In this document: in pieces, positions 1 to 64,000 of the stretch | How positions within the stretch are numbered: position 1 is the first letter of the stretch | How the letters are laid out: each line of letters starts with the position of its first letter | Origin: Brachyspira suanatina | Lineage (GTDB): Bacteria > Spirochaetota > Brachyspiria > Brachyspirales > Brachyspiraceae | Direction of reading: 5' to 3' | NCBI RefSeq assembly: GCF_001049755.1 | Contig: NZ_CVLB01000001.1 | Location: forward strand, 1,754,995 to 1,818,994 | DNA length: 64,000 nt | The notes under the pieces: generated by a model | Seen by the model: the letters and a program-made list of their open reading frames with translations, nothing else | What the model was told of the DNA's origin: nothing | The model's database searches: none | Translations under genes and position numbers: made by a program

Positions 1-2
1 CT

Positions 3-881
3 CAGTGGCAAAGATACGCTTATGATAATGGAAACTTCAAACGCATACCAGGAACTTATATAATGGCTGGAAGAGACTGCTGGCATCATAGATGTACCTT
101 CTGTTCTTGGACTGGCATATATACAAATTTCCGTGCTAGAACCGCTGAAAATGTTGTTGATGAAGTAGACTTTCTTTACAATAAATATAATATAAGAGAG
201 ATAATGGACGATACAGGTTGTTTTCCTGTAAAGAAATGGCTTAATGATTTCTGTAATTATATGATAGATAAGAAGCTTAATAAAAAAGTTAATATTGACT
301 GCAATATGCGTTTTGGAGCTTGTAATGAAGATGAATACAGACTAATGAAAAAAGCAGGATTCAGATTTTTATTATTTGGTTTAGAATCTGCAAGTCAAAA
401 TACATTAGACAGACTCATAAAAGGAAATAAAGTTGAAGAAATACTTCCCTCTTGTAAAGCAGCTTCTGATGCAGGACTTTCTCCACATATTACAGTAATG
501 CTTGGATATCCTTGGGAAACTGAAGAAGATATTGAAAAAACTTATGAGCTTACTAAAAAACTTCTTCTAAAAGGTTATGCTAAAACAATGCAGGCAACAA
601 TAATAATTCCATATCCTGGTACTGAATTATTTAATCAATGCAAAAGAGAAAATTGGCTTACTACAGAAAATTGGGAAGATTATGATATGCGTACTGCTAT
701 AATGAAAACTAATGTAGGAGAAGAAAAAATAAAATGCTGGATACAAAAACTTTATAATCTTAGTTTTACTCCTCAATTTTTAATGCATAAGGTATTATCC
801 ATTAGAGATTTAGATGATATAAAATATTATTTAAGAGCATTTAAAAAAGTATCAAAAGGGCATTTAAAAGATTTTTCTTAA
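3..881 (+). CDS. B12-type radical SAM protein, 5' end outside window
   Basis: The reading frame is open from base 3, so the gene enters from the left; the ATG at 63 is internal. What remains looks like the radical SAM half of a B12-binding-type radical SAM enzyme (BchE/HpnR-like group): a cysteine cluster in DCWHHRCTFCSW near the visible start, then a TIM-barrel-like region with FGLESASQNTLDRL and an HITVMLGYPWETEEDI segment typical of the family. The cysteine spacing reads C-x4-C-x2-C rather than the usual C-x3-C-x2-C. A cobalamin-binding domain, if present, would lie upstream. The substrate cannot be told from sequence. The gene converges on the next one through a shared hairpin terminator. 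Confidence 0.8.
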   Translation, partial: QWQRYAYDNGNFKRIPGTYIMAGRDCWHHRCTFCSWTGIYTNFRARTAENVVDEVDFLYNKYNIREIMDDTGCFPVKKWLNDFCNYMIDKKLNKKVNIDCNMRFGACNEDEYRLMKKAGFRFLLFGLESASQNTLDRLIKGNKVEEILPSCKAASDAGLSPHITVMLGYPWETEEDIEKTYELTKKLLLKGYAKTMQATIIIPYPGTELFNQCKRENWLTTENWEDYDMRTAIMKTNVGEEKIKCWIQKLYNLSFTPQFLMHKVLSIRDLDDIKYYLRAFKKVSKGHLKDFS

Positions 882-888
882 ATATTAT

Positions 889-935
889 AAAGCTATGATT
901 TTTATATATAATAAATATCATAGCTTTAATTTTAT
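889..935. terminator. Bidirectional hairpin terminator
   Basis: A perfect 11-bp stem (AAAGCTATGAT at 889-899 with ATCATAGCTTT at 917-927) lies in the 59-bp gap between two convergent stop codons. A/T-rich tracts on both sides suit termination of both transcripts. Confidence 0.75.
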
Positions 936-940
936 ATTTA

Positions 941-2512
941 TTACTCTTTTATATATTTATATACAGCTAAAACTTCATCGCCCCATATTTTAACAGCATT
1001 TTGCGGTATAGGTTTATTTTTTCCTTCTTTTACATCCTCCCATTTTCCCTCAAAAAAATACATATCTCTATTATAAATAAAATATGTTAATTTTGCATTT
1101 TCATTCATATTCCATTTATCACTAATTCCATACATATCTGAGGCTAAATTATAAAGCTCTGCGATAGTAGAAAGAGTTCTTATGCTGCCTAAAGAAAACT
1201 CATTACCATTCGCATCTTTGATTATAGCCTCCATTAAATTCTTATGATTATCATAACTATACTGTTTCATATATAGATTTACAGATCTTACAATTTGAAG
1301 CGAGAAAGCAACACTCACTAAAATGGCCAATATAGGTAAAATAGTTTTTAATTTTATTAATTTACCTTCTTCTATATTCTTTATACAAATTAACATAGGT
1401 ACAAAAGATAAAGCAAACACATTATAAATATAATGAAAAGTACCCGGCTTTGATTTAGCTATAAAAAATACAAATAATGTTGTAGGTACATATATTAAAT
1501 ATAATATCATACTTTCTTTCAGCATAATATCTATAATATCATTAACTTTATAATCTTTTGATAATAGCTTTTTAGTAGAATATATGAATGAATATATAGA
1601 AAATACAGCTGTAAGTAATAGCATCAATCCACCAAAAAGTAAAAAAGGATTATTTTTAAACCAGAAATAAAGTATTGCATTAGTTCTTCCATAAAATATA
1701 GACATTTCTGTTGTAGGATATATAAGCATGCAGTAGATTTGAGGAAGACCTACAAATTTTCCTCCCTCTCTAAATGAGATCATTGATAATGTATTGGAAA
1801 AGCCGTTATTAATCTCACTAATTAAATAAGGCAAATACAATAAAAATGATATAAATACGCTAAGTAAAAGAGGAACTATATATTTTTTTGTAAGCTTTTT
1901 AAATCTTACTATATGATATACTATTAATGTTGGTACTATAGAGAAAAATACTCCAAAATGACATTGCGCCATTAAAGCAATTACAGGATACATCAATAAT
2001 GCTGAAATATATGAATATTTACCATCGATAACATATTCACAAAATAATATAAACAATATAAATGATAAATATATCATAATATTAGGATTGTAAATATCTA
2101 TACTAGCAAAAAATAAATATGCATTGCATAATATTAAAGCTGACAATACGGATGCCATATATTTTCCAAATCTTTTATAAAACCAAAATAAAAATATCGC
2201 TAAAATAAACAAGCATAAAATCATAAATATTACACGAGATAGTACAAAATTTTCATTCGTAATTTTATATAATAATGTATATACAATATAATAAAATCCT
2301 CCTGGCATTCTAGGTGTATAATCAGCATCGGCACTCCACATTTTTGTTCCTACTGTAGGAAATGTATCATTATTATAAAAACTGACCATATCATCATATT
2401 GCTTAAATTGGTCAAAATCTGCTTTAGCTTTTGGAAAAGCATAAATATGTATTATTATTGTTAAAATTACTGGAATTATAAATGCACTATATATAGCTAT
2501 ATTTTTTTTCAC
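941..2512 (-). CDS. GT-C membrane glycosyltransferase (PMT/ArnT-like)
   Basis: A 523-residue protein with about ten or more hydrophobic segments and a short soluble C-terminal tail. An early extracytoplasmic loop carries ADADYTPRMPGGFYY, which resembles the first loop of the GT-C/PMT/ArnT superfamily, whose members move a sugar from a polyprenyl-phosphate carrier to a lipid, glycan or protein outside the membrane. It begins with GTG, eight bases after an AAGGA ribosome site. The gene upstream (21 bp away, same strand) is a GtrB/DPM-like synthase that would supply the lipid-linked sugar, so the two likely form a donor-synthesis/transfer pair. The sugar and acceptor are unknown. Confidence 0.7.
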   Translation of the reverse strand: MKKNIAIYSAFIIPVILTIIIHIYAFPKAKADFDQFKQYDDMVSFYNNDTFPTVGTKMWSADADYTPRMPGGFYYIVYTLLYKITNENFVLSRVIFMILCLFILAIFLFWFYKRFGKYMASVLSALILCNAYLFFASIDIYNPNIMIYLSFILFILFCEYVIDGKYSYISALLMYPVIALMAQCHFGVFFSIVPTLIVYHIVRFKKLTKKYIVPLLLSVFISFLLYLPYLISEINNGFSNTLSMISFREGGKFVGLPQIYCMLIYPTTEMSIFYGRTNAILYFWFKNNPFLLFGGLMLLLTAVFSIYSFIYSTKKLLSKDYKVNDIIDIMLKESMILYLIYVPTTLFVFFIAKSKPGTFHYIYNVFALSFVPMLICIKNIEEGKLIKLKTILPILAILVSVAFSLQIVRSVNLYMKQYSYDNHKNLMEAIIKDANGNEFSLGSIRTLSTIAELYNLASDMYGISDKWNMNENAKLTYFIYNRDMYFFEGKWEDVKEGKNKPIPQNAVKIWGDEVLAVYKYIKE

Positions 2513-2533
2513 TTTTCAAATCCTTTACAATAG

Positions 2534-3463
2534 TTATTTAATTATTTTTTTTATTATATATTCAGGTCTTTTTTTCATTTCATTAAAAATATTGGCAAGA
2601 TACTCACTTATAACAGATAATGAAATAAGCTGTACTCCTCCAACAAAAAGAATTGTTATTATAATAGAGGCCCATCCTTTAACTAATTCTTGAGAATCAA
2701 ACAAATATAGGTAAAATACTCTTATAGAAAATCCTATAGCAATAAATATTGCCAATATACCAAAAAAAAGAGATATTCTTAAAGGTTTAACAGAAAAAGA
2801 TAAAATACCTGTAATAGCTAATTTTAACATTTTCTTAAAAGTATATTTTGTATTACCTGCTGCCCTTGCATCTCTCTCATATTCAAAAGCTTTCTGCTCA
2901 AATCCCATCCAGCTTATTAAACCTCTAATATATTTAGGATTTTCTCCAAAAGATTTATATGCTTCTATAACATTTTTATCAATCAATCTGAAATCACCAG
3001 TATCAACAGGAAATTTAACTTCTGATAATAAATTAATCAAACGGTAAAATATTGAAGCTGTTAGTTTTTTAAAAATAGATTCGCCTTTTCTTGATATTCT
3101 TTTTCCATAAATAATAGGAGTTTTACTATTCTCATATTCTTCTATCATATCTGGTATAATTTCAGGCGGGTCCTGCAAATCAGCATCTATTATAACAGCA
3201 ATATCTCCTAAAGCATTATGAATACCGCAGCTTACAGCAGCCTGATGCCCAAAATTTCTAGAAAAAGAAAAAAGTTTAACTCTGTTATCATTAACGCTAA
3301 AATTTTCTATAATTTTTTCTGTTTTATCTTTACTTCCATCATTTACAAAAATAAATTCACATTCATAATTAACTAACTTTTCAGAAACTTTATTAATTCT
3401 TTCATAAAGTGTATCTAAGACTTCTTCTTCATTATAACATGGAATTATTATACTTATTTTCAT
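2534..3463 (-). CDS. Polyprenyl-phosphate glycosyltransferase (GtrB/DPM1-like GT2)
   Basis: A GT2 enzyme of about 309 residues: the nucleotide-sugar fold starts with KISIIIPCYNEEE, has FVNDGSKD and the metal-binding DADLQDP, and ends in two hydrophobic helices, as in GtrB-type proteins that make undecaprenyl- or dolichyl-phosphate-sugar on the cytoplasmic face. A start at 3475 is possible, but the ATG at 3463 sits seven bases after GGGG, while the 3475 start has no ribosome site. It is first in an operon with the GT-C transferase downstream. The promoter region is shared with the divergent CMD-family gene and holds an 18-bp perfect inverted repeat. Confidence 0.85.
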   Translation of the reverse strand: MKISIIIPCYNEEEVLDTLYERINKVSEKLVNYECEFIFVNDGSKDKTEKIIENFSVNDNRVKLFSFSRNFGHQAAVSCGIHNALGDIAVIIDADLQDPPEIIPDMIEEYENSKTPIIYGKRISRKGESIFKKLTASIFYRLINLLSEVKFPVDTGDFRLIDKNVIEAYKSFGENPKYIRGLISWMGFEQKAFEYERDARAAGNTKYTFKKMLKLAITGILSFSVKPLRISLFFGILAIFIAIGFSIRVFYLYLFDSQELVKGWASIIITILFVGGVQLISLSVISEYLANIFNEMKKRPEYIIKKIIK

Positions 3464-3495
3464 AAAGTACCCCATATAAAAATATTGTTTATATT

Positions 3496-3541
3496 ATACT
3501 ATATTAATAAAAAAATTAAAATGTTTTTATTAATATAGTAT
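3496..3541. promoter_or_regulatory. Perfect 18-bp inverted repeat between divergent genes
   Basis: Arm 3496-3513 (ATACTATATTAATAAAAA) is the exact reverse complement of 3524-3541, with a 10-base spacer. It lies midway between the starts of the GtrB-like gene (minus) and the CMD-family gene (plus), and TATACT-like -10 candidates sit in or next to it. It could be an operator for a dimeric repressor or a cruciform; sequence alone does not decide. Chance is a concern in such AT-rich DNA, but 18 perfect pairs is long. Confidence 0.5.
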
Positions 3542-3629
3542 TTATATTATAATTAATTCATGTTATACTATATAAAATATTATTTGTTTTATATTAAAAT
3601 AATATGTTTTAATAAAAGGAGTATTTATT

Positions 3630-4187
3630 ATGGCTAGAGTTAAATTTATGGAATATGAGGAAGCTCAGGGAAAAGTAAAAGAAGCTTTCGATTATCAATT
3701 AAAAAAAAGCGGCAATGTTACAAATATGAAAAAAGCATTATTAAATGACTATGCTACTTATGAAGCATTTATGGGTTGGTATGTTTCATTCGATAGATTA
3801 GTAGAAGTTGTAGGTAAAAGAGCTGCTATGATATTGGCTCATTCTGTTTCTACTACTAACGGATGTATGCTTTGTTCTTTATTCTTTATCAGAGATTTAA
3901 AAGCTATAGGAGATGATCCTAAAAATCTTAAACTTGATGAAAAAGAACAATTATTATCACAATTAGGTATGCAGATGGTTAAAGACCCTAATGGTGTTAC
4001 TGATGAACTTATGAATAATCTTAAAAAACATTTCAATGATTCTGAAATAGTTACTATAGTTGGTTTTGCAGCTCAAATGATGGCTACTAATAATTTCAAT
4101 GCTGTATTAAAAATAGATTTAGATGAATCTTTGATACCTATACAAGGCGAGTTTGAAAAAGAGACTTGGAGAGCAAAAAATAATTAA
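3630..4187 (+). CDS. Carboxymuconolactone decarboxylase / AhpD-like protein
   Basis: A 185-residue, helix-rich protein of the CMD/AhpD superfamily. The signature is the CxxC pair in STTNGCMLCSLFF (residues about 74-86), the redox-active dithiol used by AhpD-like thiol peroxidase partners; a downstream region with VTIVGFAAQMMATNNFNAVL matches the family's last helices. The usual histidine a few residues after CxxC is absent (SLFF instead), so peroxidase chemistry is not assured. AAAGGAG lies eight bases before the ATG. It is a single-gene unit with its own terminator, divergent from the GtrB-like gene. A role in thiol or peroxide stress in an anaerobe is inferred. Confidence 0.7.
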   Translation: MARVKFMEYEEAQGKVKEAFDYQLKKSGNVTNMKKALLNDYATYEAFMGWYVSFDRLVEVVGKRAAMILAHSVSTTNGCMLCSLFFIRDLKAIGDDPKNLKLDEKEQLLSQLGMQMVKDPNGVTDELMNNLKKHFNDSEIVTIVGFAAQMMATNNFNAVLKIDLDESLIPIQGEFEKETWRAKNN

Positions 4188-4200
4188 TATTAAAATATAA

Positions 4201-4232
4201 AAACAAGGGGGAATAATTCTCCTTGTTTTTTT
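4201..4232 (+). terminator. Intrinsic terminator after the CMD-family gene
   Basis: A stem of 10-12 pairs with two G·U wobbles (ACAAGG… at 4203 pairing with …CCTTGT ending at 4226) and a four-base loop, followed by a run of T. It ends the plus-strand transcript. Confidence 0.85.
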
Positions 4233-4273
4233 ATTATTCTATAACATATATCTTTAATTATTCAAGTAAGTTT

Positions 4274-5548
4274 CTATTTAGACAATTTTTTTAAAGCTTC
4301 TTCTTTATTATTCTTAGCCTTTTCATAATTAGAATCTATCTCTATGGCTTTATCATAATCTTTTACAGCTTCTTCATATAATCCAATACTATATTTAGCA
4401 AATCCTCTGTTATTATAAGCATCTGCAGATTTAGGGGTTAATTCTATAACCTTATCGTAATTTTTAATTGCCTCTTCATAATCTGATAAATTATAATATG
4501 AAAGAGCCCTATTATAATAAGCATTTACATTATTATTATCTAATTCTATTACTATATCATAATCTTTTATAGCCTCATTATGAAGCTCCATATTATTTTT
4601 TGCAACTGCTCTGTTATAATATGCATCAATATATTTAGGCTCTATATTTATTGCTGTATTAAAATCTTCTACAGCTTCTTCATATAAACCTAATGCACTT
4701 TTTGCATTTCCCCTATTATTGTATGCATAAAAATATTTAGGTGATAATTCTATAGCTTTATCAAAATCTTTTATAGCTTCTTCATAAAGTCCTAAATTAT
4801 ATTCTGCTGTTCCTCTATTATTATAAGCATCTATATATTCATCATATATTTCTAATGCTTTATTTATATCTATTATAGCTTCATTATACAAACCTAATCC
4901 TATTTTGCATGCTCCTCTATTATTATAAGCATAAGAACTATTGGCATTAGAAATTTCTAAAACTTTATTATAATAAGTAATAGCTTCCTCATATAATCCT
5001 ATACTTCTCTTAGCATCCCCTATTCCATTATAGGCATATACTTCCGTATCATCTAACTCCAACACTTTTTTATAATCTTCTATAGCTTCAATATATTTTT
5101 TTGACATCAATTTTATAAATGCCCTATCTATATAAGCATCTATATTTCTGCTATCCAACACAATAGCTTTATCAATATCTTTTATGGCTTCTTCATAATA
5201 ACCTAAATTACCTTTAGCATATCCTCTATCATCATAAGCCTTTGAATGAGTAGGTACTAGTTCTATAACTTTATCATAATCTTTTATAGCTTCTTCATAA
5301 TAACCTAAATTGCATTTACAATTTGCTCTATTATAATAGAGTTCAGAATAGTTTTCATCAATTTCTATACCTCTACTATAGTAATTAATAGATTCTTCAT
5401 ATAAGCCCATAGCCTGTTTAGAAAGTCCCAAATAATTATATATTTCAGAATTATTAACATCTTCTTCTAATGCTTTAATGAATAACTCTGATGCTTTTTC
5501 AAACTGAGTTTCTCTAAATAATTGCAAACCTTTTTCAAAGTATGACAT
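4274..5548 (-). CDS. TPR protein, 12 tandem tetratricopeptide units
   Basis: A 424-residue protein made almost wholly of twelve 34-residue TPR units with the consensus AYNNRG-x-AK-x-x-LGLYEEAIKDYDKAIEL. The open frame runs further upstream to a GTG at 5617, but those codons are part of a repeat array. The ATG at 5548 (MSYFEKG) has AAGGAAG at the right distance and starts the first TPR helix. There is no signal peptide, so it is probably a cytoplasmic scaffold. The units are very similar to each other, so copy number could change by recombination. Six 106-bp hairpin repeats lie directly upstream in the presumed leader. The binding partner is unknown. Confidence 0.88.
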   Translation of the reverse strand: MSYFEKGLQLFRETQFEKASELFIKALEEDVNNSEIYNYLGLSKQAMGLYEESINYYSRGIEIDENYSELYYNRANCKCNLGYYEEAIKDYDKVIELVPTHSKAYDDRGYAKGNLGYYEEAIKDIDKAIVLDSRNIDAYIDRAFIKLMSKKYIEAIEDYKKVLELDDTEVYAYNGIGDAKRSIGLYEEAITYYNKVLEISNANSSYAYNNRGACKIGLGLYNEAIIDINKALEIYDEYIDAYNNRGTAEYNLGLYEEAIKDFDKAIELSPKYFYAYNNRGNAKSALGLYEEAVEDFNTAINIEPKYIDAYYNRAVAKNNMELHNEAIKDYDIVIELDNNNVNAYYNRALSYYNLSDYEEAIKNYDKVIELTPKSADAYNNRGFAKYSIGLYEEAVKDYDKAIEIDSNYEKAKNNKEEALKKLSK

Positions 5549-5561
5549 TATATCTTCCTTT

Positions 5562-6155
5562 ATTAATAAAAATTGTTCGCACATAATCTCTGACAAGTAA
5601 ACTTGCCAGACGCTCACAATTTTTATTTTAAAAATTATTTATTATTGCTAGCTATAAACTTTTTATTATTAATAAAAATTGTTCGCACATAATCTCTGAC
5701 AAGTAAACTTGCCAGACGCTCACAATTTTTATTTTAAAAATTATTTATTATTGCTAGCTATAAACTTTTTATTATTAATAAAAATTGTTCGCACACAATC
5801 TCTGACAAGTAAACTTGCCAGACGCTCACAATTTTTATTTTAAAAATTATTTATTATTGCTAGCTATAAACTTTTTATTATTAATAAAAATTGTTCGCAC
5901 ACAATCTCTGACAAGTAAACTTGCCAGACGATCACAATTTTTATTTTAAAAATTATTTATTATTGCTAGCTATAAACTTTTTATTATTAATAAAAATTGT
6001 TCGCACACAATCTCTGACAAGTAAACTTGCCAGATGTTCACAATTTTTATTTTAAAAATTATTTATTATTGCTAGCTATAAACTTTTTATTATTAATAAA
6101 AATTGTTCGCACACAATCTCTGACAAGTAAACTTGCCAGATGTTCACATTTTTTT
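5562..6155 (-). repeat. Six tandem 106-bp repeats, each with a nested hairpin
   Basis: Six copies with an exact 106-bp period (the same G falls at 5575, 5681, 5787, 5893, 5999 and 6105) run up to the TPR gene. Each unit has outer arms AATAAAAATTGT/ACAATTTTTATT and an inner stem TCTGGCAAGT/ACTTGTCAGA as read on the minus strand, then an AT-rich spacer with GCTAGC. The odd inner position is G·U on the minus strand but A·C on the plus strand, so folding favours minus-strand RNA, the direction of the TPR gene. Copies differ in graded fashion: CACATAAT in 1-2, CACACAAT in 3-6; ACGCTCAC in 1-3, ACGATCAC in 4, ATGTTCAC in 5-6. A degenerate related hairpin follows at about 6170-6190. Confidence 0.95.
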
Positions 6156-6219
6156 ATTTTGAAAGTATCTGGTAACTAAAGTTATCAGCTGCTCGTTTAT
6201 AGCCTTAAAATTAATACTA

Positions 6220-6258
6220 TTTATAATATATTTATTACAATGATAAATATATTATAAA
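6220..6258. repeat. Perfect 16-bp AT-only inverted repeat
   Basis: TTTATAATATATTTAT (6220-6235) pairs exactly with 6243-6258 across a seven-base loop. It lies 123 bp downstream of the Dpm1-like gene's stop and may be a weak terminator for it. The rest of 6156-6381 is AT-rich DNA in which I see no gene. Confidence 0.5.
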
Positions 6259-6381
6259 TAAATTTATCAAACTATAACAAAATTACTTTTTATATAATTT
6301 TATCTTATTGCTAATAAAATCAATTATTTTATTCTATTATAGATAAATAAACTTAACAAATTTTATAATATTCAAAAATTA

Positions 6382-7113
6382 TTATTTTGATTGATTATTA
6401 AAATATTTCTTCTTATTTCTAAATCTTAAACGTACAACTCTAAATAAAGCTTCTGCTATGATATTTTTAGACATTTTTGATTGTCCGCTTCTTCTTTCAT
6501 AAAATATTATAGGTTCTTCTTCTACTTTATAACCATTACTCTCAAAAGAATAATTCATCTCTATCTGAAAAGAGTATCCAGCTGAAAGTATATTATCAAA
6601 ATTCATATTTTTTAATACAGATACTCTAAAACATTTAAATCCGCCAGTAATATCCATAATTTTAGAACCCAACACAAATGATGCATATCTATTTCCATAA
6701 TATGAAAGAAAAAGTCTTCTCAGAGGCCAATTTACAACACTTATACCATTACAGTATCTTGATCCTATTAATAAATCTAATTTTTCATTTTCCATTCTTT
6801 CTATAAATATAATAACAAAATTAGGATCATGAGAGAAATCTGCATCCATCTCTATTACATAATCAGGATTGTATTGAAATGAATGTTTAAATCCAGCAAT
6901 GTATGCAGGTCCTAATCCTTCTTTCTTTTCTCTTTTCAGCAAATGCACTCTATTATTTGATAAATATTTTTCTACAACACTTGCAGTACCATCTGGGCTA
7001 TTATCATCAACAACTAAAATTTCTATATATTCAGGTAATGATAATACTTTATTAAGCATTTTTTCTATATTATCTTTCTCATTATATGTAGGTAATACTA
7101 TAATGGCTTTCAT
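6382..7113 (-). CDS. Polyprenol-phosphate mannosyltransferase (Dpm1-like GT2)
   Basis: A compact 243-residue GT2 catalytic domain without C-terminal membrane helices, like bacterial Ppm/Dpm1 soluble synthases. Visible motifs are IIVLPTYNEKDNIE at the N-terminus, VVDDNSPDGT, the metal-binding DADFSHDP, and a late GFKCFR…GYSFQIEMNYSF segment typical of dolichol-phosphate mannose synthases. It would make polyprenyl-phosphate-mannose (or a related sugar) at the inner face of the membrane. Its ATG overlaps the stop of the upstream DUF4132 gene by four bases (ATGA), so the two are translationally coupled. Mannose as the sugar is assumed from the family, not shown. Confidence 0.85.
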   Translation of the reverse strand: MKAIIVLPTYNEKDNIEKMLNKVLSLPEYIEILVVDDNSPDGTASVVEKYLSNNRVHLLKREKKEGLGPAYIAGFKHSFQYNPDYVIEMDADFSHDPNFVIIFIERMENEKLDLLIGSRYCNGISVVNWPLRRLFLSYYGNRYASFVLGSKIMDITGGFKCFRVSVLKNMNFDNILSAGYSFQIEMNYSFESNGYKVEEEPIIFYERRSGQSKMSKNIIAEALFRVVRLRFRNKKKYFNNQSK

Positions 7114-9815
7114 TTTATATCTGATTCTCTCCTATTCCTTTTTTGTATTTTTGTTGTTTTTTGCACATTTTTTTTAATATAATTATCTATATTAAACATT
7201 ATATATTTAACATACCTTACATATGATGTTCTAGGATCTATTATATTTTTATATGAGAATATTTCATTATTATCTATAGTATAAAATACAATATCTCCAA
7301 AGAGAATAATATCATTATCATCTATGGCATTATCCATACCCATTAGATTGATTTTTATTCCAACTGATATAGATGTGTCTATGATTTTATATCCAACTAT
7401 ATATGAATTCTCATAATCTAATTCCATATCAAGAGAATCACTCAAATTCTTAAAAGTTTTTATTTTTACTTCTTTATTTCTATATTTTACAATAATATTT
7501 TCTTTTATATCATCATCTTCAAAAGAGAAATTAATATTTTGCATTTGATTAAATGGCTGTTTTATTTTAAAATCTGTTAATAACTGCTTAGATTTTTTTA
7601 TTTCTTCATCTGTCATTTCTACAGGACTTGCCAATGATAATTTATAATTTTTATTTAATTTAACTTCTTCATTATTTTCTATTGAAAAGAAGGTATTTGA
7701 TTTTCTATCATATTTAACTTGTTGTAATATTTTGTCATTTTTATTATATATAGTCCATATAAAAATATCTGCCAATGTACTCATAATATAATTTTCTGCA
7801 AATAATTTTTTCCAATCATCTGAGATCCATTTTTTACCTGTCATTAATGCTTTGTTGAGTCTTGATGCTTGAAATTTATATGTAACTTTTATATTATTTT
7901 TTATGCTGTAAAATTCATCTAATAAATTTTTACTTATATTATGATATTTATCTATTTTGGATACATATTCTTTTTTCTTATTATCGAATATTTTTTCAAT
8001 ATCTAATTTTTCATTTATATACAATGTGAAAGAATAATAATCATCTTTTAATAATTTCTTACCTTCTTTGTCTATTCCAAAATCAAGTATTATATTATCA
8101 GATAGTTTATCTTCTGAAATATCCAATTTTTTTGCTGCAGCTTTAAATGCTAATTTTGAAGTATTTTTTATTTGATAATATTTAAAATTATTTGATATAT
8201 AATCAATAAGAATAAGAGAATAAAGACTTCCATTAAAAGCTAATGTAGATATTGCATAATTAGCTAGAGATATTCTTCCTGATTCGCACCATTCTTTCAA
8301 ATTATATCCAACTTTTTCTATTTTATAGTCTGATTCATATACTAAATATGGAATCATTACATATTTATAGGTTGTGTCAGCACCTTCAAATATCCATCTA
8401 TCATATATAGTTTTTATTACATTAATAAATGAATTAAAATCAAAATACGAGATTATTTTATCTAGATCTTTTATTTTTGTAGGAGCTTTTAATCTTGAAT
8501 ATTCTAAATATATATATTTAATTATAATTATAGGTATATTTTGATTAGAATCTTTGCTTTTTACTCCATACAATAAAGATTCATCTAAGCATAATAAATT
8601 TTTTTCAAATTTTTTATTATAGTTCTTATTTACAAAATTTACTATACTGTCAATATCTTTAAAACCAGAATTAATTATTTTTTTATTTTTCCATCTTTTT
8701 AATATATCTCTGGCTAAATCATTATCCAAAGTTTTTAAATATTCATAGGATTCTTTTTTCTTACGGTTAATTATTTTTATTGCAGCTTTTCTTATATTTT
8801 GAGATTTATTTTCTAAAAGTGAGCATAATATTTTACTTGATCCGAAATCTATTTCTTTACTGTAAAGTTCATTTAAAAATGGTATAAAGTTTTTACTGTT
8901 TTTGGTAACTCTTTTAACAAAATTTTTATTTGTAAATAAACTTTCAAAATATTCAGAATTCTTTTTAATAAGAGAGTAAAAGAAACTATTAAACTCTCTA
9001 TTTTTTATCTGAACAGCAAATGAATCATAGTATGATATTCTATCATTATAAGAATAAAAGAATATATAAGAAATAATAATATCAGCCAAAGTTACATTAA
9101 GATTAGTTAAATAGTCTAAACTTTCCTGATATGTTGTAGCAAATCCTTCTTTTCTTATCAACATCAAATAGGTTAATGCCTTGTAACTATTTGTTTTAAG
9201 TATTATATTAAGAAGTTTTTTAGATTTTTTTGAATAATCTGACAATAACAAAATATAATATATTCTATAATTATTTAATATTGAACTTTTTATAAATTCT
9301 ATATCATTATTACTAGGTGCTTTCTTTATATGATACGGCGTATAAGGCTTCAAAGCACTGAAATAACCGAATGCTGATTTTTTTACATGGAATTTTTTTA
9401 TTAAATCGTATCTCTTATCATCTTCGTATATTATATCATCATTTATTACAGTAATACTATTTGGAGTACCTAAATGTTCAACTACATTATATTTAACATA
9501 ATAAGAGTCATATATTTTCTGCATCAATAAATCTATTTTTTTATCAGCAATTTTTAAATTAGCTTTTTCATCTTCATTTCTTAATAGGATTGCTGTTAAT
9601 ATTAAATATATTCCGCAGTTATTACTAGTCTCTAATATTTTATATAATGAATAGAAATATTCTTTATCTTTATTATAAGTATAATTAGCCTCTCTTAGAA
9701 AATCCAAAGCATATATATCATTTTCTACTATTCCTCTATTGATAATACATATTTCTTTTTCTAAGTTGTATCCTTCATACCTTTTACTAAATAGAGAACT
9801 ATTAAATTTTTCCAT
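7110..9815 (-). CDS. Large DUF4132-domain protein (MolR/YehI-like)
   Basis: A 901-residue protein without signal peptide or membrane segments. The last ~250 residues fit the DUF4132 C-terminal domain: LNKALMTGKKWISDDWKKLF, then ADIFIWTIYN, then a LASPVEM segment and DFKIKQPFNQM. This pattern occurs in the E. coli MolR/YehI family, whose biochemical role is not settled. The long middle is helical and repetitive (NIRKAAIKIINRKKKES looks HEAT-like). The ATG follows AAAGAG. It shares ATGA with the downstream Dpm1-like gene, a pairing with no obvious functional reason. Asn, Lys and Ile content is very high, as elsewhere in the window. Confidence 0.7.
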   Translation of the reverse strand: MEKFNSSLFSKRYEGYNLEKEICIINRGIVENDIYALDFLREANYTYNKDKEYFYSLYKILETSNNCGIYLILTAILLRNEDEKANLKIADKKIDLLMQKIYDSYYVKYNVVEHLGTPNSITVINDDIIYEDDKRYDLIKKFHVKKSAFGYFSALKPYTPYHIKKAPSNNDIEFIKSSILNNYRIYYILLLSDYSKKSKKLLNIILKTNSYKALTYLMLIRKEGFATTYQESLDYLTNLNVTLADIIISYIFFYSYNDRISYYDSFAVQIKNREFNSFFYSLIKKNSEYFESLFTNKNFVKRVTKNSKNFIPFLNELYSKEIDFGSSKILCSLLENKSQNIRKAAIKIINRKKKESYEYLKTLDNDLARDILKRWKNKKIINSGFKDIDSIVNFVNKNYNKKFEKNLLCLDESLLYGVKSKDSNQNIPIIIIKYIYLEYSRLKAPTKIKDLDKIISYFDFNSFINVIKTIYDRWIFEGADTTYKYVMIPYLVYESDYKIEKVGYNLKEWCESGRISLANYAISTLAFNGSLYSLILIDYISNNFKYYQIKNTSKLAFKAAAKKLDISEDKLSDNIILDFGIDKEGKKLLKDDYYSFTLYINEKLDIEKIFDNKKKEYVSKIDKYHNISKNLLDEFYSIKNNIKVTYKFQASRLNKALMTGKKWISDDWKKLFAENYIMSTLADIFIWTIYNKNDKILQQVKYDRKSNTFFSIENNEEVKLNKNYKLSLASPVEMTDEEIKKSKQLLTDFKIKQPFNQMQNINFSFEDDDIKENIIVKYRNKEVKIKTFKNLSDSLDMELDYENSYIVGYKIIDTSISVGIKINLMGMDNAIDDNDIILFGDIVFYTIDNNEIFSYKNIIDPRTSYVRYVKYIMFNIDNYIKKNVQKTTKIQKRNRRESDIK

Positions 9816-9891
9816 AAATTACTCTTTAATGTATTTTAAAAATCATTATTATTATACTATTAATCAAGCAAATAATAAATACTATATTAAT

Positions 9892-10920
9892 TTACATGTT
9901 TTTAACTGCTAATTGTCCGCATCCTGCTAATATTTCTTGACCTTGTTTAAATCTTTCCACAACTTCTATTCCATTATCTTTTAATATGGATTTAAATCTT
10001 AATATAATATCTTTATTAGGTCTTTGTAATTCAGGAGCATGTTCCACAGGATTCATAGGTATAACATTAACTTTGAAAGGAAATTCTTTCTTTAAATTTA
10101 CGAGTCTGTATGCATCATTAACAGAATCATTAACATCTTTTATAAGCACCCACTCAAAAGTAATCATTCTTTTACCATTTCTGCTGTATCTTTTAAGTAT
10201 TGCCATAAGATTTTCTATAGGATATCTTTTATTAATAGGCATAATTTTATCTCTTACATCATTTTTTAATGAATGTAAAGAAACAGCCAATCTGCAATCC
10301 AAATCTCTTTCTATTAACTGCTTTATTCCTGCAACTTCTCCTGATGTTGATATTGTAATATGTCTTATGCCTAAATTAAAACCTTTAAATGAATTTATAG
10401 TATCTATTGCTTTAAAAAGGTTTTTAGTATTAGCTAAAGGCTCCCCCATACCCATAAATACTATAGAATTTACCTTTTTTGTTACAGCTCTCATAAGTAA
10501 AAATTCAGCAAGTATCTCATCAGCTGTAAGATTTCTTGATAGTCCCATACTTCCTGTAGCACAAAAAGCACATCCATAACCGCATCCTACCTGAGATGAT
10601 AAACAGAAAGTTACCCTGTCTTTTTTATTCAATATAACTGATTCTATTTTTTTCTTATCGTACAGGGAAATTAGCAACTTTTGTGTTCCATATTCATCTT
10701 CTGATATAGTTTCTATTTTTGAATTGTGAATAAAATAGTATTCATCTAATAAATTTCTCAAATTCTTAGGTATATTGCTCATATCCTCAAAACTTATAGC
10801 ATACTTTTTATATATCCAATTAAGTATTTGTGAGGCATGGAATTTAGGAAAATTATTTTCTATACAGAATTTAGATAATTCATCTTCTGAAACATTCATT
10901 ATAGATATTTTTTTAGCCAT
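9892..10920 (-). CDS. rlmN: 23S rRNA A2503 / tRNA A37 C2-methyltransferase RlmN
   Basis: A 342-residue radical SAM methyltransferase of normal RlmN length. The iron-sulfur motif is CGYGCAFCATGSMGLSRNL (C-x3-C-x2-C). GMGEPLANT and the ITISTSG segment bind SAM, and the C-terminal region ends EILAGCGQLAVKNM, where the cysteine in AGCGQL is the methyl-carrying catalytic residue. It methylates C2 of A2503 in 23S rRNA, and in some bacteria A37 of tRNA, with effects on proofreading and on antibiotics at the peptidyl-transferase centre. It stands 76 bp upstream of the DUF4132 gene on the same strand, so co-transcription is possible. Confidence 0.96.
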   Translation of the reverse strand: MAKKISIMNVSEDELSKFCIENNFPKFHASQILNWIYKKYAISFEDMSNIPKNLRNLLDEYYFIHNSKIETISEDEYGTQKLLISLYDKKKIESVILNKKDRVTFCLSSQVGCGYGCAFCATGSMGLSRNLTADEILAEFLLMRAVTKKVNSIVFMGMGEPLANTKNLFKAIDTINSFKGFNLGIRHITISTSGEVAGIKQLIERDLDCRLAVSLHSLKNDVRDKIMPINKRYPIENLMAILKRYSRNGKRMITFEWVLIKDVNDSVNDAYRLVNLKKEFPFKVNVIPMNPVEHAPELQRPNKDIILRFKSILKDNGIEVVERFKQGQEILAGCGQLAVKNM

Positions 10921-10963
10921 ATTTTAATAGTTAATAACCTCTTTAACTGTATTAAAATTATAA

Positions 10964-11058
10964 TAGCTGATAACATTATTATTCATAAGCTATCAGCTAA
11001 TTAATTTTTAAAAATTCATCGTATTATAAAAATATTTTATTGCTTATAACCTATAAGC
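10964..11058. repeat. Two short inverted repeats between rlmN and the FmdB gene
   Basis: TAGCTGATA (10964-10972) pairs with TATCAGCTA (10991-10999). GCTTATA (11042-11048) pairs with TATAAGC (11052-11058) around a three-base loop. The second lies just past the stop of the minus-strand zinc-ribbon gene and could act as a weak terminator, though its U-tract is poor. Confidence 0.4.
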
Positions 11059-11072
11059 TATTATTTAACCCC

Positions 11073-11312
11073 TCAGCAGCTTTTATTAGGAGTGCTTCCT
11101 GAATTACCGCTTGATGAACTAGAGCCGCCTTTATTTTTATAATCATTAACATAGAATCCTTTTCCTTTAAAAATGATACCGCTATTTAAAGATATCATTC
11201 TTTTTGCCTCGCTTCCGCATTCAGGGCAAGTCGCTTTAGCTTCAGCGGTTATTGATTGAAATTCTTCAAATTCATGTCCGCATTTTTCACATTTATATTC
11301 ATAAGTAGGCAT
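11073..11312 (-). CDS. FmdB-family zinc ribbon protein
   Basis: A 79-residue protein starting MPTYEYKCEKCGHEFEEFQ, with a second pair CPECGS: the CxxC…CxxC zinc ribbon of the FmdB/CxxC-CxxC-SSSS family. The C-terminus is a flexible Gly/Ser-rich tail (SSSSGNSGSTPNKSC), also typical. The family was named from a putative regulator of formamidase expression, but its general function is unknown. ATG is preceded by AAAGGAAAA. It is flanked by AT-rich gaps of about 150 bp on both sides and is probably monocistronic. Confidence 0.9.
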   Translation of the reverse strand: MPTYEYKCEKCGHEFEEFQSITAEAKATCPECGSEAKRMISLNSGIIFKGKGFYVNDYKNKGGSSSSSGNSGSTPNKSC

Positions 11313-11470
11313 AATTTTTTCCTTTTTAAACTAAAAATTAAATTATAATTTAATAATATATTATTTAAACAAAAATCTGTCAAGTGAATTTATTTCTACA
11401 TTATTATATTAGTATTTTATAATAATAAATTTTGATAATTTTTGTACTTAAATTAAATAAAGTAATATAA

Positions 11471-13024
11471 TTATAGTATAGCTTTATTTATTTCATTAAA
11501 TTTTTCTTTTAAAAGCATCATATAATCATGATATTTATTTGCAAGATTATCATCAGGTTCTATGATTGTACTGCCAATCAAAGAATTTCTTATATCATCT
11601 AATGAAATTTTTTTTCCTAATAATAAAACAGCAGATACAGCAGCACCAAGAGAAGCACCTCCTGAAGGAAGTATTTTTATAGGGCATTTCCAAATATTTG
11701 CTATTATTTTTAATATTTCTTTATCTTTTGTGGGACCTCCTGTAACAGCAATATCTATTTTATGAGAAGAAGTAAATTGCTCAGAGTATAAAGCTACTAA
11801 TCCCAAAGAACTTAATACTATTCCTTTATAGTCACTATCAAAAGAAGGAGCTGAATGATATCTTTTTATAGGGAATGCTCTGCTTATAGGCACTGATTCA
11901 TTTTCTTTCTGCCATAGAACAAGAGGCATATTGTCAATATTTTTTTCTAAAGATTCTGTAATTTCTTTATAATCTCTAGTATATAATTTCATGACTTCAT
12001 CCCATAATATAGCACCATTAGTTCGGCAGAATATCATAAAAGGATTTCCTATTCCATCATACATAGCATTTGATACTCCAGAATAATCTCTGCTGTTCTC
12101 ATCAATATCAAGCATATAGACAAAACTAGTTCCTAATGATAATATATCTCCTTTATATAAAACCTTTGTTTGAGGATTATCACCGCTTCCTATTCCAACT
12201 ATACATTCGCTGTCAAATCCATATTTTTCTATAAAATATTCGCTTACATATCCCGCAAAACTAGAAGGATCATTTATACTTCCTAATTTTTCTTTTAAAT
12301 CATTTGATACAGTATTTAATAAAGTGTCATTCCATTCCCTTTTTGTATAATCCATTAAACTCATTCCTGAAGCATTTCCAAAATCTACAGGTATATTATC
12401 TTTTGCTGTTAATATTGATGCTATAAATGTATTTAATAAAAATATTTTGTATGTGTTTTTTGATAAGTCTTGATTATTATCAAAATTATATTTTATTACA
12501 GCACCTGTAAATCTAAGAGGAGAATTTGAAGCTGTTATTTTTATCATATTATCCTTTCCGCCTACTGCATTTCTCAATTCTTCAGCCTGTTTTTGAGTGC
12601 ATGAAGTTCTCCATATAGGAGCATAATCATAGGAATATGAATTATTTAATATTTCAGCTAAACTATTATTTACTGATGATTTTTCCCTTAATTTTTCTAT
12701 ATTCGATTTATATTTTTCTGAAAGATAAACATGTCCATGCTGCTGAGCTGATATTTGTATTGCTTTTATATCTTTAGTATTGAATTGTTGTTTGAGCTGT
12801 AACAGAGCTTTATCTAATGCTGCTAAAAAAATATTTATATCCTGTTCAGCCTTTCCTTTTATATTTGAATCTATTAACAATGTATTTTTATTCATTTTTG
12901 AATATTTCATTTCTTCCAATGAATTGAATGGTATAGAAATATTTAATTCATTTTTATAATTTTCACAATTTATAATGCTTAAAGTGATACTTTGTGTACT
13001 TAAATCTATCCCTAATGTATACAT
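11471..13024 (-). CDS. FGGY carbohydrate kinase, xylulokinase-like
   Basis: A 517-residue FGGY-family sugar kinase: N-terminal ATPase lobe YTLGIDLSTQS, substrate-site motif ISAQQHGHVYL, and C-terminal lobe VTGGPTKDKEIL…PSGGASLGAA. The QQHG motif and APIWRTSCTQKQAEEL resemble the eukaryotic-type xylulokinase branch (XYLB), so D-xylulose phosphorylation feeding the pentose phosphate pathway is the best guess; another ketose is possible. A frame with a TTG start extends to 13039, but the ATG at 13024 has AAGGA seven bases before it and starts directly at the conserved strand. No isomerase or sugar transporter is next to it, which leaves the substrate open. Confidence 0.78.
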   Translation of the reverse strand: MYTLGIDLSTQSITLSIINCENYKNELNISIPFNSLEEMKYSKMNKNTLLIDSNIKGKAEQDINIFLAALDKALLQLKQQFNTKDIKAIQISAQQHGHVYLSEKYKSNIEKLREKSSVNNSLAEILNNSYSYDYAPIWRTSCTQKQAEELRNAVGGKDNMIKITASNSPLRFTGAVIKYNFDNNQDLSKNTYKIFLLNTFIASILTAKDNIPVDFGNASGMSLMDYTKREWNDTLLNTVSNDLKEKLGSINDPSSFAGYVSEYFIEKYGFDSECIVGIGSGDNPQTKVLYKGDILSLGTSFVYMLDIDENSRDYSGVSNAMYDGIGNPFMIFCRTNGAILWDEVMKLYTRDYKEITESLEKNIDNMPLVLWQKENESVPISRAFPIKRYHSAPSFDSDYKGIVLSSLGLVALYSEQFTSSHKIDIAVTGGPTKDKEILKIIANIWKCPIKILPSGGASLGAAVSAVLLLGKKISLDDIRNSLIGSTIIEPDDNLANKYHDYMMLLKEKFNEINKAIL

Positions 13025-13196
13025 ACTATTATCCTTCAAAATATTTGTTAAATTATTTTGTTAAAAACTATACATTAAAGGTATAAAAAATATATATGAA
13101 AAATTATTTTTTTAATATATTTTTGAAAATTAATTTATGTATTTTAATATTTGTAAAAACTGTATAAATATTTGTATGAGATTTAAAACTTATATA

Positions 13197-14906
13197 TTAT
13201 TTTTTGGCATGTTCAAGCATTTCTTCAGCATGTTTAATGCTTGCTTCTGTGATTTCTTTTCCTGTTATCATTCTTGCTATTTCTTTAACTCTCATACTAT
13301 CATCAAGTTCTTCAATAGTTGATGTAACGATATCATCACCTTCATTCTTTGTAACTTTAAAATGATTATTAGCATATATTGCAATCTGTGCCAAGTGAGT
13401 AACGCTAAGCACCTGCTTTCTTTTTGATAATGCTGCTATTTTTTCACCTATAACTTCGGCAATCCTTCCGCCAACTCCAACATCTATTTCATCGAATACA
13501 CAAGTTTCACAATAGTCCCCTAAAGAAAGTACATTTTTCAATGAAAGCATTATTCTTGATATTTCACCGCCTGATGCAATTTTTCTAAGAGGCTGAAACA
13601 TACTTTGCTTATTTGGCGCTATTATAAATTCTATATTATCAATACCAGTAGAATTAGCTTTTAAATTAGATCCGTCTATATTAAGTATACCGTCATCATC
13701 TTCATCTAAAGTTATTTCAACATCAAATTTCGTAGATGACATACCTAAATCATTCATCTCGCTTTCTATTGCTTTAATAAAATCATCTTTTCTGTTATGT
13801 CTTATATCAGATATTTCTTTTGCAAGTATAGAAGTTTTTTTTCTTAATTCTTCTATTTCTTTTTTTAAGTTTTCAATATCCTCTTCAGAGAAATTGAGAG
13901 AGTCTAATTTTTCTTTAGCTTCTTTGGCATAAGATATTATTTCTTTTATATTAGAACCATATTTCTTTTTTAGATTATTAATGAAGAAAAGTCTCTCATT
14001 AAGAGATTGAAGTTCTTCAGGATCAAATTTTGTTTTTGATCTTATTTCTGTTAAAACAGTTTTTATATCTTCAAGATTTAATGTTATACCTTCTATCTGT
14101 GATGCAATATCTGAAAGTCTGCTGTCGTATTTTGATATGCTTTGTAATGCTGAAATACTTCTTGTTAATTTTGTATAAGCTCCTGATTCGCTTCCAAATA
14201 TATCCTTATTAATAGAAGAAAGTGATGAAGCTATGCTTTCTGCATTTGACATCATAGTAATATCATTTTTTATATCATCATCTTCATTTGGCTTTAATTT
14301 AGCTTTTTCTATTTCATCTATAGCATATTCTAAAAAAGATTTTTCTTTTAATATGTTATTTTTATTCTGAGATATTTCATTATGCTGCTTTATTAATTTT
14401 GTAAGCTTATTATAATGATTTTTATAATTTTCTAATTTATCATCGATATTTAAATAACTATCATAAAAGTTTAAATGATTAGCAGGATTAAAAAGAGACT
14501 GATGTTCATGCTGTCCATGTATATCTACTATTAAATCACCAAGCTCTTTTAATTCAGCAACTTTAACGCCTACATTATTTATAAATGATTTGCTTTTTCC
14601 ATCTTTAGTAATTTCTCTTTTTATATTAAGCTCATCATTATTAATTTCTATATTCCATTCTTTTAATTTATTTTTTACGATATCTGCAGATGACTGAAGA
14701 GAAAAATTTCCTGAGACTATTAATCTGTCTCCATTAGCTCCAACCATTCTAGTAGAGCCTTTTTCACCTGTAATGAGTTCTAATGCACTGATTATAATAC
14801 TTTTACCAGCACCAGTTTCTCCTGTAAGCACATTAAAACCGCTGCTGAAATTTATTTTTAATTTATCTATTAATACAAAATTTCTAATTTCGAGATATTT
14901 AAGCAT
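13197..14906 (-). CDS. recN: DNA repair ATPase RecN
   Basis: A 569-residue SMC-like protein of usual RecN length. The N-terminal ATPase half has Walker A GETGAGKSIII and IHGQHEHQSLF; a long coiled-coil middle (residues about 150-370) is rich in Glu/Lys/Leu; the C-terminal half has the ABC signature region ASGGEISRIMLSLK, Walker B TCVFDEIDVGVGG and VTHLAQIA. RecN acts early in recombinational repair of double-strand breaks. It overlaps nadK by one base (TAATG), the common nadK-recN order in many bacteria. No LexA-type operator was recognised, and the upstream promoter would be that of nadK. Confidence 0.96.
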   Translation of the reverse strand: MLKYLEIRNFVLIDKLKINFSSGFNVLTGETGAGKSIIISALELITGEKGSTRMVGANGDRLIVSGNFSLQSSADIVKNKLKEWNIEINNDELNIKREITKDGKSKSFINNVGVKVAELKELGDLIVDIHGQHEHQSLFNPANHLNFYDSYLNIDDKLENYKNHYNKLTKLIKQHNEISQNKNNILKEKSFLEYAIDEIEKAKLKPNEDDDIKNDITMMSNAESIASSLSSINKDIFGSESGAYTKLTRSISALQSISKYDSRLSDIASQIEGITLNLEDIKTVLTEIRSKTKFDPEELQSLNERLFFINNLKKKYGSNIKEIISYAKEAKEKLDSLNFSEEDIENLKKEIEELRKKTSILAKEISDIRHNRKDDFIKAIESEMNDLGMSSTKFDVEITLDEDDDGILNIDGSNLKANSTGIDNIEFIIAPNKQSMFQPLRKIASGGEISRIMLSLKNVLSLGDYCETCVFDEIDVGVGGRIAEVIGEKIAALSKRKQVLSVTHLAQIAIYANNHFKVTKNEGDDIVTSTIEELDDSMRVKEIARMITGKEITEASIKHAEEMLEHAKK

Positions 14907-15775
14907 TATCTACCCCAATTAAGTTTATTCCTAAGTATATCATAAAATAGTCTTTTTGAACTTTGAAATATATAACAATTTTTATTGCTGATTTTTGCTA
15001 TTATCTTATCATCATTTTTAAATTGACATATATCATATCCGTCTATTGTTATCATAGCCTTTAATGATTTTTCTGTCAATTCTAACTCTATATTATCGCA
15101 TTTAGGAATAACAAGCGGTCTGAAAGTCAATGAATGAGGCGCTATAGGTACAAAAGATATTGCATCAATGGTAGGGGCAAGTATAGGACCTCCGGCACTT
15201 AAAGCATAAGCTGTTGAACCTGTGGGAGTTGCTATTACAACACCATCGCCAACTATTGAAGATATTAATTTACCCGATATTGTAATGTTTATATATATTG
15301 CTCTGCCGTCACATTTTCCTAAAACTAATTCATTTACAGCAAGATATTCTTTATATGCCTTATTTCCTTTTGAATAAATATTTACAGATAATAATGTTCT
15401 AGGCTCTATTTCATATAATGTTTTTTTATCCTCAAAATATTCTTCTAATATTAAATATGCTTCTTCAGGAGGTATTTCTGAAATAAACCCTAATGTACCA
15501 TTATATATAGGAAGAACTGATATATCGTATTTTATAGCTATTTTCAAAGCGGAAAGCAATGTTCCATCTCCACCTATTGATATTAACATTGACACATTTT
15601 TTAATTCTTTTGCTGCTTTTTTTATATTATTGTGAGATGATATATCATAATCTATTATTATAGCTTCTATATTATATTTTTTTATTATACTATTTATTTT
15701 TTTTAAAATTCCATCAGTATCAGTTCTAAGAACATTAACTATGATTCCTATTTGTTGCTTTTTTCTATTGTTCAT
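14906..15775 (-). CDS. nadK: NAD kinase
   Basis: A 289-residue ATP-NAD kinase making NADP. Diagnostic motifs: the catalytic MLISIGGDGTLLSALK (GGDGT), the NE in YLAVNELVLGKCDGRA, and the glycine-rich PTGSTAYALSAGGPILAP. It has the usual bacterial length. The stop overlaps the recN start by one base, so the two are translationally coupled. Upstream are 112 bp to the plsC start on the other strand, which must hold divergent promoters. Confidence 0.97.
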   Translation of the reverse strand: MNNRKKQQIGIIVNVLRTDTDGILKKINSIIKKYNIEAIIIDYDISSHNNIKKAAKELKNVSMLISIGGDGTLLSALKIAIKYDISVLPIYNGTLGFISEIPPEEAYLILEEYFEDKKTLYEIEPRTLLSVNIYSKGNKAYKEYLAVNELVLGKCDGRAIYINITISGKLISSIVGDGVVIATPTGSTAYALSAGGPILAPTIDAISFVPIAPHSLTFRPLVIPKCDNIELELTEKSLKAMITIDGYDICQFKNDDKIIAKISNKNCYIFQSSKRLFYDILRNKLNWGR

Positions 15776-15887
15776 AATTATTAATATTGATTTAATTAAA
15801 AAAAATTTCTATTAATTATACCAAACAGTTATCAATATATCAAGTTTTATATTGATAATTTTTTATTTTTATAATAAACTATCTACT

Positions 15888-16634
15888 ATGATACTATTTA
15901 GTTTAATTTATTTTTTATTAAGTTTTATTTTTACATTATTATGCGTAATTATTGCATTTTCAGCTTATCCTTTTATAAGATTATTCTCTAAAAGAAAAGC
16001 TTCACAATATGTTCATAGTATGGCGAAATTTTGGGGAAGCTCATTAATGAAAATGGCATTTATTTCTTTCAATATTGAAGGAAAAGAAAATTATGATCCT
16101 AGTAAAACTTATTTATTAACACCAAATCATCAAAGTGCATTTGACATATTTGCATGCTTCAGCATATTTAAGAAATCATTTGCATTCGTTTCAAAGGATA
16201 CTTATGGAAAAGTACCTTTAATTGGTTTTGGTATGTCGCTTTCTAATTATATATTTGTTAAAAGAGGTACTGTTGGTGCTGTAAAATCTATAGATGATAT
16301 GGAAGACAGATTAAAAAATAACATAAGTGTGGTTATTTATCCTGAAGGAACAAGAAGCGCTACTGGTGAAATAAAAAAACCTAAAAGAGGAATATTAAAA
16401 ATAGCAGAAAGATGTTCAGATATACCTGTTCTGCCTGTAGTTATATATGGTACTAAAGATATTATGAAAGCTAGAACTATTAAAATTACTCCATTTAAAA
16501 AGATAACTGTTAGATTTTTAGAACCTTTCTATTTCAAAGATATAAATGGCGATGATAATGCTAAATTAGATTATTGGTATGATATTATGACTAAAAATTA
16601 TAATGAATTAATAGATAAATTAATTTCAAAATAA
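15888..16634 (+). CDS. plsC: 1-acyl-sn-glycerol-3-phosphate acyltransferase
   Basis: About 248 residues: an N-terminal hydrophobic helix, then the acyltransferase blocks NHQSAFDIFACF (catalytic NHx4D), FVKRG, YPEGTRSATGE and PVLPVVIYGT. PlsC adds the second acyl chain to lysophosphatidic acid to make phosphatidic acid at the membrane. An upstream in-frame TTG at 15852 gives a longer frame, but the ATG at 15888 begins right at the membrane helix; neither has a strong ribosome site, so the start is uncertain. It is divergent from nadK and has no obvious operon partner downstream. Confidence 0.9.
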   Translation: MILFSLIYFLLSFIFTLLCVIIAFSAYPFIRLFSKRKASQYVHSMAKFWGSSLMKMAFISFNIEGKENYDPSKTYLLTPNHQSAFDIFACFSIFKKSFAFVSKDTYGKVPLIGFGMSLSNYIFVKRGTVGAVKSIDDMEDRLKNNISVVIYPEGTRSATGEIKKPKRGILKIAERCSDIPVLPVVIYGTKDIMKARTIKITPFKKITVRFLEPFYFKDINGDDNAKLDYWYDIMTKNYNELIDKLISK

Positions 16635-16970
16635 ATTTTTTTAATTATATAAAATCAATATAAACAATACTAATTAGTATATTTACTAATAAATGTTTTC
16701 AGTAAAATTTTACACATTACAATCATACTAAAAATTGATTAATTTAAAATATTTTTACTAATAAACTTACTTATTCATAATTATTGTATATTAATTATTA
16801 TATTTGTTATTTGATAGTAATTTATATATTACATATATAACAAAAAAATGTACATTATTTTCATACTATACTTGAAAAAAATAATCTTCATATTATAATA
16901 TTCAATAATATATACATATTATGTGTTTATATTAAACAAAAAAATCACTTAACAAATTAGGAGTATAAAA
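16635..16970. other. 336-bp non-coding AT-rich gap upstream of the hydrogenase
   Basis: No gene seen. It holds a short inverted repeat after plsC (ATTAGTA 16673-16679 with TACTAAT 16684-16690), the 12-mer TTTACTAATAAA twice (near 16683 and 16755), and a good promoter close to the hydrogenase gene. The length and repeated 12-mer leave room for a regulator site, but none is identified. Confidence 0.5.
16872..16899 (+). promoter_or_regulatory. Sigma-70-type promoter for the hydrogenase gene
   Basis: TTGAAA (16872-16877), a 16-bp spacer and TATAAT (16894-16899), about 70 bp before the GTG start. Confidence 0.6.
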
Positions 16971-18443
16971 GTGAATATTAATAATAACGCTTCTCAGTTA
17001 AAAAAAGAGATTTTGGTAAAGATAGCATTAATGTTTATTGAGGATAGACTTATAGAAGATATTGACAGATTACCTATAGAGATAATACCTAGAGATAGCA
17101 AATCTATAAGATGCTGTATACACAACGATAGAGAAATCATCAAAAATAGAATTATGGCAAGACTTGGAATAAGTGTTGAAGGTAAAGAGGATAGCGGAAT
17201 ACCATTATCTGAATATGCTAAATTGGCATTAGATAGAGATAAACCTACTTGGCCTATGCTTACTGTATTAGATGAGGCTTGTAATGCATGTGTAAGAGCT
17301 AATTTTATGGTTACTAATGCTTGTCAGGCTTGTTTGGCTAGACCTTGTATGGTTAACTGTCCTAAAGATGCCATAACTATATTAGATGAAAAAAGAGCTC
17401 ATATAGACAGCTCTAAATGTATAAACTGCGGATTATGTTTAAAAAACTGTCCTTATCATGCAATCATTTATATACCTGTACCTTGTGAAGAATCTTGTCC
17501 TGTAGGTGCCATTAATAAGAATGATCAGGGAAAAGAAGTAATAGATTATCATAAATGTATATTCTGTGGAAACTGTATGAGAGAATGTCCTTTCAGTGCT
17601 ATGATGGATAAGGGACAGCTTTTAGATGTACTTAAGCATTTAAAGGCAGATGAGAAAGTTAATGTAATGTATGCTCCTGCTATAGCTTCTCAGTTTAATG
17701 CTAAACCTGGGCAATTAAAAAGTGCTTTATTAAAAATAGGATTCAATAAAGTTTGGGAAGTTGCTTTGGGTGCTGATGTTACTTCTGACAGAGAAGCTGC
17801 AGAATTCGAAGAGAGAATGGAAAGAGGAGATAAATTAATGACCACTTCATGCTGTCCTGCTTATGTTAAAGCTGTTAGAAAGCATGTACCTGAACTTATT
17901 CCTTGTGTATCTGAGACTAGAACTCCTATGCATTATACAGCTGAAATGATGCATGAAGATGATCCTGAAGCTGTTAATGTATTTATAGGACCTTGTCTTG
18001 CTAAAAGAAGGGAAAGTATAGATGATGATTTAGTAGATTATTGTTTATCTATGGAAGAACTTGATGCTTTATTCATAGCTACAGGTACAGATGTGGCAAA
18101 AGAACCTGATTTAAATATAGAAACTGTTCCTACTGCTTCCGGAAGAAAATATGCTGTAAGTGGAGGTGTTGCCGAAGCTGTTAAAGTAAGATTAAAACAC
18201 CCTGAAAAATTGAAAGCTACTGTTATTAACGGACTTGATAAAGAAGGTATGAAACAGCTAAAAGGCTATGGAAAGGTTCAGTCTGGAGAAATTCCTGTTA
18301 CAGATGATACACCTAATCTTGTTGAGGTTATGGCTTGTAATGGAGGCTGTGTTGGAGGACCTTGTGTAGTTAAAAATCCTAAAGCTGCTGCTGTTCAATT
18401 ACAAAGATACGCTTCTACAGGTACTGAGGTGAAAAAAGACTAA
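16971..18443 (+). CDS. [FeFe] hydrogenase, group B type, single subunit
   Basis: A 490-residue [FeFe] hydrogenase. The N-terminal part has a Cys-rich segment (CNACVRANFMVTNACQACLARPC) and ferredoxin-like 4Fe-4S clusters (CINCGLCLKNCP, then CIFCGNCMRECP). The H-cluster domain shows all three cysteine motifs: TTSCCPAYVKA, GPCLAKRRE and EVMACNGGCVGGPC. The second motif has GPC where classical enzymes have MPC, and the layout fits the poorly studied group B of anaerobes. It would couple ferredoxin oxidation to hydrogen formation, or sense hydrogen. Start is GTG with TTAGGAG seven bases before. It is monocistronic with its own promoter and terminator; no HydE/F/G maturases are in the window. Confidence 0.9.
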   Translation: MNINNNASQLKKEILVKIALMFIEDRLIEDIDRLPIEIIPRDSKSIRCCIHNDREIIKNRIMARLGISVEGKEDSGIPLSEYAKLALDRDKPTWPMLTVLDEACNACVRANFMVTNACQACLARPCMVNCPKDAITILDEKRAHIDSSKCINCGLCLKNCPYHAIIYIPVPCEESCPVGAINKNDQGKEVIDYHKCIFCGNCMRECPFSAMMDKGQLLDVLKHLKADEKVNVMYAPAIASQFNAKPGQLKSALLKIGFNKVWEVALGADVTSDREAAEFEERMERGDKLMTTSCCPAYVKAVRKHVPELIPCVSETRTPMHYTAEMMHEDDPEAVNVFIGPCLAKRRESIDDDLVDYCLSMEELDALFIATGTDVAKEPDLNIETVPTASGRKYAVSGGVAEAVKVRLKHPEKLKATVINGLDKEGMKQLKGYGKVQSGEIPVTDDTPNLVEVMACNGGCVGGPCVVKNPKAAAVQLQRYASTGTEVKKD

Positions 18444-18471
18444 TAATTTTATTTTATAAAATTTAATAAAC

Positions 18472-18515
18472 AAAAAAGGCAGAAGTCTTATATTAGACTT
18501 TTGCCTTTATTTTTT
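18472..18515. terminator. Bidirectional terminator between hydrogenase and ankyrin genes
   Basis: A 14-bp stem with one G·U pair (arms 18475-18488 and 18495-18508), A-run on the left and T-run on the right, in the gap between convergent stops. It serves both strands. Confidence 0.9.
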
Positions 18516-18524
18516 ATATAATTA

Positions 18525-19166
18525 TCAATCAGTTAATAATTTTTCTATATTTTTTAAATTTCTTGCTTTAGCATAATATAGCGCATCATGCCCATTTTTA
18601 TCTTTTATAGTTTTATCAGCACCATGTTCTAATAAAAGCTTAACTATTTCTACATAATTTAAACTATCATTTCCAAGTATAGTAACTTCAAGTAAAGCTG
18701 TAAAAGATAAATGATTTATATGATTTACATCTATATCAGTGTTTTCAAGAAGGAATTTTACTGTACCAAGATGTCCTTTTTCACATGCTGGTATTAAGGC
18801 ATTTCCGCCAAAAATATTTAATACATTTCTAGTATCAGCTTTTTCATATGTGAGTTTTACTATATCAAGCATTCCATTTGCACATGCATATAGAAAAGGT
18901 GAATTTAATTTTGCATCTTGTATATTAACATCAGCACCATTATCAACTAAAAGCTTAACCATTTTTACATAATTTTTATATGTAGCTATCATTAAAGGGG
19001 TTCTCTTTTTTTCATCTTGTAAATTTACATTTATACCCATTTCTATATATTCTTTTACAGATTTAATATCTCCGCTATGTACAGCAGAAAAAAAATCACT
19101 TCTAGTATCTGCAAATAAAGCAATATTCGTATATAAAATAAAAGCAAATATAAAAAATAATTTCAT
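18525..19166 (-). CDS. Exported ankyrin-repeat protein
   Basis: About 213 residues. The N-terminus MKLFFIFAFILYTNIALFAD is a Sec signal peptide; about five ankyrin repeats follow (KRTPLMIATYKNYVKMVKLL, NGADVNIQDAKLNSPFLYAC, GGNALIPACEKGHLGTVKFL and so on, ending HDALYYAKARNLKNIEKLL). The ATG at 19166 has GGAG six bases upstream and gives the clean signal peptide, so the in-frame ATG at 19196 is less likely. Ankyrin repeats mediate protein binding; a periplasmic or surface location is inferred from the signal. The partner is unknown. Expanded ankyrin families are common in intestinal spirochaetes. Confidence 0.88.
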   Translation of the reverse strand: MKLFFIFAFILYTNIALFADTRSDFFSAVHSGDIKSVKEYIEMGINVNLQDEKKRTPLMIATYKNYVKMVKLLVDNGADVNIQDAKLNSPFLYACANGMLDIVKLTYEKADTRNVLNIFGGNALIPACEKGHLGTVKFLLENTDIDVNHINHLSFTALLEVTILGNDSLNYVEIVKLLLEHGADKTIKDKNGHDALYYAKARNLKNIEKLLTD

Positions 19167-19371
19167 AATTACTCCAAATATATTTAATTTATTCATTATT
19201 TAAATATAACAAATCTTTTTTTGATTAGTTTTATTAATATAGTTTAATTATAGTTTTTACAACTATATAAAAGTACATTATAAATAGAGTTTTTATTATA
19301 TTTTTAATAATGATATTTAAAAAATATCCGAATAATTATTAAAGAAATATAATAGTAATTGGGACTTGAAA

Positions 19372-20784
19372 GTGCATTATATAGGTTTTTTAATAGCTTT
19401 TATTTTATATTTTACAGCCAACTTAAATGCTGTTGTTTATGATGTTTTTTCTAATACAAATAACATTTATTATAGTACATTAAATAATTTTACTAATAGT
19501 TATATATTATATGATAGTGACTCGGCACTTAACTACTTAACAGGAGACACTGCACTTGATTCTAGTATTTTACAGGGACTTATATACAGTAAAGATATTA
19601 AAAGTATAGAAGGTGCCAATGGAGGAGATGCTGTATTTTTTCATAATATTAAATCTTATATAAAACTTGATTATTATACAGGAGATGGTACACATAACTT
19701 TGAAGATACTATGACAAGTTTTACTTTGGAATTTTATTTGAATCCTTATAAAATAAGAATGAATTCTCAAGTACTATCAAAAACAGCTATATATAATGAA
19801 AACGGTATTACAAAATCTTCAGGCATAAAAGCTAATATTGTTAATGGAAGATTAGTTTGGCAGTTTAATAATTTATTCTCTTATAATGGTGTATATACAA
19901 ATGTTATGTTAACTCAAGGAGAATATTTAAAAGAGAATGAATGGAGACATCATAGTGTAAGTTTCAATGCTGCTACAGGAAAATTAGTAAAATATATAGA
20001 CGGACTTGAAGAGCAAGTGATATATTTAACTAGTACTGGCGATGAAACAGGTTCTCCTTATACTATAGAATTTGATAATATAAAATTGGATCCTTTATAT
20101 TTAGGAAATGGTTTTATAGGTGGACTAGATGCTTTTTATTTTACACCTCGTTATAAGCAGACTTTTAATTTATATCCTTATACAGCAGATGGTGAAATAA
20201 TAAGTAAAGTTATAGATTTTGAAAATAAAAATACATTTATTGACTCTATAAATTATATTGGAAATTCTACAAATGGAAGTTATATAGATTTATATTATAG
20301 AACTTCAGATTATTATTTTGCCCCTGAAGATGTTAATATAGCTTGGGAGCCTTTAAAAAATCATACTAATATAATGACAAATACAATGACTAGATATGTT
20401 CAAGTTAGAGCAGTATTAAAGAGCAATGTAGATAGAAATGTTACACCTGTATTGAATAATGTTTCTATAAATTATCATAATCCAAGAAAGCCTTTAGTAC
20501 CATCTAATTTAACAGCTACTGCAATGAATGGAACTTCTGTTATGTTAAAATGGAATGGCTCTCATGAAAATACATCAGGATATAAAATTTATTATGGAAC
20601 AAAATCAGGAGTATATAATGAAGCACAATATACGCCTATAATAACAGAAAATGTAAATGAATATATAATAGAAGGACTTGAAGAAGGAAAGGTTTATTAT
20701 TTTACCGTTACAGCTATAGGCGGAGAGGGCGGAAATATAGAAAGCAGTTTTTCTGAAGAAGTTTATGTAAGACCAATTCAATAA
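19372..20784 (+). CDS. Secreted LamG-like / fibronectin type III protein
   Basis: About 470 residues with a signal peptide (VHYIGFLIAFILYFTANLNA). Residues about 90-250 look like a concanavalin-A/LamG-type jelly roll (FTLEFYLNPYKI, NEWRHHSVSFNAATGKLVKYIDG, LGNGFIGGLDAFYF). The C-terminal ~90 residues form a fibronectin type III domain (PSNLTATAMNGTSVMLKWNGS to GLEEGKVYYFTVTAIGGEGG). It is probably a periplasmic or surface glycan- or protein-binding protein. Start choice: GTG at 19372, seven bases after GGGA, rather than TTG at 19366, which is too close to that site. A TPR protein follows after 14 bp with its own AAGGAG, so they form an operon. Confidence 0.78.
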   Translation: MHYIGFLIAFILYFTANLNAVVYDVFSNTNNIYYSTLNNFTNSYILYDSDSALNYLTGDTALDSSILQGLIYSKDIKSIEGANGGDAVFFHNIKSYIKLDYYTGDGTHNFEDTMTSFTLEFYLNPYKIRMNSQVLSKTAIYNENGITKSSGIKANIVNGRLVWQFNNLFSYNGVYTNVMLTQGEYLKENEWRHHSVSFNAATGKLVKYIDGLEEQVIYLTSTGDETGSPYTIEFDNIKLDPLYLGNGFIGGLDAFYFTPRYKQTFNLYPYTADGEIISKVIDFENKNTFIDSINYIGNSTNGSYIDLYYRTSDYYFAPEDVNIAWEPLKNHTNIMTNTMTRYVQVRAVLKSNVDRNVTPVLNNVSINYHNPRKPLVPSNLTATAMNGTSVMLKWNGSHENTSGYKIYYGTKSGVYNEAQYTPIITENVNEYIIEGLEEGKVYYFTVTAIGGEGGNIESSFSEEVYVRPIQ

Positions 20785-20798
20785 AAAGGAGTATGAAC

Positions 20799-21662
20799 GT
20801 GTCTACTAATACTAAAGCAATGAAATTAAGTAATCTTGCCGAAGAATTATTAAAAAAAGGAGTAAATGAAGAGGCTATAGAAGCCTTGAAAAGAAGTATG
20901 AGATTAAGTACTTCTGATGATATGAAAGCATATTTACAAGTTGCTGTTTCTTTATTTGAAAACGGCGATTATGAACATGCTAAAATATTTTTAAATACTT
21001 TTTTAGAATATTGGATGGCAGCCGAAGCATATTTCATTTTAGGAGCTATTGCTAAAAAAGAATATAGATTAGAAGAAGCTTTTGAACTTTACAGAAAAGG
21101 TATTACTTTATATACTTCATCAAACCTTAATCCTTATTATGAGTTTTTATCTTTATGTACACTTCTTAAAGAAGAAGATAAAGGATTGGAAACTGCTAAA
21201 AATGTACTTAAAATCAATTCTAAAGATAGAGTTGCTTTGGTTTATATGGCTAATTATTTCTTTAGAAATAAACTTTATAAAGAAGCTATGAATTTTTATA
21301 AAATATTAGTTGATAATAAGCTTGCTGATCATAATGACTACCATTATTATGGAGTTTGCTTGCATGAAATTAAAGATTATAAAAAAGCAGAAAATATGTA
21401 TTTGCAAGCATTAGCTATGTATCCAGCTGATACTCCTGAAGTGTTGGCTCTTAAAAATCTTAGAAGCAAAACATTAAAAGACAATTATCCTAATTTAAAA
21501 GAAAGTAAAGAAAAATATACAAATAAAATAAAAGAAAATCCTGAATCAAGTGATTATTTCCATTTAGGCAATATTGAATTTATTGATGGAAATTATGAAA
21601 AGGCAGCAGAATTCTATTCTAAAGCTAAAGAAGTTTATGAAGAGAAGGTTTGCATTTTATAA
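20799..21662 (+). CDS. Cytoplasmic TPR protein
   Basis: About 287 residues of TPR-like helical pairs (LAEELLKKGVNEEAIEALKR, YEHAKIFLNTFLEYWMAAEA, YHYYGVCLHEIKDYKKAENMY, YFHLGNIEFIDGNYEKAAEFY). There is no signal peptide. An ATG at 20793 lies only two bases after AAGGAG; the in-frame GTG at 20799 is seven bases from it and is the better start. It is downstream of and probably co-transcribed with the LamG/FN3 surface protein, so a role in that protein's assembly is possible but unproven. Confidence 0.8.
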   Translation: MSTNTKAMKLSNLAEELLKKGVNEEAIEALKRSMRLSTSDDMKAYLQVAVSLFENGDYEHAKIFLNTFLEYWMAAEAYFILGAIAKKEYRLEEAFELYRKGITLYTSSNLNPYYEFLSLCTLLKEEDKGLETAKNVLKINSKDRVALVYMANYFFRNKLYKEAMNFYKILVDNKLADHNDYHYYGVCLHEIKDYKKAENMYLQALAMYPADTPEVLALKNLRSKTLKDNYPNLKESKEKYTNKIKENPESSDYFHLGNIEFIDGNYEKAAEFYSKAKEVYEEKVCIL

Positions 21663-21792
21663 AATATTCTAAAAATTATTTTTATATCGTTTCTATTAGA
21701 TATAATTACATTGTCTTTAATAAATTAAGTATATAAATTTAATTTATTAAAAATAATAAACATACAAAATATAACTTTATAATGTCAAATTA

Positions 21793-21820
21793 TTGCATTT
21801 AATTTTTTTTATAGTATAAT
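21793..21820 (+). promoter_or_regulatory. Promoter very close to the substrate-binding lipoprotein start
   Basis: TTGCAT (21793-21798), 16-bp spacer, perfect TATAAT (21815-21820), only 13 bases before the ATG at 21834. Transcription would begin about seven bases before the start codon. Confidence 0.6.
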
Positions 21821-21833
21821 ATAGAAATATATT

Positions 21834-22829
21834 ATGAATAAAATTATTTATATTTTCTCTATTTTAATTCTTTTAATATCATGTAATATTAAAAAAGAAG
21901 ATGAAAGTAAAGATACAAATATCAAAATAAAAGTAGGATATTTGTATGAATTTGCCGGAGCTTCTGCAATTGCAATAGCAAAAGAAAAAGGTTTTTTTGA
22001 AGAAGAAAATCTAGATGCAGAACTATTTGAATTTTTCAATGGTCATGCTGCAATTTTATCTATGGTTTCTAAAGAAATAGATTTTACATATATAGGACAT
22101 GCAGCACATTCGCTAATTATAAACGGAGATGTACAAATATTAATACCAAATGGAATAAGCAAAGGCGAAAAAATAATAACAGGAAAATGGACAGGTATTA
22201 ATAACATTTCTGATTTAAAAAGAAAAACTATAGCAACTCATTTTGGTACTTCAAGTGCCACTATGCTTAATGCGATATTGGAAAAGAATAATATAAAACT
22301 AGAAGATATAAATTTAACAAATATTAATATCACTAATCTTGATGATGCTCTAATAAATAAAGAAGTTGATGCTGTCTCAATATGGGATCCATACACCAGA
22401 CAAATTACTGAAAAAATTCCAAATGATTATAAAATATTGGCTGATATTGCAAATTATAGTAATGAAATTATATTAACAAGCAGTTTTGTATCAACATCAG
22501 AATATATTAACAATAATCCGGATACCGTAAAAAAATTCTCAAGAGCAATATTAAAAGCTATGGATTATAGAAAAAATAATATATATGAAGCTGTAGAAAT
22601 TACAGCAAAACTTACTGGAAATGATATAGAATCAGTAAAAAAAGAAATAGATACAGGAATATGGTTTTCTTCATCAGATATAAAAAATGCATGTGATTCA
22701 GGAAAAATGATAAAATGGTATGAAGCACAGCAAAATATATTTTTAAATTCTAATATTATTAAAAAATCTCTACCTGTAACAAACTATATACAATTATCAA
22801 TCCTTACAAATATATTAAATAGTTTATAA
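21834..22829 (+). CDS. ABC transporter substrate-binding lipoprotein (NitT/TauT-like)
   Basis: A 331-residue lipoprotein: MNKIIYIFSILILLISC ends in a lipobox with Cys 17. The body is an NMT1/SsuA-like periplasmic binding protein: VGYLYEFAGASAIAIAKEKGFF, then FEFFNGHAAILSMVSKEIDF, ATHFGTSSATMLNAIL and VDAVSIWDPYTRQI. Relatives bind nitrate, sulfonates, taurine or thiamin precursors; the ligand here is unknown. No permease or ATPase gene is adjacent, so the rest of the transporter is elsewhere or absent. No ribosome site is visible and the -10 box is 13 bases away, so the mRNA may be leaderless. Its end overlaps the convergent aroA stop by six bases. Confidence 0.85.
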   Translation: MNKIIYIFSILILLISCNIKKEDESKDTNIKIKVGYLYEFAGASAIAIAKEKGFFEEENLDAELFEFFNGHAAILSMVSKEIDFTYIGHAAHSLIINGDVQILIPNGISKGEKIITGKWTGINNISDLKRKTIATHFGTSSATMLNAILEKNNIKLEDINLTNINITNLDDALINKEVDAVSIWDPYTRQITEKIPNDYKILADIANYSNEIILTSSFVSTSEYINNNPDTVKKFSRAILKAMDYRKNNIYEAVEITAKLTGNDIESVKKEIDTGIWFSSSDIKNACDSGKMIKWYEAQQNIFLNSNIIKKSLPVTNYIQLSILTNILNSL

Positions 22830-24086
22830 TACTATCCTAGCACCTATACTTCTAAATTGCTCTATAAAATTAAATGATGATTTATTTATAGACTCTGCAT
22901 CATCTATAATTATATCTCCATCAGAAATAGAAGAAGCAACTGCAAGTGCCATAGCTATTCTATGATCATTATGAGAAGTAGTATTTCCTCCTTTAAGTCT
23001 TTCAACACCTTCTATTAATATTTCATCTTCAGTTACTTCTATATTTGCCCCTATTCTTGAAAAACTATCCATTAAATCATTTATTCTATCACTTTCTTTA
23101 TATCTTAATCTGCCTGCATTATATAATCTGGTTTTACCTTTTGCTGTGGCAGCAAGAGTTGTTATTATAGGACCTAAATCTGGTATATTGGACATATCTA
23201 TATCAAGAGCATTTAATCTATTTGTTTTTTTCACAGTAATAGAATTATCATCATTATAAGAAACAGAAGCACCCATAAATTTTAATATATTAAGTATTTC
23301 TTTATCACCTTGAATAGAATATTTATTAAGACCATATAATGTAGTCTCTCCTCCCAAAGCACCAGCAGCGGCAAAAAAAGCAGCATGCGACCAATCTGAC
23401 TCTACTTCATAATCAATACCTGAATACTCCTGATTACCGTATACTTCTATTATATTATTATCATGTCTTAAAGTTTCTATATTAGCTGCTTTAAGTGTTT
23501 TCAAAGTCATCATAACATAAGGTTCTGACTCTAACTCCCCATCTATTATGATATTAGAATCACCTTCAAGCAAAGGCAATGCAAATAAAAGCCCACTTAA
23601 AAATTGACTGCTTAAATTACCTAATACTTTAAAATTTGATGATTTTAATTGTCCGGATACTTTAATAGAATCTTCTAAATGAATGAATTCAAGTCCCTCT
23701 TCTTTCCATATTTTTTTATAAACATCAATAGGTCTTGAAAATAATTTTTTAGAACCTGTAAAAGTACAAGTTATACCAAATGCAGACATTATAGGAATTA
23801 AAAACCTCAAACTACTTCCTGACTCTTTAACATCTATAGTTAATTCTTTTTTATATTCTTTTTTTGGAAAAACTTTAATTCCATCATCAATTATTTCTAA
23901 ATCAGCAAAATTAGAAACAGCATTTTTTGTAACTTCCACATCAACACTAACATTATCAATCCAATGTCTTATTATACTAGGACTTTTAGCTAATGAAGAT
24001 GCTATTAAAGCTCTATGTGCATCACTCTTACTCATTTGAATATAAATAGAACCGAAAATTTCTGAAGGTTTAATAGTTAAAGACAT
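22824..24086 (-). CDS. aroA: 3-phosphoshikimate 1-carboxyvinyltransferase (EPSP synthase)
   Basis: A 420-residue EPSP synthase of normal length. Motifs: MSKSDAHRALIASSLAKS at the N-terminus (phosphate and shikimate binding), ESGSSLRFLIPIMSAFG, LSSQFLSGLLFALPLL, ESDWSHAAFFAAAGALGG, RLRYKESDRINDL and NTTSHNDHRIAMALAVAS. It joins shikimate-3-phosphate and PEP in the aromatic amino-acid pathway. It lies 23 bp downstream of ftsY on the same strand, so the two are probably one transcript, though unrelated in function. No other aro genes are in the window. Confidence 0.97.
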   Translation of the reverse strand: MSLTIKPSEIFGSIYIQMSKSDAHRALIASSLAKSPSIIRHWIDNVSVDVEVTKNAVSNFADLEIIDDGIKVFPKKEYKKELTIDVKESGSSLRFLIPIMSAFGITCTFTGSKKLFSRPIDVYKKIWKEEGLEFIHLEDSIKVSGQLKSSNFKVLGNLSSQFLSGLLFALPLLEGDSNIIIDGELESEPYVMMTLKTLKAANIETLRHDNNIIEVYGNQEYSGIDYEVESDWSHAAFFAAAGALGGETTLYGLNKYSIQGDKEILNILKFMGASVSYNDDNSITVKKTNRLNALDIDMSNIPDLGPIITTLAATAKGKTRLYNAGRLRYKESDRINDLMDSFSRIGANIEVTEDEILIEGVERLKGGNTTSHNDHRIAMALAVASSISDGDIIIDDAESINKSSFNFIEQFRSIGARIVL

Positions 24087-24109
24087 AATATAACTCCAAT
24101 TATTATCAA

Positions 24110-25081
24110 TTATGCTAATATAGAATCAACGAAACTTTCAGCATCAAATTCTTTAAAATCTTCAACTTTCTCTCCAAAGCCTCCATAATATATAGGCAGA
24201 GATAAATAATGAGCTACACTTATTGCTACCCCACCCTTAGCTGTGCTATCCAACTTTGAAACTATAGCTCCTTGTATATCTAAAGCATTAGTAAATACTT
24301 TAGCCTGCTCTATTCCATTATGTCCAACATTGGCATCTAATACTAATATTGGTACAAATTTAAACTCTGTAAATCTCTCTGTAGCGATTTTCTTCATCTT
24401 CTCAAGCTGTCTTACCAAATTCTCCTGATTATGGAATCTTCCTGCAGTATCAACTATAACTATATCAGCATCTGTTGCCTTAGCTTTATCTAATGCTGAA
24501 AATAATACGCTTGCAGGATCTCCGGCTTGCTGTCCTTTAACTATAGTAACAGAAAGTCTATTAGCCCATTCTTCTAATTGTTCTATGGCAGCTGCTCTGA
24601 ATGTATCTGCTGCTGCTAATATAACTTTATGATCTTTCTTTAATATATTAGCTAATTTTGCTATTGAAGTTGTTTTACCTACTCCATTAACACCTACTAT
24701 AAAAAGTATAGTTTTACCATTAAGTTCTATTTTTCTTGAAATGAATTTAGATATTAAAATTTCTCTTAAATGTTTTTTAGCTTCAAACGGATCTTTTATA
24801 TTTTCTTTTTCTATTACATCTCTAAGTTTTGAAATAATATCTTTTGTAGTTTCAACACCAGCATCAGCTGTTATTAATGTATTTTCTAAACTTGCAAAAA
24901 ATTCATCATTGATTGATGAAGTATTAAATAGTGATGATAGTGAAAATTTACTTTTAGAACTTGTTAATGAAACTTTAGGTTTTTTAGATTTTTTCATTAA
25001 CACCAAAACTAAAATCAAAAGTACTACAAGTACACTGCATGCTATTATTATAATATTCATATACGGCATAGTAGATTGCAT
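24110..25081 (-). CDS. ftsY: Signal recognition particle receptor FtsY
   Basis: A 323-residue SRP receptor GTPase. The NG domain shows GVNGVGKTTSIAKLA, DTFRAAAIEQLEEWA, DTAGRFHNQENL, KLDSTAKGG and the end VEDFKEFDAESFVDSIL. In place of the long acidic domain of E. coli FtsY, the N-terminus has one hydrophobic helix (about residues 8-28, MNIIIIACSVLVVLLILVLV) and a short basic Ser-rich linker, so it is probably a true membrane-anchored receptor. ATG follows GGAG at 10 bases. aroA is 23 bp downstream. The upstream gene has its own terminator. Confidence 0.96.
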   Translation of the reverse strand: MQSTMPYMNIIIIACSVLVVLLILVLVLMKKSKKPKVSLTSSKSKFSLSSLFNTSSINDEFFASLENTLITADAGVETTKDIISKLRDVIEKENIKDPFEAKKHLREILISKFISRKIELNGKTILFIVGVNGVGKTTSIAKLANILKKDHKVILAAADTFRAAAIEQLEEWANRLSVTIVKGQQAGDPASVLFSALDKAKATDADIVIVDTAGRFHNQENLVRQLEKMKKIATERFTEFKFVPILVLDANVGHNGIEQAKVFTNALDIQGAIVSKLDSTAKGGVAISVAHYLSLPIYYGGFGEKVEDFKEFDAESFVDSILA

Positions 25082-25150
25082 TTATCAATTTCTCCAAATA
25101 TAAAATTTATTTAGAATATTATATAAACTATTAAGATTTTTTCAAGGTAT

Positions 25151-25187
25151 AAAAAAAGCATTGATAATAAAATATTATCAATGCTTT
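25151..25187 (-). terminator. Terminator of the rubrerythrin gene
   Basis: A perfect 14-bp stem (25155-25168 with 25174-25187) around a five-base loop. On the minus strand it is followed by seven U (complement of the A run at 25151-25157). It separates the rubrerythrin gene from ftsY. Confidence 0.9.
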
Positions 25188-25226
25188 CGCCTCTATAAAA
25201 AAATTAACGAATCAATTATTTTTTAA

Positions 25227-25835
25227 TTAATTAAATGCTTGGAAAGAACTAGCTGTAGCATTACATAATGGACATTTAGCTGGAGCTGAACCTGCTTCAA
25301 CATATCCGCAAACAGGGCATAAATAATAAACTGTAGGTAAAGTTTTTTTAGCATTTAAATCCTGTATAGTTTTGTTATATAATTCAGCATGTGTTTTTTC
25401 AACTGAAGCTATTCTGTTCATTAAATCAGAAACATTTTTATTGTTTTCAGAAGCAGCAACTTTACTGAAAGCAGGATACATTTTTGTATATTCATAAGTT
25501 TCACCAGCTATACCGCTTTTTAAATTATCAACATCAGTACCAGTTTTAATAGCATTGATTTTAGCTGTTAATGCTTTAGTTGATAATTTAGAAGATAAAG
25601 CCATATCGTTTAAAAGCTTAGCATGTAAAGCTTCTGCAGCAGAAGCTGCTTTAAATAAAGCTGCAACACTTTTGTTTTGAGCTTTTTTAGCATATTCAGC
25701 ATAGCTAGCAGATGCATTCATCTCACCATTATAAGACTGCATCATACCATCTAAAGTAGATTTAGCTGTTTGTCCATATACAAGACCAGCAAAAACGAAT
25801 AAGAACAAAATAAATAAACTTGATTTTTTAATCAT
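25227..25835 (-). CDS. Rubrerythrin with an N-terminal export signal
   Basis: 202 residues: a signal peptide (MIKKSSLFILFLFVFAGLVYG-Q), a four-helix ferritin-like domain and a C-terminal rubredoxin-type Fe site (CPVCGY…CPLCNA). The di-iron ligands look complete: Glu in NGEMNAS, ExxH in AAEALHAK, Glu in GETYEY, ExxH in VEKTHAEL. Rubrerythrins reduce hydrogen peroxide, usually in the cytoplasm of anaerobes; here the signal predicts a periplasmic protein, which would need an electron donor there. ATG follows AAAGGAT. It is monocistronic with a strong terminator. The cleavage site is predicted by eye. Confidence 0.9.
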   Translation of the reverse strand: MIKKSSLFILFLFVFAGLVYGQTAKSTLDGMMQSYNGEMNASASYAEYAKKAQNKSVAALFKAASAAEALHAKLLNDMALSSKLSTKALTAKINAIKTGTDVDNLKSGIAGETYEYTKMYPAFSKVAASENNKNVSDLMNRIASVEKTHAELYNKTIQDLNAKKTLPTVYYLCPVCGYVEAGSAPAKCPLCNATASSFQAFN

Positions 25836-26021
25836 CTTTTTATCCTTTTTTAATATAGAGTTTTTTGTTTTTTTGTTTATATGCGAGGCAACATATAGCT
25901 AATATAACCTTTAATACATAAAAAAGTAAAACAAATAAACATTTTTTTACAAAAAAAATATAATATAGTAAAATAATGTTAACATATACTAACTTTAATA
26001 TAAAAAACAATCATATAAAAT

Positions 26022-26056
26022 AATAAAAGGCAGCAAATTTTACATTTACTGCCTTA
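26022..26056 (-). terminator. Terminator of the aminotransferase gene
   Basis: A 12-bp stem with one mismatch (26027-26038 with 26044-26055), 26 bp past the stop on the minus strand, followed by a short U-rich run. Confidence 0.75.
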
Positions 26057-26081
26057 TATAAAAACATTATTTAAATTATTT

Positions 26082-27269
26082 TTACTTTCTCATTTTTTCA
26101 ATAGCTTTTGCTAATATAGATATACCCTTATCAATATCTTCGGGTTTAGAATTAGTGTAATTTAATCTTAAAGTACCTAAGCCTCTTTTAGCTTCATAAA
26201 AAGGCTCTCCTGCTACTACTACTACACCGTCCTCAGCAGCTTTTCTTGAAAGCTCAACAGCATCTATTCCTTTAGGAAGTGTAGCCCATATGAACATACC
26301 GCCTTCAGGATGTGTCCAGTGCATATCTTTAGGTAAATATTTATCCATAGCTTCAAGCATATAATTACATTGTTTGCCGTATAAGTCTATTATTTTTTTG
26401 ATATGTTCATCATAATCATTATCTTCAAGATACTGACTTACAACTACTTGGGCAAATGTTCCTGTATGCAAATCTATAAGCTGTTTATAATCTTTCATCT
26501 TAGCATATAACTCTTTTTGTCTGCATGCAATCCAGCCTAATCTCATACCTGGTGCTACAGTTTTTGAGAATGTACCAAGCAATATAGACTGTTCTCCTAA
26601 ATATGCCCCAAATGATTTTTGATGTTCTCCTTTGAATCTTAATTCTCCATAAGGATTATCCTCTACAAAGAATGTATCTTTACCTTTCATTATTTCTGCT
26701 ATTTTTTCTCTTACAGCATTTGTATATGTTATACCTGTAGGATTTTGGAAATTAGGTACGGAATAAAAGAATTTATTATCGTATTTATTTACAGCTTCTT
26801 TAAACTCATCTATATCAGCGCCATCTTCATTCAAATTAACTGTATGAATCTTAGGATTATATAGGTGAAATGATTGTAAAGCTGCTAAATAAGATGGATC
26901 TTCAACTAAAACATCATCATTAGGATCTATTAAACATGAAGAAATAATATCTAAAGCCTGCTGAGAACCATTAGCTATAAGTATATCGCTGGCTTCAATT
27001 TCAATACCTTGTTTTTTATATCTATTGGCAATAAACTCTCTTAAAGGACCATATCCCTCAGTGCTGTTATATTGTAAAGAATAAGCACCTTTAGTTTCTA
27101 AAACTTTATTTGCTGCAGCTTTAATCTCTTCCACAGGAAATGATTCAGGATTAGGCAAACCGCCTGCAAATGATATTAAATCACCTTTAGCTGCAACTTC
27201 AAGCATAATTTTTACAAAACTGCTTTGAAAATCTTCTTTTAATGCTCTTTTTGATAATCTTAATTTCAT
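26082..27269 (-). CDS. PLP-dependent aminotransferase, class I (LysN/2-aminoadipate-like)
   Basis: About 395 residues of a fold-type I aminotransferase. Motifs: ISFAGGLPNPESFP, LQYNSTEGYGPLREFIA, ANGSQQALDIISSCLIDP, SVPNFQNPTGITY, EDNPYGELRF, and the PLP lysine in LLGTFSKTVAPGMRLGW. The substrate arginine region is GTLRLNYTNSKPEDI. The pattern fits the 2-aminoadipate/aromatic/branched-chain group related to MocR C-termini, so it probably uses several amino acids with 2-oxoglutarate. Start: the ATG at 27269, preceded by GGA at seven bases, is preferred over 27281, which has no ribosome site. Single gene with a terminator. Confidence 0.88.
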   Translation of the reverse strand: MKLRLSKRALKEDFQSSFVKIMLEVAAKGDLISFAGGLPNPESFPVEEIKAAANKVLETKGAYSLQYNSTEGYGPLREFIANRYKKQGIEIEASDILIANGSQQALDIISSCLIDPNDDVLVEDPSYLAALQSFHLYNPKIHTVNLNEDGADIDEFKEAVNKYDNKFFYSVPNFQNPTGITYTNAVREKIAEIMKGKDTFFVEDNPYGELRFKGEHQKSFGAYLGEQSILLGTFSKTVAPGMRLGWIACRQKELYAKMKDYKQLIDLHTGTFAQVVVSQYLEDNDYDEHIKKIIDLYGKQCNYMLEAMDKYLPKDMHWTHPEGGMFIWATLPKGIDAVELSRKAAEDGVVVVAGEPFYEAKRGLGTLRLNYTNSKPEDIDKGISILAKAIEKMRK

Positions 27270-27375
27270 AATAATATCCATTTAAAAAATTTGTTATATA
27301 TTATACACTACTATTCATAATAATGCTATATTATTTTTTGATTTTTTATCAATATATTTTCTTAAAATAACTATA

Positions 27376-27405
27376 CAAAAAAAGGGAGATTTTTTAAATC
27401 TCCCT
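27376..27405 (-). terminator. Terminator of the two-gene TPR operon
   Basis: A perfect 10-bp stem AGGGAGATTT (27383-27392) with AAATCTCCCT (27396-27405), three-base loop, followed on the minus strand by a U run. Confidence 0.9.
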
Positions 27406-27428
27406 AATTTTTATCAAACTAATATTTA

Positions 27429-29636
27429 TTATATTTTCCAATCAGGGAAACGTTTTATAACAGCAGAAATAATATCAGTTTTATAATGCTGTTCTAAATT
27501 TACTAATTTTTGGAATTCTCCAAAGATTATTTTAACATCTTCTTCAGACTCATTTTCTATAAATTTAAGCAAATAAGCTTTATCAAATACCAAATCATAC
27601 ACAACCTTTAAAAGTTTTCTAGCCTGTGCAGATGTTTCTTTTTTATCAACCATTTTTGATAAATGAGGTATTATACTTAATAAACCTATCATAAGAGAAT
27701 TTTTATTTATATTTATATCTCCTGCTGTTTCATCATAATACTCTCCGTCAAGTATCTTTTGAGCAAAATAAACAAATGATTCAGGACATTCTCTATAATG
27801 AAGGAAAATATCATCTATAGTTTTAGCAAGCATATCTGTTTTGCCGTCTTCAAACAGTTTATTTACTATAAGATAATTATTTTTAACTTGAGGAGAATAA
27901 AGCATTTTCAGTATTATATTATAATAATCATCTCTTCTGCCGTCCCAAATAGCTTTTATAAATTTCTCTCTGTAATTAGAAGAAGGAAGTACCTCATAAA
28001 CATGAGTGTAATCATCAATATTTTTAACTATATCTGAAAGTAAAGGTATGCTGCTGTCGGCATTAGACTGACTTCTCAAATATATTGTACTTATAATTCT
28101 TTCATCATTAGGAGCTTTTTTATCTTTAGAAATATTAACAAAATAATTATTCATCTCTTTAGCTTCTTCAGAGTTTAAATTAGGAGTATAAGTTAAATAT
28201 TCCATATATATTTGATATCTCTCAAAGAAATTATCAGTCTTATTAAATTTAGATAAACTTTCAGCATCATAAGTTTCAGCTTCTTCATTATAAAGGAAAG
28301 TATTTTTATCAAACTTAACTGTAGTAGAAGCTCTTACAGATTTTTTGGCACTCTCAAGCCACTTAGTATAAGCTGACTCGGCCACTACAACATCAGGCTT
28401 TGAAGTTAATTCCTGTTTTAAATCTTTTGTAGTTATTGTCTTTTTATATTTTAAAATAATAGTTAAAAGCTCTGTAGGATTTTCTTCTGCTATCTTTTTA
28501 ATTTCATTAAGTCTATAAGCTTTATAAACATTAATATCATCGTTAGGCAATGTTGTAAGAGATTGTATTGCCATATCAAAAGTCATTTTTCTAATATCTT
28601 CCTGAGATACAAACTTGATATTAACATTATTTATATCTATTGATTTTATTTTACCAACACCAAAATTTCTATGTATAACATATTTATCAACATCATACTG
28701 TATATACTTTTCAAATATTTCTATACAATCTTTGGGCTTTTTATTGACATTTGTAATAGCAGATATTTCTTCTATTTTTTCAAAAAGTGTATGATTAGGG
28801 TATAAAGCCTTATAAACATCTACAAGTCTATGTCTGAAAAATTTTGCCTTTTTATTATTCTGTGCTACTATATCCTGCTCATAATTAAGCAAATTTTTAA
28901 TAGTTTTTAAAGCATCATTGTATCTGTTATTTTCAAAATAATAGAAGAATATTATTTTCCATACATCTATCATTATATTAGAATCAACAAGAGTTTTTAA
29001 AGCATTTTCATATTTAAGCAAATAATTATAATTATCCGGCTCATATTCCAATACTTTTTTAATATCGCTTTCTGCATTATTTCTTTCTCTTATAAGATTT
29101 CTTTCAAAAGCAATTTTATAATAATGCACAGCACTCTTTATATCTCCTGCCATTTCTTTTGTATGTGCTATCTTTTCAGGAAGTTCAGGATTGGATACAT
29201 CAAATCTTATAAGTCTTTCCCAAATTTCTAATGCCTCAGAATCTCTATTAGTACTTTGATAATAGCTAGCCAAATATCTTAAAGCATAATCGCTCTCATA
29301 GTATTCATCTAAAATTTTTTGAGATATGAATTCTACTATATTCCATTTTTTAGCATTCTTAAAAATACCCAAAAGTTTTTCCAAACTCATTTCTGAATAA
29401 TTTGCAATTTTTAAATTTAAAAATCCATTTGCATATAATGCTGATATATGATTAGGATTTTTATCCAATTGCATTTTAGCTGTTTCTATAGCTGAATTTA
29501 TATCATTAGTATCATTTATATCATTGAGAATACCTGACAAATCAACAAAATACTTAGCAGTATAATTAAGAAGAGGTCTTCTCGTAAATGTTTCTTCTGA
29601 AAATACATTTTCTAATTTTTGTAGAGCTTCTGACAT
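27429..29636 (-). CDS. Large TPR-type protein resembling the N-terminal part of spirochaete GreA fusions
   Basis: A 735-residue soluble protein. The first ~270 residues are TPR-like (NPNHISALYANGFLNLKIANY, YALRYLASYYQSTNRDSEALEIWERL). A segment near residue 320 (YVIHRNFGVGKIKSIDINNVNIKF, then MTFDMAIQSLTTL) looks like the small beta-barrel of CarD/RID-type RNA polymerase-binding modules. From memory, Borrelia and Treponema GreA proteins are long fusions with a similar N-terminal half; here no GreA coiled coil or C-terminal domain is visible. A link to transcription is therefore inference. It is translated from an AAGGAG inside the end of the upstream gene, four bases away. Confidence 0.55.
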   Translation of the reverse strand: MSEALQKLENVFSEETFTRRPLLNYTAKYFVDLSGILNDINDTNDINSAIETAKMQLDKNPNHISALYANGFLNLKIANYSEMSLEKLLGIFKNAKKWNIVEFISQKILDEYYESDYALRYLASYYQSTNRDSEALEIWERLIRFDVSNPELPEKIAHTKEMAGDIKSAVHYYKIAFERNLIRERNNAESDIKKVLEYEPDNYNYLLKYENALKTLVDSNIMIDVWKIIFFYYFENNRYNDALKTIKNLLNYEQDIVAQNNKKAKFFRHRLVDVYKALYPNHTLFEKIEEISAITNVNKKPKDCIEIFEKYIQYDVDKYVIHRNFGVGKIKSIDINNVNIKFVSQEDIRKMTFDMAIQSLTTLPNDDINVYKAYRLNEIKKIAEENPTELLTIILKYKKTITTKDLKQELTSKPDVVVAESAYTKWLESAKKSVRASTTVKFDKNTFLYNEEAETYDAESLSKFNKTDNFFERYQIYMEYLTYTPNLNSEEAKEMNNYFVNISKDKKAPNDERIISTIYLRSQSNADSSIPLLSDIVKNIDDYTHVYEVLPSSNYREKFIKAIWDGRRDDYYNIILKMLYSPQVKNNYLIVNKLFEDGKTDMLAKTIDDIFLHYRECPESFVYFAQKILDGEYYDETAGDININKNSLMIGLLSIIPHLSKMVDKKETSAQARKLLKVVYDLVFDKAYLLKFIENESEEDVKIIFGEFQKLVNLEQHYKTDIISAVIKRFPDWKI

Positions 29637-29640
29637 ATTA

Positions 29641-30621
29641 TCACTCCTTATCTAATATTTTTATGTAGTATTGCAGCAAATCTTTATCTATTACAGCCAT
29701 CTTTCTTCCCCACACCTTAACCTCTTCAACATCAGAATCATTTTGCCTCATAATAAGATATGTAGTTAAAAATGCATATGAAGATAAAAGTTTAGGCGCT
29801 GTAGTCTCTCTCAGCTTTATTTTTCTGTAATCTGCTTCTAATCTGGATATGTTTCTTCTAAGATCAAACTCCTCCTGTTCATTTAATGGTCTTTTCACAT
29901 CCAATATGTTCATAAGTTCGCCATAAGCACTCATCCATAATATTATCTCTTCCTGACTATTATTATGGATTCCTCTTTTTATTATTATATCTCTAATTTC
30001 TCTCACTACTTCTATGCTGATATTTTCAAATTCTATACTTAAAGGATCATAAAATAACGCTTCTCTTATATACATTTTACATTTTTTTTCATCGCCCAAT
30101 TTATCATAAATCATAGCGATATAGCTAAGCGTCCTAGAATTGTACGGCTCTATAGTATTTAAATATTCATAAGATTTTAATGCTCTAGAATAATCCTTTA
30201 ACTCTATAAAAGCATTAGAAAGTAAACGTAATTCCTCCGTGCCTTCAATATCATTGGTGCTGCGCTGCATTATTAACTCTATAATCTTATTATATACATA
30301 ATAATGAATAGCGTTAATCGATATCAAATTCTCATCATAAGACTTTCCATGTACGAATACATTGAATTTCTTATAAGTAGAATCCAAAAGTTTGCAGTAT
30401 TCTATGCAATTTCTCTCTACGCTTTTAAATTTATCAAGTCTGTTAATCCAAAATTTAACGCAGGATATATTTTCATACAGATTTTCACATTCAAAATCTT
30501 TTGACATAATCCTATCAAAATCTTCCATAGACTCTGTAAATAACCCCTGCTTTAATTTAGTTTCTATAATGTTGAAAATATCTTTGACAGACTCTTTTCT
30601 AGAAAATAATTCCTCTTCCAT
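29641..30621 (-). CDS. TPR-like helical protein, operon partner of the 735-residue protein
   Basis: 326 residues, all helical, without signal peptide. One clear TPR stretch lies in the middle (LRLLSNAFIELKDYSRALKSYEYLNTIEPYNSRTL, then SYIAMIYDKLGDEKKCKMYIREALFYDP). The N-terminal (SRKESVKDIFNIIETKLKQG) and C-terminal regions match no family I recognise. Its last codons (AAG GAG TGA) form the ribosome site of the next gene, so the pair is translationally coupled and the products may bind each other. The promoter is in the 138-bp gap before hutI. Confidence 0.7.
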   Translation of the reverse strand: MEEELFSRKESVKDIFNIIETKLKQGLFTESMEDFDRIMSKDFECENLYENISCVKFWINRLDKFKSVERNCIEYCKLLDSTYKKFNVFVHGKSYDENLISINAIHYYVYNKIIELIMQRSTNDIEGTEELRLLSNAFIELKDYSRALKSYEYLNTIEPYNSRTLSYIAMIYDKLGDEKKCKMYIREALFYDPLSIEFENISIEVVREIRDIIIKRGIHNNSQEEIILWMSAYGELMNILDVKRPLNEQEEFDLRRNISRLEADYRKIKLRETTAPKLLSSYAFLTTYLIMRQNDSDVEEVKVWGRKMAVIDKDLLQYYIKILDKE

Positions 30622-30759
30622 TATATTTAAAATAAACTACTCCCTTAAAGCTAAAAAACGTACAGAGATATATACGCATATTATTATAATATAATCAAAT
30701 AAAGATAAATTGTCAAGAGAAAATAATACTCTTTAGAGTAAAAAACAATAAAAAATATA

Positions 30760-31992
30760 TTAATTATGGTATACAAGCTCTCCGGATTTAAAAACCATAG
30801 AACACATATTATTATCCATACTATAAAGCAAAAAATTAAGATTATCACAATTCCATACTATAATATCTGCCTTTTTTCCAATCTCAATACTTCCTATTTC
30901 CTCTCCCCTCTTAATAGCACATGCTGCATTTATAGTAACAGCATTTAATATCTCTTCAGGAGTAAGCCTATATATAATATATGCAAGCTTCATTATAAAC
31001 TGCATATTCAAAGAAGGACTAGAACCTGGATTATAATCTGTAGCCAATGCTATAGGAACTCCTTTATCTATCATATATCTAGCTCTGGCATAAGGCATAT
31101 TTAAATAAAAAGAAGCATTAGGCAAAAGTACAGCTATAACACCTTGATTTTTTATAACATCTATGGATCTGTCATCAGACATAATCAAATGTTCAGCACT
31201 TATAGCTTTAAATCTTGCTGCTAAATATGATCCGCCGCTTGTTTCCAATTGATCTGAATGAACTTTAATTCCTAAATTGTATTCCTGAGCAGCATTAAGA
31301 ACTTTATGAGTTTCTTCCATATCAAGTCCGCAATTTTCACAAAATACATCGCAAAATTCAGCTATGCCTAATTTTGATATCTCGGGAATCATATCATTAC
31401 ATATCAAATTTATATAAGCAGTTCTATCATTTTTATATTCATCAGGTATTACATGTCCGCCCATAAATGTACTTACTATATCTATTTTATGATTATCATT
31501 AAGTTTTTTCATTACTTTCAATATTTTTATTTCATCTTTGACTGTTAATCCATAACCGCTTTTACCTTCTACTGTAGTAGTTCCATACTGAATCATTTTA
31601 TCTAATATAGGTATCGATTTTTTGTAAAGTGCATTTTCTGTTTGACTTCTAGTATCCCTAACTGTTGATAATATTCCATAACCAGACTTTATTATATCAG
31701 AATAGCTCATATGACCGCTTACTATATTATACATCTCATCTTCTCTTGAACCGCCGTATATAAAATGAGTATGACAATCAATAAGTCCTGAAGTAACTAA
31801 TGCTCCATTAGCATTAAATGTCTTTTTAGCTTTTCCTTTAACAGTATCACCAATATATTCTATTATTCCATCTTTTATGCCTATAGAAACATTATTATAT
31901 ACTTTTATCTTTCCTTGATTCTTACCAGATAATGATGTGCTGCCTTCTGCTGTTGCAATAGAACCTATATTTTTTATAATTATATCTAACAT
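30760..31992 (-). CDS. hutI: Imidazolonepropionase
   Basis: A 410-residue amidohydrolase-superfamily enzyme. Motifs: GLIDCHTHFIYGGSREDE (metal-binding HxH plus substrate Tyr/Arg region), TTTVEGKSGYGLTV, TFMGGHVIPDEYK, IKVHSDQLETSGG, AISAEHLIMSDD and ATDYNPGSSPSLNM. It hydrolyses 4-imidazolone-5-propionate to formiminoglutamate, the third step of histidine breakdown. No hutH, hutU or hutG is nearby. It is the last gene of a four-gene run (cytidylate-kinase-like, PHP, TauE/SafE, hutI) with 24 bp to the previous gene. Confidence 0.95.
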   Translation of the reverse strand: MLDIIIKNIGSIATAEGSTSLSGKNQGKIKVYNNVSIGIKDGIIEYIGDTVKGKAKKTFNANGALVTSGLIDCHTHFIYGGSREDEMYNIVSGHMSYSDIIKSGYGILSTVRDTRSQTENALYKKSIPILDKMIQYGTTTVEGKSGYGLTVKDEIKILKVMKKLNDNHKIDIVSTFMGGHVIPDEYKNDRTAYINLICNDMIPEISKLGIAEFCDVFCENCGLDMEETHKVLNAAQEYNLGIKVHSDQLETSGGSYLAARFKAISAEHLIMSDDRSIDVIKNQGVIAVLLPNASFYLNMPYARARYMIDKGVPIALATDYNPGSSPSLNMQFIMKLAYIIYRLTPEEILNAVTINAACAIKRGEEIGSIEIGKKADIIVWNCDNLNFLLYSMDNNMCSMVFKSGELVYHN

Positions 31993-32016
31993 AATGCACT
32001 CACATTTTAATATATA

Positions 32017-32817
32017 TTATATATTAACAGAAAAGTTATATAAATTGTAAGATGTTATTAATATAATAATTAATAATAAAATAATAAATAATTTATCAAC
32101 TATTTTAGAATTAATTTTTTTATTTATAAACCTTCCCAATATACCGCCGCATATTCCTCCTATAATCATTACTATAAGATAGGAAAGATTAACCTTTAAA
32201 GCATCTCCATCAGCAACACTTATAAATACATTTGAAATTTGGGAAAATAATATAATATAAAGTGAATTTTGAGCAGCAACTTTAGAATCCATACTAAAGA
32301 AAAAATATAGAAAAGCTATATTAAAAGGACCGCCTCCTATACCCAAAAATGATGATAAAAGACCAAGAATCAAACCTATTATTATACATAAAAATATATT
32401 TTGTATATGCATAGATTTTATCTTTTTATCACCCATATTCTTTAATGTGAATATTAAAGTAAAAAATGTTAATAATATTAAAATAGAAGATTGAAAAATA
32501 CCAGCTATATTTTCACTATTAAAAAGTGTTATAACATAAGAAAAAAGCATTTTTCCAAGTATTCCGCCTATAATACCGCCCAAAGCTAATGGAGTTGCCA
32601 CTCTAGAATCAACAAGACTATCATGTTTTATCTTAGATACTACAAATGTATATAAACTCATAGATAAAACAGTACAGGATGATAAGAAACTTATTTTACT
32701 TACTTCAAGAACATTTAGAGAATCAAGTACAGGCTTTATTATAATACCGCCGCCTATTCCGCAAATAGCACCTATTACAGATGCTAATAAACTTACAATC
32801 AAAAAAAATACTATCAT
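32017..32817 (-). CDS. TauE/SafE-family membrane exporter
   Basis: 266 residues with about eight hydrophobic helices in two similar halves. Each half begins with a glycine-rich motif: SVIGAICGIGGGIIIKPVLD in the first, LLSSFLGIGGGPFNIAFLY in the second, the hallmark of the TauE/SafE (DUF81) family. Members move sulfite, sulfoacetate or other small anions across the membrane; the substrate here is unknown. Its start overlaps the PHP gene's stop by four bases (ATGA), so it is translationally coupled to it. Confidence 0.9.
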   Translation of the reverse strand: MIVFFLIVSLLASVIGAICGIGGGIIIKPVLDSLNVLEVSKISFLSSCTVLSMSLYTFVVSKIKHDSLVDSRVATPLALGGIIGGILGKMLFSYVITLFNSENIAGIFQSSILILLTFFTLIFTLKNMGDKKIKSMHIQNIFLCIIIGLILGLLSSFLGIGGGPFNIAFLYFFFSMDSKVAAQNSLYIILFSQISNVFISVADGDALKVNLSYLIVMIIGGICGGILGRFINKKINSKIVDKLFIILLLIIILITSYNLYNFSVNI

Positions 32818-33521
32818 TTTTCTATACCAAGATATTCCATCAATTTATAATAATCAGTATTTAATATAAGATCTGCTGGAAAATCTATAGATAATAATAA
32901 TTCTACAGCATCTTTAAAATCACCTACTTTATATTTTGAATGGGCGTCAGATGTTATTACAATATTAGTTTCATATCTTTTACAAGCTAAAGCAACTTCA
33001 CGGCATATAGGGCTGCTTCCTTTTCTAACTTTAAAAGATGATGAATTAATCTCTATTAATTTATTATGCTCTTTGCATAATTTAACTATATATTCGATAT
33101 CAAATTTAAATTTAGGATTACCAACATGACCTAAGCAATCAACATTAGCATTCTTTACAACTTCTGCATATCCATTTGTATGATCTTTTACAGTAAGAGG
33201 ACCTATAGCATCTTCATGATAAGAAGCTACAACAAAGTCTAAATACTCTAATACATTTTCACTCAAATCTAGCTTACCGCTATAATCTACTATATTTGCC
33301 TCGCATCCTCTAAGAAGTCTAACTCCATTAATATAATCTGGCAGGCCATGCATAGCCTTAAAATGTACTGATTTAGCTCCATCACTAGAAGCAGGGCCAT
33401 GATCTGTAATAGCTAAAGCTAGAAAACCTTTCTCCTTAGCTGAATTTACCATTTCATCAACTGTACTATATGCATGCTCGCTAACTAAAGTATGAGTATG
33501 CAAATCGGCTATTATATTCAT
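32814..33521 (-). CDS. PHP-domain phosphatase/phosphoesterase (YcdX-like)
   Basis: 235 residues of a stand-alone PHP domain. Metal-binding motifs: IIADLHTHTLVSEHAYST (HxH), ITDHGPA, LRGCEANIV, VVASYHEDAIG, CLGHVGNP, and near the end VITSDAHSKYKVGDF. This is the YcdX-type trinuclear metal phosphatase group; physiological substrates are mostly unknown. A histidinol-phosphatase function is possible from the superfamily but not supported by neighbours. ATG is 13 bp after the stop of the cytidylate-kinase-like gene, and its own stop overlaps the TauE/SafE gene. Confidence 0.9.
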   Translation of the reverse strand: MNIIADLHTHTLVSEHAYSTVDEMVNSAKEKGFLALAITDHGPASSDGAKSVHFKAMHGLPDYINGVRLLRGCEANIVDYSGKLDLSENVLEYLDFVVASYHEDAIGPLTVKDHTNGYAEVVKNANVDCLGHVGNPKFKFDIEYIVKLCKEHNKLIEINSSSFKVRKGSSPICREVALACKRYETNIVITSDAHSKYKVGDFKDAVELLLSIDFPADLILNTDYYKLMEYLGIEK

Positions 33522-33534
33522 AATAAATACCTTA

Positions 33535-34152
33535 TCATAGCTTTGACTTAGCTATTTTTTCTATTAATTCTATTGTATTATCTATGCCTATAAAATCACT
33601 ATTCAAACAGGCATGATAATTTCTCGCATCTCCCCAATTTTTTCCTGTATAATAATTATAATGTTTAGCCCTTAATTTATCTCTTTCTTTTAAAATTTTT
33701 TCTATATTTGCACTATCTAATTTATATTCTTCAACGGCTCTTTTTATCTTACTTTCCATATCAGAATAAATAAATATATTAATACAATTATCCATTCCTT
33801 CTAATATATGATTAGCACATCTTCCTACTATAACGCAAGAATGTTTAGATGCCACTTCTTTTATAACATTGCTTTGCGCAAAAAACATAGTATCTTGTAA
33901 AGATTCTCCATTACCAAATACCATATTTCCGGCATAAGAACCTGTTATAGCAAAATTAAAAAGAGAAGCTCCTGTTAATTTTTGTTCATTTTCTTTAATA
34001 TATTCCGGAGAAAATCCTGTTTTATCTGATGCCATTTCTATTATAGCTTTATCATAAAAAGGTATATTTAAATCCTTAGCAACCATTTCTCCAATATATC
34101 TTCCGCCGCTGCCGAATTCTCTGCTGATAGTTATAACAATATTTTTACTCAT
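33535..34152 (-). CDS. Cytidylate kinase-like P-loop protein
   Basis: About 205 residues. The N-terminus (NIVITISREFGSGGRYIGEMVA) carries the P-loop variant SREFGSGGR of the cytidylate-kinase-like family; later parts include CVIVGRCANHILEGM and RDKLRAKHYNYYTGKNWGDARNYH, typical of this group. A genuine cmk lies elsewhere in the window (44.2-44.9 kb), so this paralogue probably phosphorylates something else. The start is taken at 34152 (MSKN), with GAGG nine bases away; in-frame ATGs at 34158 and 34167 are closer to or before that site. It heads the operon that ends with hutI. Confidence 0.82.
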   Translation of the reverse strand: MSKNIVITISREFGSGGRYIGEMVAKDLNIPFYDKAIIEMASDKTGFSPEYIKENEQKLTGASLFNFAITGSYAGNMVFGNGESLQDTMFFAQSNVIKEVASKHSCVIVGRCANHILEGMDNCINIFIYSDMESKIKRAVEEYKLDSANIEKILKERDKLRAKHYNYYTGKNWGDARNYHACLNSDFIGIDNTIELIEKIAKSKL

Positions 34153-34378
34153 AAGCATATACCTCATATTTTTTATATTAATAGTTTACCAATATTATCT
34201 GTATTTGTCAAATTTAAACAACTTCTTTTCTTATATTATATGCAAATATTTTATATTATTGCTATTAAATTAAAAAATAAAAGACTATATTACTACATTT
34301 TATATGATACAATTTTAATAAAAATCAGAAATTAGTTATGCTGAAAAGAAAGCACAATAGATAATAAATATATAAAAA

Positions 34379-35179
34379 TCAGAAGAAATCAGAGAAAGTT
34401 TTTTCTCTTGCATTTTCATCTTTCATTACGCCTATATCATATAAATACCTAGTAACGGCTAATGAAAAACCGCCTTTGATTGGTGTTTTAGGATATAATA
34501 TTATTATAGGTGTTCTCTTTTGAACGGATATCATAACCTTTTCTTCGTCAAACAAAACAGGCCCTAAAAGAACCAAATTAATATCAAGAGAAAATTTTGA
34601 TGTTACTTTTTTTACTTCTCTGTATAAATTGATAGCCCAATCTATATTTTTTACTTTGTTTACTATCAAATACATCTTATCTGTCATGTTATTGACATAT
34701 ATCATCTTCATAAGTCTGTAAAGATCTGTAAGAGCTGTAATTTCAGGATTGGCAACAAGTATTATATCATCAGACATTTCATAGAAACGCATCATAGGCT
34801 GAGTAATTCCAGCAGCATAATCTATAATAACATAATCATATTCCTGTGATAATACTTTCAAATCTTTAGCTAAATTTGATAAATTGAAGTCATTTTCAAA
34901 CTGAACAAATCTCTGTATATTAACTCCGGCACTGATAACATCTATACCATATTCACTTTTTATAACACAATCTTTTAATGTCAAAGTACCTTCAAAATAT
35001 TCCTGAAGTTTAGATTGAGGTTTTACATGAAGTAAAATAAATACATTTGAACAGTTAATATCTATATCGAAAACCAAAACTTTATATCCTCTAGAAGCTA
35101 ATTCTGCAGAGAAATTAACTGAGCATAAAGTTTTGCCTGCACCACCCTTTCCACTAGAAAAAGATATTATTCTTCCCAT
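34379..35179 (-). CDS. MinD/ParA-family ATPase (FlhG/YlxH-like)
   Basis: A 266-residue deviant Walker A ATPase: ISFSSGKGGAGKTLCSVNFSAELA at the start, switch DIDINCSNV, and YVIIDYAAGITQPMM in place of the common DxPAG, then VANPEITALTDLYRLMK, which fits the FlhG/FleN/YlxH branch that controls flagellar number. No flhF is adjacent, so flagellar function is inference; other partition or positioning roles are possible. Two bases upstream ends a 64-residue HEAT-like protein, an unusual partner. No amphipathic MinD-type C-terminal helix is obvious (it ends NAREKTFSDFF). Confidence 0.75.
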   Translation of the reverse strand: MGRIISFSSGKGGAGKTLCSVNFSAELASRGYKVLVFDIDINCSNVFILLHVKPQSKLQEYFEGTLTLKDCVIKSEYGIDVISAGVNIQRFVQFENDFNLSNLAKDLKVLSQEYDYVIIDYAAGITQPMMRFYEMSDDIILVANPEITALTDLYRLMKMIYVNNMTDKMYLIVNKVKNIDWAINLYREVKKVTSKFSLDINLVLLGPVLFDEEKVMISVQKRTPIIILYPKTPIKGGFSLAVTRYLYDIGVMKDENAREKTFSDFF

Positions 35180-35181
35180 AA

Positions 35182-35376
35182 TTATTGTCCTGTATACAAT
35201 TTTAATACTTGAGCCACTTTAAGACGAACATTTTCATCCCAATCTAATATATGCGGCTTTAAAGCTTTAATTACAGTAATTTTATCGGAATTTTCTACAT
35301 TTTTTGCTAACTCTTCAAGAGCCTCAAGTCTTTTTTCAACCTCTTCGCTTTCTAAAAGTGCAAAAATTTCATTCAT
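35182..35376 (-). CDS. Small HEAT-repeat-like protein
   Basis: A 64-residue all-helical protein: MNEIFALLESEEVEKRLEAL, then a hinge NSDKITVIKALKPHILDW and DENVRLKVAQVLKLYTG. The DENVRLKVAQVL helix is a classical HEAT second-helix pattern, so it is about one and a half HEAT units. It has a good ribosome site (AAGGAAG, six bases) and ends two bases before the MinD/ParA gene, so it is a real coupled gene. A role as an adaptor of the ATPase is plausible from position only. Confidence 0.7.
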   Translation of the reverse strand: MNEIFALLESEEVEKRLEALEELAKNVENSDKITVIKALKPHILDWDENVRLKVAQVLKLYTGQ

Positions 35377-35500
35377 AGTTTCTTCCTTAAAATCTAATAA
35401 ATAATACTATACTTAATATATATTATACATCATATGATATTTTTGTCAAAAATAAAACTTATTTAATTAAATTTAAAATATAATTGTATCAATATGTAAA

Positions 35501-36469
35501 TTACTGCATTTCAAAAGGCTTTTCTTTAGTAAAATCAGGATTATAATTGTCAGAGCTTTCCATTTCCTGAACAAGTAAATTTTCAAATCCCAAATCCAAA
35601 GCATAATCAACTAAATCATCATACTCTTTTTTGTATAATTTTCTGTTTATACTTTCAAAATTGCAGGCTTTAAATTTAGGATTATACTGCGACATCAAAG
35701 ATATTGTAGTATTTAAAAAACCTCTCTCCTTAAGTTCTATCAATACATCATAAGAATCTGATTCATTATTTGGAAGTATCAAATGCCTTATTATTATACC
35801 TTTTTCAGCAATGCCTTTTTCATTAACAATTAAATCGCCTACTTGTTCTTTCATTATCTCTATTGCATTTATTGCAGTATTAAAATAATTTTCAGCCCTA
35901 GAATATTTAAAAGCCTTGTCATCAAAAACATATTTTAAATCAGGCAAATATATATCAACAATACCGTATAGACAATCCAATAATTCTTTAGTATCATAAC
36001 CATTAGTATTATAAACTATAGGAAGATTAAGCCCTTTTTCAAAAGCTATTTTTAAACCTTTTAATACAGGATAAATAACATGAGTTGCACTTACAAGATT
36101 AATATTTTCTGCACCTTGTTTTTCTAAATCCAAAAAATAATCTGCCAATGTTTCAATATCAATTATCTCACCTACTCCGTCAGAACTTATTTGATGATTC
36201 TGACAAAACACACAGCTTAAATTACAGCTTGAAAAAAATACCGTACCGCTTCCGCCTTCACCTACAAGCATAGGTTCTTCACCGAAATGCAAAGTATGAG
36301 ATGCAGTTTTTATATGATTGGTATCTTCAAAAATTTTGCATCTTCCTATTTTGTTTTTATTGCGATTAACATTGCATATATGTCCGCAACAAATACACTT
36401 ATCATAAAGAAGTTCTGCCTTTACTAAAGCTTCATCTATATTTTTTAAATGTTTTTCATTATAGTTCAC
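35501..36469 (-). CDS. Radical SAM protein, PflA/PflX-like (COG1313 type)
   Basis: A 322-residue radical SAM enzyme. An N-terminal Cys-rich part (KCICCGHICNVNRNKNKIGRC) precedes the core motif FFSSCNLSCVFCQNHQISS (C-x3-C-x2-C). The rest is a TIM barrel (LPIVYNTNGYDTKELLD, IYLPDLKYVFDDKAF, IIIRHLILPNNESDS). This is the pattern of PflX/COG1313 proteins, relatives of the pyruvate-formate-lyase activating enzyme whose target is not established. No glycyl radical enzyme is adjacent. Directly upstream lies a palindrome-ended intergenic element. Confidence 0.85.
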   Translation of the reverse strand: MNYNEKHLKNIDEALVKAELLYDKCICCGHICNVNRNKNKIGRCKIFEDTNHIKTASHTLHFGEEPMLVGEGGSGTVFFSSCNLSCVFCQNHQISSDGVGEIIDIETLADYFLDLEKQGAENINLVSATHVIYPVLKGLKIAFEKGLNLPIVYNTNGYDTKELLDCLYGIVDIYLPDLKYVFDDKAFKYSRAENYFNTAINAIEIMKEQVGDLIVNEKGIAEKGIIIRHLILPNNESDSYDVLIELKERGFLNTTISLMSQYNPKFKACNFESINRKLYKKEYDDLVDYALDLGFENLLVQEMESSDNYNPDFTKEKPFEMQ

Positions 36470-36486
36470 AGTATATCCCGATATTT

Positions 36487-36813
36487 TTTAGTATATACTA
36501 AAAATTTTTAACTTTGTCAATTTTTTATTGTTCTTTTTCCCGCCGCACGCCTGCCGAAGGCACGCACAGCGAGGCGGACTTCATCAAAGAACCATACGAA
36601 GTACGCCTACGGCGAAAGTGCAAGTATAAAATTAGCACTAAATAATATTAATTTTGTCTTACATGTAAGATAAAATATTAAATTTAAGCTAAAATATAGC
36701 CTTTTTGCTTCTTTGTGGAACAAAAGAAGTGGGGGTGTGGGTGCTAGTCCCCACTAATAACAAAAATAAAAAAATAATTTTTGATAAAATATAGTTGTTT
36801 AGTATATACTAAA
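36487..36813. mobile_element. Non-coding palindrome-ended intergenic element, copy A (MITE-like)
   Basis: 327 bp with the perfect 16-bp palindrome TTTAGTATATACTAAA at both ends (36487-36502 and 36798-36813). Inside the left end come TTTGTCAATTTTTT and CTTTTTCCCGCCGC; inside the right end AAAATATAGTTGTTTAG. It contains GTGCAAGTATAAAATTAG (36618-36635), the palindrome CTTACATGTAAG, a 28-bp GC-rich core (36548-36575), and a G-rich hairpin AGTGGGG/CCCCACT (36728-36755). All but the last are found, in inverted orientation, at 61089-61464. No coding frame is convincing. A non-autonomous mobile element is the best reading. It fills the 375-bp gap between the PflX-like and M20 genes. Confidence 0.75.
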
Positions 36814-36844
36814 ATAATATTTTTTAATTAATCAAATTTTATTA

Positions 36845-37993
36845 TCATTTATTATTTTCTAAATATTTAATAGCCCATTCGCTCATCAAAACAGGAGGCT
36901 GATATAATTTTGATTCATCTATCTCAAATTTACTATTATGATGAGGTATATTCTTTTCTGTCATAGTAGAAAATAATATAAAAGCTCCGTCAATCTTCTC
37001 TAAATAATCAGCAAAATCTTCACCTGCCATTGATAAACTATAATGAGATGCTTTTTTAAATCCAAGTTCATTACAAACTTCATTTAACTGCTCATATATT
37101 TTTGCATTATTAACAACAGGTGCCCCTCTTCTTTTTATAACAACTTCAGCCTTAGCTCTGTTAGCTGCTGCAATAGATTCTGCTACCTCTTTTATTCTCT
37201 CTGTTATAAATGCTCTATTCTCTTCGCTGAAAGTTCTGAAAGTACCTTCGATATTTACTTCTGTAGGTATTACATTATACTGAGTTCCGCCATGCAGCAT
37301 ACATATAGATATTATAACCGGATCTGTTGCAAGTATCTCTCTGCTTTTTATATTATAAATACCCTGCACTATTTGGCTTGCTGTAAGCATAGGATCAATA
37401 GAAAGATGAGGATATGCTCCATGTGCACCTTTTCCTATAACTTTAATAAATACTCTGTCATTAGAAGCCATTAAAGGACCTTCCTTCAATATAAACTCTC
37501 CGCTTGGAGTATCAGCAGACAATGTACCTATATGAGTACCTACTATAGCTTTAACTCCTTCAAGAAGTCCGGAATTAAGCATATTATGTGCCCCTACAGC
37601 CAATTCTTCTGCAGCCTGAAATACTAATCTTACTTTTCCTTTCAATCTTGATTCATTTTCTTTCAAATAATGAGCTGCACCTAAAAGACATGCAGTATGT
37701 GCATCATGTCCGCATGCATGCATATTACCATTTTTAGAAGCGTATTCGCATCCAGTTTCTTCTTGTATAGGTAAAGCATCCATATCTGCTCTTATAGCCA
37801 CCACATTATCACCGCTTCCTATATCACAAACTAATCCGCTGTCAAGCGAAGATTCTTTATAAGAAAGTCCTAATTCTTTTAATTTATTTATAACATAATT
37901 TTTTGTCTGAGGAAGTTCTGTACCAACTTCAGGAATTTGATGCAGATCTCTTCTCATAGAAACTATAATATCATTTAATTTTTTGTAATCCAT
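36845..37993 (-). CDS. M20D amidohydrolase (hippurate/N-acyl-amino acid hydrolase type)
   Basis: A 382-residue metallopeptidase-like hydrolase. Motifs: MRRDLHQIPEVGTE, VAIRADMDALPIQEETG, the metal-binding MHACGHDAHTACLLGA, VFQAAEELAVGAHNML, ISICMLHGGTQYNVIP and SMAGEDFADYLEKIDGAF. It would remove an acyl group from an N-acyl amino acid (hippurate, N-acetyl or indole-acyl type); the substrate cannot be fixed from sequence. It has the usual length and no signal peptide, so it is cytoplasmic. A single gene between the intergenic element and the nif operon. Confidence 0.92.
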   Translation of the reverse strand: MDYKKLNDIIVSMRRDLHQIPEVGTELPQTKNYVINKLKELGLSYKESSLDSGLVCDIGSGDNVVAIRADMDALPIQEETGCEYASKNGNMHACGHDAHTACLLGAAHYLKENESRLKGKVRLVFQAAEELAVGAHNMLNSGLLEGVKAIVGTHIGTLSADTPSGEFILKEGPLMASNDRVFIKVIGKGAHGAYPHLSIDPMLTASQIVQGIYNIKSREILATDPVIISICMLHGGTQYNVIPTEVNIEGTFRTFSEENRAFITERIKEVAESIAAANRAKAEVVIKRRGAPVVNNAKIYEQLNEVCNELGFKKASHYSLSMAGEDFADYLEKIDGAFILFSTMTEKNIPHHNSKFEIDESKLYQPPVLMSEWAIKYLENNK

Positions 37994-38125
37994 TTTATCT
38001 ACCTTAATAATTATTTTTTAATAGTATATAGATATTAATCATTAAGTCAATATTAAATAAATTATTTCAAATTATATATTTATAAAAAAATTAGTATTAT
38101 TTAGTACTAAAATTTTAAACTATCT

Positions 38126-38159
38126 AATAAAAAAGCCCATCATAATAATATGACAGGCT
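38126..38159 (-). terminator. Terminator of the bfd-nifU-nifS operon
   Basis: An 11-bp stem with two central mismatches (38134-38144 with 38149-38159), 27 bp past the nifS stop, followed on the minus strand by a U run. Confidence 0.7.
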
Positions 38160-38185
38160 ATTTAAAAATTTCAAAATATTAATTT

Positions 38186-39352
38186 TTAATTTCTATAAGG
38201 AGAGATATCTCTTAATCTTTTAACAATCTTTTCTATAGCATCGGCAGTGTACATTATCTCTTCCATAGTGTTGTCCAATGATAAAGAAAATCTTGTAGAA
38301 CTATGTGCATATTCAAAAGGCACACCCATAGCTTGAAGCACGGGGGAAGGTTCTAATGTACCAGATGAACAGGCACTTCCGCTTGAAGTACAAATTCCAT
38401 ATCCGTCTAATAAAAGAAGTATGGCTTCGCCTTCTATATTTTTGAAACTAATATTCGCTGTATTGCTTACTCTATTAGCTCCTTTACCATTTATTTTAAC
38501 ATCAGTTATTCTCTTTAAAACTTCAGCCTCTAAAGTATCTCTAAGTTTAGCAGTATGCTCCATAAATCTAGGAAGTTCAGCCTTAACCATAGAAGCAGCT
38601 TTACCCAAACCAATAATATAAGGCACATTCTCAGTACCTGCACGGCGTCCTCTCTCCTGATGCCCTCCAGTTTGAACAGTTCTTAATTTAGTACCGTTCT
38701 TGATATATAAAGCTCCAATTCCTTTAGGTGCATGTATTTTATGACCTGCTATTGTAAGCATATCAATATAAGGCTCATCTTTCATATTAAGAGGCAATTT
38801 ACCGGCAGCCTGAACAGCATCAACATGGAATACTGCTCCTGCATTTTTTACTATCTGACCTATTTCTCTTATAGGATAAATAACACCTGTTTCATTATTA
38901 GCATACATTATAGATACTATAGCTGTATTTTCATTGATGGCATTTTTTAATTCGTCAATATTTATATTTCCGTCATTATCAACAGAAAGATAAGTAACTC
39001 TATAACCATGTCGCTCTAGAGATTTGCATGTTTCTATAACTGCAGGATGTTCAACCTTTGTAGTTATAATATGATTCTTAGTAGGATATGCTTCTATAGT
39101 TCCTCTAATAGCCATATTATCGCCTTCACTTCCGCATGAAACAAAACATACTTCTATAGGCTCGCATCCAAGAAAATCAGCAACCTGTTCTCTTGCTTTT
39201 TCCATCTCTTTATGAACAGCTCCTGCAGGAGTGTACATACTAGAAGGATTAAAGTATTGATCCTTAAAATAAGGAAGCATAGCCTCCAATACTTCAGGGT
39301 ATACTCTAGTTGTGGCATTATTATCCATATATATTATTTTTTTCTCTTCCAT
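38186..39352 (-). CDS. nifS: Cysteine desulfurase NifS
   Basis: A 388-residue PLP enzyme that takes sulfur from cysteine for Fe-S cluster assembly. Motifs: IYMDNNATTRVYPEVLEAM, SCGSEGDNMAIRG, MYANNETGVIYPI, HVDAVQAAGKLP, the PLP lysine in TIAGHKIHAPKGIGALY, and the catalytic cysteine in GICTSSGSACSSGTLEPS. The group is NifS/IscS with the longer active-site loop. It follows nifU by 18 bp in a bfd-nifU-nifS operon. There is no nitrogenase gene in view, so it probably serves general Fe-S assembly, as in Helicobacter. Confidence 0.95.
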   Translation of the reverse strand: MEEKKIIYMDNNATTRVYPEVLEAMLPYFKDQYFNPSSMYTPAGAVHKEMEKAREQVADFLGCEPIEVCFVSCGSEGDNMAIRGTIEAYPTKNHIITTKVEHPAVIETCKSLERHGYRVTYLSVDNDGNINIDELKNAINENTAIVSIMYANNETGVIYPIREIGQIVKNAGAVFHVDAVQAAGKLPLNMKDEPYIDMLTIAGHKIHAPKGIGALYIKNGTKLRTVQTGGHQERGRRAGTENVPYIIGLGKAASMVKAELPRFMEHTAKLRDTLEAEVLKRITDVKINGKGANRVSNTANISFKNIEGEAILLLLDGYGICTSSGSACSSGTLEPSPVLQAMGVPFEYAHSSTRFSLSLDNTMEEIMYTADAIEKIVKRLRDISPYRN

Positions 39353-39370
39353 AATATCAACTCCATATAA

Positions 39371-40204
39371 TCAAACACCTACAACTTCTAAATCTTTAGA
39401 AACAAGTTCCTGTAATTTAGGTTCAACAAAACCTTTCAAAGTATTTTTTGAAGAAGCACAAGCTGAACAAGCTCCTTTAAACTCTATCATAACTTTATTA
39501 CCATCAACATCTACAAGTCTGCAGCTTCCTCCGTCCATTTTAAGCATAGGATTGATAACTCTCTCCAAAGCTTCCTCAATCTTTTTGATCTTCTGAACAG
39601 TAGTCATAGGAGCATTTTTAGCTTCTCTCTCTATCTCTGCTAACTCTTCATTGAGTATATCTTCGATTTTAACTTTACAAGCTCCGCATCCGCCACCTGC
39701 TTTAGTGTAGAAAGTAACTTCATCTACAGTCTTTAAGTTATTCTCTCTGATTGCCCTTTTTATTTTTGTATCTGTTATACCAAAACATTTACAAATGATA
39801 GCTCCTTCATCATGCTCATCATCTTCAGTAGCAATTCCTCTGTAATTATTAATGGCTTTTTCTAAAGTTTCCATTCCCATAACAGAACAATGCATTTTCT
39901 CCTCTGGAAGACCGCCTAATTCCAAAGCTATATCTCTGTTAGTGATTTTTGAAGCTTCATCAAGAGTTTTACCCTTAATCATCTCCGTTAATATGCTGCT
40001 GCTTGCTATAGCTGAAGCACAGCCGAATGTTTGAAATTTAGCATCTTCTATAACTTCAGTATCTTTATTTATTTTTAATGTTAATTTAAGTGCATCTCCG
40101 CACACGATACTACCTGTCATAGCTTCTGCATCAGGGTTTTCTATCTCCCCTACATTTCTAGGATTTATAAAATGATCCTTTACTTTATCTGTATATTCCC
40201 ACAT
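39371..40204 (-). CDS. nifU: Full-length NifU Fe-S scaffold protein
   Basis: 277 residues with all three NifU modules in order. (1) An IscU-like scaffold, residues 1-125, with cysteines in GSIVCGDAL, FQTFGCASA and KMHCSVMG. (2) A BFD-type [2Fe-2S] domain, about 130-185: AIICKCFGITDT…AGGGCGACKVK. (3) A C-terminal Nfu domain with MDGGSCRLVDVDG and GACSACASSKNTL. It builds and transfers Fe-S clusters with sulfur from NifS. Full-length NifU is typical of diazotrophs and epsilonproteobacteria, so its use in a likely non-fixing spirochaete is of note. Operon with nifS and a small upstream BFD protein. Confidence 0.96.
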   Translation of the reverse strand: MWEYTDKVKDHFINPRNVGEIENPDAEAMTGSIVCGDALKLTLKINKDTEVIEDAKFQTFGCASAIASSSILTEMIKGKTLDEASKITNRDIALELGGLPEEKMHCSVMGMETLEKAINNYRGIATEDDEHDEGAIICKCFGITDTKIKRAIRENNLKTVDEVTFYTKAGGGCGACKVKIEDILNEELAEIEREAKNAPMTTVQKIKKIEEALERVINPMLKMDGGSCRLVDVDGNKVMIEFKGACSACASSKNTLKGFVEPKLQELVSKDLEVVGV

Positions 40205-40293
40205 GTTCCTACCTCCATCTAAGTTAATTATTTAATAATATAAATATATTAAATAATTTTGGGATATAAAAATAATATTTTTTATTTTTTAAA

Positions 40294-40470
40294 TTATTTA
40301 TTCATTTCGTCTAATATTTGTTTTATAGCAACCTGACATCCGCCGCATCCTGTACCGGCTTTGGTTGCATTAGAAACTTCTTCTACTGTTTTTAATTTTT
40401 TTGATTTGATAGCATCTCTAATTTGATTTTCAGTTACTGCCATACAAAAACATATTGTTTTATCAGCCAT
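40294..40470 (-). CDS. Small BFD-like [2Fe-2S] protein
   Basis: A 58-residue gene short enough to be missed: it starts MADKTICFCMAVTENQIRDA and ends IKQILDEMNK. The four cluster ligands are C7-x-C9 and C42-x2-C45 (CFC…GTGCGGCQ), the BFD (bacterioferritin-associated ferredoxin) pattern. It closely resembles the middle domain of the NifU encoded next (89 bp downstream, same strand). AGGAG lies eight bases before the ATG. It probably carries electrons or a cluster for the NifU/NifS machine. A stand-alone BFD domain leading this operon may be a duplicate of the NifU module. Confidence 0.88.
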   Translation of the reverse strand: MADKTICFCMAVTENQIRDAIKSKKLKTVEEVSNATKAGTGCGGCQVAIKQILDEMNK

Positions 40471-40686
40471 TTTTAGATTCTCCTATTATCTAATTAATTT
40501 TAAGAAAATAGAAAAATATGAATATCACATTAATCTATTTTATAACCTTCCATTGTTAGAATATTATAACATTTTAATAAATAAATATCAAGCATATTTT
40601 ACGTATATAATTTATTTTTTAATATACGGGTATGTATTAAGAATAAGTGTAAAGAATTTTATAAAATTATGATAAAACTTAAAATA

Positions 40687-41157
40687 TTAGTTTTGATTAA
40701 CTGTTTCTATTAAAATAGCTTCTGATTTATTATATTCAATATTTTCTAAATTCACCATTCTAAAATTATCTCTTACAGCATAGAATCTTATATTGGCATT
40801 AGGAGGAGCTTCATTACTGCCATCTGATAATGTAAGTATCAAGTCGAATATTTGATATGAATAATTTTCTTCAAGTATATTTTTTAAAGACATAAACATT
40901 TTTAATGCAAGATTAAGAACTTCTCTAACATTCAAACTATTTGAAATATATATCTCATTATTTTCCCATTCAAAATCTGTTAAATTTTTTCCAACAAAAG
41001 AAGTTCTGCATAAAGTACAGTCTGTTTCATTACTTATAACCCAATATTTTTCATTTTCAGAATTTTCTCTCTCGAATATAGAATAATAATTTTTTAATTC
41101 TATATTTGATAAATCTATATCAGAAATCAATTCTTTCATCTTTGCATTAGTAATCAA
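40687..41157 (-). CDS. Protein of unknown function
   Basis: A 156-residue, acidic soluble protein with no signal peptide or membrane segment. It looks mixed alpha/beta: an N-terminal helix (NAKMKELISDIDLSNIELK), a strand-rich middle with a CxxC pair (NETDCTLCRTSFVG), a helix (VREVLNLALKMFMSLKNILEE) and C-terminal strands (NIRFYAVRDNFRMVNLENIEY). I recognise no family. It is 61 bp upstream of the GT28 gene on the same strand and may share its transcript. Confidence 0.65.
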   Translation of the reverse strand: MITNAKMKELISDIDLSNIELKNYYSIFERENSENEKYWVISNETDCTLCRTSFVGKNLTDFEWENNEIYISNSLNVREVLNLALKMFMSLKNILEENYSYQIFDLILTLSDGSNEAPPNANIRFYAVRDNFRMVNLENIEYNKSEAILIETVNQN

Positions 41158-41218
41158 TATATTAACCTCTTTAATTGATGAGATATTTTTTATATATCAT
41201 TTTATTATAAAAAAGATT

Positions 41219-42352
41219 TTATTTATTTTCTGAGTCTTTATACAATTCATCAGCAATATATTTAACTATCTTTTCTCTTACATCTCTGCCGTAATAATCG
41301 AATTGCTTTTCTCTCATTTTTACTAGATTCTCTCTATTATTGGCAACAAGTAAGTCTATTTTGTTAAATATATCATCTGTAGAACTAGTATCATATCCTA
41401 AACCATTATTATCAATATATATAGGATTCTGCTCTTCCTGTCCAGGTAAAGCTCCCATAGATACAATAGGTATCAAACAGTTAATAGCTTCTATAATAGC
41501 TGTAGGGCCTGATCTTGTTATTAATATATCATTCTCATGGAATAATTTAGGGAGTTCTTGAGTATATCCCATTATAATAGGCTTATGCTCTTTTGAAGAA
41601 TAAACTTTATTTAACTTATTAAATGTTTTTTCATTTCTTCCGCATACAACAGTTACTTCGCATTTATATCTTTCATATAAACCGTCTATTATATACATAA
41701 GTCTTTTAGTTCTTTCAGAATTATTAAGCAGAAGTATTTTCAATGTATTATTAATATTTGTATTTTTTATTACTTCTTCTTTAGTTTTATATAAAGCATT
41801 GAATCCCTCTCTAACAGGCAAACCAAATGTTATAATTTTTTCTTTATCCACTCCATTTTTCATCATATATTCAGAAGCTTCATAAGAAGGGCTTATAATT
41901 TTATCAGCTCTGTTATCAAACCACAATTTGCTTATTGTAATTAAATCTGTTATTATAATAAAAAATTTTGTATTTATCTTTTTCTTCTTTAAAATACTTA
42001 AAAGGCTTCCGCTAAACATTGGATGAACATTAACTATTATATCAGGTTTATATTCTTTTAAAAGCTTTAAAAATTTTCTTTTAACATGAATGGCATTATT
42101 TTTATTGATAATATCTCTATTTTTGAAGGAAAATCTAAAAATTCTATACCATAATTTAGGGGCATATTTTATACAGCTGTTATAAAGTCTTTCAGCAGCC
42201 ATAAGATCAGGACCGCCAAGTGTGAAACCATTTACAACTTTACATTCTATTTCTTCTGAATATAATGCTTTGAAACCCTGTAAAAGTGAAGTATGAACGC
42301 TTTTATGACCATGACCTGTATATTCTGACGATATAATAAGAATCTTTTTCAT
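41219..42352 (-). CDS. GT28 glycolipid synthase-like (MGDG synthase/UgtP type)
   Basis: A 377-residue GT-B glycosyltransferase. The N-terminal domain (ILIISSEYTGHGHKSVHTSL, then FTLGGPDLMAAERLYNSCI, ITDLITISKLWFD) matches the MGDG-synthase/UgtP N-terminal family. The C-terminal domain has CGRNEKTFNKL, IIMGYTQELPKLFHENDILI, the sugar-nucleotide site TRSGPTAIIEAINCLIPIV and GQEEQN. It should add glucose or galactose from a UDP-sugar to diacylglycerol, giving membrane glycolipids on the cytoplasmic side. No transmembrane segment, as is normal for these peripheral enzymes. Presence of galT in the window fits galactose use but does not prove it. Confidence 0.85.
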   Translation of the reverse strand: MKKILIISSEYTGHGHKSVHTSLLQGFKALYSEEIECKVVNGFTLGGPDLMAAERLYNSCIKYAPKLWYRIFRFSFKNRDIINKNNAIHVKRKFLKLLKEYKPDIIVNVHPMFSGSLLSILKKKKINTKFFIIITDLITISKLWFDNRADKIISPSYEASEYMMKNGVDKEKIITFGLPVREGFNALYKTKEEVIKNTNINNTLKILLLNNSERTKRLMYIIDGLYERYKCEVTVVCGRNEKTFNKLNKVYSSKEHKPIIMGYTQELPKLFHENDILITRSGPTAIIEAINCLIPIVSMGALPGQEEQNPIYIDNNGLGYDTSSTDDIFNKIDLLVANNRENLVKMREKQFDYYGRDVREKIVKYIADELYKDSENK

Positions 42353-42456
42353 AATATACCTTTACTTATAATAATTACATATAAATTATACTTTAATTGC
42401 TTCATTTGTCAATAAATATTTAAAATATTATTATATATAATAATATTAAATTTAAT

Positions 42457-42492
42457 AAAAAATCCTAATACCATAATGATATTAGGATTTTT
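42457..42492 (-). terminator. Terminator of the cmk-rpsA unit
   Basis: A perfect 13-bp stem (42458-42470 with 42480-42492) with TCCTAATA in the arm, nine-base loop, flanked by A and T runs, 25 bp after the rpsA stop. Confidence 0.85.
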
Positions 42493-42516
42493 AATTTCAA
42501 ATTATTATTTATTAAA

Positions 42517-44181
42517 TCAATTGTTAATATTGTCAAAAGGATTATAAGTTAAAGAAGTAGGCTCAGCTTTAGAAATATAATTTTGTGTTTCTTTCTTGTT
42601 TTGAGCTTCCATATATTCTCTTCTTGACAATGAAATTCTTCTCTTACTTTGATTAACTTCTCTTACAACAAATGGATAAGTTTCTCCTACTTTAACAACC
42701 TCTTCTAAAGTGCTGCCTTTAGGAATTTCTACTTGAGAAACATGCATATATCCTTCTAAATCATCTTCCAAAGAAACGATAGCACCAGAATCAACTATAG
42801 CTTTTACAGTACCATCAACTATAGAACCCTGAGGATGTGCTTTTTCAAATAATCTCCAAGGACTATCTTTAGTATGTTTATAGCTTAACTTAATTCTTTG
42901 TTTATCTCTGTCTATAGACATGATAACCATATTAACTTCTTCGCCTTCTTTTATATAGTCTTTCATATTAACTATGTTGTTTCTCCAATCAAAATCGCTT
43001 ATATCACATATACCTTCCAAACCATTAGGAAGTTCAAATACAGCAAAGTTTTTAATGATTCTTTTTACTTTACATTTTACAGCAGATTTAACAGGGAAAT
43101 CTTTTTCAACTGTATCCCAAGGATTTTCTTTAACTTGTTTCAATCCTAAAGTAAGTTTTCTTTCAGCAGCATTCATATCAAGTATTTTACACTCTAAGAA
43201 AGCACCTTTCTTAACAAAATCACTAGGATTATTAACATGAGAATTCCAGCTTAAATCTGAAACATGAACAAGTCCTTCTATACCATCAGCAACTTTTACA
43301 AAAGCACCGAATTTTTTAACATTAGTAACTTCTCCATTTATAATATCACCTATATGATATTGCTCTACAAATTTACCCCAAGGATCTTCATCTAATTGTT
43401 TAATACCTAAATCAACTTTACGATTCTCTTTATCAATATGAAGAACTTTGAACATTCTTTCTTCACCTTTTGATATTATAGACTTAGGATTTACAACTTT
43501 ATCCCAAGACATATTAGGTATAGCAAGGAATCCGTCAAAACCTGGTGTAATTTCAACAAAAGCTCCGAATTTTTCAATATTTTTAACTTTACCATTAATA
43601 ATATCATTTTCCTGAAGATTGTTTAAGAATGTTTCTATTCCAGCATTTTGAGTTTCTTCTAATAATACTCTTCTAGAAACTACAACATCTCTTCCATTCT
43701 TCTTGATTACTCTAAACTCATACTCTTTACCTATATAATCAGCTTCTTTAATTCCTCTAGCTAAATCTATTTGAGAAAAAGGACAGAATGCCTGATGTCC
43801 CATTATAGATACTTTAAATCCGCCTTTGATAACTTCTTTAACAACACCTGTAATTGCAGTATTATTTTTAACAGCATTATCTATTAATTCTTGAGATTTT
43901 CTCTTATCTATTTCACTCTTAGACAATATAACATAACCTTTATCATCTTCGCCTGAAACAATAGCTTCTATTTCCTCTCCAATAGTAGGTTCTTTATCAA
44001 ATTCGCTTCTTTTAATTTTACCTTCAGATTTAGAATCGAAATCTATAAAAACATCAGTGTCATCAAACTGAACCACTTTGCCTTTAACGATTTTTCCTCG
44101 GCTTAAAAATGTATTATCACTTTCCTCTAAAGCCTTGCGAAATTCAATTTCATCATTTGATAAATTTTTATTATCTTCCAT
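42517..44181 (-). CDS. rpsA: 30S ribosomal protein S1 (six S1 domains)
   Basis: 554 residues with six S1 OB-fold domains. Their starts are visible at GKIVKGKVVQFDDTDVFIDF, ITGVVKEVIKGGFKVSI, INGKVKNIEKFGAFVEITPG, INGEVTNVKKFGAFVKVADG, VKCKVKRIIKNFAVFELPNG and VDGTVKAIVDSGAIVSLEDD. Domains 3 and 4 are the most canonical RNA binders; 1 and 2 are divergent, as in ribosome-docking domains. It aids mRNA loading on the 30S subunit. It lies 49 bp downstream of cmk, the classical cmk-rpsA order. A strong ribosome site (AGGAGGGAGAAGGA) precedes the ATG. Confidence 0.93.
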   Translation of the reverse strand: MEDNKNLSNDEIEFRKALEESDNTFLSRGKIVKGKVVQFDDTDVFIDFDSKSEGKIKRSEFDKEPTIGEEIEAIVSGEDDKGYVILSKSEIDKRKSQELIDNAVKNNTAITGVVKEVIKGGFKVSIMGHQAFCPFSQIDLARGIKEADYIGKEYEFRVIKKNGRDVVVSRRVLLEETQNAGIETFLNNLQENDIINGKVKNIEKFGAFVEITPGFDGFLAIPNMSWDKVVNPKSIISKGEERMFKVLHIDKENRKVDLGIKQLDEDPWGKFVEQYHIGDIINGEVTNVKKFGAFVKVADGIEGLVHVSDLSWNSHVNNPSDFVKKGAFLECKILDMNAAERKLTLGLKQVKENPWDTVEKDFPVKSAVKCKVKRIIKNFAVFELPNGLEGICDISDFDWRNNIVNMKDYIKEGEEVNMVIMSIDRDKQRIKLSYKHTKDSPWRLFEKAHPQGSIVDGTVKAIVDSGAIVSLEDDLEGYMHVSQVEIPKGSTLEEVVKVGETYPFVVREVNQSKRRISLSRREYMEAQNKKETQNYISKAEPTSLTYNPFDNINN

Positions 44182-44230
44182 TGTTCCTTCTCCCTCCTGT
44201 ACTTTGACAGGTTAAAAAATAATCTAACAT

Positions 44231-44902
44231 TTAATTAGACTTTATATTAAAAATCACATTAGCGATTTTTTCAACTACTTCATCAATAGTCATACTAGTA
44301 GTATCTATTATATTGGCATTTTTAGGCACCACAAGCGGACTATCTTCTCTATTTGAGTCAAACTCATCTCTTTTTCTTATACTCTCCCTAACCTCTTCAT
44401 AAGTAATATTCTTACCTTTGGATATTTCTTCAGAATATCTTCTTTTAGCTCTTTCATCTAAAGAGGCATCCATATAAAATTTATATTTGGAATCAGGGAA
44501 TACTACACTACCTATGTCTCTACCATCTACAACATAATTACCGCCTTCTGCTATTTTTCTTTGTAGAGATACCATATTCTGTCTTACAATGCTTATAGAA
44601 GAAACTTTAGATACAAGATTAACAACTTCCATACTTCTTATAGCTTCTGTTACATCTTCATTATCTAAATATATTCTGCCAGCATTATCAAAGTTAATAC
44701 TTAAATTATTAAGAGCTGATATGACTTCACTATTATTATTTATATCAATATGATGCTTAATCATATAAAGGGTTACAGTTCTGTACATAGCTCCTGTATC
44801 TAAGTATTTAAAAGATAATTTTTTGGCTAATAATTTAGCTATTGTACTTTTACCTGCCCCGGAAGGACCATCTAAAGTGATTATTTCGTATGTACTTGAC
44901 AC
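44231..44902 (-). CDS. cmk: Cytidylate kinase
   Basis: A 223-residue (d)CMP kinase. Motifs: ITLDGPSGAGKSTIAKLLAK (P-loop), FKYLDTGAMYRTVTLYMI, VVDGRDIGSVVFPDSKYKFY and the C-terminal RKRDEFDSNREDSPLVVPKNA. It phosphorylates CMP and dCMP for nucleic-acid and lipid precursor supply. It is directly upstream of rpsA, a conserved pairing. A second, divergent cytidylate-kinase-like gene at 33.5 kb lacks these exact motifs. Confidence 0.96.
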   Translation of the reverse strand: MSSTYEIITLDGPSGAGKSTIAKLLAKKLSFKYLDTGAMYRTVTLYMIKHHIDINNNSEVISALNNLSINFDNAGRIYLDNEDVTEAIRSMEVVNLVSKVSSISIVRQNMVSLQRKIAEGGNYVVDGRDIGSVVFPDSKYKFYMDASLDERAKRRYSEEISKGKNITYEEVRESIRKRDEFDSNREDSPLVVPKNANIIDTTSMTIDEVVEKIANVIFNIKSN

Positions 44903-45041
44903 CTATAACCTTTTTTAATTAATATAATTTTCTAGACAGTATATCATAAGTAATTATAATTTGCAAATATTTATTTTAATAAAAAACAAACTTTATTACA
45001 TTTTTTAAATATTTTCTAATAAATAATACATACTATCAATC

Positions 45042-45527
45042 TTATAAATAAAAATGAATACTAAGCAATATATTTGTATCCGTATAAAATTGCAAATAAG
45101 ATGCAGATAAATTTCTTATCATATTATTATAATTAACATTCATTGAACTAGAATATGAAAAAGAAGCAGATACTTTTTTGTTGTTATCTAAAAAATACCA
45201 CTCTATAGTTTTTAAAGTCCTAAAAAAATTTAAATAGCTTACAGAAGTTTCTACAGATTTATTATATCCCATAAACTCATATAAATTAAAAAATATTGAT
45301 ATTATAGGAAGTTTATTTTGAATCATAAAAAAATTGCTTAGCATAGGAAAATCAATAGTATTTAAATTAATGGAATAATCTTCAAAAACTATATCATTTA
45401 CATCTGTTATACCATCATTAGCAAAAGTTATACCATAAAAACTATCATTAACTGTTAAATTTTGCATACAATATATTTTAAATGAAAATATAAAAAAAAT
45501 AAACAATATATATTTATAAATATACAT
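45042..45527 (-). CDS. Exported protein of unknown function, possibly a small outer-membrane protein
   Basis: 161 residues with an N-terminal signal peptide (YIYKYILFIFFIFSFKIYC). The mature part is Asn/Ser/Tyr/Phe-rich and near the end has alternating hydrophobic strands (KVSASFSYSSSMNVNY, LSASYLQFYT, LLSIHFYL), which suggests part of an outer-membrane barrel. It is short for a full barrel, so it may be a remnant. No family recognised. The ribosome site is weak (AGGG). It lies 75 bp downstream of the GT2 gene on the same strand. Confidence 0.55.
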   Translation of the reverse strand: MYIYKYILFIFFIFSFKIYCMQNLTVNDSFYGITFANDGITDVNDIVFEDYSINLNTIDFPMLSNFFMIQNKLPIISIFFNLYEFMGYNKSVETSVSYLNFFRTLKTIEWYFLDNNKKVSASFSYSSSMNVNYNNMIRNLSASYLQFYTDTNILLSIHFYL

Positions 45528-45602
45528 TTTTTACAAACCCTAATAAATTTCACGGGTTAAAAATATAAAATATTTATATTTTTGCAATATGTAAATACAA
45601 AT

Positions 45603-46595
45603 TTATTCAAAAGATTTATATTTTTTTATAGAAAAATTAGCTACTCGCTTGAATTTAGTTATTATTCTGACAATTCCATAAAAAAATCCAAGCCCATAAA
45701 AAAAATGGGTAATAAAAAACATAAATGGATATATAAATATGCCGCGAATTTTTGATATAATGCCTTTATCAGAAAAAGAGTAAACAATTCCTGCCAATGA
45801 TGTCATTATTATGTAAACTAATAATGGAAGAAAATAAAATTTTAATATACTTAATTGAGAAAAATAATAAGCACATAATACTATTGGAAGCAAAAGTATA
45901 TAATTAGCAAATAAAGAAGGCAAAATAAATATTAAATTTTTAACATTAAAATCTCTAAACAACTGTTCAAATCTTCCCCTGCCATAATTAAGAAGCATTT
46001 TTATATAAGATTTTAAATTTGATCTGGGAGGTCTTTGAACTATTATTTTAGGATTATATATCAATTTATAACCAAGAGAGAGTATTTTATCTATTAAGGC
46101 ATTTTCTTCATTAGGATATAAATCTTCATTAAAAAGACCTGCTTCAAATAAAACATTTCTCCTTACAAATAAATTGCAAAGTATAACATCTCTATCGCTT
46201 CCTTCTTTTACATCATTATTATCAAATCTATATCTATTAGCTATAGGACCTACAGCATAATAAGCTCTCATGCATTTATCTATATACATTTCTATTAAAG
46301 AATTAACTTGATGTATAGCAGGTCCGCCAACTATTGCTATTTTTTCATCTGATTCAAATATAATATTAGCTTCTTTGATATTATCAGCACTAACAATAGA
46401 ATCATTATCTAAAAAATATACAATATCCCCCAATGACTGTTTAATACATTCATTTCTTTGTACAGTAGGATGTGTTCCTTCTGCTTGAAAAATTTCAATA
46501 TTTTCCTTAGGGTAATTAGATAGATACACCCCTTCTAATGTTTTTTCTATATTTTCACCAACTCGGTGCGGTATTATAATAGTAAATTTCAGCAA
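45603..46595 (-). CDS. GT2 glycosyltransferase with C-terminal membrane helices
   Basis: 330 residues: a GT2 domain (FTIIIPHRVGENIEKTL, VYFLDNDSIVSADNI with the DND metal site, AIVGGPAIHQVNS, FVRRNVLFEAGLFNEDLYPNEENALI) followed by four hydrophobic helices from about residue 205. The layout suits a membrane-bound transferase adding sugars to a lipid-linked or surface glycan. It starts three bases after the galT stop, so the two are one transcript. Donor and acceptor are unknown. Confidence 0.85.
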   Translation of the reverse strand: MLKFTIIIPHRVGENIEKTLEGVYLSNYPKENIEIFQAEGTHPTVQRNECIKQSLGDIVYFLDNDSIVSADNIKEANIIFESDEKIAIVGGPAIHQVNSLIEMYIDKCMRAYYAVGPIANRYRFDNNDVKEGSDRDVILCNLFVRRNVLFEAGLFNEDLYPNEENALIDKILSLGYKLIYNPKIIVQRPPRSNLKSYIKMLLNYGRGRFEQLFRDFNVKNLIFILPSLFANYILLLPIVLCAYYFSQLSILKFYFLPLLVYIIMTSLAGIVYSFSDKGIISKIRGIFIYPFMFFITHFFYGLGFFYGIVRIITKFKRVANFSIKKYKSFE

Positions 46596-46598
46596 TTT

Positions 46599-47573
46599 CT
46601 ACATTCCCATATATCTTATATATGCCGTTCTCAATTGAGAAGCCATTTCCTCTGGACTTGTAGGATTGCAAGGTGCCCATGCTCCTGTTTCAGAAGAAGC
46701 ATTAAATTTCTGTTTCTCCTTAGTTCTCATAGGAGGGAAAAATTCTATATGATAATTCCATATATCACTATAATTAAAGCCGTCATTTACAGGCGCACTA
46801 TACATACACATCATATAAGGGAATTTCATATCAAACAATAAATCTAAAGTAGAAGTAGCTTTTTTCAAGGCATCTGCTAGAGATAAACTTTCATCTTTAT
46901 CAAAATCTATGATAGAATTTTTCTGTTTTTTAGACATTATCATTATACCATAAGGATATTCTGATGCAAAAGGCAAGAAACATATAAAATGATCATTTTC
47001 AAATATGACTCTCTTATTATATTCTATTTCCTGCTCAATCATATCTAAAAATAGATTTCTGCAATTAACACTATAATAACTAGAAGCCATCTCAATTTTT
47101 CTTTTGACTCTCAAAGGTATCCAACTATAACCATATATCTGTCCATGAGGATGAGGCATTGTAACTCCTACAACTTCTCCTTTATTTTCAAACGGCATAA
47201 TATATTTTATTTTTTTATTTTTAGATATTTCTTTCATTCTTTCCTGCCACAAAGCTACTAATTTAGCAATATGATCTACAGGAAGTTCTGGTAAAGTAGT
47301 ATTATGATCTGGAGAGTATAAAATAACCTCACATTTACCTATAGAAGGAGCTGTTTTGAATAATTTTCCATTATCAACTTCATCAGGATAAGGAGGCTCA
47401 GAAGATAAAGCAGGAAAGTCATTATCATAACAAAGAACCTCATAACTATCTGGTACTTTTCCGCTGCCGGGACAAAATGGACAATAATCTTTAGGCATTT
47501 GAGGACGTGACTGTCTATGACTAGCTATCATAACATAATCTCCAAGCAATGGATTATAACGCAATTCTGCCAT
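46599..47573 (-). CDS. galT: Galactose-1-phosphate uridylyltransferase
   Basis: A 324-residue GalT of the histidine-triad superfamily. N-terminal LRYNPLLGDYVMIASHRQSRP and the zinc pair CPFCPG, then PHPHGQIYGYSWIP (active-site HPH) and the C-terminal WNYHIEFFPPMR. It swaps UMP between UDP-glucose and galactose-1-phosphate in the Leloir pathway, supplying UDP-galactose. It leads an operon with a GT2 gene three bases downstream and borders the glycan locus, so UDP-galactose may feed those enzymes. Divergent from the GT92-like gene. Confidence 0.95.
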   Translation of the reverse strand: MAELRYNPLLGDYVMIASHRQSRPQMPKDYCPFCPGSGKVPDSYEVLCYDNDFPALSSEPPYPDEVDNGKLFKTAPSIGKCEVILYSPDHNTTLPELPVDHIAKLVALWQERMKEISKNKKIKYIMPFENKGEVVGVTMPHPHGQIYGYSWIPLRVKRKIEMASSYYSVNCRNLFLDMIEQEIEYNKRVIFENDHFICFLPFASEYPYGIMIMSKKQKNSIIDFDKDESLSLADALKKATSTLDLLFDMKFPYMMCMYSAPVNDGFNYSDIWNYHIEFFPPMRTKEKQKFNASSETGAWAPCNPTSPEEMASQLRTAYIRYMGM

Positions 47574-47752
47574 AATTAATTCTCCTTAAATTCATTTATA
47601 TAAAAATATAATTTCTGATCTACAAATATATTATATACATTTTTTAATAATAAACAATATATAAAACAATTATAATTCAAAAATATAAAATTATTTATTT
47701 TTTATTATTTTTAATATATAATAAAACGAATATATTTTGGAGACATATTATT

Positions 47753-48691
47753 ATGTTTAGAAGAATATTTAATATTGATACAATAAATAGAATAACTTGG
47801 TTTATACCCTTTAAACAGTTAAGAAACGATGTAAGAGATTTGCTTATAACATTACTAGATACATACAGAAGAACTAATATTATAAAAAATAGAATAAATT
47901 TCCCGGAAAACAATAAACCTAAAGATTATATATCAATATTGGCTACAGTGAAAAATGAAGCTCAATATATAAAGGAATGGATTGAATATCATAGAATTAT
48001 AGGTGTAGAAAGATTCTATATATATGATAATGATAGCAATGATAATTTACAAGAAATATTGGAACCTTACATAAAAGATGGAATCGTTATATATAATTTT
48101 TTTGGAGGTATTGGAAAGCAGTTAGATATATATGAAGATGGAATAGATAGATATGGTAAAAATACATTTTGGATGGCTATAATTGATTTAGATGAATTCA
48201 TAGTTCCAGTAGAAAATTATGATTTGAAAGATTTTTTAAAATATTATGAAAAATATCCTGCTATCGCAGTAAATTGGATACAATTTGATGGAAACGATCA
48301 TATAGAAAAACCTAAAGGATTAGTAATAGAAAATTATAAAAGAGCATTTAAATTAAATCATCCATTAAACCAAATTACTAAATCTATAGTTCAGCCTAAA
48401 TATGTAATGGAATATTTAACCGCACATCATTTCCAATATTTTAATGGATTTGCTGTAAATGAAAATTTTGAATATTCAAAAGAAAGAGATATGCCTAATT
48501 CTGTAAAAAAAATAAGAATACATCATTATGCTACAAAATCTTTAGAAGAATATAAAGCAAAAATTAATAAAAAAGATAATGATGGTATTATAAAAAATGA
48601 TATGGGTATATATAAAGCAGAAGATTCATATATAGATAATACAATTGATAAATACATACCTGAATTAAAAAAAAGATTGAATATGAATTAA
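47753..48691 (+). CDS. GT92-like glycosyltransferase with N-terminal WxIP segment
   Basis: 312 residues. Residues 1-45 hold a short basic segment (INRITWFIPFKQLRNDVRDL, W16) shared with other proteins of this locus. The catalytic part is GT92/DUF23-like: SILATVKNEAQYIKEWIEYH, YIYDNDSNDNLQEIL, WMAIIDLDEFIVPVENY (DxD-type LDEF) and VNWIQFDGNDH. It is likely a sugar transferase acting on a surface glycan or LOS-like molecule. It converges on the next gene with a four-base stop overlap. The ribosome site is a GGAG eight bases upstream. Confidence 0.82.
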   Translation: MFRRIFNIDTINRITWFIPFKQLRNDVRDLLITLLDTYRRTNIIKNRINFPENNKPKDYISILATVKNEAQYIKEWIEYHRIIGVERFYIYDNDSNDNLQEILEPYIKDGIVIYNFFGGIGKQLDIYEDGIDRYGKNTFWMAIIDLDEFIVPVENYDLKDFLKYYEKYPAIAVNWIQFDGNDHIEKPKGLVIENYKRAFKLNHPLNQITKSIVQPKYVMEYLTAHHFQYFNGFAVNENFEYSKERDMPNSVKKIRIHHYATKSLEEYKAKINKKDNDGIIKNDMGIYKAEDSYIDNTIDKYIPELKKRLNMN

Positions 48692-49548
48692 TCTAAAACT
48701 TCAGGAGTATTGTTAATTTTAATATTAAAATTTGATACATTTATTATATCATCTTTACTATATATATGATATAAAGGCACATTTCCTATATAACTAGCCC
48801 ATATTGTAAATGTAGAAGGGGCTCCAATTATATAATCGCATAAACTTAATAAACTATGATCCTCATGCCATTGGCATTTTGAAACTACATAATCATGATT
48901 TGGTTTTAAAGTTACCTCTTCATTAGAAAAAATTATAAATAAGATTTTTTTATTTGGAAATAAATTATAAAACTGATCTATCTTATCATTATAAACTTCA
49001 TCTTCATAATAAAATCTGCCATTGTTCCAATATTTATAATCGCCTCTTCTTATATGAACACCAACTTTTAAATCATAATCCTCAAACTTATTTTTTATAT
49101 TATTGTAATTTTCTGAATTAAGATTAATAGGAGTATATTTTTGTGCGAAATAATCCCTATATTGATATACTAAATTTGTAACTCTAAAATCCCAACCCGA
49201 AACAAATATAGTTTTATTTTTATTATCAAGTATTTGACTATTGTATAATTCTATATTTTGCCTTAAATTAATATCCATATAATCATATATTAAATAATTT
49301 TTTATATGCATTTTTTTACAGAAATTAGATATACCTTCAATAATACCATATCTAGTATTGAGTGATGGTAAAAGTATAGGAGGAAGTTTTTTAAAACTAT
49401 ATTTATCTTTAATACCATAAAAATCTTCCATATCATAAAATTCTAAATTATGATATTCTATATTATTATGTTTACAGTAAGCCTCAAAATGAATATTCTG
49501 AAGCAGTCTATTACTTTTATCTCCGAATCTTTTATAAAGAAAAACCAT
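48688..49548 (-). CDS. GT11 (alpha-1,2-fucosyltransferase-like) protein, paralogue 1
   Basis: 286 residues with the GT11 motif KVGVHIRRGDYKYWNNGRF (HxRRGDY, GDP-sugar binding), an N-terminal ALN-like region (FGDKSNRLLQNIHFEAYCKH) and FSNEEVTLKPNHDYVVSK, then CDYIIGAPSTFTIWASYIG. It is closely related to the GT11 protein encoded at 52970-53821, with long identical stretches in the C-terminal half. GT11 enzymes move fucose from GDP-fucose; the sugar here is unverified. It converges on the GT92-like gene (four-base overlap) and is divergent from the GT8 gene. Confidence 0.82.
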   Translation of the reverse strand: MVFLYKRFGDKSNRLLQNIHFEAYCKHNNIEYHNLEFYDMEDFYGIKDKYSFKKLPPILLPSLNTRYGIIEGISNFCKKMHIKNYLIYDYMDINLRQNIELYNSQILDNKNKTIFVSGWDFRVTNLVYQYRDYFAQKYTPINLNSENYNNIKNKFEDYDLKVGVHIRRGDYKYWNNGRFYYEDEVYNDKIDQFYNLFPNKKILFIIFSNEEVTLKPNHDYVVSKCQWHEDHSLLSLCDYIIGAPSTFTIWASYIGNVPLYHIYSKDDIINVSNFNIKINNTPEVLD

Positions 49549-49662
49549 ATCAAAACCTATAAATATTCTAACTTTATTATAAAGTATAAATTTAAATTTG
49601 CAAATTATAAAATTGATGATAATATTATTAAAATACTATAAAGATATTTAGGAAAAAATAAA

Positions 49663-50682
49663 ATGATAGAAATGAATATATGCTTTGCATCCGACAATAA
49701 TTATGCTCCGTATATGGGGACAGCTATAGCATCGGTATTAAAAAATAGCTTAGAAGATGAAAAAATAACATTTCATTTAATAGATGGCGGAATAACAAAA
49801 GAAAATAAAGATAAAATACTATCATTAAAAAGCATAAAAGACTGTGAAATAAAATTCTACACACCTGATATAGAAAGATACAATGATTGGTTTGAAAAAA
49901 CTAAATACAAAATGTATTATTCCCCAGCAACATTTTATAGAATTTCAATACCTAGTTTAATAAAAAATGTAGATAAAATTTTATATTTAGATTGCGACAT
50001 AATAGTTACAAAAAGTTTAAGAGAATTATTTTTAATGGATCTTGAAAATTATTATGCTTTCGTTGTTTTACATAAAGCAATAATGGAGGATGAAGTAGAA
50101 TTTTATGGTGATTTATTTTGTGCAGGATTTTTAATGATAAATAATAAGTTATGGAAAGAAAACAATATAGAACAGAAATGTATAGAATATTACGAAAATA
50201 ATTATGAAAATTGTTTTAATGATCAAGATGTTTTAAATGAAATATTAAAAAACAAAGTTAAATATTTACCTGAGAAATGGCTTTTTTTTGCTGATAAAAG
50301 ATATCATTATGAAGATCCAAAATTGGAAGATGTTATTATTATTCACCATTTAGGATTAGTTAAACCTTGGGAAGAAAATTGTCATGGTAGTTTATTAATA
50401 GATGAATATTGGAAATATTATCAATATACACCTTGGTTTAGAGATGAGCCTATAACAGCTTTTCAAACTATTTTAAAACAGAAATTTTATGATTATGATG
50501 ATGTACGTTTAAAGGGAAACTGGATAAAACTATTTGGTATATACAGCAGCAATAAAGTACTTCAAATAGTAATATTTGGAATACAAATAAATATAAAAGT
50601 AGATTATGTAAAGAGAAGAGATATAGGAAGACTTCTGCCTTTCAAAAAATGGCGTGACAGATTCAGAGAAAAATTCAAGTAA
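49663..50682 (+). CDS. GT8 glycosyltransferase with C-terminal basic tail
   Basis: 339 residues of the LgtC/RfaJ-type GT8 family: NICFASDNNYAPYMGTAIAS, FHLIDGGITKENK, SPATFYRISIPSLI, ILYLDCDIIVTKSLREL (DxD as DCD), CAGFLMINNKLWKE, FNDQDVLNEIL, and HHLGLVKPWEENCHG. It would transfer galactose or glucose from a UDP-sugar. The last 20 residues (RLLPFKKWRDRFREKFK) are a basic amphipathic tail like the WxIP segments of its neighbours, with the Trp displaced. ATG follows AGGA at nine bases. The stop is three bases from the convergent methyltransferase's stop. Confidence 0.88.
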   Translation: MIEMNICFASDNNYAPYMGTAIASVLKNSLEDEKITFHLIDGGITKENKDKILSLKSIKDCEIKFYTPDIERYNDWFEKTKYKMYYSPATFYRISIPSLIKNVDKILYLDCDIIVTKSLRELFLMDLENYYAFVVLHKAIMEDEVEFYGDLFCAGFLMINNKLWKENNIEQKCIEYYENNYENCFNDQDVLNEILKNKVKYLPEKWLFFADKRYHYEDPKLEDVIIIHHLGLVKPWEENCHGSLLIDEYWKYYQYTPWFRDEPITAFQTILKQKFYDYDDVRLKGNWIKLFGIYSSNKVLQIVIFGIQINIKVDYVKRRDIGRLLPFKKWRDRFREKFK

Positions 50683-50685
50683 ATA

Positions 50686-51549
50686 TTATTTCCAAACTAT
50701 TATTTTATTCTCTGGATGAGTCAGTGGCACCTCATCATATAAACTAATATTTGTAGGAATAAAATTACTATACTCCTTTAATTTATATGGATTTAACGAA
50801 TGATTAGAAGTATTATTATATGTTATATATCCATTTTTAGAATATTTTATTGTATTATCAATATATAAATCTTGAATTTCTTTTTTTAATTCACTAAAAG
50901 CATAATTTGATATAAATAAATCATATTCTTTAGGTTCTAATTTATCTGCTGACACAAAATTTAATTGAGTTTTAATATCAGTAAAATTACTTAAATATTT
51001 TTTAGATAAAGATAATACAGGATCTAAATCAATAAACGTATAACTTTTAATATTTTTAAAATATGACATTATTATTCTAGCTTGTCCGCCATAACCAATA
51101 CCTACCTCACATATATTAAAATCAGATAAATCTCCAAAATGCAAAATTAAATCAGATAGAACTTTTATATATCTTAAAGTGGATGGAGTTATTAAACCTA
51201 TATCTTGATATTCTTTTTTTAAAGCACCGCCATATAAATCATTTCTTGTAAAATCTTTAAAATTTTCTTTATTAAAATAGTTTGTTTTATTAATAATATC
51301 TAAATAAATTTGAGCATGTTCATAGCTAGTATGTTCCAATACAGTAGTATATATAGGATTCTGTCTAAAAGTATTAAATACATCATCATCATTTGAAGCC
51401 AATTCACAGAAAGAAGTATAATCTAATGTATCAGATATACTAGTACCAGATGATGTTTCTGAATAATATCTTATCTTATTTTTTATTTTATCTCTTAATT
51501 TCTTATTTGGTATAAACCAAACTAATTTATTTATAAAATCTTTATTCAT
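50686..51549 (-). CDS. Putative sugar O-methyltransferase with N-terminal WxIP segment
   Basis: About 287 residues. It starts MNKDFINKLVWFIPNKKLRD (W11), the same segment found in neighbouring glycosyltransferases. A class I methyltransferase follows: FNICEVGIGYGGQARIIMSYF (SAM loop), SYTFIDLDPVLSLSKKYL, DLFISNYAFSEL. This resembles the NanM/putative sugar O-methyltransferase family of glycan clusters, so it probably caps a sugar with a methyl group. The start at 51549 has GGA seven bases upstream; the frame extends to 51588 with no better site. Convergent to the GT8 gene. Confidence 0.78.
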   Translation of the reverse strand: MNKDFINKLVWFIPNKKLRDKIKNKIRYYSETSSGTSISDTLDYTSFCELASNDDDVFNTFRQNPIYTTVLEHTSYEHAQIYLDIINKTNYFNKENFKDFTRNDLYGGALKKEYQDIGLITPSTLRYIKVLSDLILHFGDLSDFNICEVGIGYGGQARIIMSYFKNIKSYTFIDLDPVLSLSKKYLSNFTDIKTQLNFVSADKLEPKEYDLFISNYAFSELKKEIQDLYIDNTIKYSKNGYITYNNTSNHSLNPYKLKEYSNFIPTNISLYDEVPLTHPENKIIVWK

Positions 51550-51732
51550 AAAAAAATCCAAATGGTAAATTATAACTTTGAATAGCATAAAGTATAAAGT
51601 ATAAATATATAAAAGTCAAATTATATCATAAAACATTGACAAATATATATATAAATTTATAATAATATAGTTAAAAAAATAAAACTATTTCACATATATT
51701 TTTGTATATAAACATATCATTGGGATAAAATT

Positions 51733-51972
51733 ATGCACTTCAAATTAATAAATGAACTAGTTTGGTATGTACCTATAAAAAAGTTAAGAAATACCGCTAT
51801 AGAACTTTTAATACTTCATTTTAAAAAATTTTATCCTATTAAAAATAATCAATTTAAATCTATATCTTTATATAACTACAAAAATATATTTAATTATAAT
51901 AAATACAATAATTATAAGCCATTTAATAATATAATTAATCATTATAAAAATAAATTATTATTAGATAATTAA
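51733..51972 (+). CDS. Small protein consisting mainly of the WxIP segment
   Basis: 79 residues: MHFKLINELVWYVPIKKLRN (W11, P14, R19) followed by a basic helix and an Asn/Tyr/Lys-rich low-complexity tail (IFNYNKYNNYKPFNNIINHY). The N-terminus is strongly like that of the GT92-like and methyltransferase proteins nearby, but no catalytic domain follows. It may be the 5' remnant of a degraded glycosyltransferase gene or a genuine small anchoring protein. Nine bases downstream, with an AAGGA, starts a full GT gene. Its own ribosome site is weak (TGGGA). Confidence 0.5.
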   Translation: MHFKLINELVWYVPIKKLRNTAIELLILHFKKFYPIKNNQFKSISLYNYKNIFNYNKYNNYKPFNNIINHYKNKLLLDN

Positions 51973-51981
51973 GGAATTTTT

Positions 51982-52977
51982 ATGAATAAAGCTGTTTTAC
52001 TTATAGTATTCAATAGATTTGATACTGCCAAAAAAGTATTTGAAGCAATAAGAGAAGTAAAGCCTCCTCGTTTATATGTTGCTGCTGACGGTCCAAGAAA
52101 AAATAAAAGAGGAGAATATAAAAAATGCATGAAAGTGAGAGAAATCATAAAATATGTTGATTGGGAATGCGAAGTAAAAACTTTATTTAGGGATGAAAAT
52201 TTAGGATGCGGAAAAGCTGTATCTGGTGCTATAAATTGGTTTTTTGAAAATGAAGAAGATGGTATAATACTTGAAGATGACTGTTTGCCTAATAAATCTT
52301 TCTTTTATTATTGTGAAGAACTATTAAATTATTATAAAGATAATGAAAAAATAATGCATATAGGATCAAATCATATAGGAGAGCCTTATTCTGAATATAC
52401 TTACAATTTTACTTCTATAATGAGATGTTGGGGATGGGCTTCTTGGAGAAGAGCTTGGAAACATTTTGATTTTACATTAAAAAGATATGATTATAAAGAT
52501 ATAGAAAGAAAAATTGAAATAATATACAAAGATAAAAACATGCAGCATTATTGGAAATCTATCACTTTATGCATGATGAATTTAGGTATAGATACTTGGG
52601 ATTATCAATGGGTTATATCCATAATAGCTAATGAAGGTCTTTGCATAGATCCTAATATTAATCTTGTAAGTAATATAGGATTTACAAAAGAAGGAACTCA
52701 TACCTTTGATTCTGACTGTAATGTCGCTAATTTACCTACATACAATATAGAAAAAATAATACATCCTCCAAAAATAGAAAGAAATATGGAAATAGATGAA
52801 AAAATACTTCATAAATGGTTTGGGGTCAAATATTTAGAAGAATTAATACCTGAGGTTGAAAGACTAAACTACATAATAACTAAAATAATAGATAAAATAG
52901 CTTGGTATATACCTATTAGAAGCATTAGAAACAATTGGAGAGATAAGTTTAAAAAGAAAATGATGAATATTAAATAA
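51982..52977 (+). CDS. GT2-like nucleotide-sugar transferase with C-terminal WxIP segment
   Basis: 331 residues. The fold resembles GNT-I/HlpA-like sugar transferases: KAVLLIVFNRFDTAKKVFEA, RLYVAADGPRKNKRGEY, LFRDENLGCGKAVSGAINWF, GIILEDDCLPNKSFF (metal-binding EDD), and MRCWGWASWRRAWKHFDF. The last 30 residues (IIDKIAWYIPIRSIRNNW…, W308) repeat the segment seen at the N-termini of neighbours. AAGGA lies seven bases before the ATG. It overlaps the convergent GT11 paralogue by eight bases. Confidence 0.83.
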   Translation: MNKAVLLIVFNRFDTAKKVFEAIREVKPPRLYVAADGPRKNKRGEYKKCMKVREIIKYVDWECEVKTLFRDENLGCGKAVSGAINWFFENEEDGIILEDDCLPNKSFFYYCEELLNYYKDNEKIMHIGSNHIGEPYSEYTYNFTSIMRCWGWASWRRAWKHFDFTLKRYDYKDIERKIEIIYKDKNMQHYWKSITLCMMNLGIDTWDYQWVISIIANEGLCIDPNINLVSNIGFTKEGTHTFDSDCNVANLPTYNIEKIIHPPKIERNMEIDEKILHKWFGVKYLEELIPEVERLNYIITKIIDKIAWYIPIRSIRNNWRDKFKKKMMNIK

Positions 52978-53821
52978 TATTATATATACCGTTTAATATA
53001 AAATCTGATAATTCTATATTTTTATGTTTATCTTTAATATGGTACATTGGAACATTACCTATAAAGCTAGCCCATGATGTAAAAGTCGAAGGCGGTCCTA
53101 TCAAATAATCACATATACTCATTAAACTATGATCTTCATACCATTTGCATTTTGAAATAACATAATCATAATTTGGTTTTAAAGTAATTTCTTCATTTGA
53201 AAATAGAATAAACAATATTCTTTTATTTTTATGTAAATTTACAAACTGCTCTATTATATCATTATATACATTATCCTCATAATAATATTGTCCGCCATTC
53301 CACTCTTTATAATCACCTTTTCTTATATGAATACCTACTTTTATATCATAATTTACAAACATATTTTTTATACTATTATATTCTTCAGAATTAAGATTAA
53401 TAGGGGTATACTTCTTTACAAAATAATCTCTATACATATTAATATAATTATTGCATCTAAAATACCAGCTTTTTACTAAAATAATAGATTTTTTATGTTT
53501 TAATATCTGCTTCTCATAAAGTTCATAATTATTTTCATGCCATTTTTGATCATATACATATAACAATATTAAACTAAATTTTACTTTATTAATTTCCCAT
53601 ATTACATTTTCTGTTATTTTTCTTTTTTTAGTTAACACATATGAAAGCAGTTTATTCATATTCGTATAATTTACTTCTGTTTTAATACCATAAATATCTT
53701 CCATATCATAAAAATCAAGATTATAAAATGGTATATTATAATGTTTACAGTATGCTTCAAAATGCATATTCTGGATCAATCTATTACTATGATTGCCGTA
53801 TCTCTCATACAAAACTACCAC
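52970..53821 (-). CDS. GT11 (alpha-1,2-fucosyltransferase-like) protein, paralogue 2
   Basis: 283 residues, a paralogue of the 48688-49548 gene: YGNHSNRLIQNMHFEAYCKH, then KVGIHIRKGDYKEWNGGQYY (HxRKGDY, one Arg replaced by Lys), FSNEEITLKPNYDYVISKC and CDYLIGPPSTFTSWASFIG. The middle part differs more. The changed R/K in the GDP-sugar motif could alter activity. AGGAG lies before the ATG. The candidate promoter (53895-53921) abuts a 15-copy heptamer array, so expression may vary. Convergent to the GT2-like gene with an eight-base overlap. Confidence 0.82.
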   Translation of the reverse strand: MVVLYERYGNHSNRLIQNMHFEAYCKHYNIPFYNLDFYDMEDIYGIKTEVNYTNMNKLLSYVLTKKRKITENVIWEINKVKFSLILLYVYDQKWHENNYELYEKQILKHKKSIILVKSWYFRCNNYINMYRDYFVKKYTPINLNSEEYNSIKNMFVNYDIKVGIHIRKGDYKEWNGGQYYYEDNVYNDIIEQFVNLHKNKRILFILFSNEEITLKPNYDYVISKCKWYEDHSLMSICDYLIGPPSTFTSWASFIGNVPMYHIKDKHKNIELSDFILNGIYNII

Positions 53822-53894
53822 ATAAGTCTCCTAAATGTAGTTTTGTATAAAAGATGCAACATATATACTCTTATATTTTTTTTAAATATAAGGT

Positions 53895-53921
53895 ATAATA
53901 GAAATATGTATAATATTACAA
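53895..53921 (-). promoter_or_regulatory. Candidate promoter of GT11 paralogue 2, next to the heptamer array
   Basis: On the minus strand: TTGTAA (53916-53921), 15-bp spacer, TATTAT (53895-53900). The -35 box is three bases from the start of the repeat array. The spacer is a little short, so this is a candidate only. Confidence 0.4.
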
Positions 53922-53924
53922 TAC

Positions 53925-54029
53925 TAGACTGTAGACTGTAGACTGTAGACTGTAGACTGTAGACTGTAGACTGTAGACTGTAGACTGTAGACTGTAGACT
54001 GTAGACTGTAGACTGTAGACTGTAGACTG
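53925..54029. repeat. 15 perfect copies of the heptamer TAGACTG
   Basis: 105 bp of uninterrupted heptanucleotide repeat with no variant unit, in the 567-bp gap (53822-54388) between two divergent glycan genes. The rest of that gap is AT-rich DNA without a gene. Perfect purity points to recent slippage. The position just upstream of the candidate promoter of GT11 paralogue 2 suggests an expression-tuning contingency locus. Confidence 0.97.
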
Positions 54030-54388
54030 TCTTTTACACTATAAAAAGATAAATATACTATCATTAATTTTATTTTATAGTATAATAAAAAAATGTCAAT
54101 AAAGAATTTTTTAATGAATAAAATGATTTTATATAATTGATATATATTTATTTAATATACTAAATTTATTTTTTGATAATTAAAAATGCAATCAGCAATA
54201 AATTTAAAAAATCATATTATCACACACATTAACTTTAATATATTATTTAATTGCATTTTTTGAGAATAATATTCTAAATATTGTTTAAAATACAAATTAT
54301 CAAAAATTTGGTATACAATTACAAATAAAATGTTTATTATAATTCTTAATAATATAATATCATTATATTTTTATAAATGGAGTTTATA

Positions 54389-55573
54389 ATGGAGAATGTA
54401 TGTCAATGCGAAGAATGTAAAAGCGGTAAATATAACCCTTTAGACTATGTTGTAAAAAATGAAGACTTAAAAATATTAGATGAAAAAAGACCTTTAGGAA
54501 TATCCGGACATTTAAGAGTAAAAAATGAAGCAATGTCGCTTGCTCAATCTATAGATTCCTGTATTGATGCTTTAGATGAACTTATAGTAACATACAATAC
54601 ATCAGAAGATAATACAGAAGAAATTTTAAAAGAATATCAAAAAAAATATCCAGATAAAATAAAGCTTTACCATTATAAACCAGATATTATTAATTATACT
54701 TCTACTGAAAAAGAACTAGAAGAATTTAAAGCAAAAAAAATGTTTTATAATACAGAAAGTATACATAGTTTAGCAAATTACTACAATTTTGGTTGTATAA
54801 AAATTAAATATAGATATTATCTCAAAATAGATGCTGATCAAATTTATTTTAAAGATAAATTATTAGAAGTAAGAAAAGCTTTGCTCTATGATTTAAATAA
54901 TGTAAATAAACTAAAAGAATATAAAAAAATTATAAAATTTGCTAAGTATAATATATTTATGGAAAAAATTGCTTGGCTAATACCTAATATGAAATTTAGA
55001 TATGATTTTAAATTAAAATACACTTATAAATTATATAAAAAAATAATTGAAAATCTTGGATTATTTAATTTAATTATATTTTATAGATTAGCAAATAAAG
55101 ATAATTGTTGTTATACAATTGCTGGAATACAAACAGTAATGTATAATAATAAAACATATGTACCTAAAAATGTTAATCATTTAAAACTTACAACTTTCAA
55201 CAGCTGCGGAAATGATCATTCAATATGGATACCATATAGTAAGAATAAGTTTATAACATCAAATTCACCAATGGAAATAATAGAAAATAATAAAGAAGGT
55301 AAAGAATGTCCTTTAGGATTTTTTTGGCTTCATTTAGCACCAATAAAAAGAAAAATTAATGTTGATAAAAATGATTTGATTACAAATATATTAGATATAA
55401 AAAATATAAATTTAGAAGATTTTTCAAATTCCAAATTAAAATTTTCAGAAGATTTATCAATTTATTGGGCGAAAATATTTTTTAATTATGATAAAAAATA
55501 CCTAACAAAAGAATTCTTTGACAAATATTTTAATAATATATTGGAATACATTATAAAACATTATAAACAATAA
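54389..55573 (+). CDS. Glycosyltransferase with internal WxIP segment
   Basis: 394 residues. The N-terminus is Cys-rich (MENVCQCEECKSGKYN); the glycosyltransferase part has GISGHLRVKNEAMSLAQSID, LIVTYNTSEDNTEEIL and YYLKIDADQIYFKDKLL (DxD at about 147-151). Then comes a basic helical stretch with MEKIAWLIPNMKFRYDF (W196), the neighbours' segment inserted mid-protein, and a C-terminal region with ITSNSPMEIIENNKEGKECPLGFFWLHLAP. Start: ATG at 54389 with GGAG seven bases before; the ATG at 54377 lies before that site. It converges on the aldo/keto reductase. Confidence 0.78.
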   Translation: MENVCQCEECKSGKYNPLDYVVKNEDLKILDEKRPLGISGHLRVKNEAMSLAQSIDSCIDALDELIVTYNTSEDNTEEILKEYQKKYPDKIKLYHYKPDIINYTSTEKELEEFKAKKMFYNTESIHSLANYYNFGCIKIKYRYYLKIDADQIYFKDKLLEVRKALLYDLNNVNKLKEYKKIIKFAKYNIFMEKIAWLIPNMKFRYDFKLKYTYKLYKKIIENLGLFNLIIFYRLANKDNCCYTIAGIQTVMYNNKTYVPKNVNHLKLTTFNSCGNDHSIWIPYSKNKFITSNSPMEIIENNKEGKECPLGFFWLHLAPIKRKINVDKNDLITNILDIKNINLEDFSNSKLKFSEDLSIYWAKIFFNYDKKYLTKEFFDKYFNNILEYIIKHYKQ

Positions 55574-55585
55574 TATATATTTGTT

Positions 55586-56443
55586 TTATACTATATCCAA
55601 AGGAACTTTTTTATTAGGCTTTGGAAATTCTTTATTTATCATCTCTATATCTTCATCAGTAAGTATAATATTTTGGCTTTTAATATTTTCAGCAAGATGT
55701 CTTCTGCTTGCACTCTTAGGTATAGGAATATATCCTGAAACCTTCATAATGAAAGCTAATGCTATCTGTGATGCTGATGCATTATGTTTTTTAGCTATTT
55801 CAAGAACTGTATTATTTCTAAAAATATTTCTTCCAAGTTCTCCTGCCCTTCCTAAAGGCGAATATGCCATAACAGATATGTTTCTATCCTTCATATATGG
55901 TGCTAAATCAAATTCAATTCCTCTTGAATCTAAGTGATATAATACCTGATTAAGTACGCATTTATCACCATCTTTCAATGACTCAAGTTCTTTCATATCA
56001 TCAACATCAAAATTAGAAACGCCCCAATCTCTTATAAGCCCTTCCTTTTTGGCTTCTTCCATACATTCAACTGTTTCCTTTAAAGGTACTCTTCCCCTCC
56101 AATGAAGTAAATACATATCTAAATAATCTAATCCCAAACGCTTCAATGATGATTTTAAACTATCAAATATTTTATCTTTTCCTGCATTATGTGGATATAC
56201 TTTAGAAATTATAAAAATATTTTCTCTTTTAATATCGGTTTGCTTTAATGCCTCATATATCAATATTTCAGCCATACCATTTCCATACATTTCAGCAGTA
56301 TCTATTAATTTTACACCATTATTCAAAGCAAATAATATAGATCTTATTTCTTTATCTTTTTTGGCTTCATTCTCGCCTAATCCCCAAGTTCCTATACCAA
56401 AATTAGGCATTTTATTATTAGATTTTAATAATATATAATCCAT
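55586..56443 (-). CDS. Aldo/keto reductase
   Basis: 285 residues of an NAD(P)H-dependent (alpha/beta)8 reductase. Motifs: GIGTWGLGENEAKKD, KLIDTAEMYGNGMAEIL (catalytic Asp and Tyr), ISKVYPHNAGKD (Lys), YLDMYLLHWRGRVPLKET (His), DWGVSNFDVDDM, VMAYSPLGRAGELG, and the cofactor-binding IPIPKSASRRHLAENI. All four catalytic residues appear present. The substrate is unknown; relatives reduce small aldehydes and ketones. 27 bp downstream of the MscS gene, same strand. Confidence 0.93.
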   Translation of the reverse strand: MDYILLKSNNKMPNFGIGTWGLGENEAKKDKEIRSILFALNNGVKLIDTAEMYGNGMAEILIYEALKQTDIKRENIFIISKVYPHNAGKDKIFDSLKSSLKRLGLDYLDMYLLHWRGRVPLKETVECMEEAKKEGLIRDWGVSNFDVDDMKELESLKDGDKCVLNQVLYHLDSRGIEFDLAPYMKDRNISVMAYSPLGRAGELGRNIFRNNTVLEIAKKHNASASQIALAFIMKVSGYIPIPKSASRRHLAENIKSQNIILTDEDIEMINKEFPKPNKKVPLDIV

Positions 56444-56470
56444 AAATAATCCTTAAAATAATTTTATTTA

Positions 56471-57508
56471 TCATTCTTTGCTTATATATAAAGTTCTTGA
56501 AGGGAATGCAAAACCCACACCTAATTTATTAAATTCATCTATTATTTTATAATTAATATCTTCAACTATTTTTACAAATTCAGCATAATCAGGTATAGTT
56601 ACATGATATATAACTTCAAAATTAAGAGAAGAATCAGCAAATTCTATAAATCTAGCACTGTAAAACTCTGTATTATTAGTGCTTTCTATAATTGTCTGTA
56701 TAGTATTTGGTATAACTTTTAATTTTTCTAATGGTGTAGAATATTCAACTCCTATTACCATATATTGTCTTCTCTTTTCTAATATTCTATAGTTTTGTAT
56801 TCTAGAAGAAAGAAGATTTGTGTTAGATATTAAAAGCTGTTCTCCTGTATTTCTTCTAATACGAGTAGACTTTATTCCAATATATTCAACAACACCTTTA
56901 TCGGCATCTACCTGTATAAAATCCCCTTTCAAAAAAGGCTTATCAAACACTATGACAAAATAATTGAATAGATCAGCTATTATACTCTGTGCTGCAAAAG
57001 CTACTGCTACACCGCCTACTCCAAGTCCTGTTATAAAAGTATTAACATTAACACCCAAATTTGAAAGTATAGTCAAAAAACCTATTACCCATACAAGAAC
57101 TTTTAATATTGTAATAATACCATCAGATATAACAACATCTTTTTTCTTTGATAAATAATTATTGGTAAAGTTAGTTATTACATCGCATATAAACAATGTA
57201 CTAAAAACTATTATAAATACCACAACTATTTTTCCAAAATATCCGCTGGCTTCCTTTGGAAGATGAAGTCCTATTCTAGCTATTGCCAATGAAGCGATAA
57301 ATATAATAGGTTTTGTTCTTTTTTTAATACTCTTTGTTAAATCCACAACAAAAGGACTTTGAAATCTAGTATTTAATTTTAGTAAAATTTTTAATAGAAA
57401 CATCAATGCCAAACGCATAGAAACTACACTAATAATTAATATTCCTATAGCTATTAAATATTGGAATAATGTATTATTCCAAAATACTGTTTCTTTAAGA
57501 TACTGCAT
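56471..57508 (-). CDS. MscS-family mechanosensitive channel
   Basis: 345 residues. Several N-terminal transmembrane helices come first, then the pore helix and beta domain: VNTFITGLGVGGVAVAFAAQ (the Gly/Ala-rich TM3), SIIADLFNYFVIVFDKPFLKGDFIQVD, VVEYIGIKSTRIRRNTGEQLLISNTNLLS, and a C-terminal alpha/beta domain ending VGFAFPSRTLYISKE. It opens on membrane tension to release solutes during osmotic downshock. Upstream is a 133-bp divergent promoter region shared with the lipoprotein gene. Confidence 0.94.
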   Translation of the reverse strand: MQYLKETVFWNNTLFQYLIAIGILIISVVSMRLALMFLLKILLKLNTRFQSPFVVDLTKSIKKRTKPIIFIASLAIARIGLHLPKEASGYFGKIVVVFIIVFSTLFICDVITNFTNNYLSKKKDVVISDGIITILKVLVWVIGFLTILSNLGVNVNTFITGLGVGGVAVAFAAQSIIADLFNYFVIVFDKPFLKGDFIQVDADKGVVEYIGIKSTRIRRNTGEQLLISNTNLLSSRIQNYRILEKRRQYMVIGVEYSTPLEKLKVIPNTIQTIIESTNNTEFYSARFIEFADSSLNFEVIYHVTIPDYAEFVKIVEDINYKIIDEFNKLGVGFAFPSRTLYISKE

Positions 57509-57579
57509 ATTTTCTCCAACTTCGTACTAATTTTATTAACATTAATTTTACTATATAATATCAATTTTTCAAATACAAT

Positions 57580-57608
57580 TTGACATAAAATAAATAGTAT
57601 ATTAGTAT
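57580..57608 (+). promoter_or_regulatory. Promoter of the lipoprotein gene
   Basis: Consensus TTGACA (57580-57585), 17-bp spacer, TAGTAT (57603-57608), 33 bp before the ATG. Confidence 0.6.
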
Positions 57609-57641
57609 ATATAACAATAAAAAAATAATGGAGTCAAAAGA

Positions 57642-58403
57642 ATGAAACAAATTTTTAATATTATTATCATATCTATTTTATTTATTGCCTGCGGAGGAGA
57701 AAAAACAGATACAGCTGTTCCATCTGATACAACTAATACAGCAACTGCCAGAGATGCCGGCACATTAACAATAGATTTCCAAGCTATTATAGGCGATACA
57801 AATAATAGTGTAATAAGCAGCAATTCATATTTAAAAGTTACAGGTACTTATGGTGATATAGACGGAAAAATAGATGCAGCTACAGCTGCTTCTACTCCTT
57901 CAAGAACACCTGATCTATTAAACAAATACAGATCAACAGATAATAATGTATTAAATAATAGAATGGAAGTAAGTATGGGACAATTCTTACTATTCGGTAC
58001 TGCTAATGCTTCAAGATATATAGATGATGGTATGTCTGGTTCTGGAATAGCTCAAAGAACTGCTGAAGGAAAAACAGGTCCTAAAGTTACAGGAACTGGA
58101 ATAACAAAAGGAGCTGACGGAGTTATAACAATAAGATTCGTACATGCCGGCGGTAAAACAGTTGATCCTTATGTTTTTGAAATGAAATCAGATGCTAATG
58201 GTATTTTCAAAATTGGCGGCGGTACTGAAAACTTTAAAAGAAGCGAAGCTGTTGTTACAAATGATTTTGATTTCAATACTGATGCTGCTTCTTTGATAGT
58301 TGATAAAGCTAAAGAAGGTACTCCTTATTGGAAAGGTGATTTACAAGCTACTTTTGAAAATAATATAATAAAAATTACTGGTACTTTAACTGAAACAAAA
58401 TAA
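57642..58403 (+). CDS. Lipoprotein of unknown function
   Basis: 253 residues. The signal MKQIFNIIIISILFIACGG ends in a lipobox with Cys 17; a Thr/Asp-rich linker follows. The body is probably beta-rich, with many Gly/Asp/Thr and one or more IT/VT strands (GTLTIDFQAIIGDTNNS, VSMGQFLLFGTANASRY, GVITIRFVHAGGKTVDPYVF, NIIKITGTLTETK). I recognise no family. It is probably a surface or periplasmic lipoprotein. GGAG lies eight to nine bases before the ATG. Monocistronic, with a strong promoter and terminator. Confidence 0.82.
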   Translation: MKQIFNIIIISILFIACGGEKTDTAVPSDTTNTATARDAGTLTIDFQAIIGDTNNSVISSNSYLKVTGTYGDIDGKIDAATAASTPSRTPDLLNKYRSTDNNVLNNRMEVSMGQFLLFGTANASRYIDDGMSGSGIAQRTAEGKTGPKVTGTGITKGADGVITIRFVHAGGKTVDPYVFEMKSDANGIFKIGGGTENFKRSEAVVTNDFDFNTDAASLIVDKAKEGTPYWKGDLQATFENNIIKITGTLTETK

Positions 58404-58420
58404 TATTTTAATATGATTAT

Positions 58421-58458
58421 AAAAAGAGCATGGTATTTTTACTATGCTCTTTATTTTT
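58421..58458 (+). terminator. Terminator of the lipoprotein gene
   Basis: A 13-bp stem with one G·U pair (58423-58435 with 58440-58452), four-base loop, then ATTTTT. Confidence 0.9.
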
Positions 58459-58483
58459 AAATAATTTTTAATGGGAGTTAATC

Positions 58484-58831
58484 ATGAATATAAGAAAAGT
58501 AAAAATAGAAATATATATACCTGAAAAATATACTCAAAAACTTAGAGAGGCTTTAAACAATATAGGAGCTTTAGGCGTTGGAAATTATGATAATGTAATG
58601 TCTGTAACAAAAATAACAGGTTATTGGCGTCCTTTAGAAAATGCTAATCCTTTTGACGGAAAAGTTAATGAAATATCAAAAGCCCCTGAAGATAAAGTAG
58701 AATTTTCAACAGATGTTAAAAATATAGAAAATATTATCAAAGTGATGAAAGAAGTTCACCCTTATGAAGAGCCTGTTATAAATATCATTCCGCTTTTAAA
58801 TGATAGGTTCGATGTGAATTTAAATTATTAA
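58484..58831 (+). CDS. NIF3-insert/CutA-like small protein
   Basis: 115 residues resembling the PII-like domain inserted in YqfO/NIF3 proteins: VKIEIYIPEKYTQKLREALN, IGALGVGNYDNVMSVTKITGYWRPLENANPF and VHPYEEPVINIIPL. The motifs GxGNYD…G.WRP and HPYEEP are characteristic. Stand-alone versions are annotated as NGG1-interacting-factor-3-like proteins; the role is unknown, perhaps metal or nucleotide binding. GGGAG lies seven bases before the ATG. It may be read through from the lipoprotein terminator or have its own promoter. Confidence 0.83.
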   Translation: MNIRKVKIEIYIPEKYTQKLREALNNIGALGVGNYDNVMSVTKITGYWRPLENANPFDGKVNEISKAPEDKVEFSTDVKNIENIIKVMKEVHPYEEPVINIIPLLNDRFDVNLNY

Positions 58832-58847
58832 TTTTTTATTTATAAAG

Positions 58848-59627
58848 TTATAAAGAAAATATATCTTTTATAATATAAACAAAATCATTCTTTGGAAATT
58901 TATTTAAGTTTATTACATTTTCTATTGCATCAGCAAAATATAATTTATTATCACTTGGTAAATATGATATGCTGAATATTTGTGCATTGCTGTTTAATAA
59001 TTTTTCTTTTGTATATCCATATTCTGACATGTCTATGAGTCTGCTTGGTATATTATCACCATAGAAAAGAAAAACAGCATGATTATATAATTTAGCTTTT
59101 ACTATTTTGTCTTTATCATTATCATCTTTTTTGAAAAGTTTTTGATTATCATCTACATACAAATCAAATATTTCATTAAGTTCATTTTTTATATTATTTA
59201 AAACAGCTTCCCCATCTTTATCAATATCAACTAAAAAGAAATAGTAAGCATGTATTATAATAGATTTTTTATTTTTTATAACTTCAGCATTAATAAAAAC
59301 TCTTGATGAATTAATAGAATACATACTGTATCCGAAATATCTTAATCTGTCTATTATATTTTCTTTACTTACTTTTTTATTTATATTATGCTCTAATATA
59401 GAATTATTTTTTATGAATAATAATTTTCTTTTATTGATATTAGAAGCATCAATATACAGAAATACCAAAGTTATTATTTCAAGTATTATTAAAATTATAG
59501 TTATATATATTTGATTATTGTTATAGATTGAAAAGAAAATTAAGTTGGCAAACGCTATGGCTATTATACCATAAACGCTTGCCCTTAATAACTCTTTTTT
59601 GAAGGAGAACAGCTTATTATTGTTCAT
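58848..59627 (-). CDS. Membrane-anchored protein of unknown function
   Basis: 259 residues with two adjacent N-terminal membrane helices (SVYGIIAIAFANLIFFSIY and YITIILIILEIITLVFLYI) and a ~190-residue soluble domain, probably cytoplasmic, with strands such as SRVFINAEVIKNKKSIIIHAYYF and LYNHAVFLFYGDNIPSRLIDM. No family recognised. It lies 26 bp downstream of fliE on the same strand, so it is probably the last gene of the flagellar basal-body transcript, where other spirochaetes usually have fliF. Confidence 0.65.
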   Translation of the reverse strand: MNNNKLFSFKKELLRASVYGIIAIAFANLIFFSIYNNNQIYITIILIILEIITLVFLYIDASNINKRKLLFIKNNSILEHNINKKVSKENIIDRLRYFGYSMYSINSSRVFINAEVIKNKKSIIIHAYYFFLVDIDKDGEAVLNNIKNELNEIFDLYVDDNQKLFKKDDNDKDKIVKAKLYNHAVFLFYGDNIPSRLIDMSEYGYTKEKLLNSNAQIFSISYLPSDNKLYFADAIENVINLNKFPKNDFVYIIKDIFSL

Positions 59628-59653
59628 TATTACTAATTTATTTGATGAATTTA

Positions 59654-60025
59654 TTATCTATAAGTAGTTACTTCTTGATAAGCTCTTACAGCTCTATCAA
59701 TTACAGCTTTTGTAAAGCTAAGAGATAATTCAGCTTCAGCAATGGCGTTCATTACATCTGATACATCAACCTGATCAGGTCTAATACCAGCTTGAACTAT
59801 TATATTATCTCTGTCAACCTGTTTCTGATTTACAGCATCAATGGCATCGCTTAACATTGTACCGAAATTGCTTATTAAATCATTGCTTGAACTTCTTCTT
59901 AACTGCTGAGCAGGTCCATAATGTCTAGGGTCAGTAGTTTTAAGTACAAATCCGTAATTATCTCCTACATTACCTGTTCTTGTATTATTCATACTATAAG
60001 CATTCATTACATTATTAATATTCAT
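59654..60025 (-). CDS. fliE: Flagellar hook-basal body protein FliE
   Basis: A 123-residue FliE. The C-terminal two-thirds show the family's helices: NFGTMLSDAIDAVNQKQVDRD, PDQVDVSDVMNAIAEAELSL and FTKAVIDRAVRAYQEVTTYR. FliE joins the MS ring to the rod and is exported early through the flagellar type III system. It is third in the flgB-flgC-fliE operon, 38 bp after flgC. Spirochaete flagella are periplasmic, so the rod is short and housed between the membranes. Confidence 0.95.
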   Translation of the reverse strand: MNINNVMNAYSMNNTRTGNVGDNYGFVLKTTDPRHYGPAQQLRRSSSNDLISNFGTMLSDAIDAVNQKQVDRDNIIVQAGIRPDQVDVSDVMNAIAEAELSLSFTKAVIDRAVRAYQEVTTYR

Positions 60026-60063
60026 AAAAATATCCTTAAAATATTATTGCTGTAGTAAAAAAA

Positions 60064-60525
60064 TTAATATCTTATTATATTCAAAGCACTTCCAAACATA
60101 GTTTTAGCTGACTGAATCATAGTAGAGTTTGCTTCATAAGCTCTTGAAGCCTCCATCATATCAACCATTTCTGTAACAGGGTTAACGTTAGGCATTTCTA
60201 CATAACCAGCTTTTTCACCATATTTGATAGCATCAGGATGAGAAGGATCATATACAAATCTAGTTGCAGTTTCCATATCCTTTTCTATGCTGAATACTCT
60301 TACTCCTGTACCAACATTAGGTTGTAAAGCATCTGGTAAAAATGGGCTTCTGTATTTATTGCCGTCATCTCTAGGCTTGAATATTACTCTGCTTCTTCTG
60401 AAAGCTCCGCCCTCTGTAGTTCTTGTTGTATTAACATTTGCTATATTATCAGCTATAACATCTAATCTAGTTCTTTGAGCAGTTAAACCGCTTCCTGATG
60501 TATTTATAATTGAAAATATTCCCAT
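60064..60525 (-). CDS. flgC: Flagellar basal-body rod protein FlgC
   Basis: A 153-residue rod protein with the N-terminal motif LTAQRTRLDVIADNIANVNT (ANxxT rod/hook signature) and a C-terminal helix VTEMVDMMEASRAYEANSTMIQSAK. A central segment, KYRSPFLPDALQPN, is typical of FlgC. It forms the proximal rod with FlgB and FlgF. It lies 35 bp from flgB and 38 bp from fliE. The ribosome site AAAGGAGTAACAG precedes the ATG. Confidence 0.97.
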   Translation of the reverse strand: MGIFSIINTSGSGLTAQRTRLDVIADNIANVNTTRTTEGGAFRRSRVIFKPRDDGNKYRSPFLPDALQPNVGTGVRVFSIEKDMETATRFVYDPSHPDAIKYGEKAGYVEMPNVNPVTEMVDMMEASRAYEANSTMIQSAKTMFGSALNIIRY

Positions 60526-60560
60526 TTCTGTTACTCCTTTAATAATTTAAATAATACTGA

Positions 60561-60989
60561 TTAAGCATTACCTATCATTCTTCTGATTTCTCTATATTGA
60601 GCATTAACTATTTGCGTAAACATTTGATATCTTAAAGTGTTTTTAGCTTCTTCAGCCATTTCTTTATCTATGTCCACATTATTTTTATCATTTCTATAGC
60701 TAGTATCATAATCTACTGTAATAGTAGGTGAAACTTGTTTATAATCCATAGGCATATGAAAAGGAAAATGTCTTGAATCAGTTCTTTTAGCTTCCATACC
60801 ATTATAATTTTCACTGTCTAAAGCTCTAGCAAGCTGATATTCAAAAGTTACATCGCTTCTTTTGAAATTAGGTGTAGATACATTTGCTATATTATCGGCT
60901 ATAACCTCAGCTCTAAGTCCATAAACATTTAAAAGCTTCTTGGCTACTGTCATAGTTTTAGCATAGGTTGTATCAGCAAACATACTCAT
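60561..60989 (-). CDS. flgB: Flagellar basal-body rod protein FlgB
   Basis: A 142-residue FlgB: N-terminal YGLRAEVIADNIANVSTPNFKRSD (the rod signature ANxxTPxFKR) and the C-terminal VDIDKEMAEEAKNTLRYQMFTQIV, the usual pair of helices that make the rod coiled coil. It heads the flgB-flgC-fliE operon. Its promoter must lie in 60990-61090, just before the intergenic element; no spirochaete flagellar sigma box was recognised there. Confidence 0.97.
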   Translation of the reverse strand: MSMFADTTYAKTMTVAKKLLNVYGLRAEVIADNIANVSTPNFKRSDVTFEYQLARALDSENYNGMEAKRTDSRHFPFHMPMDYKQVSPTITVDYDTSYRNDKNNVDIDKEMAEEAKNTLRYQMFTQIVNAQYREIRRMIGNA

Positions 60990-61088
60990 AGTTATAACCT
61001 CTAAATTATAAAATTATACTTATGAATATTGTCGGTTTAATGAAAAAGTGCTTTAACAATTTTTTAGGATTATATTATGTAAATTATA

Positions 61089-61464
61089 TTGGTATATACC
61101 TAAACAACTATATTTTGTCAATTTTAATTTTTTAATTTTATTGTTTGTGGTGGCTTTACCCACCGCTCTGCGTGCCGTAAGCAAGGACCTACTCAGTGTT
61201 GCCACAGGCGAATCCTGCCTCGCTGTGCGTGCCTTCGGCAGGCGAGAAGCTTATATCATCGATAAACTCGGATACGCTTCGCGAAAGGCTATATTTGGAT
61301 TTAATTTAATAAAGTATCTTACATGTAATACAATTTTAATATAATTTACTACTAATTTTATACTTGCACTTTTTGCAACTTTGGCGAAGCCCTCAGAGCG
61401 TAAGCGGCGGGAAAAAGTTGAATAAAAAAATTGACAAACTTAAAAATTTTTAGTATATATTAAT
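61089..61464. mobile_element. Non-coding palindrome-ended intergenic element, copy B (inverted relative to A)
   Basis: About 376 bp, homologous to 36487-36813 in opposite orientation. Left end has GGTATATACC then TAAACAACTATATTTTGTC; right end AAAAATTTTTAGTATATA. Subterminal AAAATTGACAAA and TTTGTCAATTTT are exact inverted copies. It shares GTGCAAGTATAAAATTAG (as its complement, 61352-61369) and the 28-bp GC core (complement, 61217-61244) with copy A. The GC core lies on the other side of that landmark here. An open frame at 61141-61344 crosses the GC-rich part but is not a believable gene. The remaining gap, 60990-61088 and 61465-61530, is plain AT-rich DNA. Confidence 0.75.
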
Positions 61465-61530
61465 TTAACAATCAATATCGTAAAATACTATTTTATAAAA
61501 TGTATTATAATTAGATTAAATTTTATATTT

Positions 61531-62613
61531 TTATTTGAAATACAAACTATTCATAACTTCTTTAGCGAATGATATTAAATTACTGCTCACTGTAACAGTT
61601 GCTGATATTGTAAGTATTATAGATTCTTCGCCTTTACCTACTACAGTTATAGCATTAAAGAAATCATTTTTATTTATCTTTGATATGAATATATACTCTG
61701 CAAATAAATCATTATATTCTTCTCTTTGTCTTATTGATATAGGTGTAATTATAGAGTAAAGCTCCCCTCTTCTGCTTCTAAATCCGTCAAAAAGCTCTTT
61801 TATAGCAACTTCATCATATTTTTTATCGCTATAGCTTATGATCATTGATATTCTCTTATCAGAACTTTCTATTTTTAATAAAGATCCTTCTATAGAGGCA
61901 TCGAAATTTTCAGGAACTAATAAATTAAATCTGTCAGGATTAGCCTGTATTGCTGTTAATCTTCCTGTATCAAATTTTGAATTACCTATTAAATATTTTA
62001 TATTATTTATTCTGTTTATAATATTTGAATCATTTTTATTTATAGTTAATGCTCTGTCTAAAATATTCAAGGCATCATCATATTTATATAATGCTCTATA
62101 AGCTACAGACATATTAATCATAGATAAAACATCTTCATTATCTATTGATATGGCTTTTTTATATTTTTCTATAGCCTCATTATGTTTTCCTTCTATAGAA
62201 AGTAAAATTCCGTACTGTCCGTAAACACTTGAATCAGCATTGCCAAAAGATATCAGCTTTTCTATTACATTCTTTGCTTCTTCATATTCATAAGTGCTTA
62301 TAAGTGCCTCTATCTTGTTTTCAAGTAAATCTTTATCATCTTTTATAAAATTAAGAGCATTATCAATCAATTCTATTACAGATTTGAAATCATTTTCTTC
62401 ATAATATATGTCAATTAAAACTAAGTATCCATATTTGTATTTATTATCTTTTTTTATCAGTTCTAAAGCTAATTTTTTGGCATAAGAAATATTATTTATA
62501 TCTATAAGATTATTAATTTTTTCTGCAATAATATCATTATTTTCTTTGATGATATCTTTAATATCTTCATCTATTGCTGCATTATCATAGACATTATTAA
62601 TATTTTCAGTCAT
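61531..62613 (-). CDS. TPR protein with C-terminal beta domain
   Basis: 360 residues. The first ~210 residues hold about five TPR units (YGYLVLIDIYYEENDFKSVIELID, YGQYGILLSIEGKHNEAIEKYKKA, MINMSVAYRALYKYDDALNILDRA). The C-terminal ~150 residues look like a mixed alpha/beta domain (DRFNLLVPENFDASIEGSLL, EEYNDLFAEYIFISKINKND, ISFAKEVMNSLYF), perhaps of the PsbP/DcrB fold; that is a guess by pattern. No signal peptide. It is one base from the stop of the upstream HAD gene, so the two are coupled. Confidence 0.72.
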   Translation of the reverse strand: MTENINNVYDNAAIDEDIKDIIKENNDIIAEKINNLIDINNISYAKKLALELIKKDNKYKYGYLVLIDIYYEENDFKSVIELIDNALNFIKDDKDLLENKIEALISTYEYEEAKNVIEKLISFGNADSSVYGQYGILLSIEGKHNEAIEKYKKAISIDNEDVLSMINMSVAYRALYKYDDALNILDRALTINKNDSNIINRINNIKYLIGNSKFDTGRLTAIQANPDRFNLLVPENFDASIEGSLLKIESSDKRISMIISYSDKKYDEVAIKELFDGFRSRRGELYSIITPISIRQREEYNDLFAEYIFISKINKNDFFNAITVVGKGEESIILTISATVTVSSNLISFAKEVMNSLYFK

Positions 62614-62614
62614 A

Positions 62615-63274
62615 TTATCTCCAATTAACTATAGTAAAACCTTTATCTTTATTTTTTAAAGCATGCTCTTTTAATTTATTATCAGGATTAACGCATACTT
62701 TAGTGTCGGCAAAATTAAAAAGAGGTAAATCACTTATAGAATCGCTGTATGCTATATTTTTATCGCTATGATGAGGAAAAAAATGCTCAGTAAATAATCT
62801 GTATCTTTTAGCAGCACCATAACAATTTTTACCGTACATATATCCTGTATATTTTCCCCTAAAAGTCCATAACTCAGTACCCATACATCTATCAAAACCT
62901 AAATTTTCAGCTATATATTTAGCATAAATCTCAAAACTAGCAGTAACTAAAATCAATGTATATCCCTGATTTTTTAGCTTCTTTATCTCTTCTAAAGCAT
63001 CCTTATAATATAAAGAAGGTACAACCTCATCAGCAAATTCTTTACCTATTTTATCTCCAAATTCTATATCTATATTTTTGAATATATGTGCTATTTGGTA
63101 TTTTATTTTTTGATTATCTATTATTTTTAAACAAAATAATAAAAAATAAGGTATCAAAGCTATATAATGCATTATACTTGAAGGATTTTTTTTTAAATAG
63201 AACATCATAAATGGAAATATGGAATCTTTATTTAATATAGTTTTATCCAAATCGAAATATGCAACTCTCATCAT
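62615..63274 (-). CDS. HAD-superfamily subfamily IB phosphatase (SerB-like)
   Basis: 219 residues. Motif I is VAYFDLDKTILNKDS (nucleophile Asp in DLDKT), motif II LVTASFEIYAKYIAE, motif III/IV NIAYSDSISDLPLF (SDSxxDLP). The cap is a helical insertion with two hydrophobic stretches (IALIPYFLLFCL), as in the HAD-IB hypothetical group related to phosphoserine phosphatase and lysophospholipid phosphatases. The substrate is unknown. A double ATG at the start leaves a one-codon uncertainty. Followed one base later by the TPR gene. Confidence 0.87.
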   Translation of the reverse strand: MMRVAYFDLDKTILNKDSIFPFMMFYLKKNPSSIMHYIALIPYFLLFCLKIIDNQKIKYQIAHIFKNIDIEFGDKIGKEFADEVVPSLYYKDALEEIKKLKNQGYTLILVTASFEIYAKYIAENLGFDRCMGTELWTFRGKYTGYMYGKNCYGAAKRYRLFTEHFFPHHSDKNIAYSDSISDLPLFNFADTKVCVNPDNKLKEHALKNKDKGFTIVNWR

Positions 63275-63368
63275 AAAATGTATTCTACTACAAAAAAATC
63301 ATTTGTCAAAGGAATTTTCAGATTTTAACTTATAATTAATAAAAAAATTATGTAAACTAAAAAATCGC

Positions 63369-63397
63369 TTGACTATAAATAAAAAATTTAATATTAT
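63369..63397 (+). promoter_or_regulatory. Promoter of def
   Basis: TTGACT (63369-63374), exact 17-bp spacer, TATTAT (63392-63397), 73 bp before the def ATG. Confidence 0.65.
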
Positions 63398-63470
63398 ATA
63401 TTAGATTTAATATTAATTAATAATTGTTATAAATAATAGTTTATAAATATATATAATTTTAGGAGATAAT

Positions 63471-64000
63471 ATGCTAAGAGAATTAGTGATATACGGAGAT
63501 GATAGACTGCAGAAAGTATCAGAAAAGATAGAAAAAATAGATGATGAAATACTCACTTTAATAGATGATATGTTTGAAACTATGTATAAAGAGAGAGGAG
63601 TAGGACTTGCTGCTGTTCAGATAGGAGTATTGAAGAGACTTGTAGTTATATCTGTTCCTGATTTTGATGATGAAGAAAAACCTGATTTCAAATTAGCCTT
63701 AATAAATCCAGAGATAATATGGCATAATGATGAAACTGAAAGTTTAGAAGAAGGATGTCTTTCTTTCCCTGAAATAAGAGATGATGTTGCTAGATATACT
63801 CAAATTAAAGTAAAATATTTGGACAGAGACGGTAATGAACAGATACTTGAAGCTGAAAATTACATAGCTAAAGTACTTCAGCATGAAATAGATCATACAA
63901 ATGGAATATCATTTATAGACAGATTAGAATCATATCAGAAGAGAAGATTAAAAAGAGAATTAAAAGAACTCAGAAACAATACAGTTAGAGGCATAAAAAA
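63471..64000 (+). CDS. def: Peptide deformylase, 3' end outside window
   Basis: At least 176 codons, open to the window edge. Starts MLRELVIYGDDRLQKVSEKI, and has all three deformylase motifs: GVGLAAVQIG, EEGCLSFPEI and QHEIDHTNGISFID (HExDH zinc site; Cys in EGCLS is the third ligand). It removes the formyl group from nascent N-terminal methionine. AGGAG is six bases before the ATG, with a good promoter upstream. The usual length is 165-190 residues, so little should be missing. The common downstream partner is fmt, beyond this window. Confidence 0.96.
   Translation, partial: MLRELVIYGDDRLQKVSEKIEKIDDEILTLIDDMFETMYKERGVGLAAVQIGVLKRLVVISVPDFDDEEKPDFKLALINPEIIWHNDETESLEEGCLSFPEIRDDVARYTQIKVKYLDRDGNEQILEAENYIAKVLQHEIDHTNGISFIDRLESYQKRRLKRELKELRNNTVRGIK

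Follow-up and report, generated by a model that had tools for sequence, protein, structure and literature searches.

A dispersed palindromic repeat of Brachyspira forms a tandem hairpin array upstream of a TPR-repeat protein gene

A tandem array with a period of exactly 106 bp and 98% identity between units was found between a glycosyltransferase gene and a gene for a TPR-repeat protein in Brachyspira suanatina (positions refer to the window, i.e. the whole analysed stretch of 64,000 nucleotides; Table 1). Judged from its sequence, the array unit is one dispersed palindromic element, A, together with an arm of a second palindrome, B, that encloses A. The identity of this unit as a dispersed, gene-oriented repeat of Brachyspira is well supported by the copies recovered from the genus. 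The best explanation, to which we give an even chance, is that a MITE-like repeat was tandemly amplified at the TPR gene and that its copies are transcribed together with their neighbours, the resulting RNA hairpin tuning or insulating the adjacent cistron. It is favoured because of the dispersed family, the compensatory changes in the inner stem, the promoter-ATG distances in relatives, the sense orientation of the copies, an insertion with a known empty site, and the excess of G·U pairs in the sense RNA.

Structure of the array

Five of the array units are full length, and unit 6 ends after its own hairpin. The initial annotation of this DNA had described six 106-bp hairpin units in front of the TPR gene, a description confirmed by TRF (98% matches, 0 indels) and by six hairpins, one of 63 nt in each 106-bp unit, detected with a covariance model. 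Its statement that differences accumulate in steps along the array held as well: relative to unit 1, units 1 to 5 carry 0, 0, 1, 2 and 3 substitutions, respectively, and the changes of hairpin 5 are also present in hairpin 6. When one unit was folded as RNA, the minus strand reached -25.0 kcal/mol (z -4.2) and the plus strand -15.1 kcal/mol (z -2.2), consistent with the earlier reading of the single odd inner pair as G·U in minus-strand RNA. What had been missed is that the unit is a dispersed element and that a second palindrome frames the array. In addition to the copy listed in Table 1, the left arm of palindrome B is repeated in the array at 5647-5659, 5753-5765, 5859-5871 and 5965-5977. 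The unique spacers of a CRISPR array are absent; each unit directly adjoins the next, and near-identity extends over all 106 bp.

Table 1. Features of the array and its surroundings in the window.
Feature	Position	Strand	Evidence
TPR-repeat protein gene, downstream of array	4274..5547	-	ORF; ATG at 5547
Shine-Dalgarno region (AAGGAAG), directly after hairpin 1	5548..5561	-	sequence; relatives share layout
Tandem array	5560..6164		TRF: period 106, 5.7 copies, 98% matches, 0 indels
A hairpin copy 1, nearest TPR gene	5565..5627	-	covariance model, 85.8 bits
A hairpin copy 2	5671..5733	-	covariance model, 85.8 bits
A hairpin copy 3	5777..5839	-	covariance model, 85.2 bits
A hairpin copy 4	5883..5945	-	covariance model, 78.4 bits
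A hairpin copy 5	5989..6051	-	covariance model, 79.8 bits
Palindrome B left arm (GCTAGCTATAAAC), copy able to pair with right arm	6071..6083		sequence; same arms in dispersed copies
A hairpin copy 6, alone still within both palindrome B halves	6095..6158	-	covariance model, 64.4 bits
Palindrome B, single right half: inner hairpin CTGGTAACTAAAGTTATCAG and right arm GTTTATAGC	6169..6203		sequence; B elements elsewhere
Best promoter-like site above array (TTGTTA-18-TATAAT)	6251..6280	-	weak; number of sites not above chance
Glycosyltransferase gene, upstream of array	6382..7113	-	ORF; orthologous loci

Arrays of the same element at other places have periods of 72, 82, 89, 107, 109, 130, 146-148 and about 190 bp. 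Tandem examples, those of two other genomes included, comprise seven copies at a period of 82 bp, five at 72 bp, four at 107 bp, four at 130 bp and five at 89 bp. As these periods are unrelated, the 106-bp period is not a design feature. Helical phasing was therefore ruled out, and the proposal that repeated sites on the same helix face serve multi-site protein binding found no support, given periods ranging from 72 to about 190 bp. The array is most simply explained by tandem duplication of an "A plus B arm" unit from one nested A-in-B element, because one closing B half remains distally and the closest relative at the TPR locus, genome G007, keeps a single A-in-B element.

The start of the TPR gene was placed at the ATG at 5547 because the orthologues begin there; this likely start codon is 17 nt past the final hairpin, with AAGGAAG in between. 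The gene also holds, at 4509-5001, tandem DNA repeats (102 and 204 bp) that fit its TPR units. Elsewhere in the window (53925-54030), a perfect heptanucleotide repeat, TAGACTG, occurs in 15 copies and separates a minus-strand ORF from a plus-strand ORF; it contains stop codons and is therefore unlikely to be a reading-frame switch.

A dispersed element in the genus Brachyspira

The initial annotation had proposed a search for the unit elsewhere in the genome, and this search revealed dispersed copies across the own genome and the genus. With two units as BLAST query, 37 matches were obtained in the own genome assembly (3.26 Mb, 34 contigs), the array itself included. A covariance model with 24 pairs was then built from 29 diverse copies, in whose alignment seven of the ten inner-stem pairs are changed on both sides. 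In the own genome the model matched at least about 66 copies, distributed over 46 places (E up to 0.001), or at least 59 at a stricter threshold. At the stricter threshold the element was matched in 23 of 26 Brachyspira genomes with a maximum of at least 80 copies per genome; 150 candidates were scored per genome, so that the element counts are possibly low, and the weakest matches may be other palindromes. Copies were fetched place by place, and their gene context was taken from simple ORF calls.

Full-length copies carry additional imperfect inverted repeats outside the A core of about 63 bp, and the nesting of A in B was found at other places in the same genome. At loci L020 and L027 a further type of intergenic palindrome, with a TAAA loop (AGCTAGTGAGTAAACTCACTAGCT), was seen near A and B elements, which suggests a larger superfamily. 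Among the Rfam 15 covariance models none matched the hairpin element, and a known RNA family was thus discarded as its identity. A literature search, thin on subscription journals, yielded no earlier description of the repeat family in Brachyspira.

As in MITEs, the copies are short, AT-rich, numerous, dispersed and mainly intergenic. Terminal inverted repeats of the MITE type are imperfect: the whole element is palindromic, and its arms are extended in full-length copies. An Rpn-like gene at locus L195 (G000:C1:1826110-1827000) is interrupted by a related hairpin of about 75 bp, placed immediately upstream of the Shine-Dalgarno sequence and ATG of an internal ORF; the paralogue L191 represents the empty site. 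This single clean empty site offers no unambiguous target-site duplication, both the target and the element end being T-rich. The internal ORF of L195 matches RpnS, the intragenic antitoxin of E. coli (PMC10327210), in position and may be its equivalent.

This copy inside an Rpn-like gene is one of several observations that link the element to such genes, and it might be taken to mean that Rpn-like (TIGR01784) nucleases mobilise the element as their substrate. Seven copies in the own genome overlap the stop codon of an Rpn-like gene at one fixed offset, as do copies in genomes G009 and G004, although such an offset may derive from gene duplication. In several of these overlaps the stop codon is the TGA of the hairpin's GTGAG. 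The loci concerned are L156, L159, L165, L167, L169, L170 and L180, with hairpins of the same architecture; L156 has five hairpins in succession, and the gene-end sequence recurs between them. Across genomes the copy numbers of element and Rpn-like genes are correlated (Spearman 0.62), but genomes G001, G003 and G012, with 28, 15 and 13 Rpn-like matches, contain only 1, 0 and 2 elements (150 candidates scored per genome), and the hairpin is missing from those Rpn-like genes that were sampled in G001 and G012. Furthermore, at rpn genes Zhong et al. report neither inverted repeats nor target duplications (PMC10327210). Mobilisation by Rpn-like nucleases is considered unlikely. Since many Rpn-like genes coexist with almost no elements in three genomes, these genes are not sufficient for the presence of the element and were rejected as sufficient mobilisers.

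Orientation and position relative to genes

The sense strand was defined as the strand carrying the GAG...CGA core. In the own genome, the element is sense to both neighbours at 26 of 29 places between co-directional genes (14 of 15 above 55 bits). Corresponding values are 30 of 35 in G009 and 15 of 16 in G004, which gives 71 of 80 for the three genomes combined; some of the sites are orthologous between genomes, and the counts are thus not fully independent. GC3 skew defined clear replichores, and the elements showed no preference for the leading strand (53 of 103). In gene pairs on the lagging strand the element is still sense in 31 of 36 cases (p 1e-5). Insertion specific to one replication strand was therefore dismissed as the source of the orientation, which could nevertheless stem from an insertion preference instead of function. 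The 3' end of the element is often located 17-23 nt ahead of the next start codon, against the Shine-Dalgarno sequence, and some copies directly follow stop codons.

The TPR locus in related genomes

A full-length TPR orthologue is present in 15 other genomes, six of which have elements together with the usual upstream region and eight no element; in the remaining one, G007, a single element is combined with an altered neighbour. In the six element-bearing relatives, one to three elements are located between the promoter region and the Shine-Dalgarno sequence. A TTGACA-16-TATATT promoter precedes the TPR ATG by 35-40 nt in six genomes without the element and by 115, 186 and 243 nt in three that bear it; in G004, G005 and G006, where the element is present at the TPR gene, the promoter hexamers are degenerate. 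The longer promoter-ATG distance places the element in the inferred 5' leader of those relatives.

The adjacency of glycosyltransferase and TPR genes is confined, among the genomes compared, to the window genome and G007, and the closest named species for the flanking glycosyltransferase is B. hampsonii. An inversion of about 15 kb in these two genomes (window ~6200-21900) swapped the upstream region of the TPR gene; its former upstream neighbour is now about 15 kb away in opposite orientation, beside an NMT1-like gene. The inversion removed the ancestral promoter and the best remaining site is not above chance, and for this reason only analogy with the relatives suggests that in the window genome, too, the array is part of the TPR 5' leader. 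The earlier proposal of a structured leader whose length varies thus agrees with the comparison with six element-bearing relatives, but not directly with the window genome, whose old promoter was replaced via the inversion. One breakpoint adjoins the array, in weak support of the recombination hot spot that the initial annotation had also considered; the reciprocal junction carries no element, so that the inversion was not attributed to homologous recombination between two copies of the element.

The initial annotation had named absence or scrambling of the array in close strains, with no effect on expression, as evidence against its proposal. Absence was found in part: eight relatives lack the element, whereas six relatives and G007 have it. 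The array is therefore dispensable, which does not mean that it is without effect.

The T-tract in the 3' arm (ACAATTTTTATT) raises the question of a terminator or attenuator, i.e. a hairpin with A-tract and U-tract that halts some transcripts, such that six copies cut read-through into the TPR gene. The T-tract is, however, itself base-paired, with a bulge between it and the strong inner stem. The position of certain copies directly after stop codons would suit a terminator, whereas a terminator between promoter and gene would silence the gene wherever a copy occupies that position. Although the element-free gap in the orthologous locus of G018 (L154) contains a palindrome followed by T's, a consensus scan of 5400-6500 for a G+C-rich stem followed by a T run gave 0 terminator-like sites. 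We regard termination as unlikely.

Predicted RNA structure and strand signal

In 88 non-redundant copies, G·U pairs in sense RNA outnumbered those in antisense RNA by 75 to 28. When orientation was assigned by sequence motif only, the excess was smaller (56 to 38), and the sense fold was more stable in 38 of 48. For the 22 highest-scoring own copies, one window copy included, the ratio was 11 to 4, which is not significant. The core GAG(C/U)...(G/A)CGA occurs in sense in 48 of the 88 copies and in antisense in 1; this count is descriptive rather than independent because the covariance model was built on copies with that core. Arms and inner stems vary between sub-types of the element, and the conservation of the core in many copies despite stem variation may point to its recognition by a protein or RNase.

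These features also bear on the possibility, less likely but still plausible, that the interspersed repeat is purely selfish or neutral, with the array as its tandem satellite and no useful effect on the TPR gene. The gene-wise orientation would then arise because insertion is linked to transcription or because harmful antisense insertions are purged. Copies are gained and lost from species to species, both at the TPR gene and at one further locus, numerous arrays have unrelated periods, and one copy interrupts an Rpn-like gene, all as expected for such a repeat. In contrast, the compensatory inner-stem changes, the core common to the sub-types and the sense G·U excess suggest that a structure is maintained, although mobility alone could also preserve a DNA hairpin.

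Discussion

For the co-transcribed MITE-like repeat, we infer an effect on expression and the following mechanism. Element A would insert in a MITE-like manner beside translation starts or stops and be co-transcribed with the neighbouring gene. The transcript would fold as a long RNA hairpin with a tandem G·A internal loop, which may alter mRNA decay or processing and insulate the next ribosome-binding site, in line with reports on Correia and BOX repeats. At the TPR gene, "A plus B arm" would have been duplicated in tandem from a single nested A-in-B, a state that persists in G007, and the tandem copies might scale or buffer the effect of the hairpin on the mRNA.

A more far-reaching proposal, put forward tentatively, is that the element is a genus-wide structured RNA module that has come to occupy leaders and intercistronic gaps in sense orientation and controls decay or translation of the next cistron, its strength being set by tandem number. 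Likewise tentative is the architecture assigned to such a module, with variable outer and inner stems around a tandem G·A internal loop, a 2-bp helix and a 7-8-nt 3' bulge.

The TPR locus provides a natural experiment in which the number of copies ahead of the ribosome-binding site of one gene ranges, across 16 genomes, from none through one or several to six. With an orientation that follows genes in three genomes and the replication strand excluded, the element is well suited to studying at what point a selfish palindrome turns into a regulatory RNA. Copy-number differences are potential typing markers if strains within one species vary.

Comparison with known repeat systems

REP sequences and BIMEs, associated with RAYT transposases, are likewise dispersed extragenic palindromes, sometimes in regularly spaced groups (PMC2817692). 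BIMEs contain REPs in alternating orientation, whereas the Brachyspira copies are arranged head to tail. A search of the own genome for the REP-associated Y1 tyrosine transposase (PF01797) gave 0 matches with positive controls, and a REP/RAYT system was discarded on this basis.

The BrickBuilt MITE of Porphyromonas gingivalis is MITE-like, intergenic and contains a tandem repeat (PMC4596501), but its repeat measures 23 bp compared to a Brachyspira unit of 72 to about 190 bp with a complete hairpin. Correia repeat enclosed elements of Neisseria are also small palindromic repeats, often located 5' of genes, and a transcript is cleaved by RNase III at a Correia element between the native promoter and mtrCDE (PMC2649163). 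They differ in their TA target sites and in that they may carry promoters and an IHF site (PMC2649163); the Brachyspira element often occurs in tandem arrays, and no target duplication could be cleanly defined for it.

BOX elements of Streptococcus pneumoniae are interspersed, extragenic and predicted to form RNA stem-loops once transcribed; they are composite, with an internal module, boxB, in variable tandem number and a proposed effect on co-transcribed genes (PMC3049150). They belong to a different genus, and the likeness is one of description, not of sequence alignment. Unlike in BOX, the repeated module in Brachyspira is a whole hairpin plus an arm of the second palindrome, and orientation follows genes. 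By analogy, the modularity of BOX is matched by one A-in-B in G007 and six in the window.

Follow-up and report, generated by a model that had tools for sequence, protein, structure and literature searches.

A short peptide tag carried by many families of glycan enzymes in the Brachyspiraceae, with a possible role in membrane docking

Glycan enzymes of many families in the Brachyspiraceae share a 25-residue peptide with the consensus [ND]-K-[IL]-[VA]-W-[WFY]-I-P-[IF]-[KR]-K-[LW]-R-[DN]-x-[FI]-R, located at either end of the host protein or inside it. We favor, with some reserve, the interpretation that this peptide serves as a portable tag by which soluble glycan enzymes dock at the membrane or at a lipid-linked acceptor. 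Its charge, its predicted helix-turn-helix shape, the near absence of transmembrane segments from its hosts and its replacement by basic tails in untagged homologues all point to such a function.

Copies in the window

In the 64,000-nucleotide stretch of the Brachyspira suanatina genome analyzed here (the window; contig NZ_CVLB01000001.1, positions 1,754,995 to 1,818,994), the original prediction had six proteins of one glycan locus share the segment; five carry a full copy, while the sixth, a GT8 protein, has half a copy only. Translation confirmed the segment in these five. The GT92 protein at 47753-48691 (+) has an N-terminal tag around W16 (47768..47857, +; profile A1, E 1.1e-13, the segment itself being in the profile), ahead of a GT92 Pfam domain at residues 66-276. 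The methyltransferase at 50686-51588 (-) likewise has an N-terminal tag (51463..51549, -; profile E 2.4e-13), whose Trp is W11 from an internal ATG and W24 of the ORF. The GT2-like protein at 51982-52977 (+) has its tag at the C-terminus, around W308 (52879..52965, +; profile E 9.3e-12). With the methyltransferase segment alone as query, the GT92-protein segment is found at E 0.0022 and that of the GT2-like protein only at E 1.02. The predicted internal copy, in a CgtA-like GT2 protein at 54377-55573 (+), is also present (54944..55036, +; profile E 6.6e-12); its Trp, given as W196 by counting from the second ATG, is W200 of the ORF. In the six homologues compared, the position following the DxD stretch likewise holds a copy, full in four and weak in two. 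Two GT11-like proteins of the locus (48691-49548 and 52973-53821) have no tag.

The variant segment said to end the GT8 protein (49663-50682) is a weak match and corresponds to the second half of the tag (50638..50679, +; E 6.4e-4, 21.9 bits, profile positions 14-29, not in the profile). This 339-residue protein, with its GT8 Pfam domain at residues 5-239, ends in LLPFKKWRDRFREKFK. Directly before the tail lies an LFGI..GIKI module (50518..50601, +), and 19 of 22 ORFs bearing this module are also tagged. Some tags are joined to their hosts via this module or via coiled-coil-like stalks.

The 79-aa ORF at 51733-51972 (+) opens with a tag (51733..51825, +; W11; profile E 4.1e-13), which makes up about 30 of the 79 residues and not most of them as had been proposed. 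The whole protein has matches in 8 of 25 other congeners, all weak (E 1.8e-5 or worse) and mostly within longer frames (e.g., residues 2-74 at 34% in a 340-residue frame), with three in short frames of 32, 56 and 89 residues. Judged by these sequence matches, the ORF is probably a remnant of an N-tagged gene.

Sequence and predicted structure

Among 153 aligned profile matches, the Arg at +8 is present in all 153, Trp in 97% and Pro in 99%; the alignment did not require this Arg, although profile matches favor conserved residues, and the set, from which duplicates were not removed, is not quite the same as the 152 tags counted below. AlphaFold models of two window proteins place the tag in different contexts with one predicted shape, a helix, a W-x-I-P turn and a basic helix: in the GT2-like protein, helices at 291-307 and 313-327 with a break at 308-312, and in the CgtA-like protein, helices at 182-199 and 205-226 with a break at 200-204. 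The alignments behind the models held 9 and 7 sequences, such models readily draw helices, and block pLDDT over the tag of the GT2-like protein is only 61-72. In both models the tag lies outside the GT-A fold or is inserted in it, among the fold matches listed; together with the untagged homologues, this agrees with the view that the segments are not parts of a catalytic fold.

Scans of 18 segments against curated families gave a single member at E 0.22 (Pfam-A) and a single member at E 0.13 (NCBIfam) as their sole matches, and the best match in a PDB sequence search (CAP18, E 0.13) was not significant. Among open-licence PMC titles and abstract openings, we found no description of the motif.

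Phylogenetic distribution

The methyltransferase segment as a lone query recovers 19 places in the source genome at E≤10, itself included. Seventeen of the 18 others are tags (E 7.9e-4 to 1.02), so the recurrence is not due to chance; one (L014) was unconfirmed as a tag. Profile searches, which had been suggested as a source of further examples, found many: the source genome has 19 copies and the 12 Brachyspiraceae genomes compared have 152, the latter being non-redundant matches above 15 bits among all ORFs of the compared DNA, where reversed ORFs reach at most 10.1 bits. When 247 spirochaete genomes were searched with profile A1, built from 18 segments of the source genome and thus independent for the other Brachyspiraceae, each of the 28 others among them gave a best E≤3.3e-8. 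The tag is present in all 29 Brachyspiraceae genomes examined (profile A5, from the tags of 12 genomes, is independent for 17 of the 29), with per-genome counts that are lower bounds, as they come from the best 32 or 27 scored candidates in many genomes.

No convincing tag was found by profile search in 267 other spirochaete genomes. Matches outside the Brachyspiraceae (G014, G164, G180) were weak, lay in frames unlike glycan enzymes and were dismissed by eye as chance. A narrow DNA pattern, requiring CGN codons at the first Arg, occurs among 84,980 species in Brachyspira and one uncultured spirochaete only. Each of two tblastn searches of plasmids returned 9 records, all from Brachyspira, and a tblastn search of phages gave just two matches (E 7-8), within ribonucleotide reductase genes. 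Within the genomes searched, the tag thus appears by sequence to be confined to Brachyspira and close relatives, the Brachyspiraceae. Seven of the 19 copies in the source genome sit on a plasmid-like contig, and some tagged genes are on plasmids resembling pBHWA1.

Host range and portability

Hosts include glycosyltransferases of families GT2, 8, 10, 11, 29, 61 and 92, methyltransferases, radical SAM proteins, TupA proteins and pyruvyltransferases. They are mainly glycan-type transferases and modifying enzymes, which bears out the expected enrichment in glycan genes. The tag is N-terminal in 61 cases, C-terminal in 67 and internal in 8, and lies in short ORFs in 16; position therefore varies as anticipated. 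By blastp the hosts form 51 clusters, 5 of them single short ORFs and several sharing a fold (e.g., the methyltransferases); the counted proteins come from related genomes, and kin are not independent, which makes a Fisher test on such counts no more than a guide. In one GT11 cluster the tag is N-terminal in 7 members and C-terminal in 2, and two TupA homologues (u97, u98) have the rest of the protein in common, with the tag missing as a clean gap. A common ancestral fold as the origin is disfavored by the many host families and these TupA homologues. Further examples, varied position and host range strongly support the original prediction of a tag transferable between catalytic folds; a lack of further examples, hits random by function and segments that are non-homologous fold parts, each named beforehand as counting against it, were none of them found.

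Some nucleotide-sugar families are listed for untagged neighbors but not for tagged hosts. The 122 untagged neighbors scanned with Pfam (the part of 270 that lies in multi-tag regions) include 15 Epimerase, 3 NTP_transferase, 3 dTDP_sugar_isom and 6 GalT matches, and none of these is among the Pfam families listed for the 136 tagged hosts. The three Pfam tallies, from which the 16 short ORFs were left out, list 25 of 28, 25 of 35 and, for the untagged neighbors, 25 of 133 families, those beyond having at most 1, 2 and 3 members, respectively. The division is not strict: not every transferase of these loci is tagged, the 122 also giving 8 GT2, 4 GT8, 7 RgpF and 4 radical SAM matches, and tagged non-transferases include a short-chain dehydrogenase, a protein with a sub-threshold match to UDP-GlcNAc 2-epimerase (E 0.0017) and 4 FrhB-like proteins. 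The 152 include no tag that scores under 15 bits, and the untagged counts are slightly too high because some “untagged” homologues carry weak tags (10.8 to 25.8 bits with the refined profile).

Stand-alone tag proteins were considered as a functional class and set aside, as several of the 16 short ORFs are apparent remnants or contig-end cuts. One of 43 aa (L024) lies directly before a radical SAM homologue missing ~50 N-terminal residues, and one of 38 aa (L160) is located where an enzyme ends that has 94.7% identity with a tagged protein.

Putative docking function

The mean net charge of the tag is +4.2, against +0.25 for random 25-mers of the hosts, and the hydrophobic moment of the 15-mer from the Pro onward is 0.46, against 0.27 for random host 15-mers. 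As to the suggested amphipathic helix, a basic helix-turn-helix is predicted, but compared with its own shuffles the second helix is only modestly amphipathic (mean z about 1; p<0.05 in 15-23% of tags) and the whole 25-mer gives no amphipathic signal (z -0.7). By hydropathy window, transmembrane-like segments occur in 3 of 136 tagged hosts and 57 of 270 untagged neighbors. Five of six untagged homologues of the GT2-like window protein end at the same place in a basic tail such as NITREIKRIIRQIKGLFTRK, and the sixth is truncated.

In the docking model, a first helix (..I[ND]K[IL][VA]) would lead into the W-[WFY]-I-P turn and a short basic amphipathic helix ([IF][KR]K[LW]R[DN]x[FI]R). The aromatic turn would dip into the inner-membrane interface and the basic helix would rest on anionic headgroups, with the invariant Arg and the second Arg contacting the phosphate of lipid headgroups or of a lipid-linked acceptor, a contact modeled on the Arg/Lys residues of the PglH ruler helix. 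Enzymes from many sources could thereby be concentrated at one acceptor, where a membrane-borne surface glycan, most likely lipo-oligosaccharide, would have sugars added to it or modified. A more tentative extension is that the one helix-W-x-I-P-helix peptide is a lineage-private address code, read by a single receptor, that recruits incoming soluble sugar-modifying enzymes to a membrane-bound glycan assembly line. As receptor, either a scaffold protein devoted to this task or the lipid-linked glycan, through its phosphate, might serve, and enzymes from many sources would join the surface-glycan pathway once a terminus or a loop had acquired the tag.

Alternative explanations

Two alternatives concern the origin of the tag. 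A translated mobile or recombination element acting at the DNA level would suit the many copies per genome, the 7 of 19 on a plasmid-like contig and the pentanucleotide repeats often found near tags. Yet at positions with the same residue, synonymous differences reach 0.360, against 0.382 expected from host codon usage (148 of the 152 tags; 4 failed a motif expression requiring Arg +8): codon divergence comes close to what codon usage would give, which means that it is the peptide that is kept. Moreover, 148 of 160 nhmmer matches coincide, strand included, with a tag counted at the protein level. With near-saturated codons and in-frame matches, a DNA-element origin is disfavored and we regard it as hardly credible; the repeats, which often adjoin tags, were kept separate from the tag, since they are found after untagged TupA genes as well. 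Convergence, in which amphipathic tails of separate origin or elements of the individual catalytic folds came to look alike, would suit the half-likeness of the GT8 tail and of certain GT2 tails, but is very improbable given that a single profile, near-invariant at Trp, Pro and Arg, parts the 152 tags from reversed sequence and that the tag is missing from the TupA pair as a clean gap.

The remaining alternatives concern how the tag works. A Brachyspiraceae scaffold or membrane adaptor might bind W-x-I-P-x-K-x-x-R as a recognition peptide and gather the enzymes into one complex, somewhat as Golgi enzymes are gathered by their tails via adaptors. Trp, Pro and Arg (+8, 153/153) are near-invariant while neighboring basic and hydrophobic sites vary, which goes beyond the generic needs of membrane binding, so that a specific protein partner fits this pattern equally well; lineage restriction is what a tag-receptor pair would be expected to show, and the free position of the tag is compatible too. 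The generic basic tails that replace the tag in untagged homologues of one family favor the membrane instead, and we consider an adaptor rather unlikely, if a serious competitor. Self-association of tagged enzymes into helical bundles or condensates, possibly with coiled-coil-like stalks before the tag, seems improbable: heptad-like or low-complexity stalks lie beside several tags (by eye) and the helix-turn-helix prediction would allow it, but a segment so highly charged, its basic helix being asymmetric, should pack poorly with itself, and many hosts have no such stalk (by eye).

Comparison with known systems

Docking at the membrane would liken the tag to the helices of PglH, LpxB, PimA and MurG, which are basic and amphipathic with hydrophobic insertion beside the catalytic site (PMC5792488, PMC5785501), although the amphipathicity of the tag is modest. 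Arg/Lys residues of the PglH ruler helix can bind the lipid-linked glycan as well, at its pyrophosphate (PMC5792488). These helices are each built into one fold, and docking residues of LpxB, PimA and MurG are not well conserved (PMC5785501), whereas the tag is one conserved sequence on many families and at either end. Encapsulation peptides of microcompartments are, much as is proposed for the tag, short helical peptides fused by linkers to several enzymes, which they recruit to one assembly; they are described as terminal amphipathic helices, typically of 18 residues, with a hydrophobic face (PMC12339742). The tag, in contrast, is a Pro-broken pair of basic helices that also occurs internally and on glycan enzymes, and no microcompartment shell family is among the 25 commonest of the 133 families in the untagged neighbors. 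GOLPH3 clients are diverse glycosylation enzymes whose positive tails are read by one adaptor (PMC8421267). They are eukaryotic membrane-spanning proteins and no obvious shared motif was found in their binding tails, while the motif of the tag is sharp and a hydropathy window shows no transmembrane-like segment in 133 of the 136 tagged hosts; the likeness may be one of working only.

Implications

Docking surfaces lack conservation across enzymes, which usually conceals how a bacterium might assemble dozens of different glycan enzymes at a single site; the tag makes this question approachable from sequence. It is also a ready-made peptide with which to test the membrane recruitment of soluble enzymes. 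Within Brachyspira, it marks enzymes that probably act on the membrane-borne surface glycan, including the products of poorly annotated and radical SAM genes.

The segment and its place in host proteins

A single segment had been noticed in six proteins of the glycan locus at 47753-55573. Translation confirmed a 25-30-residue copy, with W-[FYL]-[IV]-P mid-segment, in five window proteins; the GT8 protein ends in the second half only. The catalytic parts are separate from the segment in the two cases clearest by Pfam (GT92 at residues 66-276; GT8 at residues 5-239 of 339). Two further carriers are GT2-like (one CgtA-like) and one is methyltransferase-like, some of them recognized only below the Pfam cut-offs. 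In the CgtA-like protein the internal tag follows a KIDADQ stretch, and each of its six homologues carries a copy at that same position, either full or weak. Two GT11-like window genes (48691-49548 and 52973-53821, minus strand) are without the tag; other GT11-family proteins of the genus are tagged.

We scanned all ORFs of ≥30 residues in stretches of the own genome and in tag loci fetched from 11 other Brachyspiraceae. There were 152 non-redundant tags above 15 bits (reversed control maximum, 10.1), and their position varies as expected from the original prediction: 67 C-terminal, 61 N-terminal (58 plus 3 less certain), 8 internal (at least one of them a C-terminal tag with a long repeat tail behind it) and 16 on short ORFs. 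With the tag cut out or masked, the hosts form 51 blastp clusters, several of which belong to a common superfamily; 27 are single-protein clusters, 5 of these single short ORFs. Within the GT11 fucosyltransferase cluster the tag is N-terminal in seven proteins and C-terminal in two, the latter pair having an extra region. Two TupA-like homologues on a plasmid of the congener genome G072 have the rest of the protein in common and lack the tag.

A degraded second copy with two internal stops lies directly past an intact C-terminal tag in one fetched stretch (L138:817-897). In three others (L160, compared with L140; L024; L174) frame changes split the tag from its enzyme, and the split-off tags are ORFs of 38, 43 and 96 residues beside intact or start-less enzymes. 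Such partings indicate that enzymes sometimes lose their tag or have it switched off.

Distribution of the tag

A single segment used as query found 19 places in the own genome, 18 of which are tags (query included), and a profile built from those 18 (A1) recovered them together with the GT8 tail. Seven of the 19 tags are on a 30.6-kb contig (C4) with ParA-like, integrase-like and rfb-type genes, which by eye resembles pBHWA1 in content. A contig of G072 and the B. hyodysenteriae plasmid NZ_CP016085.2 have a tag at matching positions. Plasmid pBHWA1 of B. hyodysenteriae WA1 (L208) has four tagged genes (glycosyltransferase-domain, TupA-like ATP-grasp, bifunctional fucosyltransferase, and glycosyltransferase with an internal tag). 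PMC4267127 associates a four-gene block of this plasmid with virulence; by order of annotation, none of the four tagged genes falls in that block.

Further matches to the segment, which had been predicted, are plentiful within the family: among 247 spirochaete genomes, A1 matched all 28 other Brachyspiraceae (best E ≤3.3e-8 each), with 11 matches elsewhere at E 0.005 to 0.09. A refined profile of 89 tags (A5) at E ≤0.01 matched 29/29 Brachyspiraceae and 3/267 others in 296 genomes, and these three look like chance matches. Across 84,980 species, a DNA pattern with the first Arg deliberately fixed as CGN found six stretches: four carry a Brachyspira title, and a single uncultured Spirochaetia assembly accounts for the other two. 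In five of the six the stretch belongs to the C-terminal tag of a longer protein; the sixth is in a 33-residue frame. Two tag queries against 72,556 plasmids matched nine records only, all Brachyspira. The segment has no match among the models of Pfam and NCBIfam, sequences of solved structures gave no significant match, and no description of it was found in the open-licence papers searched.

Host families

By Pfam, the 61 N-tagged hosts include FkbM methyltransferases (13), GT10 (9), radical SAM (9), GT11 (5), GT29 (2), GT92 (1) and other methyltransferases, while the 75 C-terminally or internally tagged hosts include GT8 (19), GT2 (10), radical SAM (7), TupA (5), pyruvyltransferase (5), FrhB-like (4), RgpF (2) and several methyltransferases. 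Families beyond the 25 listed of 28 in the first group have at most one member, and those beyond the 25 listed of 35 in the second at most two. Among ten hosts scanned one by one were a GT61 protein, a short-chain dehydrogenase, one with a sub-threshold match to UDP-GlcNAc 2-epimerase and one without a match. Among the 122 untagged neighbours scanned (of 270) were Epimerase (15), GalT (6), NTP_transferase (3) and dTDP_sugar_isom (3), none of which is among the families listed for tagged hosts (Fisher p = 3e-7 assuming up to 3 tagged hosts in these four families, the related genomes not being independent). Transmembrane-like segments were found in 3/136 tagged hosts vs. 57/270 untagged neighbours. 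Their scarcity, together with the host families, indicates that tag carriers are mainly soluble transfer or modification enzymes. But many transferases of the same loci are untagged (8 GT2, 7 RgpF, 4 GT8 and 4 radical SAM matches in the 122 scanned), the two GT11-like window proteins being examples.

Companion module and repeats

A second common module, roughly NW-x-x-LFGI-x-x-N-x-x-x-L-x-I-x-x-x-GIKITIK, was present in 22 ORFs of several clusters, including GT8, TupA-like and pyruvyltransferase hosts (window 50518-50601; also L020, L119, L124, L128, L151, L153, L185 and other fetched stretches). Nineteen of the 22 are also tagged, mostly ~10 residues downstream (reversed control, 0).

The fetched loci contain 65 pentanucleotide tandem repeats of ≥4 copies, many GACCA-type (L020:8488-8533, L020:12239-12279; also L118, L119, L120, L121, L139 and others). 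The 39 within 250 bases of a tag encode DQTRPDQTRP-like tails past C-terminal tags or stand upstream of N-tagged genes; gene-end tags are expected near intergenic repeats in any case, and repeats follow untagged TupA genes too. The repeats could be slippage switches. No paper combining Brachyspira, simple sequence repeat and phase variation was found in the open-licence literature.

Conservation and predicted shape

The conserved entity is the peptide. Where pairs of tags agree in residue, the codon difference is 0.360, vs. 0.382 predicted by host codon usage alone; 148 of 160 nhmmer matches with a DNA model fall on counted protein-level tags, and most of the other 12 are weak tags or one degraded copy. 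Numbered from the central Trp (0), hydrophobic sites are -5, -2, -1, +2, +4, +7, +11 and +15 and basic sites +5, +6, +8 and +12, with a mean net charge of +4.2. Arg at +8 is present in 153/153 aligned profile matches, Pro in 99% and Trp in 97%. The residue pattern suggests a pair of helices with a break at W-x-I-P. As for the proposed amphipathic helix, the second helix is modestly amphipathic against its own shuffles; the whole 25-mer as one helix is not.

AlphaFold predicted helices at 291-307 and 313-327, separated by a break, in the C-tagged GT2-like protein (mean pLDDT 81.5; tag blocks 61-72; 9 sequences), and at 182-199 and 205-226, again with a break, in the internally tagged protein (64.6; 86-93; 7 sequences). 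Residues 1-285 of the former model align to solved GT-A folds (GnT I, Z 19.1, rmsd 2.9 over 215), which leaves the tag outside the fold. For the latter, the alignment is to SpsA and covers residues 38-322 (Z 11.1, rmsd 3.2 over 181), in agreement with the tag being an insertion.

Proposed function

The invariant Arg suggests contact with a partner, either a protein or one particular phosphate. A strong rival to membrane docking is that a protein scaffold reads the tag, much as GOLPH3 reads its client tails (PMC8421267). For the phosphate, PMC5792488 describes how in PglH the lipid-linked glycan can be bound at its pyrophosphate by Arg and Lys of a ruler helix, which also anchors the enzyme on the membrane; by analogy, that helix may serve as a model for an acceptor contact common to the tagged enzymes. 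Six homologues of the GT2-like window protein are untagged; five of these end in a basic tail where the tag would be, and the sixth is truncated. Because of these basic tails, the charge, the helix pair, the near absence of transmembrane segments and the choice of hosts, we infer that the tag most likely docks soluble enzymes at the inner membrane.

Portable enzyme tags are already known in kind, as with the microcompartment peptides of PMC12339742. Docked by the tag, soluble enzymes of the Brachyspiraceae would sit on the cytoplasmic side of the inner membrane, at the presumed site of growth of the lipid-borne surface glycan.
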